DNA from: Apus apus
Taxonomy: Eukaryota; Chordata; Aves; Apodiformes; Apodidae
Assembly (NCBI RefSeq): GCF_020740795.1
Contig: NC_067290.1
Span: 14,800,001 to 14,864,000 of the forward strand
DNA length: 64,000 nucleotides
Direction: 5' to 3'
Made by a program: the position numbers and the translations under genes. A model generated the notes under the pieces. It was not told where the DNA came from, did not search any database, and was given only the letters and a program-made list of their open reading frames with translations. This document shows positions 1 through 64,000 of the stretch, in pieces (position 1 is the stretch's first letter; each line of letters starts with the position of its first letter).

Positions 1-1406
1 TCCACCACTAAACCATAGCTATGTGTGTTTGAAGTGGAATATAGTAAAGCTTCTTTTTTTGGTGTCTTCAGACATTTAGTATCCATAACAAATTCTATTT
101 ACTACTTAAAAAAAAAATAAACATTTTTAAAACAAAACAGAAAACAAAAACCCACAAAAGCCCTGTCCACAATAACACAATGTTTGTGACAAACTTCAAC
201 TTGTACAATTCATTTGACTTTTTCCTATATATTTTCTTTAAGAAATCAAGCATGTTACAAAATGGGTAAAATATATCTTGTCACAGGTCTCAAAAGATAA
301 ACGGAGACTTTTCATCTGGGACTTGTGCTTTTGTAAGTGTGTTGCAGCAGTACTGGGTGTAGGTAATTAAGGATTTTATTAATAGAAGAGCCAAATAACA
401 TCTGTACTGCATCAGAACATGTCCAGCTAGGCCAGTATCCTGTCTCCATCAAGGACCAAAAATGAATACCTGTGGAAATGTCTGAGGACAAAAGAATCAT
501 AGAGTTTTCTAGAGGAAAATAATACAGTGTATGCTAATAGAGATCACAAATAATACAGGGTTCTGAGAACAGGTAGATCATGAATAGGGCAAAGGAATGA
601 TACAAATCAGATTGGATAACTTGATAACATGGCTGCAAGCAATATATTTAAAAAGCCAAATATGAACATTCTGTTTTAGGAATACAGGTAGCAGTGCTAT
701 TCAGCTACCTGTAAAATGCCATGATTAAAAAACATACCCTAATCGGTAAGAAAATATGTAAGGATCTTGAGAAATGAGAAGCCTGGTTTAGGTCTGTAGA
801 TAGAGGTATTTGTCACTGCATGTTCAAAATGTGGTTACTGTGATTTGCGCTCTGTGACTGCACAGTAAACATGGCCCAGAAGAGAATGTTAGCAAAATGC
901 CTTGGGTTGCAGCTGCTGAGAAGCAATGCAGTTTGGTCCTAAGTCAAGGTCAGTGATGCAGCTGAGACTTCCATAGCACTGTGGATGAAGAGCTCTGTAG
1001 TTCTCTGAAATTCAAGTGTGTTCTCTTAAGTGCCATTGTTCTCACCAGCCCTTTCAAAGCCTTCTTTTTTTTTTTTTTCATGAATCAGAAGTATCTGTGG
1101 CCTCTTTTCCCCTCAGTTAATATGTTTTAGCTTGGTTATTTTTGAGTTTTATCTCCTTTGCAAGTAAAATACACTGACAATTTTTGCTGAAGGCTTTCAT
1201 AGTGAAATTAAAAATGCTCTTAGAGACTTAGCAGGGGATGATGTAAAGCACATACTGGTTTTCCACTCCTTTCAGAAAAAGAGTATGTTTACTTTTCTAA
1301 TGTTCATGCCTGCTGCTTTGTATATGTCATTATTGCAGGGGATCCCCATTTTCTCAGTGACAGATAACAAAGGCTTTTATTTAATGAGTTGCTCTGTGTT
1401 GTACAG
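1..1406 (+). other. DOCK3: DOCK3 intron (3' part)
   Basis: AT-rich sequence upstream of the first recognisable DOCK3 exon. It ends in a normal acceptor (tacag at 1402-1406). I see no exon, RNA gene or clear repeat here; the remaining upstream DOCK3 exons lie outside the window. Confidence 0.75.
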
Positions 1407-1555
1407 GTGAGCATAAGATTCACTTTATTCCGGGAATGATTGGCCCCTTTCTTGGTGTTACACTTGTGCCACAACCAGAAGTCCGGAATATCATGATCCC
1501 TATCTTCCATGACATGATGGACTGGGAGCAGAGAAAGAATGGCAACTTCAAGCAG
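1407..1555 (+). CDS. DOCK3: DOCK3 visible exon 1 (pre-DHR-2 helical region)
   Basis: The acceptor is tacag and the donor gtgaag. The exon begins with two bases of a split codon and reads [16 protein letters not shown], ending NGNFKQ, a stretch highly conserved in DOCK-A/B proteins. It lies in the helical region N-terminal to DHR-2. Confidence 0.95.
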
Positions 1556-4500
1556 GTGAAGTCACTTTCCAAGCACTTGCAGCATTTTTTTTCTTGCTCT
1601 GTCTCTGCAGCATCCAGCTGGAACAAGGAGTTTGTATCTATGGATCCCTTTCTGTTTGTGAAGATGTCAATTAAATATATACAAATAGAAAATCTGTAGC
1701 ATAACTCACAAAACTATTACAAGACTCCCAAGATTATCTGAACAGTGCACGCCACAGCAAGCTGCTCTTCCCATGAACACAGAGGAGTGAGGTGCTCATC
1801 ACTTCAGAGATAAGGAAAAGCATTTTGGAAGTGCTGGGCTCTTGCTGCTCCCACTAGTTCCGCTGAGATTATTAGTCGATCACTAAATGGGTCAGACTGA
1901 GAACCAAAAACGGAGATGGAAACATTTAGCCAGTATTTCTGGGCTTTGCTTCTCAGTCTTCAATTTCCAGCTAGAAAGTGGTGTATAATTAAATAATTGC
2001 AGCACACTTTGAAAACAGACTTTGTGACTATTTTTTAGATCTTGTAGCATCTTGTCCTGGAATAGTTATGCCCAACACCAGCTCTGTAGTTTCCTTCCAC
2101 CTGCTGTGAGCTGTGATTGCAGAACAGGGACAGGAGTCTTCATCATTTTGTTGCCCAGCCATGGTGAGAGAATTGCTTCAATTTTCCACTGCAAAACAGA
2201 TCCCTTTAGTGCAAAGTATTAATAATAAAGGATTGGTTTGGACTGGATCCTCAGATGACAGTGCTTCATTGTCACTGTGTTTGGAGCAGTAGTGGGGAGA
2301 GGAATATGCAGATAAATTATCTGAAGTAGTAAATCCTTTTACTTAAATTATCAAAATTCATATGATTGTTTATTACCCACAAACTCATTAAAATGCCAGA
2401 TCTAATCTATTTTTCCAGGAAAATCAGAGACCTTTTCCATATACCTGGCCTGTTAAAGGCTGTGTGGAGAAGTATTACCAGGAGCTTATGTTTTTCTTCC
2501 TCTTCAACTCCCTTGATTATTACTATTATTAACTGCTGTAATTATTACAGTAGCATTTGACCATGATCCTCTTTTTGCTTATTTTACCATAACAATAGAA
2601 CAGTCCCTGCTCCAACATTTACAGTTAGAAGTACCTATGTTTATCTTCAAGTTTCTGGACCTGTACAGATACTTTCTGTATCGAGATGAACTCTTTATAA
2701 TCTTCATTTAAATTTTATACTCACTATTGTATTCTAAACTAGAGCTCTACTAAGATTTCTTAAATTAACCGTGGAGCAAATTTCCACTGTTTTATGAAGT
2801 ATATATTGTAACTTTATAAGATGAAAGACAGAATAATCAGCTGTGAGAATGACATAAATAGTTCAATAGCACAGGATGTATCAAACCTTATTAATATTAG
2901 TTGCTGGAACCAGAAGTTATGTGTTGTGCAGTGTAATGCTGGATAGCTGGACACTACTGATTTCTCTCATTGTAGTAAACAAGCAGAAAGAGGGTAGTTC
3001 TTTTTAAATTTGAGCTTCTCTTTACTTTTTGAATACTAAATTGTTTATTAGAAAACATAAAAAGACTGGAAATTAATTTTCAAGCCTTTTTTTTTTTTAC
3101 TTTCTTCAGTGTTGATGTTTTAACAAGGTTTCTTCAGCAGTTCTGGCTAACAGTGCAGCCTGATTCATGGGCTAAATCAGGTCTCCCTTTAATGATTTCA
3201 GCAACAAGAGCACCAACCCCATTTGTGTGCCTCTGCATGATTTGCTTTTCCTTCTCATCTTCACTTCCTTTGCAATTGGCAGCTGAAAAACACAGAGAAA
3301 CTCAAACTGTGCTTGTCTTTAAATAAAATCAAGCTTTATTTCTACAAACTGTTTCAGCCTTTAGGAACCTCTGTCTTCATGAGTACTGAAAGTATGTTAT
3401 CTGTAAGATTTCCAAGACTAAATGAAATTTTGTTTTTAATGTTAAATACATTATTTCTGCACTTGATTCCATGTTATGGGAATATCTGACATCAAATGTC
3501 ATGAAAGAATGTGCTAGACTGTATTAGGCATTCAAAACCTTCGTAAGGGAAGAAAAACATCATGATACTGTAGTGCGCCTCTGTCTTGGAATCACAGAAT
3601 TGTCCGTTTTTCCTCATATTTAAATGAACTTCCATGTTCCAGTTGCGCCCATTGTCCTCATCCTGTCACTGGGCACTACTGAAAAGAGTCTGGCTCCATC
3701 CTCCTTGCACCCACCCTTTAGATACTGATAGGCATGAATAAGCTCTCCCCTCAGCCTGCTCTTCTCCAGGCTAAAGAGTCTCAGCTCTCTCAGCCTCAGC
3801 GCCCCAGTACTGTCCCCTGGGGGACACCACTGGTTACTGACCTCCAACTCAACCCTGGTCTTCTTTTAATGAGGGAAGGTCTTCCTCTCTCCACACTTTT
3901 TGCCTTGCCTCCAGGGTCTGGGATTCATAAGGGACAGCTTTAGCAGTGAAGATTGAAGCAAAGAAGTGTGAAAAGAAAATGTGCCATATAATCATAGAGA
4001 GGCTTGACAAAACTGGGTTTAATAAACAAATCATCTTCCAATGTAATGATACCTGGATGACTGGAAATCGATTACTGAGGAGCAAAACCATCCAAGCAAA
4101 CCAGTGTCAGTCATGCCATGAATTATTTTCTCTCCATGGCTATTCTGTAAGAGTGCAGGATATAGCAGTGTATCTGATACACAGAAAGTGGGTCCAAGTG
4201 ATTTGATAAGAGCAAAACCTTCAGAAATTACTGTGAAGAAGCAGCATTAACTCCCTTGGTCATTTAGATCCTGATAAGCAAAAGGATAATTTAGTTTTAG
4301 TCCCCTTATTTCATTAAAAAATGAGAAAAGTGTGTCCTTGTAACTGAGGCACAGAGAAATAAATCACTCACACACAGAAGTGGGTAGCCCCAGCACATGA
4401 GAAATGAAATATTCTTCCAGTCTCCCTAGTGTTTGGAAGTCAATCTTCCACATGAACGGTCAGTTTGTAACCAGTTGCTTCTTCATCCAGGTGGAAGCTG

Positions 4501-7500
4501 AGCTGATCGACAAGCTGGACAGCCTGGTATCCGAAGGAAAAGGTGATGAGAACTACAGGGAACTCTTCAGCCTGCTGTAAGCTCTGCCAGTTTCTGCTCA
4601 CTCTGTTTTGTGTGGGGTCATTGCAAGAGTCACAGCAGTGACCTGGGCAGCTGTGGCACCTCTGTCCATCTCCAGAGGTTTCCATGACGTGGCTCAGTGA
4701 AATAGAAACATGTTGCTCTAATTCTGAAAAGAATATAAAAACCTGAATTCTTTGTCTTCTTTCTGTGAACTCTTAATATAAGGCTGCACAGGTAAGTAGT
4801 TACCATCCTCCTATCAAAATCTGCCAGAGGAGCCAGTGCCTGCCTTGAAGGAAATCATGGCCTTAGGATTGTTCAGAGAAGCCTAGCAAGTCAGGCTCTC
4901 TTAGAGCAAAAGTGACTTTCCTCAGCAATTTTCTTTGCTTCTCCCAGTTTTTGAAGGCTGTGTTTTGGTTGTCTCAACAGTTTCAAGTTGTTTCCTCCAA
5001 AGTCCATCATGACACTATTTCCACTCCCCCTCACACCAAAAAGCTGTACTTGTAAGGATGAACCTGAAGTCTTTACATCTGACATTCCACTCAGTCTTCT
5101 TTGATTGCAGATCAGTCTCCAAATCTAATTTCCAGTGATCCTACTCCATTTCAAAAGGCCTTATTTTGAACACTGAGAGTCCAGTGCAGTTAACCCTAAA
5201 TATATTCATATTCCAGTGAGCCATAGGGATCATTAGCAGAATTTTACCCCTGTATTCCAGACAGTGTTATGTGGTCCCCAATAGCATGCTGACAGTTTGA
5301 GGCAGAAACTTTTGTTTTCCTAGAACCAGTACTTCTGTTTCTGAATTTGCAATTGCACATTTATTCATTTTTCTAGACAGATGAGCCTGCCCATCATGTG
5401 TGCTTATTCCTAGGAAGCATGTAAATGTATTCACTTTCAATTTGTGTATATTCAGCCTTGGGAAGCCAGGCACTTTTATATATAAAATAAGTCTATTTCA
5501 GGGATAAAGGAAAGAAAATAGCTATGGGGGAGAGAGGAGGTCAGATTGGTTGTTTTTTTGCTTGTTTGTTTTGGTGGGTTTTTTAGTTCACTTGGTAAGA
5601 GGAATATTGTGCATTTCCTTTGCTCCATTTGTTACCTGCAATGTTAAAAATTCTGGGACTGTAGCTTGTTACTTATTTTTAGATTATAGTGACTGGATGT
5701 GTTAACCAGAAACACTGCCTGGAAGTCAAGCAAGCTTTTAGATATATTTGCTACTGACTTTTCTGAGAATGATGTGAACTTTGAGGAAACAATTCTACAA
5801 TTCCACAACGTTAATAAATTCCATGTGAAATAAACAGTTGACCGTGAATTCTATTGTCTCAACTATACTGCCAAAATGGGAATTGTCTCCCTCAGCTGGA
5901 TATCATCCCAGTACAGGGGACTTTTCCCCTTCTGAGGACATGTAAGACACCCAACAGAATTTCTTTCCTCTTGCCAGTAGAGAAGTGGCAAGTTCTTTGT
6001 CCAGAGATCCAGTTCAGAAAACTAGCATGTAAATTTGCTTTCCTTTTTTCACTTTTTAACTATAATTGTCAGTGTTCTGATGCTCTCTCTGTTGTCTAGT
6101 TTGCTGAGCAGGACCAGATTGCCTTTGTTTAGTTTAAATAGTGATTGGTTGGTCAGTTGCTTATTAGAGATGAAAATTTATGTAGGGATGAGGAAAGAAG
6201 AGGCATATGCAGTAGGTTTACACTCCCAACTTCTGATGCTGTTAGCAGTATTTAAGCTACAGATAATAATGTGGGAATCAACTGTTGCCACAGTCACTCT
6301 GTTTCTTAGATTTTAAATGGCAATGTGAAGATATTTTTCCTTTTCCTGTCAATTCTGGTAATTTCCTTGTCTTTGCTTCATGCTGCCTGGAGTAGAACCC
6401 AGCTCTTTGGGCCTTATCCCAGGTAAGACAGTAATTCTAGGGATTTGTTTAATGAGTGAGAAACCAAGTTGTCCACAGCTGTCTGCATGTACTATTCCAT
6501 TTCCCTGGAGTCCTCACCTGCTGTCTTTCCTTCTCCAAACAGTTTGCTGGAGAAGATTGAGCAGGAAACGTGGCGAGAGACTGGAATCTCTTTTGTTACA
6601 TCAGTTACTCGTCTCATGGAGCGGCTGCTTGACTACAGGTATCTGGCAACAGCAGGGATATATTCTGTGGTTATAAAGTGGTAGCACCAAATTGCTTTTC
6701 TACAGGGAACATTTTTATTCTTTATTGGGCTGGTGTGCTTCTCTGAGGGCAAGTATTCTGTGAGCAAGCTAAGTCATTGCTGCTGAGTTCTGAGCAAAAA
6801 TCCTAAGTCCTCTCCTCTCTAGAGCCCTGATTCTCATTCTTGTACCTTGTTCCTGATAATAGCAAAGTTAAATGTTTTAATTTGTGGTTTTGTACTGAGG
6901 TTTATTCAGGTTGCTAAAGGATTAATTTATTCTGTCATTTAAATGATCTCACCTAATTCAGCAAACTTAATGCTAAATGCAAGAAAGATCTCAAAACCCT
7001 TGCTGAACCAAGATGTGCTGAATGCCTCACCTAGACATGCAGGGTTGGAAAACTTTTCATCTGCAACAAGTCTGACATGTCATCTGGTGACTCACGTGTG
7101 CAAGATGCCACAACACTTTAGGCACCCTTTGTTTAGTGTGAGGCTGAAGGTTGCAGGACTATTGTGTTAATACAGCTGAACTGTTGTTTTGGTTACAAGA
7201 AAATATTTTGCCTTCATACACACACACAGAGTTGGTTTTATGGAGTGACAGGCAATGTGAAATTATATAGAACTGTCCCAGAATCTCTATCTTTAGCCTA
7301 GTGACAAGAGTTCAAATAATTTTTGCTGCTGCTTCTGCTCATTATAGGTGAAAACCTGTGATTAAGTTGGATGTTCTGCAATTCCAAATCCCTTTGTGTA
7401 CTTTTTAGTTTGCTTTGTTATCCTTACCACTTTGATCCAATCTCCTGTTCGCTTCCTGACACCACCTGCTGATCAACTACTGTGCAAGACCAGGTATCTG

Positions 7501-10500
7501 AGACACATTTAAAGGGAATGCAAGGGAGCTGATTTTTTTAAATTAAATTTGCTCTCATCACAACTTTGATACACAGTTTTACATTTTCATACTTAACTGA
7601 GGAACAGATACCAGTTTTTAATTGATTTTTTTTTAGTACCCAGCAGATGTATTCCCAATTCACAGCATTCCCAGAATGGAACAGTGAACTGCATTGGAAT
7701 TTGGAAATACACAGGCAGCTGTTGGAGTCCAGTGCCAGTTAGCTGACACAGTAGTTCTTAAGGCAGTCTGCTGTGTCTGCTTCTGGTATTTTGTCATAAG
7801 CGAATGTGACCTTCTCAAGCCAAGATTAGTGATTTCTGAAGCTTTTTTGTACTGCTTGAATGGAAATAACTTCAAAAATATTCCAGAAACTAGTGAAAAA
7901 TGTTGTGATTTAACTTACCTGTGAAGTTGGTAACCTAGTCTGAATTACTCAGGTAATGCCAACATTACACTGGATAGCTGAATATAAGAAAGCTAATCCT
8001 TTGACTAGGAAACCACCACACATTTACAACTGGATAAATAATAGTTTTTCACTTTCATAGTAGATCTTTCAGATGTTTTTTGGCCAATACTATCAAATCT
8101 TTGTTCAGATTCTTGTAAATAGTGAAGTAGCAGCCATTTCAGGTGCTTGTTCTCAGATGCAGACATGTAAGAAGACACTCAATTTTCCCCTCATTTAAGC
8201 CATATTATGGATTTTTTTCGTAGAGGAACTTCATAAAATAAAGTGTATGATTAACTGTTGTTTGTGGCCAAAGGAAACTCTGGTGGATAAGAGCTTAAAA
8301 TTTATTTTAAAAGGACTTTTTTTGCAGATGTATGTTTCAGCATTGCTCTGCTTTCTTAGGGACTGTATGAAAGGAGATGAAACAGAAAACAAGAAAATTG
8401 GCTGCACGGTTAATCTAATGGTAAAGATGTTTCCTTTATCTCTTTGTAATAGTGTTGTTGAAACTGGGATGGGAAAGGTTGGGATGGGAATCAGAGTCAG
8501 GCAAGTGCAACTTCAGAACCTGAGCACTGGGATGGCAGACCAGAACAGGGGTTGTGAGGATATTCTGGAGGTCTCTGGTCCAATGCTTTATTTAAAACAG
8601 GGCCAAGCACATGAGGTTACTCAGGCCCTTGTGCAGCTGTGACAGAGGTTCTACAACCCCTCTTGCCTTTTCTTTAAGCACCTGACTACCTTCATTTTGA
8701 AAAAAAAAAATTGTAAGATTAGTGGGCTAAATCGGTGTGAATGTGAAAAGAATTACTGCCTTTTTTTTTTACACTAATGTATTCTCATGTCAGTACCTTT
8801 ATACATACAGAGGTGCTGCTGATTGTCTTGAATGAAGAGTCTCAGTAACAACTCTCTTAACTCTTTCCCAGAATTTCTATAAATCAGAGATTAACAAGGA
8901 GGAGATGTACATCCGCTATATCCACAAGCTGTGTGACATGCACTTACAGGCTGAGAACTATACAGGTTAGTAAGACATCCTGTGGGGTCTGCTTGAAATC
9001 CTGGTGAAAGTTTTTGACTCTCCCAGTGTTGTTACTCTTAATATCTCATTTTATTGGGGAAAATAAAAATGGCATGAATCATTTATGGCAGTTGGGCAGG
9101 TAAGAAGCAGAGGTCCAGCTCATTCCCTCAAGTCAAATAGTCTGTCTATGCCCACACAACCATACAACTATTCTGTTACACTCCAAATTTTACATTAGAA
9201 TGTTCTACAAGAAAGATTGATCAAAAAAATCACAACAGAGGAATCAAATTTAGAGGAAGATGAAAATCACAAACTCACCATTACATTATCATGTGCTGTA
9301 TTTCCTTGCATTGCAGTATTTAGGGAGCACTTGTGTATAGACTAATTCTGTGTTCTCCAAGCTCTGTTTGCAGCTGCAGACCACAAATCTAGTTACATAT
9401 CTGAATATCTGACTGTGCAATTAAACTATGTAAAAAGAAACCTGACAGATTTGTACCTAAAAATCAGGTTCATGGGAAACAGCTTTGTGCTGCTGTTTTA
9501 AGTAATTAATGTAATGATCATTTGAGACTTCAGAATTTCTTCTCCATTGTAAATCAGAAATTCCAGACTGCTTAAGAAGCGAGTCTAGTGACCTTTCAAC
9601 CTACTGGCTGTATTGATTTGTTGTCATTGATTCAGTGTTCAATAATTGCATTTCCAACAGAGGCTGCATTTACTTTGCTTTTGTACTGTGAGTTGCTTCA
9701 GTGGGAGGACAGACCTCTGAGAGAGTTCCTGCATTACCCATCTCAGTCAGAGTGGCAACGTAAGGAAGGTCTGTGCCGTAAGATTATCCATTACTTCAAC
9801 AAAGGGAAGGTATGCCAACTTCTTCTCTCTTCCAGCAGCTTCCTTCCCTTTTCCTGACTTAACTAGGGCTTGCAAGCCTATCATCTCAATTCACTACTCT
9901 GGAAGTAAATTTCTATCAGAAGGTTTCATAATTTGACAGAACTCATCTTGATTCTCTGGACCAAAAAACAGATGACAGAATGGATATGGGTATTTCCTTA
10001 TGCATAACCTTTGGAACTAGTTTAGGCAGGCCAACTGGAAAACCACCAAACTTTTTCATACCTTGTAACCAAACTTTGGAAAGCTTTGTGAATGCCAGTT
10101 CCTTAGCTTTGGGGGGTGGGACTGCATTTTGTAGTTGTCTGTTCGAACTGCTGTGTTACGACTCACCTTTAGGCTTGTTTTGTTTCTGACCTACAGAAGT
10201 AAATGGCAAGGACTGCACTGTAGGGGCCCTTTATTAAAAAAATAATTGAGTTTTTTCAGTGTCACTTTTATTTTAAAGTGGCTTTCAATTAAATTGCAGT
10301 TCCATGCATTGCACAAGAAGAAAATCAGTACATTTCAATTTCACATATTTGGTATGTTTTTCATACAGTAATTTTTTTTTAATTTTTAATTACTGCAGAT
10401 GTAGGTATTATAGTCCCTTCTGTCATGGCACTTTGGGAATATTTCAGAGCTGAACCTTAAAAGTGGTATCAGTCAGAAGATATTAAAATCTTTCCCTTCT

Positions 10501-13500
10501 CTAGAAAAATTCCTACAGCTTATATTATTGGAAGTTAATGTCTGTATGTGCACCTCAGGGTAGGCTTTGCCTGTGATGGCAGCAACAGTGGCTTTAAATA
10601 CAAATGTGATTTAGTTCATATGGACTTACCATTCCAGATAATTCTTTCCTAGCCCTGACAACAAAAAGCTGCATACGGCAGAGACATGATCTACAGAACC
10701 TGCAAAAGGAAGTAAATTTCCTGTGTGTAGGAAGAAATGGCCTATTTATGAAGAAGTGATTAATGAATTTTTTTTTTTTTTTTTTTTGCCAGAATTGTTC
10801 TTTTTTAGGAATACTGCAGATGGGTCTCTTAGTTTCAGAAACATTCAGGGTTTTTCAGACTGCACTTAAAAAAAAAATGGAAAATTACTGACTTGTGCAA
10901 ATCTTGCAGCAGTGTACTGTCTGACTAGACAAAGATGATCTAGAAACTGTAAAACTAGTGAGCCTGTATTTTTGACAAAAACAGGCAATCCATATGGGCA
11001 CTGAAGGGGAGTAAAAACTTGATGGATGTAATTTTGCTGTAAACCCCTTAACAGATTATAGAGTGTTAACCTCTTGGGGTTTTTTCGCCACTTTATATTT
11101 TTTTAGTTATTTGACTTTGTGTTTTAATCCTCCTTTAATATAAATGGTAGCTGAATGAATAAATAATCCACTTAAGCAGTGCCTATGTCACTCAAACTGT
11201 GGAAGTGAAAAATAGTGAGAAGCCTAATCCTCCTGCTGCTTTTCCATGCTCTTTCTGTTGCCGTGTAACAGGGAACAGCTCAGGGAATGGAAGAAACTTG
11301 CTTCCCTCAACTTGTATCTGAGAAATAAGATGCGGTTACATGTTGGTAGTTTAATTCACATCAGAAAATGAGCATGAAAAGGTTACATCTTTAGGATCTT
11401 CTCAAGGAGAGACAACCAGCCAGCTTTCTGTTCTGTCCAGAAGACAGATGACAGAATTGGGTAGGCTTTGCCAGTGTCCCATTTGGAAATAAGCCTTCAC
11501 TCACTGTGTGGCAAATAGACTTTTCTCTTCCATTCTTTCAAGTAAGTATCTCTGTAAAGAATGTGGAAGCCTATAGAAAAATGCAATGATGTCTGTGTTT
11601 GCAAACACTTAACTGGTGTGTGTATGTCATGGACTTAGACAAACCACAGCAAAAATCCTGTTAAATCTGAGATCACAAAAACCTGGCTAATATTCCAAGT
11701 AGTCAAGTAACTGGTCTTTCAGTTCATTTCCTATTGTATGTATTGTATTTATCTAAACAAATCTCAGGCTTCCCATCATTCTAACCTATCTGGATATTCA
11801 AATTGCTTCTGAATTGATCTTTTATTTAACAAGTTCTTACATAAGGTTCTGTAATTAACTGAAGCAAAAAGATGTCAGATCATTATTTTTGCCTTCTTAG
11901 TTCTTAGAACTATCCTGTCTTTTAATAAAAAAGTTACTGGTTTTGCTGCTGAGAGAAAAATAGCTTCGTTGGTATTAAGGATGAGAGAACAGACACTTAA
12001 AAAAAAAGTGCATAAAGGGAAGCACTGTAAAGTACCTAATACAGTAACTCAAGCAATGTAGAGATTCACCTTTTTAAGTGAAGGTGCATGTAACCAGAAA
12101 AAATATGTCCATGTTAAGTTCTAATATTTTACATAATTACTATTAGTTACTACTACCAATAATTTACAATACTGCTAATCTAGGGTGATATTCTAACTCA
12201 CAGATTAACTCTGTTTTCACTACAACAGGGTCCTAGTTAAAACAACTGGCATGTTAGCCCAGTAATGCATAAAAGTTAATCCAGTAAAGGTTCAACTGAG
12301 ACCTTGGTGTTACAGATCCTTTTTACATAACTAGGGTAAGAAACAGTCATCCTCCCAAAAGCTGTCCAGTCTATGCAGGTGGAAGATCTGCAGTCTGAGC
12401 CTGTGTCTCAGTCCCATGCCCAAACTCAGTCTCTTTCTTCCTCACCTCTGAGGGTGATGAGTATCATGTGCTAGGAAAGCATTACTGTATGCAGACTGTA
12501 AGCTGAAGAAAGGAGTTTTGCTTTCAGTTCTGAATATGGATATTTACTCAGTGCAGTAATACAGGTGAGTTCTGAGGACATTTTCTCTCTGTATTTGAGT
12601 GTTTCCCGGTGCTTGACAGTCAAAAGTAGCAACCCCTGAGAAGGAGGGGGAGCACTTAGCTGGGGAGCTAAGCCCTAACTCTTCATTCCAGGCAGTTTTA
12701 GTGCAGAAAGCAAAGGAGATAACGGGGGTGGGCTGAAGAAGTGTCTAACAAGAAGAAAAATTGTTAGGTTTATTATCTTTCTCCAAATAGGTTCCAAGTC
12801 TCATGAGTGAACTGTCAGTAACAAGCAGTATGTGTGTGTGTAATTTCAATGGAACATTTGCCTCTGTTACCATCTTGCAGAAGGAATTAATCTGGTATTT
12901 AATAGAAACTGTTTCATCACATAGCATGTTCACATTTATTACCCAGCATTTCAGATCAAATTAACTCCCAAAATTGAGTTTCCGTATCCTCTCAGCTGAG
13001 CTGGTAATAACACTGTGTTTGCTGTGAGTGTGATTTGCTTTGGTTTCACAGAGCTGGGAGTTTGGGATCCCACTGTGCAGAGAACTGGCCATTCAGTATG
13101 AAAGTCTCTACGATTATCAGAGCCTCAGCTGGATTCGGGTAAGTAGCAGCAGTTTCTCTGCTTGCAGACTCTCGTGTCATTCCACAGGGAATTTTGCTCT
13201 CCCTTCAAAACATTATGAAATAATCATATTCCCTATACACCTCCATGCGTTTACAGTGACTCCTTTGCCACTGATTCAATTTGATCACTCTGTAGATCCA
13301 CTGAATTCCTAAGTCTGCTAGCAGTAAACTCCCATGAGTGTATGGAGACAGCACACACACAGGAGCTGGACTTGCTACTGCAATTGCGTATTTATAGATG
13401 TTTTTGCATAAATTTTTTTTTTCTTTTAAAAAAAATTATACATTGAAATTTAATTTTAAAAAATCAAGTGCCTCAGTTGCCATAGAGGAACAAGAAAAAA

Positions 13501-16500
13501 AAAATGGAGAAGGCAAATCTTTATGGCATTCTTGTCAACTTAAAAGAATCTGGTCCTCTGGTAAAATCAAAGGTGTGATGAGATCAGGGCACATCTGCAG
13601 CATCATACTTTCATCAGGAAAAGTCTAAGTTCTGGTTGTTATTTAAAAGCTTTACGAATGTGAGAATAGTCCATCTGCTTTTGTTCCCTAGCATGCATAT
13701 ATCCACATTTAAGATTGATGTTACGTGGATATATTCTAATACACAGCAGTTTAAATTCTCTTTAACAGAAAGTCAAATCTATTCTCATACAAGGGTATCT
13801 GTCTAACTAGGTGTCATGAACTGCACTTCTGAAGAAGCTGTTTTCTTCAGAGTTGCCCTCAAGAGAGTACAGGTGACAATCTCAGTTGTGGACTTGCTTA
13901 TTGCAGACATTTAAAATGCAGCAGTGTGAAAATTTATGCTGGTTTACAGGAAATACCGGATCAGTAAAGTGATCATGAACGATGAGCAAACCACATAAAT
14001 ACAGGTTTACTCAGGTTGTGTATCAAGACTTTATTTCCTACAACATCAGTGGCTATTATTATTTGGATTTAATCAGCTGGCAGGTGAAGAACATCTCAGC
14101 TGAGCAGTATAACCATTTCACCTTGTCCTTTTGCTCATGTGTATGTGATCTGTTTTCTCTCCAAGTTTCCTAAAACTGTGTTGACCTGAACTGACTTGAA
14201 TTTCTCCCCACTCTAAGGAGTTTTTCTCTGTGCCAGTCACATCATTCAGCATATTCCTTTATTCCTCCTGCAATGACTTGGGGACCTTCTCCATTTTAGA
14301 AAAGGAGTTAAAGATGGGTGGGAACTAAGAACAAAACCTTGATGCAATGTGCTAAGTCAGAGCTGCTCTTAGGGGTCCTTGTAGTGGAAGCAATAATGTC
14401 AAACTGATTCTTCTCTTTAAAAAGCTATTTTTTGCTCTAATGGAATTCCTGTGAGCCTTTCACTGGGATTCAGTTTGGCAACAGGTCTTGAAATCCCACT
14501 CTTGATACGAATGCTAGCACAGTTCCACAAAACGAATAACGGCAACTAGAGAAAGTCCTCTTACTTTTTCCAAATGCCCTTTTTCTTCCATCTTAAACCT
14601 GCTGGTGCACAGAGCTGCAGAAGATTTAATTTTAATTTTTCATGCCCCTCAACTCAATTAAAGCAAACCCAATTGAATTCAAACAATTTTCCAGATAGTG
14701 GTACAGATCTTGAGCTGCAGGAGAGAATAAGGATGCTGTGAGCCAACCAACACAGATCTTAATCTCAGCTTTGCCATTAACATTACAATGCAAAGAAAAT
14801 TAGATGCAAGACCTGTTTAATATAAAATGAGACACATGAGAAAAGTTTTCGGATGTCATCTCCATCATATGTAAAATGAGTATGATGATACTTCATTCTG
14901 TTTCACCATGGAGACTGTTTAATCAGTAATTTTTATCTTGAAAAGAATTTTGGTCTTTCATAAAAAAATGTGAGGACAAACGAGTAATATGATGTTCTAA
15001 TGTATCTTGAGAGTTGAAATGCAGCTTTAAGAGGCTGATAGCAGCTATCTTTTTCCTCCACAGAAAATGGAAGCTACCTATTATGATAATATCATGGAGC
15101 AGCAGCGCTTAGAGCCAGAGTTTTTCAGAGTTGGATTTTATGGCCGGAAATTCCCATTTTTCCTGCGGGTAAGCCAGACTTATATAAAACATGGCAAAGG
15201 GACAAAGCTGGATAGCAGTTAAGGCTTTGTATTTTGTTGTGGAGATGCTTCTTTTTTTATAACAGCACACGTAGAAGCTGCTTTATGGCTGAACTGAAGG
15301 ATGTGGTTCATTTGGGTATGTTCTTAGGAGTTTGACTCATGCCTGTGTGTATTTCTGACAAGCTGCAGATGCAGCACAAGTTGCCTCTATATTAAGCAAA
15401 ATCCTGCACTGCAGCCATGTTGGGTCATTACTCAACTGATTTTCATCATCTCATATTATCACGCTTTAAAAAGTTTCACATGACAGAAAGATTCTAATAC
15501 CAGACTGATGACTCTCATGCTAATCTACAGGCAAAAATTTCCTCTCATTTCAACAAAAAGCCCAGCAGCTTCTCTGGACATGTCCTCACTTTGAGCTTAC
15601 TGTCAGCTGGTGGATGCAGGATCATCTCGGTCTGAAATCCATTTAAAAAGTGAAATTATCTTATTTTCCTAATGAGGAATCAAACTAAAACAGATATTTT
15701 TTCATACAATGTCTTGTTCCTAGTTCAGAGCAAGGAAGGAATATAATCTGACAACTGCTGTAGGAGCTGTCTGAAAATTGATGGTAGGTGCCATCTAGTT
15801 TGACAGGACAAGCTAAGTGTGCTTCCAAGGACTGGAAGTGCATGTTTAGTGTACTCTGTAAAGAAATAGTTGGACAAGAGATGGCACCACTCCTGAGTTA
15901 TACAGTAAGAAGCTACAAAAAGCCAAACTGTGCACCATTTTGAAAACTGCACTCTTGAATTTCCCTCTGATTACAAAGTTGGTGTGTTTTTTAAATAGGA
16001 TTTAAACAGTGGTGTTTAATTACAGTCTTTTAATGGAATCACAGGCAGGGGAAGTCAAGCCAAGTTAGAATTAATCAAGGTGACACCACCAGTGGATAAA
16101 GGATGGCTTCATGTTATTCAGGGTGAAGCTCAACAGTGCCATAGTGTAGCAGCCTGACTCGGGGTGCAGAACACACCGGCAGAGGAAACTGAGGAAACAG
16201 GAAGAGTTGCAGTTATGAAGCAGTAACTGCCCTTTCATACAGATCTCCAGAGAAAACTATTTCTTTTTTTTATATCTAACAACAGATGTTTCGGAAAATA
16301 AGTGACAACACAGACATTATGGCACATAAGTGTTCCTACATTTTAAGTACTCTAGTGAATCTAACTTAGCTTGTAGTCTAGATCCTGCAGTTTTATCCTG
16401 GATCCTGCATGGCCTTGCTGTTTCACACTGCACAGGTTTTCAGTGCACAGCACTCATTCTGTGTGTGTAACAATATGGATACTTGGCTGGAGACATTAAC

Positions 16501-19500
16501 AGCAAACATGAGCATACATAATTATAATCCTTGTTAATTCTGCAGTTATATTTGCTAGCAGTACTTCTGATAGCAGATTACTAATGTAGCAATCTCATTA
16601 AAAGTCATCCTCCTCCTTTCTCTCTCTAATGATCCATACAGCATACACACTGCAAAGCACAGACTAAGCCCATTAGCAATCACATCAGCATGGATCTCAC
16701 TGTAAAGAGGTTGGAAGTGTCTATTCTAGAGAAGAAAAATATTTACATGGACTTGAAATTTTCAAATGGATATGGGAGTGATTTAACGTGATCAAAAAAC
16801 TCCATGCCCTTTTCTCATTTACTTTTCTATTCCTGTCTAGCTTAAGACAGAAAATAACCACTTCAGTGTCTTTGATTTTGAAGACCCTTTGTCTAGAAAA
16901 GTCATTGTTTATGTTTCTGTGAATTCTGCATTTCTATCTAGCCTTTCTATGTAAGTTAATTAAAACTGTCCATACCTTCCACCTACCAGAAGTTCAAGTA
17001 AGGCCTGACAAGCCACGTTCTGAGATCTTGTGTTGGCATCTGTCTAAAAAGTCTATTACATTTAGCTTTGAGGTGTTTTCAGGGCATTATTTTTAGAATC
17101 AGAGTAACTTTGTAGGCTTACAGATTTCTGGATTGCTGCAATCAAAAGCTAAAATAGAGAATGCAGTGAGTGTCATGAAGAGATTCACCTTCAAGTGTGG
17201 ATTCACTCCAAATCTAATAATAGCTGGAAAGTTTGGACATTACAGACTGAACTGTCAAGATTCATCATGCAATTGTTCTCCCAGTTCCTTGGCTGCTGTG
17301 ACTGATGCACACAAAGTGACATGTCACAGCTGGAACATGTGACCTGTTCCATAAAGTTGAAATGCAAAGCCAAAGATAATTGCCCTCCTTGGCCATGTTT
17401 CATGATCAGGTTTTGCTGCTTTCTCTTTGATTTTGCTATAAGATCAAGAACTGCTTGGCCAGAACACTTTTTCAGAGAAATTAACAAAGTATTATTGCAT
17501 ATACTGCAGCTTCTAAATGCAAGAAATAAAAGGGGAGGAACTGTTCTTGTTTGCTGGGATTCTTTGTTTTATGAAGGTGAAAAATCTCCCTGTACTTCCA
17601 GTTATTGTTCTGTGTGTGAGTTAAAAGTGCCAAAATTAGAGAATCTGCCTGCTTTGGTTGGTCTTGCATCAGCAGACGTTAACACCAATCAAAATTGGGT
17701 TTTGCAATAATAGGATTGAGACACTGCAATACAATCTTTATGACACTGAGGACTGTAGAAATCCTGTATCTTGCTGTTCAGAGTTGAAGATGAACTCTAC
17801 TCAAGTGGTTTAATGCCTCAAGAGACTTGTCTAAATTCAAGCTTTCCGTCCATTACTAGCAGAAACAAAATTCTGTTCATCATGAGCAAAGTGCTTTTAG
17901 GGCTGAAGGGAATTTGCTAAGTGGCCACTGAGAATTCTTGGTAAGGCTTCTCCATGTTACCCCTCTATAGACAGGGGAGTTCCTAGGGATGATTGCTCAC
18001 CATGATCAGAGGTGGATTGTATGTCTGTGGCAATACAGGAATGATTAATCAGATTTTTGTGAATAGTTTATTAAGACCTCTCTAAGGATAACTGAGACTT
18101 TTATAAACATCCATCTCCCTCTGTTCTGTGAAATCCTCAGGACTTTTATCCATCTGGTGTCAATTGTATTTGACAGCAGCTTTCCCAGTGTAGGACAGTT
18201 GAGATGGTGACTTTAAATTTTGGTTGATCTGTTTCAGTATAGTCCAATTAAAAAAATATCCCTTTTCAGTTGTCCAAAAAGCAAGTAAGAAAAGTCAACA
18301 GGACTGAATGCCACGTCAAACAGCCTGTTTACTCATCACTTCTTGCTGAAATACATGGTAAAGATGGAAGGACTAAAATGTATCAGTTGTGTTAAATGCC
18401 CATTTTGCTCTCACATTAGCAAACTGACATTGGCATTTTATCTTTGGTTTTGAATCAGTAAATTTCAAAATGAGATAAAAGCTGATAAAATGTACTTTAC
18501 TATTAAGGATACTGATTTATGCTTGTTGCTGTTGCAGAACAAAGAATATGTGTGTCGGGGCCACGACTACGAGAGGCTGGAAGCCTTCCAGCAGAGAATG
18601 CTAAGCGAGTTCCCACAAGCCATTGCAATGCAGCATCCAAACCATCCAGATGACTCTATATTGCAGTGTGATGCCCAGTGTATCCTTCAGTGAAAGGGCA
18701 AACTATGATTAGAGTAACTGTGGTATAAGGTACTGAAAAGGTCACGAACTTGGATACCTCAGTGGAGCTGGATAGGGGCAAAACCACACACCTACCTTAG
18801 AGGACAAGAGGTTCATTGTGCCATGTGTTGTTGGAGGGAACAGTCACTTTTTATTCAGGGAGTAATACAGGTCATATTCAGAGTGTAAAGGAAAGAGCTG
18901 TGCTTGGTTCCATTGTGTTTAAACCTTTACCAACAGCACTGCCATTACGCACTTTGTGTCATTACAAGTGTTTCTGATTCCTCCTCTTGGAGAATATTTT
19001 GTTGGGAACAGACACTAATTACAAAGAGTTATTTTCTGTTGTGTTTGTTTCTCACATATTTTTTAATTTTTTGCAGTCTCCCTTTCTTTTAAACTGCTGA
19101 AGTCTTTTGTACTTAGGGCTTTGAATCTCATTCTTCCCACTGGTAAGCTCTGCTGTGCTTTGATGCAACCAATACAACGCCATATACATTTAAGGACTGA
19201 ACCACATGAGATTTAGTCGGTGTGCAGAGACTTTAAAAGATTTTAGTCATGAGAACAGCACTGTTTGGCTTATGTGACAGCAGCAAGGATATTGCACAAG
19301 ATGGTTTTAACTACTTGTCTTTCATAACACGTTTTCGCTCTTTGCTGTATCACACCGATACTTCCATAGACAGGGGCTTGTTTGTATGCGTGTTTTGGTT
19401 GGTTTTTTATGCATGTAGAGATCTTGTCTGTAACACTGAGGTTAAACTGGTGTGCAGATTGATGAAACTAGACCAATAGTAATTTTGTAGACAAAGCTGA

Positions 19501-22500
19501 AATACCTACGGTTGTATTTATCAAAGGGAAATTATTAAATATTTAGGTACCTAAATACACAGAGATCTACTAAAGTGCCTGCACAAATGAGACACTACCT
19601 CTAATGAAAACTAACAGGAACTGTATTTTGCCTGCTGTAGGTATTTTAGATGTCTTACTACAAACGGCCTCTTCAGGTATCTTCCCCTTGGGTTAATCTA
19701 TACTGTATAGATAGTTACTGTAACTCTGTAGACTCTCCTAGTAGTTCCAGACTAGTGTTCTGTTGTTTTCACTTGCAAAAGAGTATGTGCCTTTTCCTGT
19801 GCCTTTCCACAGCACAGGCAGCTTTCCTGCTTGATATCCTGTGGCTTTCTTTGACTACATAATGTATAGATCTACAGATCTATGCAGTGACTCCCATCCC
19901 AGACAATATAGACGTGCTGCAGATGGACCGTGTCCCTGATCGCATAAAGAGTTTTTACCGAGTCAACAACATCCGGAAATTCCGCTACGACAGACCGTTC
20001 CACAAAGGCCCAAAGGACAAGGAGAATGAATTTAAGGTAGAAATAATGAAAAAGCAATGCTTAAGTGTTAATCTCTTCAAGGCGAATACTGTCTTATAAT
20101 TTTATGCTGATACAGCCTTTCAAGTAAACCTGATTTGCTGGACAAAGATACTGTAGTAACTCAAATAGCAAGTAGCTGTTGAGTTTGGTGGTTACACACC
20201 TGACCTGGTTAAAGCATTCTTCAGTTGAAAGGTGAGTTACTTTAGTGGCAGAAGAAATGCACTCTGAAGCAAGGATAGGTTTTCTTGTTTGGGTGGGTTT
20301 TTTTCCTTATTGTCATAGATCCACAGTGTCACCTTGGTTCCCACTGGAACAGAATTGCTGGTCAGCCTTTAAAAATTCATAGAAATGTTGCTTTAGAGCA
20401 TACTGAACCTTGGGTTTGTTGTTCAAGTGACTTTCAGCATGGCATTCTGCAGAGTAAGTTAATGCTCAGGAGGTTAATATATTCTTTTCTGAACTCTACC
20501 CCCTTAGCACCTGTAGTAAAAGCACAGCTGATGTGACAGATACACTGTGTCCCTCACATCCTCCCATCACTCTTTGCAGAGCCTGTGGATTGAACGTACC
20601 ACTCTGACCTTGACCCACAGTCTGCCTGGGATCTCTCGCTGGTTTGAAGTGGAGAGAAGAGAACTGGTAACATTCATAGTTCCTGTAACTGGGATTTGAA
20701 ATCATAAGTTACTAAGGACATGGGATAGACAACTTAAAAACTCCTTTGGCTGAAATCATACAATTTAAATTTATGAAGTTTATCAGTGTTTAACTATATC
20801 CTTTTTCCACCACTTAATCTAAATAATTGCTGAATGTAACTGAGGGAATTATGTGAAGAAACATGACAATATAATGGAGACAGTACCAAAAATATGGAAC
20901 AATTGCATTGTTTTCATGTCTTCATTATACAGAAGTTACCACACATCAGTGACCTGAAATATAGCACTGCCAACAGTAAAGTTTGTTAATGTAGCTAATT
21001 TTCTACAAAGCTGTACAAACTAAGAGGAATCACTGAACAGTCCTAGAGTTTCTTTTCATTACAATGAAGATAATAAGTCTCAGTGAGGTGTCCATGGAAC
21101 TAAAGTCCATTTTATTGCCTTTGAGGTTGAAGTCAGTCCTTTGGAAAATGCCATTCAAGTGGTTGAGAACAAAAACCAGGAGCTGAGAACACTGATAAGC
21201 CAGTACCAGCATAAACAAATGCATGGTAACATTAATCTGCTCAGCATGTGCCTGAATGGAGTGATTGATGCAGCTGTTAATGGGGGAATTGCACGATACC
21301 AGGAGGTAAGCAAGGCTCTGCTGCTGAATTTAGTAGCATCTGTTTTTCAAATTCATTTCAATTGCTGTTTCAAAGAAAGTATGAATTAAGAAATGTTCAT
21401 GCATATTGTCTAAATATGAGGTTAAAACCCCTATTTGGTTATTCTGCATCAGTGCTTGCACAGACACACAACAGAAGGATCCAAAGGTGGGATTGCAGTA
21501 GGTAGAGTTGACAGAGGGGGTTCTCAAGAGTGAAACTTGGCTTACCTCAAAATCCTGACTTGGCAGGTACAGAGTGAAGCACGTTTTTTTGTATACACTG
21601 CTTATGTTATAAATCCATTTTGCAATAGAGGCAGTGGGATTCCTCATAATTGAGACTGTAATCAGGAAAAGCTGCTAATTCATGCTGCTCATTATCTTTG
21701 CTAGCCTAATTTAAGACCCACTGTAACCCTAAAATGATCTTATATGCAGTATGTTATCTGGCATAATCTTTGGCAAGCTGATACTTAAACTCCACATGGA
21801 AAAAGGTAAGTCTAGGATTAAATACTGGGAAATGTCAGGAGCAGTTGTGGAGTGTGGGACACATCTCCCCTACAAAGCCTCACCTGAAGAGAACACTCTT
21901 CATGTTTTACATTAGTTACCACTTTGCTCTCTTACTTCCTTTAACTTTAGGCAGTTATGTGAAGGAAACGAAATAAAATTCAAATAACTGGATGATACAA
22001 GGCTTAGTGCTGTTGCTCCTCACTATCACATGGGGAAACTTGGTCAGACTTGTGATTCAACAGACTCATCGAGGTTGCCAGAACTACACTGCAGCTTTAC
22101 CTGGATCCCAGGGTGCTAAAAGCAGTAATATTGAGCTGTTCCTCTTTTTTTGGATCTTTTCCTCTCATCCTTTGACACCAAGTTACAGTGAAGTATCTTT
22201 GAGTAACCAGAAGGCTTTTTTTTTCCCTCCCTACAGGCCTTTTTTGATAAAGATTATATCACAAAGCACCCGGGAGATGCAGAGAAGATCACACAGCTCA
22301 AGGAACTCATGCAGGAACAGGTACTGCTTTTCAGATGCAAAAGAACAGTGTGTGGATAACATATCAGATCCAGCTGACTGATTCAGAAGGAAAGAGTTTT
22401 TCTACAGGAGATCAAAAAGACATTTAAACAAGACAGGACAAATAACCAAGGAGTTTATGAACAAGCCATTTGCCTTATGGGATGTGAGGTGAAGCTTATC

Positions 22501-25500
22501 TAGAAGTGCATTAATTTTGTTATCTCCATATATTATCAAATATACATCTTGCCAAGTTTCAAGCCTGTCATTAACTTTTGGCATTTTGAATTATGTCTTC
22601 CCAGTAAATTTCAAAGATAATCAGAGTCAGGACAGTCCAGGTCAGGCTTGAGATTAAACTGGCAGAGCTACATGGGAAAACTTAATGCCTGTTTCTGTTA
22701 TCTGCAGTTTTATTTTTTATTAGTGTCTCCATGAAACATCTTGGCAGATAAAGCTAGATAAATGCTTTGATGGGAGTGAAATCAGAAAATCACATCCCTC
22801 TTAACTGAGTTTGGCAAGATACAGCCCATTAAACAGTGTGTCCAAGTCTGAACAAGACTACTAGGCCTGTTTCTTCAATCACTTAACTGCATTTCAGATT
22901 TCCCATCTGTAAAATAAAGATAAAGCTTATCTCCCCCTCCAATCCTCAAGAGAATGTTTGAAGATTAATTAGTTATTGTTTGTGCAGAGTTTGGATCATG
23001 TAGGGAATTATATACATCTTAAGCCTGCTATCGTTACTGTTTTCTTTCATCTGAGAATTTATATAATCTCAATCGCTTATATTATATATTTGACCTTTGA
23101 AAAAGTGACCTTTAAAAATAACTGATGAGCAACAGGAAGAGTGGCTGTGTGTGCCACCCTGCCACTGTTCAGCTCCATTATCAGAAACTCCTTTTGGAAA
23201 TCTCTGTTGGCAACTTTGACCCTTCTCTGACACTGGGTGGAAGGAATTTTCTCTGTCACATTGAATTGTCTGTGTGAGGACACGATGCTGTTCCCTCTGG
23301 AGAGAGATTCAATCTGGTAGTTTTTTACAGTTATCTCATAACTAAAGTAAACCAACATGACATACATGTACTTGTCTCACACTTTAAGTACTTGTTGAAG
23401 TAATATGAACTTGCCAGGTCTCTTGGGCTTGCTTAATTAGCACCAGTCATGTAAATGAGCAGCGATATTTTACAGTACTTTCTTGCACACTGACTCAACT
23501 GCAGGACAGGCATCTGTTGTGTCTCTTGGACATCATTAATTTGGTTTTGTGATGTTATGGGGTTTTTTTAACAGGTACATGTCTTAGGGGTGGGTCTGGC
23601 AGTCCACGAGAAATTTGTTCACCCAGAAATGCGTCCACTGCATAAGAAACTGATAGACCAGTTCCAGATGATGCGATCCAGTCTGTACCATGTAAGCTCA
23701 CTGTGAATCATTCAGAATTATGACTAAAGTTCTATCAGTTGCACTGAGGTTCACAAAAGAACTGGGCAGAGACAGTATTGTTTGAACCTACTAGATTACC
23801 AAATTGTCTAAAGAATTACTGATTTTTGTGCAAGAAGGAAGTCCTAGTAAGTCTGTTAACTTAGCCTTTAATTTAAACTAGAATTTGTAATTGTATGTTC
23901 TTTGTTGTATCACAAAACAATTGTAAAGCTTAATTTTCAGTTACTGTCTTACACTATCTCTATGGATAACTAGACACTATCTTGAACATTATCACAACCA
24001 AACTAAAGGATATATTTTTATAACGTAGAAGAATTATTTCAAATGTGTGTTAGCACTTCACTTTCCAACTGGAATATGTATTTTCTGAGGCAGCTTCTAA
24101 CTCGAAGGCTTTTTCCTCCATTCTTAGGAACTGACACTATGCAAGGACAGCCAGAAGTAACAGTACCATGATTTTAAAATACAACCTTTCTCTTTCAAAG
24201 CAGATGAGATCCGTACAGGCTGCAGTTGCCAGTTTGAGTTTGCTGCCTTTCTTGAGAGTTTGGACAAGATCTGTATTTTTGAGTCCACATTTCTTTTTTA
24301 GAAAGTGTATGTGGCTGTAACTTGGGCCAAAATATGCCTCTGCTTTCCTCCCAATTTCCTGAAATAGCAGCTAGAAAGTCTTACTGGAAATAGAACAGCG
24401 AATAGGGTTGTAAAGCATAGAAGTTCTCAATCCTGTGGAAATGCAGGATAACTGAGGATGACTGTATAGAACATAGAAACAGATCAGGATTTTCCCAACA
24501 AGAAAACCTGTAATTTTCCACGACCAACTTAGCTAAAGGATGTTTCCTTTGCAGGAGTTGCCTGGTTTGGATAAACTGAGTCCAGCCTGTTCTGGCTCTA
24601 GCACACCGCGCAGCAACGTCCTGGTGTCGCACGGACCGATGAGCCCTGAGAGCATCAAGCTGGTGCATCGACACAGGTACCCTGCTTTTGTCCACCACAA
24701 TATCTAGGATCTCTGCACACTGTTGCCTTAAGATTCAAAGATCTAAGACATGGTTAACAGTACTGCAGGAGGAGCAGCATGAGTTTTGGCAGAAGTGCCT
24801 TTCCTCTTCATTAAGTGCTAATTATTAAAGTTTGATTGAGAATTTGAATAAACAAGTTGAGAAATCCAATTTGCAGAAATCTCCATCACTTCACTTACTG
24901 GAGAGGAAGAAAACCACATCTCCCACTCAGATCTCCAGATTCAGTATGACTCTGGAGGTTCCAACTTCTATTGTTACAAAACCAACAAATAGATGGGTCC
25001 TTAGCTACCATAAAAGGAAAATTCTATGGCTTGTTTTAGAACCCAACTCAGTATGTTGCTGTTTTTAATGATTAGAAAATGTTCACATTGTTGTTTGTTG
25101 TAATTCTGATCAAATCAGAACCCAAATGTAAGAAAGGTTGCCACAGTGTTTTGATCATGTCACAGTTTGACTACCAGGACAGATAAGAATACCAGAAAAT
25201 GTCTCAGCCTTCACAGCAATATCCAGAAATGTGGACACTTACTCAAACTGTATGTCCATCTGTAAAAACTAAGATAATGAGGATAAAAATTGGGATTTTC
25301 AGGGCAAAAATATGTTTGTATCCAGCCAAAATTTCTTATTTGAAAATGTATATATCCATACCAGTATGAAGAACAGTTGACAGGAATGTCACTGATGTTA
25401 CAAAATTTTAATTGTTCCTCCATGTTTATTTCTCTTGGTGGGTCCACATAGCTCAGCTGGTTTTAAAGCCTGGCATAAAAACTCTGGAGGCTTGGTCTTG

Positions 25501-28500
25501 AGTACATGAATCCAGGATGGTGAAATACTTTTTACTATGAAAACTGAGTAACTCTTTTAACTACTTTAAGGGCTTGGCAGTCAACAATTGGTGCTGGATG
25601 ATAAAATAATTTTCCTCAAAAATTCTCACTTTGTAAAGCCTTTTCTTAGTTCTTAGGGCAAAGTAGGGAGTCTGTAGTGTACAAAGTATGTATTTGTGCA
25701 TGTGATTCAGAGTGACAAAGAAAACATTAATTTCAAGAGTGAGATCAGGGTGCAGCCTGCATACCAGCTGGGCTTCATTAATTTACTGTCAGCTACAAAG
25801 GTGCCTTCAGCTGTAATGCTGAGGCCCAACAGATGCAATGAGAAAAACTCTTGTTTTGACCAGTGTGCCTTGTGCTTGTCCATGTCCTTTGGGATGTTTT
25901 TTTTAAGCTGCTCCCACTCATACTTCAGCATTAAAAATGAGAGTGGTATCAGAATGTTCCGTTATAAACAAAAAAAATACACACTCTGTGTCATAACATG
26001 ATGTTAACCTGGCTTTAGACTCTGAAATTCTATATCCTACATTCTGTGTTGTCTGACATGTGGCCTTATTGTCACGTTTTTCCTATTTACTCACATTTAT
26101 AGATTTTTTTAGGCTTATTCAGCCTGATTTTTCAAATGTGACATAAAGAGGTGACCTAAAGCAGCAGGTAACTGTGGGTACTTAGTAGCTTGGAAAAAAA
26201 AATCAGCCTTCACAAATTAAAACACAGGTTCAAAACAATAATGATGCCCTTGTTCTGTCTCTGGTTTTATTGCAGCCCACTGAACTTGCTTGGTTCAGTC
26301 CGACACTCATCATCCTCTCTGTCGTCCCACACCTCCAGTGAAACAGGAAACCTGGTTATCCTGACAGACAGTTCTGTGGGGGAGACTGCTGAGGACATGT
26401 ACCACATGCAGGTACAGTTCCAGCACCGCCCGCAGCATCTGGCAGGCAGCGCTGAATGTGCTCTGGAGGGTTGTGCTTAGGGGTACACTTCACCTGTTCA
26501 CATGCTGGCATCTGTCCTGGAATATTCTTCTCAAAGAACTGAATAGGTAGAAGCTAACATTGTTCAAGAAGGATGACAGAGTAATTCAGCCAGGTTTAGT
26601 TTGGGAAGAAATCTTCTGTATTTGTACAATGAAAGTTGCTGCTGCAGTCCAGGATCATACTGTTGCTTTCAGAAAGTGCTATTTTGGTTGGCATGTTATT
26701 TGTATGACCTGTTCAACACAGGCAGGTAGTGTTGCTCTCCTTTCTGGGAGGGTAAAATGAGTCCCACAGTCCTGAGGGCAGATCTGTAGTGGCCTGAGCT
26801 GAAGCTGTTTCCTAGACAGAGGCTGCACTAGGTGACACAGACAGGTAAATACCTAATCCATTGATCCGCTCAGATCTCTCCTGATGATTTCTCTGCCTCC
26901 TGCAGCTTGTGTTCTGTACCTTCAGGTACCAAGGCTCAGTCACCAATGTCTCTGTTTTATCCTCCCCCCAGGCAAGCCCTTCCACCTCAAGCCTGAGCTC
27001 TACTCACTCGGCACCGTCCCAGATGATTAACTCTGCCCCTTCCAGTGCTCGAGGTAAGAATGGATGGACCCAAATGAAGGGTTAAGTGGACCTGCAGGCA
27101 TACCCTAAACCTGGCAACCCTGTTGACTTGCTGGTGAAAGACCACCTACACTGAAATACACCAGTGTTGCTCTTTTGGAGCTGTAAATGCCTCTGCAAAG
27201 ATGATTTCTTTAAAATTGTTTTTCATTCTTCAGCAATGGATTTAATACTTTTTTCAGCAGTATTTGGAATGTATCTCTAAATACATGCTGGTTTCACGCA
27301 GCTGCATTTCCATTGTTCTGCCTCAAAATTGTGGCAGGCAGTCCAGAGGAAAACAAGAATGGTCTTCGGTACAGTACTTAAAAGAGACAGATCATGAAGC
27401 CAAAGGCAAAAAAATAATTTTAAACGTTTAATAAAATTATGGCACAAAAAAAAGAACTTGAGGCAGTTTAGCAGAAATTTATGTGTATGGTGAATGTTAC
27501 AAGAAAAATTCTAAGCACTGGAGTTAAATAAGGGCTTCCCTGCTGGGAAATTCTTAAAGAAAGGAAAAACATAAAATCAAACTCTAGGGGTGCTCATATT
27601 GCCTTTGCTGTTATATAGTAGGTGGTGTTGATATTGTTGATAATTTTCTTCCCAAGCCTCAGAGCTGAAGCAAAACCACTCTGTGCCATCTTCTGACTTT
27701 GGTAACTTCTATTAAAATTCCTTTTTTTTTTTTCCCCTCTCATTTTGGATTCTCAATTGCAGGTTCACAAATTTCTACACCTCTTTTCACAGCTGTCTGA
27801 AGAAGAAGGCATCCAGGATGTAGTCAGATAGAGGCTGATAACTAAAAACAACTCTTTTTTCCCATACAGGGGAACTGTATGTCTCTCTATGGACAGAGAA
27901 TACAGAGAGGGCCCTTTCTCTCAGGCCAGCTTGGGGCTTTTTTGCTCAATCTTGCAGTAAAAATGTTAATTGACTGGCTGTTGTTATGATACAGATGCCT
28001 CAAAGTGATTTAATTGAAGGATCAGATGGAGTAGGAAGGTGAGAAGTAGACAGCTTCAAATAAAGACAAATACCTTTGCTAATTGCTTAGGGCTGGAAAG
28101 CAAATAATAAAGTGGCCAGATGAAACTGGCATAACGGGAAAGGGAAGATGGAACTGGGGCTGTCATGTCAGGAAGATGTCCTTAAATGGATGTGCCTCAG
28201 CTGGCATGTCAGGTCTGAATCTTTTGAAGGATCTGAGGCGTTTTGGTGCTCAGTGTTTCAGGCTGTTTTCCCCTTTAAAAGTCCTGTGCTCACAGTGACA
28301 GGCTGTGCCAGTCTTTCTCAGCTTCGTGATTTCACAGCATCACCAACTTCCCTCTACTGTATTCTTTGCTGTTGCTTAGAAACCAAAGTGATGAATGCTA
28401 CAGAGGGTATGGTGCTGGTGGATGAGCCAACAGCACCTCCCAGAGATGAGAACTAGACAGTGTAAATGACAACAAATGAGGAAGCAAGAGAAGTAATTAT

Positions 28501-31500
28501 TTTGAAAAACATTTCAAAATATACGTGTATCTATTTTATTATTTACTCTTACTAACATGTTTTGATAGCCTATGATACAACATTTCTTCTCTGCTACTTT
28601 TGTTCCCTTTTAAGTTGGGAGAGCACAGCATTCAGACATGACCCTCTGAACAAGGGATTTCACTTCAGTGAAGTCCCAGATGCTCTCTGTTTCACACTGT
28701 GCAACTCACTATCCTGGTTAGTACAACACTACTGTTTGGAATGGAGTTGTTTGTAATGAGAAAAAGCCCTTACACTTAAGTTCCACTGTGGTAATACAGC
28801 TTTGTTTTTCTCCGTGGTGGTTTTTCCTTTTGTTTTGGTTTGTCTTTTTTTTTTGACTGGGTGAATTTGATGCTTGTGAAAATAAGAGACCAGTGTCACT
28901 GGCTGGAGCAAGGTACTTCACAAACATTACAAATGCAGCTCTGTCAATGCACCTCTATCCTTTTTCTATTTTTTTTTTCCTTTTTTTTTTTTTTTGTATT
29001 TATTTATATTCTTTTTAATTTAGTGCTGGTGAAAGGTGCTGGATTGACAACTCTGGAGGCTGAAGCCCTCTATTTATCCACAGAACAGATACAGCATGGG
29101 CGGCAGCCATGCAAGTTTCCCCACGCTGCCCCCACCAATGTGCCTCATCTCTGTCCTGGAGGGACCACCTCTAGAGGTGAGAGGATAGTTCAGTCACCAT
29201 GACCCATCCAATCCTTGGCCTTTCTGCTGAGACTGCCAACAAAGCTACAGTAGTCATGATGCTGCCAGTTAACCACTTTTCAGATGGGAAGTATATGAAG
29301 GCCAACAGTTTATTTGGTACAGGCCACCTAAATTTATCAACTTGGCATCTTTGTCACCTGTGGCTTTAACCTGAGCACGGTTACCTTGGATTTCTAGGTT
29401 TCTGTCAGATGTTTAAACACTTCTCTCATTTATTTCAAATATTAATGTGAAGGTGAAAAACCACTATTGCATTGTCCAGATACTTTTACCACCTTCTCTG
29501 TTTAACTGCAGAGTCCTTTTGGAGCTCAGCTACTAGCACTGTTCTGAGGAGATGGGTATAATTATAATATAATTAGTTCCCCTAGTGACCAAAGGAAAAC
29601 ATGGCCATTCGTGTTAAAAATCCAGCAAGAATTTAAATCGTATTTCTAATTGTCCACTTCAAAAAAATTACCCTTTCATTAATGCTTAAAACAGCAACAC
29701 AAGCTAATTATTTGGCTCGTCCAAAGAAAATAAATAAAGCCATTAATCCAACATTTTGTTTAAAGGTTAGTCATCAAGACTTGATTTGATTGTATCACTG
29801 AGCAGCAGATTAAAGCAGCAAACCTCACAGTAGTTTTAATATACAGAAGTTAGAGTAAAAGTTTTAAATAAACTTGTAATCAGAATACAGTAAGAATTTT
29901 CTAATTCTGTTGCTAACAATAAAGATCTTGCTAGTTACTCTGTTTTTTAGATTAACAAATATGTATCTTTCAGTTTTCACCTGGCTTTCACCTTATGTAG
30001 CTTCTTCCCTCTCAAGAAAGCAACAGTGTTGTTGCATGGAGGATCAGTAAGAAATTCAGGTTTTTTTGGCTTCATCTGAGGTAACTCATGAAGCCCTGGT
30101 CTACCCTTCCTTAAGTTAAAATACCAGATAAGCCAGTGTTTGTTAGGCAGTAATTGTAACACAAAAGACCTGGAAACAGCTAGGAGTGGGTTAGGGTTTT
30201 TTCAGTAATGTCATTTAAAATATCTTTGGGACTCCTGGTGCATTCTAAAAGTAACTCCCACTTGATGAGTCACCTCTTAACGCATCCCTACTGCTCAGCT
30301 CCCCTTTTAGGTGTAGAAAAGGAGTCCTAGTGTCTTACTCAGCACTTTGCAAGAACCCTTATGCTTACATTAAAATCTTGCTTCTTAAAAGAGCAAAAAA
30401 GTTACGATTTGGTGCAGGAGCAAACCGTTTTCGTAACAGTTATACAAATGATGAATCAGGAGAAAAGATTAATTGATACGGAATTTAGCTACATTACTTT
30501 TCAGTTTCATTCCCTAAAACTAATACTCGACACAAGTGGATTAATATTTTCATCATTAAAAACTACCTCTGGCTTCAGCGTAGGTTTTCCTTTCTCATTA
30601 ACAGATGAACACATCAAGTGTACCAAGCTACAAGCAGTAAGGCCTGGTACATGCTGCAGCATTTTACATGGCCAGTGGCTGCTCTGGAAGCTTTTAATAA
30701 CTTTTTTTTTGTTTTTTAAATTTTGCCAGTGCCTGAAAGAAGCCATGGTGATTGTGCTCTCTATCTGTCCAAAGAAACAGGCCTGACTGCTAATAAAAGC
30801 AGTTATAGCCACTCCTCTTCTGGACTGCAATTCAGGGGTACCATTAGTAAATTTTTTTTTGCAGACTGGATACTTGGCATAATCTGTTACAATCTTTATA
30901 GCTATAGTTCTTTGCAAATTTAGGGTACTAAGCAGCAGAGCTATTTTGTAAACTAAACTCTGCCACCATATTTAGCACATGGGATTTTTCAGGTCATGCA
31001 GTGCAAGGTCTGTGGAAACTCTAGCTCCACGTAAACTGATGGCACACGGAGGTGGTTTGCATCTTGGATGTAAAATAACAAGGATGACACAAGATGAATA
31101 AAAAGAAAAGTTTGGAGTGTAGGTTGTGCTGTGATGTAGTTCTGGGCACAGCTAAAAGTTCAGCATCCTCACATCTGTCATGCAGAAACAGGACTACCTG
31201 TGATGTGTGAGTAAAAGAGACTCAGCATAAAGTGTTAACACTGTCTTCCAAGCTGATGTTTTAAATAAGAGCAAACAATGTTGTCTAATTATGTTTCTGT
31301 TTTATGTCTGGGGAGAAAATGAGTTCGGAACTAGAATGCAGACCTTCTGCGGCTGTTCATGTCAGGGTGGGGGTGGAGATTAATCTGGGATCTGCCACCC
31401 CTGATGGAATTGTTGCAATTGTAGGACCTTACCCTGCATTCTGCTGGACACATTGTTCCTTCCATTGTGTGCTGAATATCAGTCCCAAAAACTGCATGTT

Positions 31501-34500
31501 TGCTTTTGCTGGGGTAAAAGCTGCATTAACCAGCACCAATGCCTTTGCTGACACGTTGGGAGTGCTGTCCAGGTAATGTGTGTGGTTGTGGAAAGTTTGC
31601 AAGAGGGGGCATGTATTCCCCACCAGCCAGCATGGCTCTGTGATGCGCTGTGTGCTGCCATCTGTTAAGTGCGTGTTTGTGACGCAGTGAAATAATCAGT
31701 GCAAATTAAAGCTCACTCTAGCAGCTTCAGAACATTCCTGCCTAGTATCGTGCATCCCAAGGGATGCATGTATCAGTAATACTAGACTTTAGGAAGTCAC
31801 TGATGGGAATCATTCTTCTGGCAAATCCACTATCAGCTGTTGCATTTCATAAGGCACACTGTTAGATGGCTCTCATCTTGAAGGACATTGAGTTCCAAAT
31901 AACTCCATGCACCAGGAAGCTTTTTACATTAAATATCATGACAACTACACAGATAAGTAATAGTTAACAGTCAAGAATATTCCTGATATGTAACTCTAAG
32001 TATTGGTAAATGTCCTGGTGTCATAAAATGCCTCAGGATTCCAACACACTCAGTACTCATCATATATTACCCAGTGACATTATAAGCAAAGTGCCACCCA
32101 CATTTACAGAAAATTCTGTTTATTACTGGAGTTTTTTTACTTTAACAAAGCAGAAGCTAACCAAGGTATTGCCAACTCAATGGCAACATGTCAAACTATC
32201 TCTACCAGAACTGAGGAACGAAGTAGCTTCCTGCTTTAACTGAATGATGTATCCCTTTCTTCCTGATACAGTCCTAAAATGCATGTTACCGAATTTCCAT
32301 AACTCTACAATACTTCATGGGGCAGTGGAGCATTAGGCACTGTACACCACAGCCAAATCCACACAGATTTCCTCTTTTTGTTTGTTTCAACATACAACTT
32401 TGCAACATACAGCTGGGGATGCACACATCTTACATGGTATGTCCTTAATTGTCTATAACAAGCCAGTTTTTATGTCACTCTCGTGCTATGCACCCCACCA
32501 ACAGCTGCTTTGTGGGCTCGGCACCATGTTTTCTTGAGTCCTATAAGAGCATCTGTCTGAACAAATGGCAGAGGAGGCCTACATGACTGGGCATGCAGAG
32601 ACATGGCTGGTGTTTGTCACGTGTACGTGATCACTCTCACTTGTTTACAGGCTCTCCCTCTCTACCAGATAAGTACCGCCACTCTCGGGAGATGATGATG
32701 TTGCTGCCAGCCCATCGGGACCGACCCAGCAGTGCCATGTATCCTGCAGCTATCATGGAAAACGGACAGGTAACACACCTAAGTTATGTCATTTCCATCA
32801 CCTGAAACTGTAGCTTCAGTTTTACTAGTTTTGACCACTTTAAAGCTTTCCTTCTTATTTTTGGAAAGCACAACAACTTAGGATTGTTTTCAGAGGCAAC
32901 ACACAACTTCTCCTATCCACTGACCCCAAGAGCCACCTGCTTTGGTGGTCAGCACTGTTACACTCTAGAGATCCACAAGTACTTGCTAATGTAGACCCAG
33001 GCTAATGTTCCCATCAATTCTTTAAACAACTTTCTTTGCTTGAAGCAATCAGAAGGCCCCAGGGTTTTGTACCAGCTGCTCTTTAAATTTTTTTTTATTT
33101 TTTTTTTACTTTCCTGTGCTAACTTTTCTTCTCCCTTAGCCTCCAAATTTCCAACGCGCCTTCATCCAGCAAATGATTGGACCATGCAAACCTTGCAGTG
33201 ATCCCAACCTGTCTGTGGCTGAGAAAGGTACTCTTTTTCCTAGTTAGCATGCATGCTTTCTAAAATATTATTACTCTGGTCATGCTACAGCAAGTAACAA
33301 ATGGGCTTCTGCATTTCCTGGCAGAGTGCACTCTCTCACATTTGTTTAATTAACAGTTTAATTAACTGGGCCTTCTGCCAACCTATAGTCATTTCAGATC
33401 ATTCACAGAAGGGTGGAGCTGCACAAACCTCTTTATTTCAGAAAGCTTTCTGAGTTGAGCATTTTGTTCTTGAAGCAAATCCTGCAGCCTTTATCAAGCA
33501 AAACTTGCAAAGCAGCACATGAAAGAAGAGGGCATGGGTTTTGGATGGTATTTTTAAATACTTTTTTTAAAAAATATGCATTTATTGTTCAAAACTTTAA
33601 CATTTGTTGTAAACACTATTTATTTAAGTTTAGCATTAGTAATGTATGCTTTTTTTAACTCACTGGTTTGAAAAAAACAGGCCCCTGCAGAAGAAAACAT
33701 GAAGGGAGTTTGTTTGTCTGGTGTAACAGAAAAGGAGGAGCTTGTGGAAGGGGTGCCATGGACAAAGCGATGGGCTCAAAAAATGATCTGAGAGGCAGCA
33801 TGCTGAAAAAGCAGAAGTGGGCAAAATTCATGAGTCAAAAATCTGAGCCAGAGGCTGCCTAAGTAAGCAACAGTCATGGGTATGGCTAGGAAAAATGGTA
33901 TCTTCCAAGATTTTTTTAAGGCCAGGAAAGACCATTGCAGCTCTCTAGTCTAACCTACATAACACACTCCATTAGACTTTTATCAGTATTTTTGCTTCAG
34001 GAGCTGTGCCTGAACTAAATGTTATCTTTTTGGAAAAAAAATAATCAAAATTTTATTTTCTAATTTCTAATAAATCAGAATCCACTGCTCCAACACTGTG
34101 ACAGCCTTACAGAGCAGTCCAGATGGAAACCAAAAGCCAATGAACAGTTCTGAATAAATGGCAGAATGATGATGTGATGACAGTAACAGGTGATGACAAC
34201 AGAGAGCTGAGACAATGGGGTGAGGGATTAAGAGCTCCACCTTAGCCCTGCAAGGTTGAACTGAACACATGACAGAGGAGGTGAGATCTTTATAAAGTAC
34301 AGGAGAAAGATCTGGAAAAGGAAGGTAGTTAAATATTTATTACTTGTCTAGGACAAATACTTTAATTTGTATTTGTGGGCAATATTCAGCAGGAGTGTAG
34401 TCTAAAGCACGAAGAGAAGAGGATTAGAGAAGAAGCCAGAGGCCCACAGGAACCCTGAAAGACACAGATGATGTTCAGTAATTTACCTTAGGGGATAGTG

Positions 34501-37500
34501 TGACAGGAATCCCAGCTCTTCAGCCTGGTTAGCAGCATAAATGCAGTGCCAGGTGTTTTTTGCAGCCCACATCATTCTTTGTAAGTCAGGATGCCATCTG
34601 CCTTAGTTTCTGTTAACAGCCATGCCCTATGAAGTTACCCATCCCCATTTCTTGCCAAATCAGGAGCTCTGCTCAGTAATTCTCATCGACAGTGCAGGCA
34701 GATGTCAGTTGCCCAGAGCAGAATGGCTCTAATGCAACTTCCTTGCTAATTAAACTTGGCCACCAAGACACTGAACACTCTTCTGCGGAGAGAGATGAAC
34801 TAGGACAGAGCACAAAGAGCTCCCTGGGTAGGCTCATCCCCAAAGTGTTTTAGATAAAACACTGAGTTTAGCAGGCAGCAGCCACTCTTAAAAATCACCT
34901 GACCTCTGGATGATTTCCAGCACTCTTAAATACTCAGAAAGTCTTGAATGAGGGAACACAGAGAAAGTATAAATGGATTATGCACTGGGGTACCATGTTC
35001 TCTTCACATCCTTCTACTGCATCTCAAGTGTTTAAAAAAAGCAAAACTGTGTGTTTAACAAGTCATTTTACAGGCCAAGCAAATGCGGTTCTATTGTGTC
35101 CTTTTCACTTGATGCTGGTATATTGCAGGAGAGACCAATGTGCATCTTGTCCCTCTGTTGTAGCCTTTTGACACCAGTTGCAGTTATGCAGATGAGAGCA
35201 CTGCTCTGTGCACAGCATGCTCAGGAAATACATCTGAAGCCAGATTACCTGTGTTGAGATGTACTCCTTGGTTTGAACTTGTTCTCTGTCAAGACTTTTC
35301 CTATCTCTTCTCAGTTTGAGGGTGTCTCTAAAAACATTTGCTTTTGTATTTTTATGGGTTTTGTTCCATCTTACAAAGCTGTCACTTTGTAATCTCTCTT
35401 ACTTAAGAGAATTTTAGATCTTGGGGAGCCTGTGTTCAACCTACCGCATGAACTAATAAGAAAAAATAACACAAAGAAACCTTTCAAAATAATTTCAGAA
35501 AAGAAATGCACCAAAATGGCTGCAGGCATTTTAATTAAAAAGAAATCCTCTTTAGATGTCAAACTCCATGTTTATTTCTCCAGGCTTCCATTTTCTGAAC
35601 TGAAGATGGAAAAAGCTATTTTTATCTGTTTTCTTTGGTAGGCTCTTGAATTCTCAAGATCTTGAAAAATGTTCATGTTAAAAAGAAGCAGCTTCTATTT
35701 CTATAAAAAACAGTCACAAAGATCATAGCCTACTCTAGCCTTTCTGATCAACAAAGACTTTTTCAGGTGACTAAAATACAAGCAGTTTGAACTGTCCATA
35801 AGTATTTTTTCATTACAATTTTTATCTACTCTAGCTTAGTAAACTTGGGGTTTAGAGTTGAGATTTCCTCTTTAACAGATAAGAGGTGTAATTTCCGCCG
35901 TGCTTTATTCAGTCTTCTCTTAGCCAGTGCAGCAACAGGCCTCCCTGTGTTCCATGAGGGTTCTGCCACGTTCCCTTCTGCTCTGGCACCATTTACCACC
36001 AAGCAGAGCAACTCAGCTGCCATCTAGCTGCCATTCCATCAGAAAGATTTCATTTTTATGTACTGGTTTGCAAAAAAAAAAAACCCAACAAAACTAAAAA
36101 ACACCAAAACAAAACCAAAAAAAACCCCACCAAAACCAACAGAACCCAACAAAACAACTCCCTAACAGAGATCTACTGCTCTTCAGCTTTGCTGGAAATG
36201 AGGGGGCCGTGGAGGGAAGATGGGCAGACTTAATGCTACAACCACCTAACTTTCACTTCCTTAACAAAGCCAACCTGCAAACTTAACACACTGTCTCTGT
36301 GCGCCTTCAGTCCTACGACTCACCATGTCCCTAGAATCTGTCTCTACTGCTAGCGAGCAGACTGGAGAGCCAGTCCTTCTGGCCCCACAAGCTCCCTGTT
36401 ATGTTACCCAAGATAAATCTGTTTCAATCCTTCAGCTGTGCCAGCAGCGCCCAGTAGCTGGAGCCTAGACAGCGGAACCAGAGAGGCCCTGCCATTCCTG
36501 TCTGCCCACGCTGGGAGCATCTTGGCCCCACCAGTACCTCCCCGAAGCCTGCCCCATGGTAAGGAAATGCCCAGCAGGCCTGCTGCATAATACCTGCAGT
36601 CATGCACAGATAAGTCTAGATCACCTGAAAAATGACCTTTCCCCTCCATAAAAGCAATCAGAAACAAAACCCCAAAAGTCTTTCCTGGTCTTCTAGGTTA
36701 GCACCAGACAAAGTCTTCAATTTAATTTATTTTTTCTAAAATCTTCAAAATGTTTAGAGTCCTTATACTAATATGGACTCACATATATTTTGGGACTCAA
36801 ATTAAATGTGAGTGTTGAAGCATGGCTGGGCTTCTTGCCAGTGTTCATCTTCAGCAGTAACTTAAGGTTACAAAGCTATTAATGAAACTACAAATGTTCA
36901 TTGTTTATGAGCCTGTTGCCTTGCCATGAGATCCTTGATAACAGGGGTGGGTGGAAATCTATAATTGCACTTAACTTCTTGTTAGCATTTTGTGATGTGA
37001 CAGATGTGTTCCACAGTATCGATCAGAAAGGACGCCCTAGGTTGGAGTGGAGCTATCGGCAGTTGGAGCTGTTACCTGCCATGACAGAGTCTAAAATCCC
37101 AGCTCTTTTGCTGCAGTGAGGCAGCACCAGTCTGTTTCTGATCCTTGTCTCATTCCAGGACACTACTCACTGCACTTTGATGCCTTCCATCACCAGCTCA
37201 GTGATGCTCCTCCGGCACTGCCTGCACGAACATTGCGCAAGGTAAAAAAAGTGGCAGGAGAGCAGAGAGGGATGTATAAGGAAAATCCTAGGCTCCTGGA
37301 TGAACCCACTCCCACCAAGTAGCTTTTGAATACAGATACACTATTTTTAACATGCTAGTAAATCACACAAGAAAATCCACTGAAAGCTCATAACCTGCTC
37401 CATAGTTGACTTCTATAGGAATAACTTAAGACGTGTTGTAGGCCCTTCCACTTTCCTTCTTTGCATCACATGCTGTGATTTCAGGCACCCTGATTATCAC

Positions 37501-38246
37501 CTCAGCTCCTGTTTTTTAACAGCCCTGGTGGTATTAGGTGCACTTGTCTGCCCACCAGAGGTACTTCCATACAAGCCAGAGGAGTGCACCTATAAACCTA
37601 TGATTGCTGATATTTTGAACTTAATGGAACTTCACCACTGTTAACAACACTGCACAAAGCTGGAATGTGGGACCAACACACAAGACGCAATGTTGCCTCT
37701 TTTGTAAATTTTAACCTGGTTTTGTTTTCCTCCAAACAGTCCCCTCTTCATCCTATCCCTGCATCACCCACCAGTCCACAGTCTGGTCTAGATGGAAGTA
37801 ATTCCACTTTATCCGGCAGTGCCAGCAGTGGTGTCTCTTCCTTGAGTGAGAGTAATTTTGGACATTCTTCTGAACCACCTCCTCGCACAGACACCATGGA
37901 TTCTGTCCCCAGCCAGGCCTGGAACACGGATGAAGATCTAGAGACACCCTACCTCCCTGTCAGGTACAGTCTCTCTGAGCCTGATGTCCTAGAGTCGCTC
38001 AAATCCCAGCCATGCCGAAGCCACTCTGCTCCCTCTGGAGTCATTCCTCAGGACACCATGGACCCTCCTGCTCTACCCCCCAAACCTTACCACTCCCGGC
38101 TGCCAAACATGGAGAACGAGGAGGGGATGATAATTGAAGATGATGACAAACACCGCCCATTGCATCGTAAAGTGTCCCAACCTGTGAGTGGTGGAAAGGA
38201 AGAGCAGGCCAGGGTAGCATGGGAGCATGGCATCAGTGAGCCATAG
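1407..38246 (+). CDS. DOCK3: Dedicator of cytokinesis 3 (DOCK3/MOCA), C-terminal half, 22 exons
   Basis: DOCK3 is a mainly neuronal atypical guanine-nucleotide exchange factor that activates Rac through its DHR-2 domain and acts at the cytoplasmic face of the membrane with ELMO and SH3 adaptors. Coding segments: 1407-1555, 4491-4576, 6396-6422, 6543-6638, 8360-8420, 8872-8965, 9661-9809, 13052-13138, 15064-15168, 18538-18679, 19870-20036, 20580-20666, 21126-21305, 22237-22320, 23575-23691, 24555-24676, 26276-26411, 26906-27053, 32651-32769, 33140-33227, 37159-37241, 37740-38246. All phases join without a stop and give 943 residues plus TAG. Human DOCK3 is about 2,030 residues, so the window begins near residue 1,087. 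DHR-2 covers about exons 6-15; the tail is Ser/Pro-rich with PPALPPKPY near the end. DOCK4 and DOCK1 are less likely because the tail motifs (RTLRK, SQAWN, WEHG) fit DOCK3 and the neighbours match human 3p21. Confidence 0.96.
3591..3860 (-). mobile_element. CR1-type LINE fragment
   Basis: On the minus strand this reads [20 protein letters not shown] followed by [12 protein letters not shown] and a PSDR motif, the recurrent 3' segment of CR1 LINE ORF2. The far 5' side still contains GVPQGTVLG, an RT-type motif, directly joined to that segment. The fragment is interrupted and inactive. It lies antisense within a DOCK3 intron and supports a sauropsid genome. Confidence 0.75.
4491..4576 (+). CDS. 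DOCK3: DOCK3 visible exon 2
   Basis: The acceptor is atccag and the donor gtaagc. It reads [20 protein letters not shown] and ends in a two-base partial Leu codon (CT), which is completed by the first base of the 27-nt exon that follows. Confidence 0.94.
6396..6422 (+). CDS. DOCK3: DOCK3 visible exon 3, a 27-nt microexon
   Basis: The exon encodes (L)TQLFGPYP(S), joining exactly the partial CT codon of the preceding exon to the T of the next. The acceptor is ggagtag with its pyrimidine tract set back, and the donor is gtaaga. Without it the flanking exons would still be in frame (27 nt = 9 codons), so inclusion could be regulated. The peptide matches the family at this place. Confidence 0.9.
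6543..6638 (+). CDS. DOCK3: DOCK3 visible exon 4
   Basis: Reads [20 protein letters not shown] and ends MERLLDY plus a split Arg codon (AG|G). The acceptor aaacag lies only 120 bases after the microexon, so the intron between them is very short. The donor is gtatct. Confidence 0.95.
8360..8420 (+). CDS. DOCK3: DOCK3 visible exon 5
   Basis: Sixty-one bases reading (R)[20 protein letters not shown], just before the DHR-2 domain. The acceptor is tcttag and the donor gtaaag. Confidence 0.95.
8872..8965 (+). CDS. DOCK3: DOCK3 visible exon 6 (start of DHR-2)
   Basis: Reads [20 protein letters not shown] and ends ENYT plus the first base of Glu. By position it starts lobe A of the DHR-2 (DOCKER) domain. 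The acceptor is tcccag and the donor gttagt. Confidence 0.95.
9661..9809 (+). CDS. DOCK3: DOCK3 visible exon 7 (DHR-2 lobe A)
   Basis: Reads (E)[18 protein letters not shown] and ends IIHYFNKGK. This is the conserved helical lobe A that mediates dimerisation in DOCK proteins. The acceptor is caacag and the donor gtatgc. Confidence 0.95.
13052..13138 (+). CDS. DOCK3: DOCK3 visible exon 8 (DHR-2 lobe A)
   Basis: Reads [20 protein letters not shown] and ends LSWIR. The acceptor is tcacag and the donor gtaagt. Both ends are phase 0. Confidence 0.95.
15064..15168 (+). CDS. DOCK3: DOCK3 visible exon 9 (DHR-2)
   Basis: Reads [20 protein letters not shown] and ends [10 protein letters not shown], a block shared across DOCK-A/B DHR-2 domains. 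The acceptor is tccacag and the donor gtaagc. Confidence 0.95.
18538..18679 (+). CDS. DOCK3: DOCK3 visible exon 10 (DHR-2 lobe B)
   Basis: Reads [20 protein letters not shown] and ends LQCDAQ plus one T. The donor is gtatcc. The single T joins AT of the next exon to make Tyr, giving AQYLQIYAV as in the family; this fixes the exon end. Confidence 0.93.
19870..20036 (+). CDS. DOCK3: DOCK3 visible exon 11 (DHR-2 lobe B)
   Basis: Begins AT to complete Tyr, then [18 protein letters not shown], ending [11 protein letters not shown]. The acceptor is tatag. A second AG lies eight bases downstream (ctacag), but using it would break the frame. The donor is gtagaa. Confidence 0.92.
20580..20666 (+). 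CDS. DOCK3: DOCK3 visible exon 12 (DHR-2)
   Basis: Reads [20 protein letters not shown] and ends WFEVERREL. The acceptor is ttgcag and the donor gtaaca. Both ends are phase 0. Confidence 0.95.
21126..21305 (+). CDS. DOCK3: DOCK3 visible exon 13 (DHR-2 lobe C, nucleotide sensor)
   Basis: Reads [20 protein letters not shown] and ends [12 protein letters not shown]. The Val at about 21275-21277 within AAVNGG corresponds to the nucleotide-sensor valine of DHR-2 that blocks Mg2+ binding and drives GDP release. The acceptor ends in GAG, with an unfavourable G at -3. The donor is gtaagc. Confidence 0.94.
22237..22320 (+). CDS. DOCK3: DOCK3 visible exon 14 (DHR-2 lobe C)
   Basis: Reads [20 protein letters not shown] and ends LKELMQEQ. 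It follows a strong pyrimidine tract and acceptor ctacag. The donor is gtactg. Confidence 0.95.
23575..23691 (+). CDS. DOCK3: DOCK3 visible exon 15 (end of DHR-2)
   Basis: Reads [20 protein letters not shown] and ends [11 protein letters not shown]. This is the last conserved helix of DHR-2. The acceptor is aacag and the donor gtaagc. Confidence 0.95.
24555..24676 (+). CDS. DOCK3: DOCK3 visible exon 16 (start of C-terminal tail)
   Basis: Reads [20 protein letters not shown] and ends ESIKLVHRH plus split Ser. It starts the Ser/Thr-rich tail, where paralogues differ. The acceptor is tttgcag and the donor gtaccc. Confidence 0.93.
26276..26411 (+). CDS. DOCK3: DOCK3 visible exon 17 (tail)
   Basis: Reads (S)[17 protein letters not shown] and ends EDMYHMQ. 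It is serine-rich and weakly constrained compared with the DHR-2 exons. The acceptor is attgcag and the donor gtacag. Confidence 0.9.
26906..27053 (+). CDS. DOCK3: DOCK3 visible exon 18 (tail)
   Basis: Reads [20 protein letters not shown] and ends APSSAR plus one base. The start after cctgcag is chosen because it keeps frame and gives [14 protein letters not shown] as in the family. The first six residues differ from the mammalian form I remember. An in-frame alternative acceptor is present at 26971. Confidence 0.88.
27054..32650 (+). other. DOCK3: Largest DOCK3 intron in the window
   Basis: A 5.6-kb AT-rich intron with several long T runs (for example 27721-27733 and 28970-28995). No exon is needed between its flanks: CGA G|GC TCT reads Arg-Gly-Ser as in the family. 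The GC-richer segment at 29041-29240 is listed separately. Confidence 0.8.
29041..29240 (+). repeat. Possible old interspersed or conserved non-coding element
   Basis: A GC-richer segment inside an AT-rich DOCK3 intron, directly after a long T-rich tract, with words such as TTTATCCACAGAACAGATAC and CCCCCACCAATGTGCC. It resembles sequence I have the impression of seeing repeatedly in sauropsid DNA, but I cannot name a family. It could instead be a conserved non-coding element. Confidence 0.3.
32651..32769 (+). CDS. DOCK3: DOCK3 visible exon 19 (tail)
   Basis: Reads (G)[19 protein letters not shown] and ends [10 protein letters not shown]. The acceptor is ttacag and the donor gtaaca. Confidence 0.94.
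33140..33227 (+). CDS. DOCK3: DOCK3 visible exon 20 (tail)
   Basis: Reads [20 protein letters not shown] and ends DPNLSVAEK plus one base. The acceptor cccttag follows a long T-rich tract. The donor is gtactc. Confidence 0.94.
33919..34020 (+). repeat. Possible ancient sauropsid repeat fragment
   Basis: The string GGCCAGGAAAGACCATTGCA, followed by CTCTAGTCTAACCTACATAA and CAC, resembles a dispersed element common in turtle, crocodile and bird DNA (pattern: gaccatt.tgatcatctagtctgacct.ctgtataacac). Identity is imperfect, as expected for an old copy. The family name is not certain. Confidence 0.45.
36071..36160 (+). repeat. A/C-rich low-complexity tract
   Basis: Ninety bases almost wholly of A and C (aaaacccaacaaaacta type units) in the DOCK3 intron before visible exon 21. 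It looks like a degenerate simple repeat or an eroded poly(A) tail. Confidence 0.8.
37159..37241 (+). CDS. DOCK3: DOCK3 visible exon 21 (tail)
   Basis: Reads (G)[18 protein letters not shown] and ends ALPARTLRK. The PPALPAR segment is a possible SH3 ligand. The acceptor is ttccag and the donor gtaaaa. Confidence 0.95.
37740..38246 (+). CDS. DOCK3: DOCK3 last coding exon (proline-rich tail and stop)
   Basis: Encodes 168 residues, from [16 protein letters not shown] through [20 protein letters not shown] and the SH3-type motif [14 protein letters not shown], to [16 protein letters not shown] and TAG. In DOCK-A/B proteins such motifs bind Crk/Nck/Fyn-type SH3 domains. The acceptor is aaacag. 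Confidence 0.95.
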   Translation, partial: SPLHPIPASPTSPQSGLDGSNSTLSGSASSGVSSLSESNFGHSSEPPPRTDTMDSVPSQAWNTDEDLETPYLPVRYSLSEPDVLESLKSQPCRSHSAPSGVIPQDTMDPPALPPKPYHSRLPNMENEEGMIIEDDDKHRPLHRKVSQPVSGGKEEQARVAWEHGISEP

Positions 38247-38294
38247 GGACAGCTCCTGGTAAGCAGCCTGTATCACTCCAGGTCTGACTACAAA

Positions 38295-38295
38295 G

Positions 38296-38327
<32 letters not shown>

Positions 38328-38328
38328 A
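38295..38328 (+). repeat. (GA)n microsatellite in DOCK3 3' UTR
   Basis: An almost uninterrupted GA dinucleotide run with one ACAG interruption, 50 bases after the stop codon. It is likely polymorphic in length. Confidence 0.9.
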
Positions 38329-41300
38329 GGACTCGGAGAACAGCAAACCAATTTTCTACTGCCGCAAGTTTATGTCTGGAGCCCACAACAGCAACTGGGC
38401 CAGCATGGGAGGTTGCTGCTTTCCTTTTTAATTTCTTTTTACACCTTCCCATTATGTTTTTTAACTTTCTGCGCAGTGGACAGTTCATTCCTTCTGCAGT
38501 GTCTTAACACATCAGAGGGCACACAAGCCACAGAGACTTGCAGAAGCTGAAAAATACAATTTTAAGCAGAGGGGGGAAAAAGGGGAGAACGTGGCAAGCT
38601 GATTTTGAAACTGCTTTCCTCCCAGTTCTGAGACGCACATGAGTAGACGCAGTTGCACTAGGGACATTTTCTTTGCTGTACAGAAGTGAAAGCTCATTGC
38701 TGAAATCAGGGATTCTGTGAACTGTCAGGCTGGAAGGTGCATGAGCTGCAGGCAGTGGAAGGATGGCAATTCTAAGAAGATATTGGCTCTTTTGAGAGCA
38801 GGATTGTACATATCTGTGCAGTGATCTCCCTGCATTGGTTCATAGGTGCTGAGGCAATCCAACCAGTGCTGATGCACTGATTTCCAAGATATAATTTCCA
38901 ACAAACTCTGCCTCCTTTGTTTTTTATGTACTGTTTGTTTTCTTAAATTTTGCTTTCACTGGCTAAACCAACCTACTTTCTCATTGTAATCATATGCTAT
39001 TCATCTGTGCTACAGGATGAGAGGAGGTTAGTAGCCATTGGAGCTGCAACCTAATTGTAGGCCTTTCTCATGCCCAACTTTGGGCAGGCTGTTGACACCA
39101 GCATTTCTATTCCAGTTTAAAAAAAAAAAAAAAAAGCAAACAACCAAATTGAGTTTTTCATGCTACAGCTGGTTGACGACCCAGCCAGTAAAGAAAAGGT
39201 GGCTTAAACACATCATATCCAACAATCCTTGCCTCAGGGCTGAACATAATTCTCACCAACTTCCATCACTCAGGAGCTGAGATTCATTCCCTGTTACCAC
39301 ACTGTCCTCAGTCCCTCCCAAAATCTCATTGCAGCTGGTGTGCAGAAAGAATCTCCATCTCTCACAGTAGACAGAAAGCACTAAGATACAAGAAATGCTC
39401 AGTATACAGTGTACACCCTAGAGTCAGGGATCTTAAAGGCAACCTGTAAAGAAGAAATGTCTGTTTCCTCTTTTGCTTCTTTAGAATGTATAAAGAAGCT
39501 TTAAGAGCTTCTTCTCTCTTCTGGAAGGTTGATTTCTCCTCAGGCAGCAATACAGCCTTCCCCCTCACTGCCTTTTTTTTTTATTGATGGGCTCCAGAAA
39601 TGACTCAAGAATGTTTTAAAGAAAACCCAAACAAACAAACCCCAACAAATAGAACTATGCAGAGGTGAAGACGGTACAGATCTATGAACACAAAACAAGC
39701 CTTTTAATCAGTATTTGCTTAGTTCAGTACATGACACTTGGTAACAGAGCCAAGAGCTGTTCTTTGAAAAGAACAGCAAGAGATCTTTTATTCCTATTTT
39801 CAGTATTTTTCAAAAAACTTTCAATCAAGAGCATATCAAATATTCAATGTTTTTAAATAAAAAAGCAATGTTCCTTACCGTGCCCACACACATTTTAGCC
39901 TTCCCAGTAGCCCTTTGCACCTGCAGATTGCAAAGCACACTCCAGGGGATGGTAACAAACCACCCTCTCACCACTGACAAATCTGAAGCACATTCAACTA
40001 AGAGACTGACTTACCTCCACCATCTAAATTAGTGTCAGGAGCAGGAGTAGCACTCAATTTTCATATTCAATTCTTGCCCTAAACACTCAGTTTCTCATGC
40101 TACAGGCAGCATAAAGAAGCAAAAAAGGATATTGTAAATCTTTTACAGGTCACCTTTAGCACTACCTCTAAATGCAGTGGCTGGGCAGAGTACATTGCTT
40201 CTGAACTCTCCTAAGGATGGTCTGTCTGTACAAAGTCTGGACTCAGCAGTTGTATGAAGGGGAATTTAAGAGGATTTTATTATTTTCCTTCTCAAGCTCT
40301 AGCCCATGAAAAAAATACTAAGTTATGGATTTGTTTCTTAAATGGCCTGTTTGGCTGGAACAAAGTCTCTCTTGCTTCCTCTATTTTGTTATTAACACAG
40401 GCTACTTGTAATCATATCCTTCAGTTAAAACAACCTTAAAAAAACCTGGCCTATAGTGGGTGTTTCATTTCTAGCAGGAAGGTGAGTTTTCCAATACTAG
40501 GACAGTTCTGAATGTTAATGAATCAAAATGGACTTCTGGTATAGAACACATGTATGAAAACTCAAATCAAGATTATGTTTTTGATAAAGGTAAGTCAAGG
40601 CAGTTGTTTAGGAATGACTGACATTCTTACATATGCTATTCTCCCATCTGACCGAGAGTCTCCAAGTGAAGTTTTTAAGAGAAATAAGTATTTGATACCA
40701 TCTGCCATGCCCCTTTTATTTTTTTGGCAGGAAGATTAAAAGCAGTAAGTGTAGTGACTTGCTGAGCTTTCTTATTCCAAAAAACAGCAAGTCTTGCAAA
40801 TAAAACTTTGCAAAAACTAGAATATGGGACTGAGTCCTAGTCAGCTGAAAAGCTTGCCCACTGGAGCTCTGCTCAGTCTCTCAAAAGGTATCATCCTGCT
40901 CAATTATAGAGACCTGGTGCAACAGAAGTGAGTCCATTTTGGGAGTCTGACATTACAATGGATTTGTAAGGGTTTGAAGATTAATCACATGATGTATAAA
41001 AATACCCAGTTTATGGAAGGTTTGCATGGAGAAGGACAGAATAAATGGCTGAATTTACCAAATTTAAGTCTCTCTGGAGTTAAATTTGTTACTGTTCCGA
41101 TATCTAAAATATTCTGTCTTGCTTTCCAGTGCTTGCCTGAAAGGGGGCAGAAGATAGAAGGACTATTATTAAAGATTAAGGTTTTATGAATCTCGGAACT
41201 AATACTTCTTGGTACTAATACTTCTCTGTAGGGTGGGGTGTCTTGTAGCATAACACAACTTCAACATCAAGCTCAGTCCTGGAGTGGGTGGAAGCAACAG

Positions 41301-41818
41301 CAGTTGTTGCACTTGCCTAGCAGGATTTGAAGAATCCTTGTATAAACCACAGCAACAGGATGTTTTGAACACGACCTTGTCATACTATATTTAATCCAAA
41401 CTTAAAATGTACTTGCCTTCATTGGGTTTTCTTTGAGTAACCACATAGCATGTGCATTCCTGGGAAAATTGGTGGAATTCTGCTACAAATCTCTCCATAA
41501 TCACTGTACCTGCTGGCCCCTTCAGAAACAGAATTGAGAAGGAACCACAGTAGTAGAAGAAAAGCAATTAAACAATTTATCTGAATCCTACTTCCCCCCC
41601 CCCAGTAGTTGGGTTGGTTTTATTACTGTGTGCAAGACTAAGATTCTTTTCCATTTTTTCCTCTGTTTGCCTTTTAGATTATTTACCCTTTTTTGGGTAA
41701 GGGATATTGTATATCCCTTTTGTGGGAGAATCAGCCAAAACTGGGGAGGCTGGAGAGAACAAGAGCCTTTGGGAAACAAATTATGAGATATTTAAATTTT
41801 CCTCTGATCATGCTTCTC

Positions 41819-42153
41819 TGTAAATATCCCCATTTGAATGCTGTGTATTTGTACAGGAAATTGAGCAAAAAATGTATAGATTGTGATGTCTGACTGGTAT
41901 TCTGCCCTGTAAATGTGTTTTTAACCTCTGGCATTCTGTGCTTATTTAAAAAAGGCAAAAACCTCTAACCACTTCTCTTTTGTGTATTCATGTTTGAAAC
42001 AAAATTAAAACAGCTATCTTATCTATAATGGAAATCAAATTTAAAAGGAAAAAAGTAATTTGTACAAGTGTCCTAAAGGTACTTCATTGTATATATTGTG
42101 ATAGCATGTTTCCAGAACCAACAAATAAGTGGCGTGAATTTTAGATGTAAATA
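41819..42153 (+). promoter_or_regulatory. DOCK3: Cluster of three Pumilio-response-like motifs
   Basis: Three exact UGUANAUA matches on the sense strand: TGTAAATA at 41819-41826, TGTATATA at 42088-42095 and TGTAAATA at 42146-42153. All lie in the last 440 bases of the inferred 3' UTR. PUM1/PUM2 binding to this motif usually lowers mRNA stability or translation. Confidence 0.55.
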
Positions 42154-42212
42154 TCTACCGTTTGTTTGGGGTTTCTTTCCCTTATCCATTCACTCAACTG
42201 CTGTGATGTGGA

Positions 42213-42238
42213 ATTAAAGATTAATACCTGATATTAAA
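42213..42238 (+). terminator. DOCK3: DOCK3 polyadenylation signals
   Basis: Two ATTAAA hexamers at 42213-42218 and 42233-42238, followed by GU-rich sequence (tgtatgttcagtgttgtc) from about 42249. This is the most likely main cleavage region. Confidence 0.65.
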
Positions 42239-42257
42239 GTGGTATGGCTGTATGTTC

Positions 42258-43825
42258 AGTGTTGTCCTCCAGACAGGGTTATCCTCAGGCTGCCCCAAAT
42301 GTTCCAGAGGTATGCAGGAATGGCCACTGCTTCCCCCTGTCGTGCAAAAGATTGCTGTTTGACAAGTGATGGTTTATTTCGCTTGTTTTATTACAATAGC
42401 ATAACATTTTGACAGTAATTTCATTTCTCACTTTTTAAGTATTTAAATACCAATCACCCACACCGACATTCCCCCACTCACAGGGCCAGGCTCCCAGGTG
42501 GGGCCAGAACCCTACCCCTCCCATTATATGGTTCTGAGACACAACTCCCCCAGAGTGGTTCCAGCCGTGGCTTGTTGGAACATGACCCTGCATTTCGGGG
42601 GACTCACCGTGCAGTGCCCGCAGCTAAGCACAGGAGGGTGCTCACTGCCCCAGTGAGGGGATCCCTTGGCTTGTCCCGGGACACCTGTGTTAAAAGGAAA
42701 GAGGTTCAGAATACTGAGAGGCTGGGGGCTGTGCCACAGCACACCCTGGCTTAAGGGGGAGTTGGGGGGGAGGGTCAGGCAGCACCAGGACCTGGCAGCA
42801 AGGGGACAGAGGGGTTCCTGTGGCACAGGGGATGCTCCCTGGACAGATAAACCCCCAACCCCACAGTGGGAGGAGGAGCAAGATGAGTCAATCCCAACCC
42901 CCTGGGGCAAGGCAGGGTCCGTGGGTCTCTGGGGCCGCTGGAGAGGTCCTGAGGAGGGGACAATCAGGGGCTTGGGAAGTGACATTGGGGCACCAGAGAA
43001 GCAGAGGGCAGCTGAGAAGCTCTGGGCACAGCAAGGGAAGGGAGGGAATAACTGAGGGAGGGAGCAACACTATCTTTTACCGAGCTGTTCTCAGATAAGT
43101 CCTTTTGAAATTCAAAAGTTTTTGATTTTTCAAGTAAAAATTATTGTACCCTGTTTCTACATAAATCTAAAAAGTCTATGGAGCTAGTTGGGGAAAAATA
43201 AATACTAAAGCAATGGTGAAACTGGGGGTAGGGGGAAGCGCTTGTTGGCTTTCCCTGGGGCTGAAAATGGAGAAAAAGGTGAAAGTGCAGAGGGCACGGG
43301 GCAGGAGGGAGCTCCACTGGCCAGGGGAGGGGGACGTGGGGCAGAGCTTGGCACAGGGTGGGACGTGAAAGGCCCTGCACCAGGAAAGCAGGGTTGGCAA
43401 CAGGGCATGGGTGGTAGGTGGGACACACGAGTAAGGACAGCATGTGCCAGCTCAGGGCTCGGCGTGGAGGGAGCAGGAGATGCAGCGTGGAGCCGTGCCA
43501 GCCAAGCAGGACTTGGGTAGCTTGGCAGGAGGGAGTTGGGTTGTGGACCCCAGCTTGGTGAGAGGGAGAGGGGCCTGGCACCACGGCTGGGGCAGGGGAT
43601 GGGACACATACTGCAAGTCTGAGCCTGGCCAGGAAAGCAGCACTCAGGGGCAGATTGGGGTCCAGCAGAAGGCCCCACCCCCCCCCCCCCCATGGCATCC
43701 CAGTGCAGTGGGAGACGGTACCCTGGCGTGAACATGGTGCCCCCATCTCCCTGCAGGGAAGTGGGTGCTGACCGCCAGCCCATCCCCAGCTCCCCGCCAG
43801 CCCATTCCCAGCTCCCCGCACTCAC
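42258..43825. other. DOCK3-MANF intergenic region, GC-rich part
   Basis: After about 42440 the sequence becomes G-rich on the plus strand, with homopolymer runs and long open frames on both strands that look compositional. I find no gene I can name. A segment with splice-like ends on the minus strand at 42608-42684 is discussed under findings. Confidence 0.6.
43772..43815. repeat. Two tandem copies of a 22-bp unit
   Basis: Copies at 43772-43793 and 43794-43815 differ at one base (catccc versus cattcc). They abut the donor site of the GRM2-like exon on the minus strand, so the duplication lies in what was the following intron. Confidence 0.85.
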
Positions 43826-44000
43826 CGTGGGGCAGGCTGGAGCAGGCAGCCACCACACTGGACCAAGCGGTGCCCCCACATTGGCTGGCCATGTTCTTCT
43901 GGGGCTGGAAGAATATGATGTGGAGCTTGGGGGTGAAGAAGCAGTCAAGGACCACAGTGCTGCTGACGCTCACTGAAATGCACATGGTGGTGGTCTGGGC
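43826..44000 (-). pseudogene. GRM2-like exon (TM7 and start of cytoplasmic tail), probable gene remnant
   Basis: On the minus strand an exon-like segment opens after a good acceptor (ctgtctgcag) and closes at donor gtgagt. It reads AQTTTMCISVSVSSTVVLDC, then FFTPKLHIIFFQPQKN, ending CSSLPH. In group II metabotropic glutamate receptors this place reads QTTTMC.SVSLSG.VVLGCL followed by FAPK.HIILFQPQKN, which is TM7 and the membrane-proximal tail. KLHII and the following SSL favour GRM2 over GRM3. About seven replacements fall in a very conserved stretch. There is no stop or frameshift, but the large TM1-TM6 exon is not visible upstream on this strand and no VCNGRE-type terminal exon is visible downstream. 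I infer an unprocessed remnant; a divergent live gene with unrecognised exons is possible. Confidence 0.7.
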
Positions 44001-47000
44001 CTGCAGACAGGAGTGGGGGTCAGGTGCTGCTGCTGCCAGCAGCCCCCTGGCCCCAGAGGGGCAGGGTGAAGCCCTCAGTGTGGCACCAGGCAGAGGTTGC
44101 TGCCTGCACCCCACAGACACATTCCACCCTGCACCAGCTCCTTCTGTCACAGTGGATCTGCTGGAGACCCATGAGCAGAGGACAGGCACTGCCCTGATGG
44201 GCACAGGCTGCTCCTGCAAAGGGGGTTCACCCTGAGCAGCACTGCTACCACACCCAACACCCCTCACCCCAGTGCCCGCTCCCACCAGAGGATGCAGGTC
44301 CTCCCCAGAAGCCCCCAACTGCAGCCACCCCCACATAGTCCTGGCAAGAACCTGGCTGGACAACTTGCCAGCAGGGGGCTCAAGGTGTTGCAGGGTGGAC
44401 CCCATGCTACCCTATCCCTGGCACTGCCCAGTTCCCCAGGGACCAAGGCTGGTTATGGCCTTGGCATTCATGCCCTGATGGGGGACACACACGTCTCATG
44501 CCTTCACTTCATAAGCCTGAAGAACAGCAATCACTCCTTCACAGCCTGGTCAGTGGGATCTCTAGAGGTCTCAGGGAACAAAGAGTCTACCAAGGGGGAT
44601 ATCTTCTCCCCAGACTTACTGCCCTCTCAGCCACAATCCTTCTGCCACACTTCACCCAGTAACAAACACCCCAATGCAGCAACGTCCCATCTCCCCAACA
44701 AACCCCCACTGGGACTCCACCAGCACTTGAGGGACCCTGAGTGGAGCAAAGCTCCCCCACCCAGGCCTGCCCTCCTGCCTGTGGCACCTCACCAAGCTTC
44801 AGCCACCCCAGGCCCGGTGCCCCACTCCCTTGCCATGTCTGCCCCTCTCCAGCCCCTGCCCACTGCCACAGGCTCCCCTGCCCTCAGTGCCAGCTCTGCA
44901 GGAAGCAGCCCAAGCCCGCAGCCAACAGCAGGGCCTGGTTCTGCTTCCCAGCAAGAATGACATGCAATTAAGACACGCAGAAACACAGGGTTTGGGAATT
45001 AAAAGCTACAGTGATTGCCATGTGTAAGTTATCTCAAAGATGTGCATTTCCTGCCACTGCCACTAATAAACCAGGTCAAGGTATAGGAGACAGAAAAACT
45101 AACCCGTTTCTCCCATCCTGTCTTGACAAACACACACAAAAAAAGATGGAACTTGTCCCAAAAGACACTTAGCAGTAAAATATGGTAACAGTCTTACTGA
45201 GGCTGGCCCTGCAGTGTACACAGACTGCCAACCCTTCCTTTTCATTAAGTACATACCACGTACAAATGCTAAAAGGAGGTCAACTGTATGTAATGAGGTA
45301 CTTCAGAACGCAGCTAAATTATCAAAATGTGGCTAAGCTGGAACATTTACCTGACACCTGAAAAATGTCTGTAAAAATCAGATCCTTTGACACTATTCCT
45401 ATCCCAACCTTCCAAATCTTGTATAAGTAAATAATTTTTTACTCAGCTAAAAAGCATATATTAACAAAAAATGGGAAATAAAAAGCGTGTTTGGCACAAC
45501 AAAAGACTCGTGAGCCCCTCAGCTCTTTTAAAAGCGTTTAAAAAAAAATAATCTAGTTTCTGTTAAAACCAACAGACCATGTATTTCAGTGCAAGTTAAG
45601 TACTTTATTTAAGCTAAGGTCACACTCATCAGATTGAAATCTAAATACCCTGTTCAGATGCCTCTCCTTGCCTAATAAAGCAAGCTTCAGCACAGTTTCA
45701 ATGTACGACTTGTGCAAGTCAGTAGAACTTTAATCATAAAGCTGATAAGAGGAGAAATTAAACCTCTAGAATGGATTACAACCAAGCCAATAACAATTTA
45801 GCTCTCCACACCTCTGCAAAAATATGCCTCTTCTTGTAGATGCCTCTTAACAAATCATGGAAATGGAGACACAGCCAGTGTTAGGACTGTTAATGTGTGT
45901 GTATCCATGTATGTATAAAATGTACACACACAAATACTCTATTAGAGTCCAATGCCACTAGGTCCTAACTACAGGTTTTTTGTTTTTTTTTTTACTACGA
46001 TGAGACAATTCACATACCACTTCTCCCTTTTCACGGACTAACCCACATAAATTAAAAGCAGATTTGGAATTGTAGTTCTACTACACACTTCAGTTTCTAT
46101 TCCACAGTCACTCCCGGCCGTACCGCATTACATTTTTCCACCAAACTAAGTTTCACCTCTGCTTACAGAGATATTATGCTCATTCTGTCACACAGCCTAT
46201 TCCATAAAAATGTGTAAAATTCCTGCTTTGTTTGAAGATGTGTTTCATGGCTGCACTCCTTTGACAGTTAAACTTCCTCCTTATTGTGAATTTAAGCCCT
46301 ACTACCAACTAATTAGTAAGCCACTTAATCTTGCAGTTCTTTGGGACACTATCCTGCTAAGAAAAAAGGGCAATTTAAGTAACTACTTCTCTGCATAACT
46401 CAGTGACTTCAGCGGGCAATCAGCATTAATTTAGAAAAGCCAATCATCTTCCTAAAGTACATCAATATTGAGTAACTCCAGGAATCATTACGAACTGATT
46501 TTAAAACAAAAAAATCAAGACAACAGTATCTTTACCAATCTTAATAAACACATTTTGAGAGATAACAAAATCCAGAAAGGTGAAAAGCCACCTCTTCTAT
46601 CTGATAAACACATGTAATACATTCACACTAGCAAGACACCATGTCCTAATTACCGCTCACCTGTTATGCGACCTTTGCTGAACCAGGCTGCACCTCCTCC
46701 CCACTCCCCCTGCTGCTCCTCATCAAGCTTATAATTTGCAGCTGGTAACTTGCAAGAAAATTTAGACACTGCAAAATGCCCTGCAAGTCCTATCCCGGCT
46801 TTGCTCAGGGCAGGCACAACTGGGCTGCCAAGAAAGTCCACCAAGCCAAGATGTGCACTCCCTTGCTACAGGCAATGATATTCTGGGACGCATACAGTTA
46901 AACATACAGCCCAACGAGACACGAGAAAAATCAACAAGTGTGTGCCCTCCTCCCACAACTGGCCCACAACTTCAAACAGATTTAAGCCATAAGCTTCCCA

Positions 47001-47140
47001 GGACTGAAAAAAACCCCTCACCTTCCTTTGTTTCCCTGGCTCTACAGAAACAAGCTGTTAACATGCTTTTACTGTAACCCCTCAGATTTCAGCTGTCCCA
47101 CCTCAAAGAATTCAGGCCTTATAACTCACAGGGGGTACAG
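44001..47140. other. DOCK3-MANF intergenic region, remainder
   Basis: Positions 44001-45000 stay GC-rich and contain only compositional open frames. From about 45000 to 47100 the sequence is AT-rich and unremarkable. No RNA gene, exon or clear transposon was recognised. Confidence 0.6.
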
Positions 47141-47149
47141 GCACGAGCA

Positions 47150-48720
47150 GAGGCCCCCACGCGGAAGGCACGGCTGAGGCAAAGCCGCGCCCCGCCACAC
47201 CTGCTCCGCCATCACAGCAGCCCGAGCTCTCACCACGGCCGCCCGGCCACGCGGCTTCTCCTCTACCCTGCCGAGCTCCCTCCCCCAGCCTCACACCACA
47301 ACCCCTCACACCGCACGGAACCCAGAACAGGACCCCGACGGCCTAAAGCTGCCATCGTCACCGACCCCTGAGCCTGGAAGGCCTGAGGCAGCTCTCTCAG
47401 CACAGACTCACCTCAGCGCAGCGGCGCGCGCAGCCCAGCCTCAGCCCACAGACGAAGCGTCGCCCGGTGCTGCCCGCCTGCTCCCAGCGCCCAACCGGGG
47501 CGGCCGTAGCCTTTGGGTGCCACTCAGCCCGGCCTCGAGGCAGATACTGACCGGGAACCGAGGCAGAGCCGCCGCCGCCGCGCACCTCAGCGCAGCGCGG
47601 CCGCAGGTGTGAGAATCTGCCCCTTCACAAGATGGCGGCCGCGGGCAGCCGGCAGGAAGCGCACGAGGTTGTTTTTCCCTTAACAAAAATGGCGGCAAGG
47701 GAGGCGGGGCGCCCCGGCGTTCGGCCTCCTCCGCCAATCAGCGGCCGCCAACTCTCCCGTGGATGCCGCAGAGCGGCCAATGAGAGGAGGCAGCGTGGAC
47801 GCCGGGCGGGGAGCGGGCCAATGGGGCGGCCAGCGGCCGGGGCGGCGGTGCCGGTACCGGTGCGGCGGGCGCAGAGCGAGGCGGGATGCGGGCGGCCCAC
47901 GGGCTCTGGGCGGCGCTGGCCCTGCTCCTGCTGCCGGCCGGCAGCCGGGCCCTACGCGACGGGGAGTGCGAGGGTGAGTGGGGCCTGGCCGGAGGGGGGG
48001 GGGGCGGGCCTGGCTGGCGGCCCCCGGGCTCGGCGAGGCCGCTCCTGCCGCCGCGGGGCCGGGAGGCGGTGAAACATCGCTGCGGAGCGCCGGTCGCCCC
48101 TCGCCCCGCCGACCGAGAGCAGTGACAGCCACCGGGGCTGGGGCCGGCCCGGCGGGAGTGGTTCCTCCCCTGGCCAGAAAAGTCTCCCAAGTCCGCCCAA
48201 GTGCCGGCGGGCCGGAGCGGGAGCGCTGCCGGGAACTGGCCGGTCCCGGCGGGAGGCGGGCGCTGAGCGGCTCGGGGGGCTGGCGGCCCCGGGAGGCGCG
48301 GGGCGGGGCTGGGCCGTGCCCCTGTCCCCGCGCTGGGGCCGCCCGTCCCGCGGGAGGGCCGGCACCTCCCCCCGGGGCGCTGCTGTCGTCTGGAGAAGTT
48401 ACCGGTCTCTTCTCAGCCGGGGCGGCGGCAGCGCAGAGCGCCGACCCCAGAGCCTGCCCCGTCTCCTCCCAGGCGGGGAGATCAGCTTCTCGTCTTTCGC
48501 ATGTGCGGGCCGGGGCGGGGGAGCCTCTCCCCGTCTCCTTTCCTGGGTGACGGAGACCGGAGCATCGAGGCGAGGAGCTGCTGGGAAACAGCTGCTCGCG
48601 GGGGCTCTCCCCTTACTCATCGCAGTGTTATGTTGGCCTCGGATCTGCCCTCTGCCTGCTGGGCCACGGGGTGTCCTCTCCCGAACACCCAAAGCCAGGA
48701 GCGGTGTTCAGCTGATGTAA
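47150..48720 (+). promoter_or_regulatory. MANF: CpG-island promoter of MANF
   Basis: A dense CpG region surrounds MANF exon 1. It holds YY1-like motifs AAGATGGCGGC (47629-47639) and AAAATGGCGGC (47686-47696), and CCAAT boxes at 47734-47738, 47777-47781 and 47818-47822, spaced 43 and 41 bp. There is no perfect ER-stress element; CCAAT-N9-CCAAC at 47734-47752 matches eight of ten fixed bases. MANF is a known ER-stress-induced gene. Confidence 0.75.
47886..47973 (+). CDS. MANF: MANF exon 1 (signal peptide)
   Basis: The ATG at 47886 is in a GC-rich context and begins a hydrophobic leader. The exon ends GECE plus G, completed to Val by the next exon. The donor is gtgagt. Confidence 0.93.
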
Positions 48721-51700
48721 ACCACACCGGGCACTTGATGTAGCACCTCAGTACAAAAGCCCCTGGAGTGGAAGCTATTGAGCTGCACAGCTAATTAAGC
48801 AGCTTTGGCACCGTGGGACAGAACAGATTTCCTAGGTGAAACAAGAAAAACTTGAGGTGGGGTGATAGTAACTGGTTGGGAGTTTGTGGTACTAATGCTC
48901 ACCCCATCCTTTGTGATGGGAGAGAAACAGTAGGACAGGAGGGGGAGGGAACACAGTAAATCAAAACTTGCAGCTGTTATCCCAGCACTAGGTTGGAAAC
49001 CAGCTTCTGCTGTATTCACCGGTTCCACTGCCTGCAGCATCTTTATTCTTTCCAAAGGTTTTCACTTCCAAACAGAGCACAGTGGACATCAGTGTGTGTC
49101 TGTGACTGGGGACAAACTGATGTGAGGTAAATGATGGTGTTGTATACATACCAGAAATGTTTTCCTAAATGGCCCAGTTTATACTTACGTCTAGTTTTAA
49201 TATAATTAGAGTAAATTTCTGTTTGGCTTTGTGATGGTCATACTTGCATTCCTGTGCCACAGCTTGTGTTCAGGGCTGAATACAAGTTGCTAACGATAGC
49301 AACAGTTGCTCATCCCTTCTCCTTGGGGTAAAAAAAAAATAAAAATAATCGCATAAAAGACACAACTTGTACCTTTCCTCTAGAGGCAGGCCACTGCCTG
49401 GCTCCTGTCTTGCACCTGGAAGTCCTGTAATCCACAGGTCCTGTTGCAGGAATTGGTGGGGCTGCAGAGGTCTCGTTCCAGGCTTGTGAGCAGCAGAATG
49501 AGTGAAATCTGACACTCTTGAGTCACCCTGTCACACAGACCCTTCCTGCTGCGGTGACTGGCTGTCTGCCCCCCTCCCCAGCCACACACGGGGGTGCTGA
49601 GATTAGCCTGGAGCCTAGGCAGAGTGCCTGCTGCCAAAGGGAAAGTGTCACAACTAAGTTGTGCCTGCCCTCCCCACAGGCAGGAACTGGCATCTGTCTT
49701 CTCAACTGCTGATCCACTGGTGGGACTTGCATTATCTTTAAGGCTCTTCCCTCTTTCAATCTGAAACTGATTCAGAAGCTTGTGGGAATGAAGAGAGGAG
49801 AAACATCAGGTGGATGTAGCGTGATGTAATTTCTTTTCCTCTTGGAAATAACTTTCCCATGAACTGAACCAAGTTGACAATCAGTGATACTGTATTGCTA
49901 GAAATAGCACACGTGGAGTCTGTAACAGGATCGCGTAGAGAGAGTTGGTTGTCAATCAAAACTGGTTTTGAAGCCTATGGTCTGACATGTTGCTTCTCAA
50001 AGACAGAAAATTAAGTTTACATTTTTGCACGGACACTTTTTTCCTGTACCCCTCAACTGAATCCTGCTACTCAGTCAGTGTATAAAAGCCACTGGACACT
50101 TTTATGGATCTGGTTTCTCAGATTGTCAAAAACCCACCAAAAGTACGAGAGCATATTGTTGATTCATATGTGCTCTGCAACACAGAGGAACATATGTGAG
50201 AAATTGCTGACTGCTAATGCAGTCTCTAGAAGTTCTCCAAATGCCTGATTGTGTTTCCCTCCAAGTGTCTTCTAAGAGCTGCCATGAGCTCACTGCAGTG
50301 GCAGATAACTCCATCCATCTCTCCTTCCAGTGTGTGTTACATTCCTGGGAAGGTTCTACCAGAGTCTAAAGGACAATGATGTTGAATTCACACCAGCCAG
50401 TATTGAAAAGGAGCTCTTGAAATCCTGCAAAGAAGCAAAAGGCAAAGAGAACCGCCTGGTAAGTAGTAGTAGTCAATGATAGTGGCCTCTTGAGGGGAGC
50501 AAGTTGTAGAGTACCTGGTGAACGAGGGGGAAACCATCGCTGCTGAGTTTGTAGCATATGGCTTCCCAGGGGCTGTTCATCCTAGCTCTGTGGCCACAGT
50601 TGGTCCTGGTTTTGGTGGGATTTTTTTATGAGAGGACCTCTTCACCTAAAAAAAAAAAAAAAAAAAAAAAAGCCAATCTGTCAACAGACATCTCACTGGC
50701 TGGCCTTGCTTCTCCTACTGAAGCACTGGGGATTACAAAGCTTTTATTTGTTCTAGGACTTCCCTGTCCCTTAAATTGTCTTTGAGGTGCTATATAAGCT
50801 GATAAAAGTATTTATACTCTTGAGATAAAAACTAAATAAAGAGAAACCAAATTGCCCCAACTAAAACCAGAAGGCAATGACCTAATGAAGATCCCTAAGG
50901 AAAAGGCCCTGTACTCTCCTGAGAAGAACTACAGAGAGCCTCCATTGGAAAGGCAGAGGGAGGATCCTGCAAAAAGTCTTTCTTTATGAATTAAGAAGGC
51001 TTTTTTTTAAATTGAATTGGTTTAAGAATGAAGTTGAGAAACAAGAGAATGAGCCTGAATGGCTTTAAAAGCAGTGTGTTGGGCAACGTCTGCTCAGTGC
51101 CCTGGGCTCAGAGTTAGGGTTCCCTTTGCCTGTCTGTAGTGGTGACTTGGAAAGGTTCTCCAACAGTAAACATCTAGCTGAAAAAAACAATAGAGAAGAG
51201 ATGATGGATAGAAAACCCTGCTTTCAGAAGCATTTTTCCAACCATCCCCACCTCGTTCTTTTCTTCCCTCTAGTGCTATTATGTTGGGGCCACAAGTGAT
51301 GCAGCCACCAAAATCATTAATGAGGTATCAAAGCCCATGAGTCATCACATCCCCGTGGAAAAGATCTGTGAGAAACTAAAGAAGAAAGACAGCCAGATCT
51401 GTGAACTAAAATACGGTGAGTTGCCATCAAAGGGGGAGATGCCCATGCTTTTCTGGGGTATGGATTCCTTGGTGTAAAACAGCATGCTGAAAGTACTCAG
51501 TCCTAACTTTTGTAGCAAGATTGCTAGCTGAATTAGGTTGCATAGCCTGAGTTGCTCTCCCTGAACATCGCAGAGAGAGTTATGGAGATGCTCAGGTAAG
51601 ACTGCAGGCTACTAACCCTGTTTTAGCTTCTGAAGAGCCACTTATGTGCCTTGAAATAAGTAACTCCCAGGCATATCAGCACCGCTGCCCTCAAATCACT

Positions 51701-52717
51701 GCTTTGAATATTGTATTTAGAAGAGTGTGCAGCAAGGCTTGTCCTGGGGAGCAGCCAGGTGTGTCCTGGGATGATCCCTCCTGTACACAGTGTTTGAGCC
51801 CAGAGCTCTGCAGTCCTACCTGCTCTTGTATTTGCCACTAGCAGGTTGACAAACATCCTTCTCCCCTCCGCTGGTGTCTGCTCAGAGCACTCAGCACTCT
51901 TACCACCTTCCTTGAACTCTCACGTTCCTACATGACATACTCTTCCTGAAAAGACTAATTTGAAGAACAGTCTTGGAAATAACCTCCTTCTGACTGCTTT
52001 CCTATATGTCTGCCCTAACACTCCCTGGAGACACCCCTTGGATTGTGGGTCTTTATACTTCTTAGTTCTTGTACTGAAGTCCTGTTGCTTCCTGTTAAGT
52101 TTTTTGTTGTTGTCACTTGCTTATCTTTCCTCTGAAACGAGTCTGCTACCTTGTGTTTATCCAGTGGAAGGCAGAATTAACCTGTCGCTGCTCCTATAAT
52201 AAAGGGGGTTCCAGGGCTATCGTGGAACTCTACATTTAAGCTGCAACTAAACTTTCTGGTTTCCAGCAATGACTTTCAGTAATAAAACCCTATCAGAAGG
52301 GGTCAAAAGCCTCACTTAGACGTTCCTTCCTCCCCCCGGAGCCCGGCACCTCTCTCCCCCTTGCATTTTGGCTCCCTCGCCTCCTGTACCGGTCTCCGCA
52401 GCGGCAGCCGTCGAGCCCGTCACCGCCGGGCTCCTCTCCTCGCCTCTCCGCACACCACCGTGCCCCCCAGCCCCGGCGCAGGGCGGGCCCCCCCGCCGGG
52501 TCCCGCTGAGCGCGGCTCTGCTCTTCCCGCAGACAAGCAGATCGACCTGAGCACCGCCGACCTGCGCAAGCTGCGCGTCAAGGAGCTGCGGCGGATCCTC
52601 GACGACTGGGGCGAGGCGTGCAAGGGCTGCGCCGAGAAGTCCGACTTCATCCGCAGGATCCACGAACTGATGCCCAAGTACGCGCCGCGGGCGGCCGGCG
52701 CCCGCGCAGACCTCTGA
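47886..52717 (+). CDS. MANF: Mesencephalic astrocyte-derived neurotrophic factor (MANF/ARMET)
   Basis: An ER-resident and secreted protein that is induced by ER stress, protects neurons and binds BiP/GRP78. Coding segments are 47886-47973, 50331-50458, 51274-51415 and 52533-52717, all with GT/AG junctions and matching phases, giving 180 residues. Residues 1 to about 22 form a signal peptide ([20 protein letters not shown]). The mature part has an N-terminal saposin-like domain and a C-terminal SAP-like domain, eight cysteines, and a CKGC motif. The C-terminal RADL replaces the RTDL of mammals as KDEL-like retention tail. The family is usually about 179-182 residues. CDNF is less likely: [14 protein letters not shown] blocks and the DOCK3-RBM15B neighbours fit MANF. 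Confidence 0.97.
50331..50458 (+). CDS. MANF: MANF exon 2 (saposin-like domain)
   Basis: Reads (V)[19 protein letters not shown] and ends EAKGKENRL. The acceptor is ttccag and the donor gtaagt. Confidence 0.96.
50648..50671 (+). repeat. Poly(A) run in MANF intron 2
   Basis: An uninterrupted run of about 24 A. It may be the tail of an old retroposed sequence, but nothing recognisable lies directly upstream. Confidence 0.8.
51274..51415 (+). CDS. MANF: MANF exon 3
   Basis: Reads [20 protein letters not shown] and ends DSQICELKY plus one base. It contains three of the eight conserved cysteines. The acceptor is cctctag and the donor gtgagt. Confidence 0.97.
52533..52717 (+). CDS. MANF: MANF exon 4 (C-terminal SAP-like domain, CKGC, RADL)
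   Basis: Reads (D)[18 protein letters not shown], then the CKGC motif, and ends GARADL and TGA. Almost every third codon base is G or C, unlike exons 2 and 3. The acceptor is cccgcag. Confidence 0.97.
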
Positions 52718-52782
52718 GGGCCGGGCGGGACGGGCCGGGGCGGGCGCGGGGGCGGGCCCGGCGCGCGCTGTACGGGACACTC

Positions 52783-52788
52783 ATTAAA
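52783..52788 (+). terminator. MANF: MANF polyadenylation signal
   Basis: ATTAAA 66 bases after the MANF stop, followed by GU-bearing sequence (gtgtgccgtgactg). The 3' UTR would be under 100 bases, leaving the RBM15B promoter only about 150 bp downstream. Confidence 0.65.
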
Positions 52789-52903
52789 GTACCGGAGTGT
52801 GGCGGGACGCTGCCGTGTGCCGTGACTGCGGGGCCGCGACTGCGGGGCCGCCCCGCACCTCCCCCTCCCCCCCCCCTTTCTCTCAGGCTCCGGCGGGAGC
52901 GGC

Positions 52904-52918
52904 CGCGCGCGCGCGCGC
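52904..52918. repeat. (CG)7 tract
   Basis: Fifteen bases of alternating C and G between the MANF poly(A) signal and the RBM15B promoter motifs. Such tracts can adopt Z-DNA. A C-rich run (52861-52876) lies just upstream. Confidence 0.85.
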
Positions 52919-52929
52919 CCTGCGAGCAG

Positions 52930-53184
52930 GGGGCGGGGCTTAAGCCGAGCGCCCTCATGATTGGTCGCTCGCCGTGACGTCATGCCGGTCGCCCCGGAGG
53001 CGGGAGGCGCTCCCGCGTCACGTGGCCGCGCGGCGCGCTGGCGCTGCTGACGCCGCCATGCGGCGGGGCGCGGGGCGATGACGTAGGGCCCGCGCGGCGC
53101 GGCGGCCGGAGCCGCCTTCGTTCCCTTTTGTCCAAGATGGCGGCGGCCGCCGGAGGCGTCTCCTGAGCCGCGGGCCCCGGCGCC
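52930..53184 (+). promoter_or_regulatory. RBM15B: RBM15B promoter and 5' UTR
   Basis: A CpG-island promoter with GGGGCGGGGC-type Sp1 site (about 52930-52939), inverted CCAAT ATTGG (52960-52964), a perfect CRE TGACGTCA (52975-52982), E-box CACGTG (53019-53024), a half CRE TGACGT (53079-53084), and a YY1-like AAGATGGCGGC near 53134. The last is typical of sites just downstream of transcription starts, which would make the 5' UTR short. Confidence 0.7.
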
Positions 53185-55924
53185 ATGAAGCGGGGCAGCG
53201 AACGGGACTCCAGCCCGCCAGGGGCTGGGGGAGGCCGCGCCGCCGCCGCCAAGCGGCCCCGCGAACGCGAACGAGAGAGCAGCAGCCGGCGCGGCCCACA
53301 CCGGAGTTCGGGCGCCTCCCGCAGCAGCCGGGACAAGTCCACGCCCGGCGGCGGCGGCGGCGGCAGCGGCGGAGGCGGCGGCACCACCAGCGGTGGCAGC
53401 AGCGGAGGCGGCTCCAGCTCCCGCAGCCACCGCGGCGATGGAGGCGGCAGCGGCGATTCCAACCACCGCCCGGCGGGGAGCGGCTCGGCCTCGGGCGCCC
53501 GCGGCGGCAGCCAGGCCGCCCCCTCTTCCTCCTCCTCGTCCCGGGCGCTCGGCGTGCCCAAGGCCAAGGCCCTGCCCGGCGCCGTGGTGGCCCCGTCGCT
53601 GCTGCTGGCCGGGCCGCCGCCGGGCGCCGCGCCCTCCTTGCTGCTGGCGCCTCTGGGGGGCTCGGCAGGCCTGGCCGGGGAGCCGCCCGGCTCCTGTGAG
53701 TACAAGACGCTGCTGGTGAGCGGGCTGAGCGCGGCCCTGCCCGACCAGCTGCTGGAGGACGGGCTGTTCCGCCTCTTCCAGCGCTTCGCGGGGGGGGGGC
53801 GCCGGGGACATCAGTGTCAAGCTCTCCCACACGCCCGAGCTCGGCCGAGTCGCCTACGTCAACTTCCGACACCCCGGGGACGCCCGCGACGCCCGCCGGC
53901 ACGCCCGGGCTCGGCAGATGCTCCTCTACGACCGGCCCCTGAAGGTGGAGCCGGTGTACCTGCGCGGGGGCCGGAGGAGCCGCACGCCGCCCCCCGCGCC
54001 CTCTCCGGAGCCCCTGGGCTACCTGCCGCCCATCCACAGCACCTACCAGTACAAGCAGCGGTCGCTGTCGCCCGTCACCAGCCCCTTGCTGCGGGAGCCG
54101 CGGCCCAGACACGCTCACGCCGCCGCCGCCGCCTTCGCCTTGGAAGCGGCCGCCATCGGGCTCTCCCGGGAGCGGGAGAGGGCCCTGGATTACTACGGGC
54201 TGTACGACGAGCGTGGCCGCCCTTACAGTTACCCCATCGTGGCTGAGGAAGACCTGATGCCAGAGGATGATCAGAGAGCAACCCGCAACCTCTTCATTGG
54301 CAACCTGGACCACAACGTCTCAGAGGTGGAGCTCAGACGTGCCTTTGAGAAGTACGGCATCATCGAAGAAGTGGTGATCAAGCGCCCTGCCCGCGGCCAG
54401 GGCGGGGCTTACGCTTTCCTCAAGTTCCAGAACTTGGACATGGCACATCGGGCCAAGGTTGCCATGTCGGGCCGCGTTGTTGGCAGGAACCCTATCAAAA
54501 TTGGCTACGGGAAAGCCAACCCTACTACCAGGCTGTGGGTGGGTGGTCTCGGTCCCAGTACTTCCTTGGCTGCCCTGGCAAGGGAGTTCGACCGTTTCGG
54601 GAGCATCAGGACTATTGACTACGTGAAGGGAGACAGCTTCGCTTATATCCAGTACGAGAGCTTGGATGCTGCCCAGGCTGCCTGTGCTCAGATGAGGGGC
54701 TTTCCTTTGGGAGGACCGGAGAGGAGACTCCGAGTGGATTTTGCCAAAGCAGAAGAGACAAGATACCCACAGCAGTACCAGCCGGCACCGCTGCCCGTGC
54801 ACTACGAACTGCTCGCTGATGGGTACAGCAGACACAGAAGCCTAGAGCAAGACTTGAGGGTGCGAGATAGGACTCCTCCACATCTCCTGTACTCAGACAG
54901 AGACAGGAGCTTTGTAGAGGCAGACTGGGCCAGCCCTGCCAAAAACGCCGAACGCAGAAACAACTTGGAAAGCTACAGCCGATCGGTGCGTAGCCGGAGC
55001 GGAGAGCGCTGGGGCAGCGACAGCGATCGCAGCCTGCCCAAACTGTGGGAAGAGAGGCGGAAACGCCGGAGTCTTTCCAGTGACCGCGGGAGGACTACTC
55101 ACTCGCCTTACGAGGACAGAAGCAGGACAAAGGCCGGTGGGCCAGCTTTAGACCGCAGCCCAGAGAGGGCTCGCAAGGAGAACCACACTACAGAATCCGG
55201 AGCTGAGAAAGAGCCGAGTAACTCCCTTCAGAACAATCGTCATGCGACCGAGGAGAAACCCCATCGTGAGGCCCCCGATGCTCCCCAGCCTAAAAAAAGG
55301 GACAGCGAACGCAATCATCGAACTGGTGAATCGGAATCAAAAACTCACGAGGAGCCAAAATCCGAGACCAAAAAGCTAAAGAATTTATCGGAATACGCTC
55401 AGACACTGCAGCTTGCTTGGAATGGGCTTCTTGTGCTAAAAAACAGCTGCTTCCCCACCTCTATGCACATCCTGGAGGGAGACCTCGGTGTCATCAACGG
55501 ACTCCTTAAAGACCATTCATCCGGCGGGAAGTTAACGCAGCTCAAAATCGCTCAGAGACTTCGGCTCGACCAGCCCAAGCTGGATGAAGTAACTCGCCGC
55601 ATCAAACAAGGCAGCCCCAACGGCTACGCTGTGCTCCTGGCCACCCAGTCCACCCCGGCAGGGGCTGAGGGGACCTTCCCTGTTGTAGAGCCTGGCTTGC
55701 AGCGACGGCTTCTCAGGAATCTGGTCTCCTACTTGAAACAGAAGCAGGCTGCTGGGGTTATCAGCCTGCCCGTGGGAGGGGCGAAGGGCAGAGACAGCAC
55801 AGGCATGCTTTACGCGTTCCCTCCTTGTGAATTCTCTCAGCAGTACCTCCAGTCAGCACTAAGGACATTGGGAAAGTTAGAAGAAGAACATATGGTGATA
55901 GTTATAGTCAAAGACACTGCCTAG
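53185..55924 (+). CDS. RBM15B: RNA-binding motif protein 15B (RBM15B/OTT3), frame interrupted in this sequence
   Basis: RBM15B is a nuclear SPEN-family protein that recruits the m6A writer to XIST and other RNAs, and takes part in splicing and export. The gene has one coding exon, as in mammals. MKRGSERDSSPP opens it, then a Gly/Ser/Arg-rich region; RRM1 from about residue 172 (EYKTLLVSGL), RRM2 from about 366 (RNLFIGNL), RRM3 from about 447 (TRLWVGGL), an RS-rich region, and a SPOC domain from about 730 (LKNLSEYAQ) to VIVKDTA and TAG. Within RRM1 the frame changes at a run of ten G (53790-53799): upstream reads frame 1, and GDISVKLSHTPELGRVAYVN lies in frame 2. Nine G would leave 912 residues (human about 890). 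I infer a sequencing or assembly error, since the rest is intact. Confidence 0.95.
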
Positions 55925-56162
55925 CCCACACTGTCTTTTCAAATTCCATGTTTTCTTTGTGTGTCACACAACCCAGTTGTTTTTAAGGCTGATCATTTTG
56001 GTGGGGGCTCAAAACACCTTGGCCAAAATGGTAAGATTTTTAGTTTCTAATTAATTTTAATACCATTTAAATAGAGCCCATTTTATTCGTTTTTAATATG
56101 TGACACTGTCCGCTGTTGTTCTGTATTTTTATTTTTTAACTGTATGAAAAGTTGTCAGTAAA
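55925..56162 (+). terminator. RBM15B: RBM15B proximal 3' UTR and candidate poly(A) signal
   Basis: AT-rich sequence after the stop, with AGTAAA at 56157-56162 followed by GT-bearing sequence. AGTAAA is a weak variant. Mammalian RBM15B has a long 3' UTR, so a distal site is possible, for example ATTAAA near 58155. Confidence 0.45.
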
Positions 56163-57283
56163 GCCTTGTTCACTGATGGATTTCTAAACTTGTGCAGTAT
56201 CCTAGTTTTTATGGCCCAGGAAGGGCTGGTTCCCTGTGCTGTCAGGAGCTGGAAGGTGATGGTTCCAACCCCTTTCAGTTTCTCAGACCCCAGCCTCCTG
56301 CACCTCCTCCATCTCTTTATCTGTGTCCTCCAAGGTGGGAGGGGGAAGGGGGGTTCTTTGTGCTGTATGAGAGACTGAAAGGTTGGCTCTGTATCTTTTT
56401 TTTTTTTTTTCTTTGTCCTGTTTGCTTTTTATTTCATAAATTTGAGTCTGGATGCATTCCTTGTGATTCTCTATTTGAGGATAGAAGCTTTCCAGGAAGC
56501 TAACTACCAAGGAAGCAGCTCTTGATCAGGAATCAAAGTGGTTTTTATACAGAACAAAAAAAAAATTACACTTAATACTTGGTGAAAAGTTTGCTACTGA
56601 GGAGTCCAACTCTGTTCTATTCTGTGAGGTTTGAGAGCCCCTGATACATGTCTTGATCAGATAGAAGTTCTTGGGTAAAAAAAAAAAAAAAAAAGAGGCT
56701 TTTGACATTCCTGATTTTTTATAAAAGGAAAAAGAAAACAAGCAGGAGAAAAAAAAAAAATTTAAGGGGAAACCCTCTTGGGCCTGTATTAGATGTAGAC
56801 AAGCAAGTAAGGGGCACAAAGGGTGTTGGTGAGCTGTAGGTGCCCGTTTGTGTAGTCAATCATGTTGCACTACCTGAAATCCTTTCTTAAAAGACAAAAG
56901 GCAAAATTTTTTTGCTGAAGTTGAAACTTGTTTGCAGGCTTACAAAAGAAAAAAAAAAAAGATAAACATGTCTGGCTGTCTGAAAATGTGTTATGTTACT
57001 GCAGGTAACCTGTCTGTAACTGTAAGAAGCTCTGGAATTCAAAATTGGAAATCTCTGATGGGATGGTTTTGTCACCTTTTCTATCTGTGGTGTAAGACAG
57101 TGGTTCAGGAGAGGAGCCAGGACATCTGCACCTCTGGTGGCTCAGTAATTAAGGATGTGGTAACTAATTCAGATTGGAGTTTAAATCCACACTGTTCAGT
57201 TTGGGGATATTTTTATTTTTTAAAATGAGGCCTGTAGATTTTAGGAGGCTTACAGAAAATTGTGGGTTATTCAAATAATTGGA

Positions 57284-57347
57284 TTTTAAAGGGGTTTTTT
57301 GGGGGTTTTTTTTAGGGGTTTTTGTTTGGTTTTTTTTTGTTATTTTG
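57284..57347 (+). repeat. G/T-only low-complexity tract
   Basis: About 60 bases almost wholly of G and T in alternating homopolymer blocks (ggggttttttggggg style), within possible RBM15B 3' UTR. The G blocks could support a G-quadruplex in RNA or DNA. Confidence 0.75.
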
Positions 57348-58309
57348 GTGGTAAGCAAGTGAACAAAGCACTGGGAGACCTAGAGTCTTTCTTTGCACCA
57401 GGCTCTCCGGCCAAGCAGACTCACTTGCTGACAGCTGCCAAAGGCTCTTTTAAAACTGTGCTCTCAGGTATGATTGGTATCAAAACCTATATTGCAGGGA
57501 GCATAATTCAGTCTAATGATGCTTTTATCTCAATTTTTAACCCTGCAGTTTCACAGTAGGGACATCATCAGCTGATGATGTATGAGCAGTTGCTTAATTT
57601 AATAATGTATTGATATCAACAAGTATGGGTTGGTTTGTTTGGAAGTTTTTTTTTTTTGTTTAACATTTAATACTGTGATTATATTAAAAGTAAATCTGAT
57701 GAGTTAGTGTGATCATGAGGGGGTTAGTATTTCACCTGTCGATGCATCTTCTGTACCCCAGAAAACGCAATTCTGTCCGTAAGGGCCCCGAGTACAGCTA
57801 CAAGGCCACAGAGGGTTCTGTCTGCGGGGTGCGGGCACTGTTCAGTGAGAGGTGAGCTGGCTCAGCTGCTAGGAGCAGCAGGGCTCCAGGAAAGCTGCTG
57901 TGGGAGCAGAGGAGCAACTCTGCTGCTCCCAGGAGCCAAGCCCTGTCTCCAGGCTCGCTGCCCTGGCCAGCACTGAGCTGCCCTTCACAGCACCATGGCT
58001 GCGCAGTGTAGGATAGCTGGACTACTCCTGGTTTTACACGGTTACAGGGACACTGACTTTTAACCTTGTGACCGAGTCCCCGATGCTGTTGTAATGTAGA
58101 CAGTGCCAAATGTCAACAATTGTAACCGTTAAGTGTTATCTGAAACCAAGTGCTATTAAATACCCCTTATGGCCAGAGTCATAGAGTGATTAGAGCTTTT
58201 TGTCGGAGTATCCTACGTGTTTGAGGCAGAGCACGTGCTGATGCAGGAAAAAGCCTGGCTGGATTCTTGCTGGCAGGGGCTGTCACTTGTGCTGCTGTGG
58301 AGTGGCCTC

Positions 58310-58359
58310 GTGTGTGTGTGTGTGTCAGTGTGTGTGTTACAGTGTGCGTTACAGTGTGC
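58310..58359 (+). repeat. (TG)n-rich microsatellite
   Basis: A TG run of eight units followed by shorter TG blocks separated by tca or ttaca. The blocks form an imperfect 12-bp pattern (acagtgtgcgtt, acagtgtgca). Confidence 0.85.
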
Positions 58360-61300
58360 AAATGTGAGGATCAGAAGGGAAAGAATCAGTACACCGTAAA
58401 AGCTGCAACTGCCTGATGGCAAAGCCAGGGAACCACTAGAAAACCCAATTTCCCACTTTCCTTTTGAGATGAGTAAATAGTAATGTAGGGGTGTCTTAGA
58501 AGACAAACATTGTCATGCTTGGGGTTGGATAAGATTTTTAGTGACGGGATTTCAGCTTCCAGTGTGATGGCTGATGGCTGTGAGCATGTGTATACGAAGA
58601 GGGGACCAAAAAAAAAAAATCTATAAATTAACTCGTGTAAATGAGAAGTTGAAGAATTGGAGGAAAAAACACCTGGGAGAGAAGCAACACCAGCCCTCTA
58701 CCCTGATGACCTGAGCCTTCCCAGCTCCCCAAGAGTCAAGTGAGCCACACCTATCACTTGAACAGACAGTCTGTTGAGGCCAAGGGCTACTGCTATATAG
58801 CCCTGTCCCCCATTCCATCCCTTTACACATGCATCCAGGCTGCCTCTGAGAGAAACTGGCCTGAAAAAGGGTAGATAAGTTACAGCAAAGTAACACTAGA
58901 CCTCTATCTTACAGCATGCAAGACTTGGCCCTTAAATTAGGATGGGATGCAGATCTGGGGAGAAGATACATGGTGGGGGCATGGGTGGAACACTGCCTTT
59001 ACTGTGGAGGAGAGGAGGTGTGTGCATGGTCTTTCAGCCCTGCACAACAGCAGTAAGGTAACCACAACAGGGCAACCCTCTGTGTCTTTGAAACTTGGAC
59101 TGGAACCAGGGTGTGAGAGGGTGGGTTTGGTGGTCTGAGAGCATTAATGTTTAGACTGAGTTGCTCCTTTTTGTTTTATATGCCACTCAGTAAATATTCT
59201 GTCTTACAAAGACTCTTTCTAACATAATTTGCTAGCTGTCTTTAATACAACAGAAACACAGACAAGAGGCCTAGCCCTAGGCAGTCCCAGATGCCCAGCA
59301 TCTTGATTACTACCCACAGCTAACACAGAGGTTTCTACCCTGCTCTCCAAGATGTAGCCAATATGAGATTTCCTGACCCACCTCACAGCAGGTAAATGCC
59401 CACAGCCTCCCAAGGTGGTGGCATGGTGGTTACAGAGCCTGCTCCACAGACCAGAGTTGCAAGGCAGCAAACACCCTGATCAAGTTACCCATGGTCTGGG
59501 CCCCGAATGAAGAGGGCTATGCTGATAGAAGGACACAGTCTCAGGCTTGGATAGTCTCTGCTAACACCACAGGAGGAAACACAGCATCCTTCCTGCCCCC
59601 TCCATCCCACAGAGTGGTAGGTGTATGTTTTAGCCAGCTGGCAGGACATTTAAACGCTCCTTCCACCCCCTCAACCAAGGTCTGTACTGCCTGCATAGAA
59701 GAATTAACTATGTGGCATTGTATCAGGACTGCATTGTGTGTAATCAGGAAGATTATATGACTTTTTCCAAACACCATACTCTTAAATAGATTAAATCATG
59801 ATGCCAGGGGAAGAGGTGATTTTTCAAATGCTGAAATTTCTTCTCATCCCAGCTTGTTGCAGAGTCAAGGCCTGACAAAAACAAAAATTCCCATTTTGCA
59901 CCCAGCCTGTTACAGTCAGTCTATTTCTGAGCACTCTCAAATGATGCCTCACAAGAACAGAGGAGGTAGCACAGGGTGCAGACAGGCTGTGTATTTAACT
60001 TGAGCAGCTCTGTGATAAGCAGAGGCAGATTCTGCCCAGGATACGCAGCAGGGGCTGCTTGGCCAATTGTGGGTGCCCTGCAGCTGCCCAGCTCTGCTTC
60101 CTTAGCCACAGGCTCAGGCCCAAGCACACTCCCATTGGCTCCATCAGTAATAGGTGTGGGAGGGGAAGGATGGCATATGTACTTACGGTGGCCCAGTTTC
60201 AAGTCAAATTTAAACAGGAGCTCCATCCTAGATGGTCGGCTTTGTCTCACAAAACTAGCTGGTAAATTTCTCCAAGATAGCCAGGCCTGAAACAGCAACA
60301 GATGCAGCAGAGTACAGCTGTGGTATAATGCCAGGCAATGAATGGAAACCTGGCACAGTACCTCCCTCTGTCAGGAGTTGAGAACATGCCTTTTTTTTCC
60401 CCTCCTCCTGAGCAGCACATTTTCTAAGGTAAAGTTGCATAAGATGTTTTTTTTGATAAGGCAGAGGCTGGCTTCCACAGCTGCTGGATGGCATATCCGA
60501 TTTTCAGTCCCCTCATTTAATCAGAAGCTGCTCCAATTGCTGGTCTTAAGTGCTGTAGCAATCGCAACTGGTTCATCGTTATCGACTCTGTAGAGTACAA
60601 TTATCCATTACAAGTTGCAGCATAACCTTTCTTTTTAATTATTAACAAGCAGCCCTGGGTAAGCACATTAAGTAGAAGCGATGCTGGAGGGAGGAAAATA
60701 TATCCCTTCTCTTGGTCAAAAAGAAAATCCTTCCTCTTCAAGCAATGAAACCTTGAGCCTTAGTTGAAATGAGCAGTATTCTTGGAGAAACTTGCTGTAG
60801 TGTCAAGTAGTGAGAAGCCTCCAGCTCCCTGTTCTGCCTCAATCCCTATTCTGAAAGTGGCCAAAACAGAGAAAGGGTAAAAAGATAAGTGAATGTTATC
60901 TGATCACCTGGGAATCAATAGCACATTTCGTGGCCTTGTCTAAGGAAGCAACAAGCACACTTACCTTCCAGTTCTGACTCAGAACTAAGCTGTGCAGTTG
61001 TGTCCTGTACAGTGAAATCAAACACAACTGCAATTTTTTTCATCCCTTTCTAAGGGCAGGGCCTCCTGTCCTGTACAAACAGGAGCACCTCATTTGCCTT
61101 CTGTCAGCATAGCCACAAGGAAGTCTACATGATGCCAAACCACACAGCCCAGGAGGCCCAGCGCTGCTCCTGCCTCCTGCCACACACCAGCAAGGCCCGA
61201 GAGCTCCCTGCAGCTCAACTGCAGGATGGATATCCTGCTGCATCTTTAAACTAAACCACAGCCTGACATTAGCAGCACCTTCCAGCTCCCACATGGCACA

Positions 61301-61599
61301 GCAAGGACGTGGTGCCACGCTGCCCACATCCCCACTCAAGGCTGTCAGGCCAACCACAAATCATACAGGAACCTGCAGGCACTGCCAAGTGTCACCGTGC
61401 AGCTCAGAACATCCCCAGGGATTGGAGGCACAGGTGGAGCCTGTAGCCTCAGAAATCTCACCCCTTGTTTACTTTGCCCTTCCTCACTGCAGCCAGGCCA
61501 CTAGCTACCCATACCTGCTCTCTGGCTGAGCTCCTCGGGCACACACTGCACCCATTTTGGATGGGTGGCAGAGGAACGCATGGCTACAACTCACAGCCA

Positions 61600-62554
61600 T
61601 AAACAGAGACAGGATTTTTATTTAATTTTTTAATAAATACACTTTACATTAAAGAAAAAGGCCTTCAATTTGCAGTTTCCACACAGAGGGCAAGAGGGAG
61701 GGAAAAAAAAAAAAAAAAGATTAAAAAACTTGAACCACAAAGGGCAGAGGGGAGAAAGAGGGCTCAAACTTCAATCCCAGATTGCCATGCTTTCAGGAAT
61801 ACCAGGCTCCAACTTGGCCAAGCCAGGATTTCAGCTTCCCACTATAGGTGGAGAATCTCCACATTAAACAGCCTGTACAGTTCCCAAATACCCCTGGGGC
61901 TCTCCCCTGGAGGACAAAAGCATCTGAAACACACTGGCGCACTAGCAGGTGTTAACACCTGTTGCTTTTTTTTAAAAATAAAATAATATTTAAAATAAAA
62001 ATATTCTCACTCCTCAACAATATTAGAAACCACGATCCTCTTCTTTCACTTAGTAGTTGCATAAAAATGCCTCTTCTTTTAAACAATTTTTCTCCCCCAA
62101 ACCTACCCCATTGTATGAAGGTACTACAGGAATACAAAGTTCATCCCCTCTTTACTAGAACACTTGCCTTTTTTTTTTGTTCTTTTTTTTTGTTTGTTTT
62201 TATATAAAACTATTTCTGTTCTTTAGGAAAGAACTTTATACAAAGAAAATATATTGTGAAATATTTTCAGAAGTTTCCTTGAAGAGGAGAGTCACCTCAG
62301 CCTAAAATAAAAAATAAAAAAAAAAAGGCAGAGAGAAAAGAGGCCTAACCCCAGGTCTCTTTATTGTAGAGCCTCAGACTTAGCCCCAAGCCTCAAACTG
62401 ACTCAAAGCAACACAGCGGATGGGCTGGAGTTCCTCAGGTTTTCCCAGGAGACAAAGGGTTGGGGTGCTCCAAATCGGTTTCCAATTTGGTCTCCGGTCT
62501 TCTGCGAGGAAGGGAGGATCTCCTCCTGCCAACACCCCGCCTGGCAGTCACTCC
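61600..62554 (-). other. DCAF1: DCAF1 3' untranslated region
   Basis: Minus-strand sequence from the DCAF1 stop codon to the AATAAA at 61622-61617. It is AT-rich with several A/T homopolymers. The extent is inferred from the poly(A) signal. Confidence 0.6.
61617..61622 (-). terminator. DCAF1: DCAF1 polyadenylation signal
   Basis: AATAAA on the minus strand (TTTATT on plus), followed on that strand by GT-rich sequence (gtctctgtttatggctgtg). It would give a 3' UTR of about 0.95 kb. Confidence 0.65.
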
Positions 62555-62613
62555 TCACTCATTCAGAGACAGGATTATGTCGTCCTCCAAGTCAGAGTTA
62601 TCTGAGCTGTCGG
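62555..62613 (-). CDS. DCAF1: DCAF1 (VPRBP) last coding exon, partial gene
   Basis: DCAF1 is the substrate receptor of the CUL4-DDB1 ubiquitin ligase and associates with EDVP complexes in the nucleus. On the minus strand, acceptor ctttgcag opens an exon reading DSSDNSDLEDDIILSLNE and TGA. It matches the acidic C-terminal end of DCAF1. Only 59 coding bases fall in the window; the preceding acidic exon is not visible up to 64000. The tail-to-tail position after RBM15B agrees with human gene order. Confidence 0.9.
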
Positions 62614-64000
62614 CTGCAAAGGAGACACGTAGGTTATGTTTGGTTTGTGTGAGAACACAGCTGTCAGGGCTGCTAAGCAAGGCCACACATTCCTAGTTAC
62701 AAGGGATGGCCACCACCTCCTTGGGACCAGCAGCTCCCCAGCAATGCAGAGGCAGCTAGCACCATTAGTGCCTTTCAAATCAAAAGCAGTTAGCAGATCT
62801 GCACCAGAGCTTGCTTCCCCTGGTTAAAACAGAGGGTCAAGAGGACAGCAGCTTTAGCAAGTGCAGTTTCTATTAGCTGGCAGGTTTTTTTCCCATGACA
62901 AGATGGGGAGAAGGACACCAGCAGTAAGTTACTGCACATGAGCTGCGTAGACAACTTACTGTGCACATCTAAGTGCAATAGCTCTTCATGTTGGGGGCTG
63001 GACAGATCTGGCAGAGACACTCCTCACAGCTTTTATTTGAAAGCAAGCTTGACAGTTCCACCAACCTGATGTGGTGAAACATGGCCTCAGTATAATGTGC
63101 ATGGGGCTTTCATCACATAGTCAGTCAGACCCAGACTGCCTCAGTATTTGGTTCTTACTGGCCTGTCACTCCCCTCTGACAGCACAGTGGGAGACCTCCC
63201 CACAGAGGGGGAAGCAATCCATACACTAACAACTAGAACATTCCTCTAGCAACCTGAAAGTTTCTGTAATTAAACTACATAGCATTCATTAAAGGAGACC
63301 TGAAAATTGTGCTTTTCCTGGTTTTCTTCACTGTGGCACAAAATGAAGACATGAAAGGATTTGCCAGAAGCAGTCACACATACACACTTGCTTTCTATCT
63401 TAGAACATAAGACCTCTCCTCCCTCAGTTGTGGAAGAGGGAAGTGGTAGCAGTTCTGGCAGCAAGAGGTGTCCTGCCTTACCTTCAAGGTGATGTTGGTT
63501 CTTTTTCACATGTGAATTCATTGGATGCTGCAGTTAACTAGGTGTTAAAAATAGTAAGAAAAGAAAAAAAAAAAAGACACCAAAACTTCCTCTTAGCCAT
63601 CTCAGTTATACTGGATCTCTAAAATGCCTGCCAAGGTAAGCAAGGCCTTCTGGAAGATTCAGATTTCCTTAGGAACAAAAAAAAAAACCATGGGCAAGCA
63701 GCAGAGGGCACAAACCCTTTCCCCCAACCCTCCTCCCTGAAGATCAGCCTTCCACTATGATCAGCCAGGGATGCTCCAGTCTCACCACTCATCACACTGA
63801 ACCTAACCTGAGGGGCCTTCAGTGCTCTCAGAACAGCCACGGCCCTGTAAGAGGACTTGGAAAACACCAGTCAGTGCTGCAGCAGCTGCGCTTACGCAGG
63901 AGGAGAGAAAGAAGCACAAGCAAGATGACAATTCAGAAACTCTGGAGAAGAAGAGAAGCGGGAAAAGTTGTGCGTTTGTTGGGGGTTTTTTAAACACCAG
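62614..64000 (-). other. DCAF1: DCAF1 last intron (partial)
   Basis: No segment resembling an upstream DCAF1 exon was found on the minus strand here. Several T/A homopolymers are present. The sequence ends within the intron. Confidence 0.65.

Follow-up and report, generated by a model that had tools for sequence, protein, structure and literature searches.

Within the stretch of DNA analysed here, 64,000 nucleotides long and hereafter called the window, a single exon-like segment lies between a DOCK-family gene and MANF, on the strand opposite to both, and its translation resembles TM7 and the proximal C-terminal tail of a group II mGluR, most closely GRM2. The segment is homologous to this receptor exon, has an open frame and splice-like borders, carries an excess of replacements at positions shared by the family, and is isolated in the window bar one borderline match. 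We consider it a real feature, essentially correctly described in the initial annotation; most probably it is a fragment of a known gene, a single exon now in decay. It is probably a pseudogene fragment, which would have arisen as a partial, DNA-level duplicate of a working GRM2.

Results

An open exon-like segment with splice-like borders

The segment occupies positions 43826–44000 of the minus strand and was assigned as a solitary exon of the GRM2 type (TM7 and proximal C-terminal tail) from its open frame and its homology. Direct reading of the sequence agreed with the initial annotation in coordinates, strand, length (175 nt), open frame, acceptor and donor. The frame is open throughout, comprising 58 codons plus 1 base, and translates as AQTTTMCISVSVSSTVVLDCFFTPKLHIIFFQPQKNMASQCGGTAWSSVVAACSSLPH plus one base. 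On its 5' side lies an acceptor-like border (44001–44023, minus strand) made of a pyrimidine-rich tract, ccccactcctgtctgcag, followed by AG at 44002–44001, and on its 3' side a donor-like border, ACG/GTGAGT (43820–43828, minus strand), which agrees at 8 of 9 positions with the donor consensus. In the window, a fixed DNA pattern drawn from the exon start was found a single time, against an expectation of 0.00; the pattern was composed post hoc, and this count speaks for uniqueness only.

CpG is depleted to a similar degree in the exon (observed/expected 0.20) and in its two flanks (0.20 and 0.17), and scans for bacterial promoters and for tRNAs were both empty. A few bases off the donor side of the exon there is a short tandem repeat (43772–43819; 22-bp unit, 2.2 copies, 96% matches).

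Homology to group II receptors

A phmmer search with the exon peptide matched the longest mGluR2 chains best (E 2e-14), then mGluR3 chains (3e-12 to 7e-12), mGluR5 (2e-7 at best) and mGluR4 (3e-5 at best). The identity first proposed for the segment, TM7 and proximal tail of a group II mGluR, was thus borne out. In the reverse direction, the full human GRM2 sequence, whose agreement with the PDB chain was checked over residues 18–872, was compared with the whole window by tblastn and aligned to 44003–43824 of the minus strand with 56% identity at E 9e-14 under BLOSUM62, and at E 2.6e-5 under BLOSUM45. When the window was shuffled 100 times with dinucleotides preserved, no GRM2 match at E <= 1e-4 arose with either matrix. 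Likewise, an ungapped TM7 scan scored 142 at the exon site, compared to a shuffle mean of 3, and 142 was reached by 0 of 30 shuffles. Pfam returned no match to the 58-residue peptide at E 0.1, and the assignment therefore relies on the matches to PDB sequences and on tblastn.

The choice between GRM2 and GRM3 draws on several comparisons. Scored end to end without adjustment, the exon (including one extra glycine, read across the donor) reached 162 with GRM2 and 129 with GRM3, an order that was reversed by composition-adjusted BLASTP (60 bits for GRM3 and 47 for GRM2). Over the 39 residues of the TM7 stretch alone the margin is small, at 11 differences from GRM2 and 12 from GRM3. Four columns separate the two receptors, and of these the exon is GRM2-like at L26 and S39, GRM3-like at I8, and neither at T15. 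The exon tail weakly favours GRM2, given that 75 of 2000 shuffles aligned as well to the GRM2 tail, whereas 1601 of 2000 did so to that of GRM3. Taken as a group II TM7 exon, the segment is closest to GRM2, and in our judgement these comparisons make it very probably of the GRM2 rather than the GRM3 type.

Neighbouring genes and the spacer

Upstream on the plus strand, domain matches placed DHR-2 lobe B of a DOCK protein at 19863–20096 and lobe C at 21087–21386, the latter matching DOCK2 and DOCK5 chains. The C-terminal end of this gene was assigned to a stop-to-stop open frame at 37611–38246 (plus strand, stop at 38246), which had no Pfam match of its own; from its C-terminal motif and from the neighbouring genes, we take the gene to be DOCK3. 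On the other side, also on the plus strand, 47886–47973, followed by GTGAGT, is presumably the first coding exon of MANF, a name that rests on the downstream exon, the surrounding frame having no Pfam match. The last MANF exon, at 52286–52717, encodes the ARMET C-terminal domain (PF10208, E 1.1e-23), and it is followed at 53729–55924 by a coding frame with RRM (PF00076, E 1.4e-26) and SPOC (PF07744, E 8e-23) domains, which by position we assume to be RBM15B rather than RBM15. All three genes, DOCK, MANF and RBM15B, are on the plus strand, and the GRM2-like exon lies antisense to them, within the 9.6 kb between the DOCK and MANF coding ends. The human gene order is DOCK3, MANF, RBM15B, DCAF1, RAD54L2, TEX264 and GRM2. 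The neighbouring genes are in keeping with a bird genome, as the initial annotation supposed.

Between the exon and the MANF start there is an A+T-rich stretch (44960–47100, GC 0.395), bordered by sequence of GC 0.618 (44001–44959) and 0.734 (47101–48700). The latter stretch, 47101–48700, is CpG-rich (GC 0.73, CpG observed/expected 0.81) and lies upstream of the exon on the minus strand. The RBM15B-like gene appears to change frame at 53700–53830 (plus strand), its start (GLFRLFQRF) being in the frame of 53167–54246 and the rest, from about AGDISVKLSHTPELGRV, in that of 53729–55924; this change, in a G+C-rich stretch, may be a sequence error or a true shift.

It is highly improbable that the exon is an assembly artefact, a piece joined here by error. 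The frame shift of RBM15B near 53.8 kb, 10 kb away and possibly a sequence error, would fit such an account, as would the fact that G+C-rich regions of bird genomes are error prone. Against it, the window contains no N (count zero), and the exon is itself diverged, so it is not simply a misplaced working GRM2.

Also in the DOCK region, at 29044–29223 (plus strand), is a full-length match to the Rfam family uc_338 (RF02271; 134.8 bits, gathering score 120). The element uc.338 derives from the ancient LF-SINE, and the match may represent an LF-SINE copy that has been well preserved within an intron of DOCK3. A review names LF-SINE as the source of 19 coding exons in tetrapods, one of them in PCBP2 (PMC9148063).

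Search for further receptor exons in the window

The minus strand from 40000 to 64000 was scanned 28 times, with seven peptides in each of four regions and 30 dinucleotide-block shuffles per scan; six of the peptides were GRM2 or GRM3 pieces (TM1-2, TM3, TM5, TM6 and last exon) and the seventh was a TM7 control. In these scans no convincing match was found to TM1-TM3, TM5, TM6 or the last exon. The tblastn search with full-length human GRM2 returned, under its two settings, only the exon site below E 0.005 in the 64-kb window, and gave no match of note to the ligand-binding part; for that part and for TM4, tblastn was the only coverage, among the matches listed at E < 0.5. One clear exon is therefore what the window holds of a receptor gene that, when complete, comprises a ligand-binding domain, TM1-7 and a tail. 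This is in line with the earlier description of the exon as solitary and lacking a TM1-TM6 exon, apart from a borderline TM6-region match that is described below.

In two of the scans 0 of 30 shuffles equalled the score: that with the TM7 control, at the exon site, and that with a TM5 piece, at 41079 (minus strand). The TM5 match was rejected as a second exon since it is on the wrong side for the gene order, contains stop codons and has a tblastn E of 6.6. A further match of the TM7 control in 47801–64000, with a score of 27 and a stop, was reached by 1 of 30 shuffles and taken as chance.

The borderline match joins GRM2 residues 743–791, of the TM5-TM6 region, to 36724–36876 of the plus strand at E 0.028 (BLOSUM62) or 0.005 (BLOSUM45), with 31% identity and a stop codon. 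Of the dinucleotide-preserving shuffles, 0 of 100 did as well or better with either matrix; local-block shuffles did so in 3 of 150 (BLOSUM62) and 0 of 150 (BLOSUM45) cases, and scrambled GRM2 queries in 0 of 100 and 1 of 100. Being on the opposite strand, 7 kb off and far more diverged, it was not counted as a GRM2 fragment. Both this match and that at 41079 are probably due to chance, the former being the borderline case; were it genuine, there could be more than one receptor fragment here.

These searches bear on the suggestion that the exon belongs to a fast-evolving, living GRM2-like gene that would have its other exons beyond the window and would enclose MANF and RBM15B in a very long intron. 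The open frame and splice-like borders would suit such a gene. It is nevertheless very unlikely, given that TM1-TM3, TM5, TM6 and the last exon have no convincing match on the minus strand both for 3.8 kb downstream (40000–43825) and for 20 kb upstream (44001–64000), that the whole-protein tblastn gave no further convincing exon in the window, and that the exon has an aspartate in place of a TM7 glycine on which all five of the mGluRs examined agree.

Decay of the exon

Of the 39 residues compared, the exon has 11 that depart from human GRM2, against 4 that separate GRM2 from GRM3. At columns where GRM2 and GRM3 agree, 9 of 35 are changed in the exon; the initial annotation, which had counted seven or so changes, was too low on either measure. 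Among the 15 columns identical in mGluR2, 3, 4, 5 and 8 (the comparison comprised these five, leaving out mGluR1, 6 and 7), three are changed (L12V, G19D and V37M), G19D being a replacement of a TM7 glycine by aspartate. With 3 of 15 shared columns changed, the constraint typical of TM7 residues is not seen, and replacements at family-shared columns, G19D included, point to decay. The decay relative to the family that had been proposed at the outset is thereby supported.

Each of the 13 replacements within codons 1–41 lies a single base change away from some codon that specifies the GRM2 residue; in 10 of the 13 a transition is possible, although two of these are equally explicable as transversions. 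One-base, mostly transition-compatible replacements are as expected of drift at the DNA level. If the exon has been fully neutral, and if the columns shared by GRM2 and GRM3 are taken as ancestral, its replacements amount to ~0.13 changes per replacement site, assuming 2.2 such sites per codon. Checked as a pseudogene fragment, then, the exon shows replacements in excess together with an open frame. In a rough neutral simulation the frame stayed open in 15% of cases at 0.10 substitutions per site and in 7% at 0.15, which would make an open frame after neutral drift unusual, not startling, and a mild point against free decay.

The neutral rate of birds is ~0.002 per site per million years, at which the replacement level of the exon would have built up by drift over some tens of millions of years. 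Such an age argues against an ancient address of GRM2. The initial annotation had raised the possibility that the exon marks an ancestral position of the gene; decay of ~0.13 per replacement site looks too slight for this. A very old relic was accordingly rejected at this rate, unless the gene worked here until fairly recently.

The preserved frame and borders would be explained if the exon had been exapted, that is, if the minus strand were transcribed and spliced, for instance into a non-coding RNA from the CpG island at the MANF start, or if the exon supplied a short peptide. We consider this improbable. The frame and both splice-like borders are indeed kept, although in the simulation only 15% or 7% of neutral copies keep the frame open, and the CpG-rich stretch at 47101–48700 lies upstream on the minus strand. 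In a recent copy, however, both borders could readily have survived by chance, and replacements at family-shared membrane residues indicate that the exon was not kept as part of a receptor.

Discussion

We favour a partial duplication as the origin of the exon. A single GRM2 exon, the one for TM7 and the beginning of the C-terminal tail, would have been copied together with bits of its flanking introns by a small segmental duplication; inserted between DOCK3 and MANF in the opposite orientation, it would have drifted there since without constraint. We infer that the source gene was this genome's own GRM2, that the copy comprised no more than a part of it from the outset instead of being what is left of a whole duplicate, and that it yields no product. 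As an unprocessed pseudogene fragment would, the exon has intron-like borders, is not fused to adjacent exons and is followed by no poly-A tail; that it is not a processed retrocopy, as was first noted, is supported here by the intron-like flanks and by the missing fusion to neighbouring GRM2 exons. The open frame and the survival of both splice-like borders count mildly against a stray copy.

A partial duplicate presupposes a donor. GRM2 is named in expression data (PMC7376931, PMC10286358) and in histone-mark gene lists (PMC6889634) from chicken, as well as in papers on Japanese quail (PMC5103168) and zebra finch (PMC5883274, PMC7937265); among them are pathway or network lists whose entries may stem from symbol mapping, and in none of these passages is the gene sequence shown. 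From these listings birds generally seem to keep GRM2 and a donor gene is to be expected in them. It is for this reason that a stray partial copy is the simplest account, and that we favour it over a loss of GRM2 or an ancestral location. Among the matches listed from the open-licence literature, no title or abstract opening dealt with loss or duplication of GRM2 in birds, and the terms GRM2, metabotropic and glutamate are absent from the main text of a paper on genes missing in birds (PMC4290089).

The alternative in which GRM2 itself once stood here, was deleted bar one exon and is now absent from the genome we hold to be unlikely. That a single clear exon is left, and is decaying, would agree with it; so would a neighbourhood that, by the human gene order given above, is near the GRM2 region, and the borderline TM6-region match at 36724–36876, if real, would suit a broken-up gene. 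Set against these are the listings of GRM2 in the chicken, quail and zebra finch papers, a position and strand unlike the human arrangement, a ligand-binding part with no notable tblastn match in the window, and the lack of anything convincing in the minus-strand scans of 40000–64000. That this lineage has lost GRM2 altogether, with the exon as its last clear trace and GRM3 left alone as the group II member, is quite improbable.

A decayed exon copy is mainly an annotation trap, as its open frame and good splice borders could mimic a gene or an isoform of GRM2, and the exon itself is most likely a minor curiosity that does not point to anything new. A genome that lacked GRM2, if this were true, would matter more: it would represent the natural loss of a well-studied brain receptor, in effect a natural knock-out, within birds, of a major presynaptic glutamate autoreceptor.

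Compared to human GRM2 (mGluR2), the exon aligns over its entire length, fits in frame and keeps the motifs QTTTMC, PKLHII and FQPQKN; it differs in 11 of the 39 residues that make up the conserved part, in a poorly kept tail, and in the lack of a second clear exon beside it in 64 kb. With GRM3 (mGluR3) it shares 27 of 39 residues (BLASTP, peptide residues 2–40), but it differs from it at 12 of 39 over residues 1–39, its tail aligns no better than shuffles, and L26 and S39 are of the GRM2 type. With duplicated, unprocessed pseudogene fragments the exon shares its intron-like borders, its partial extent and its apparent lack of constraint, and it differs from them in that it keeps an open frame.
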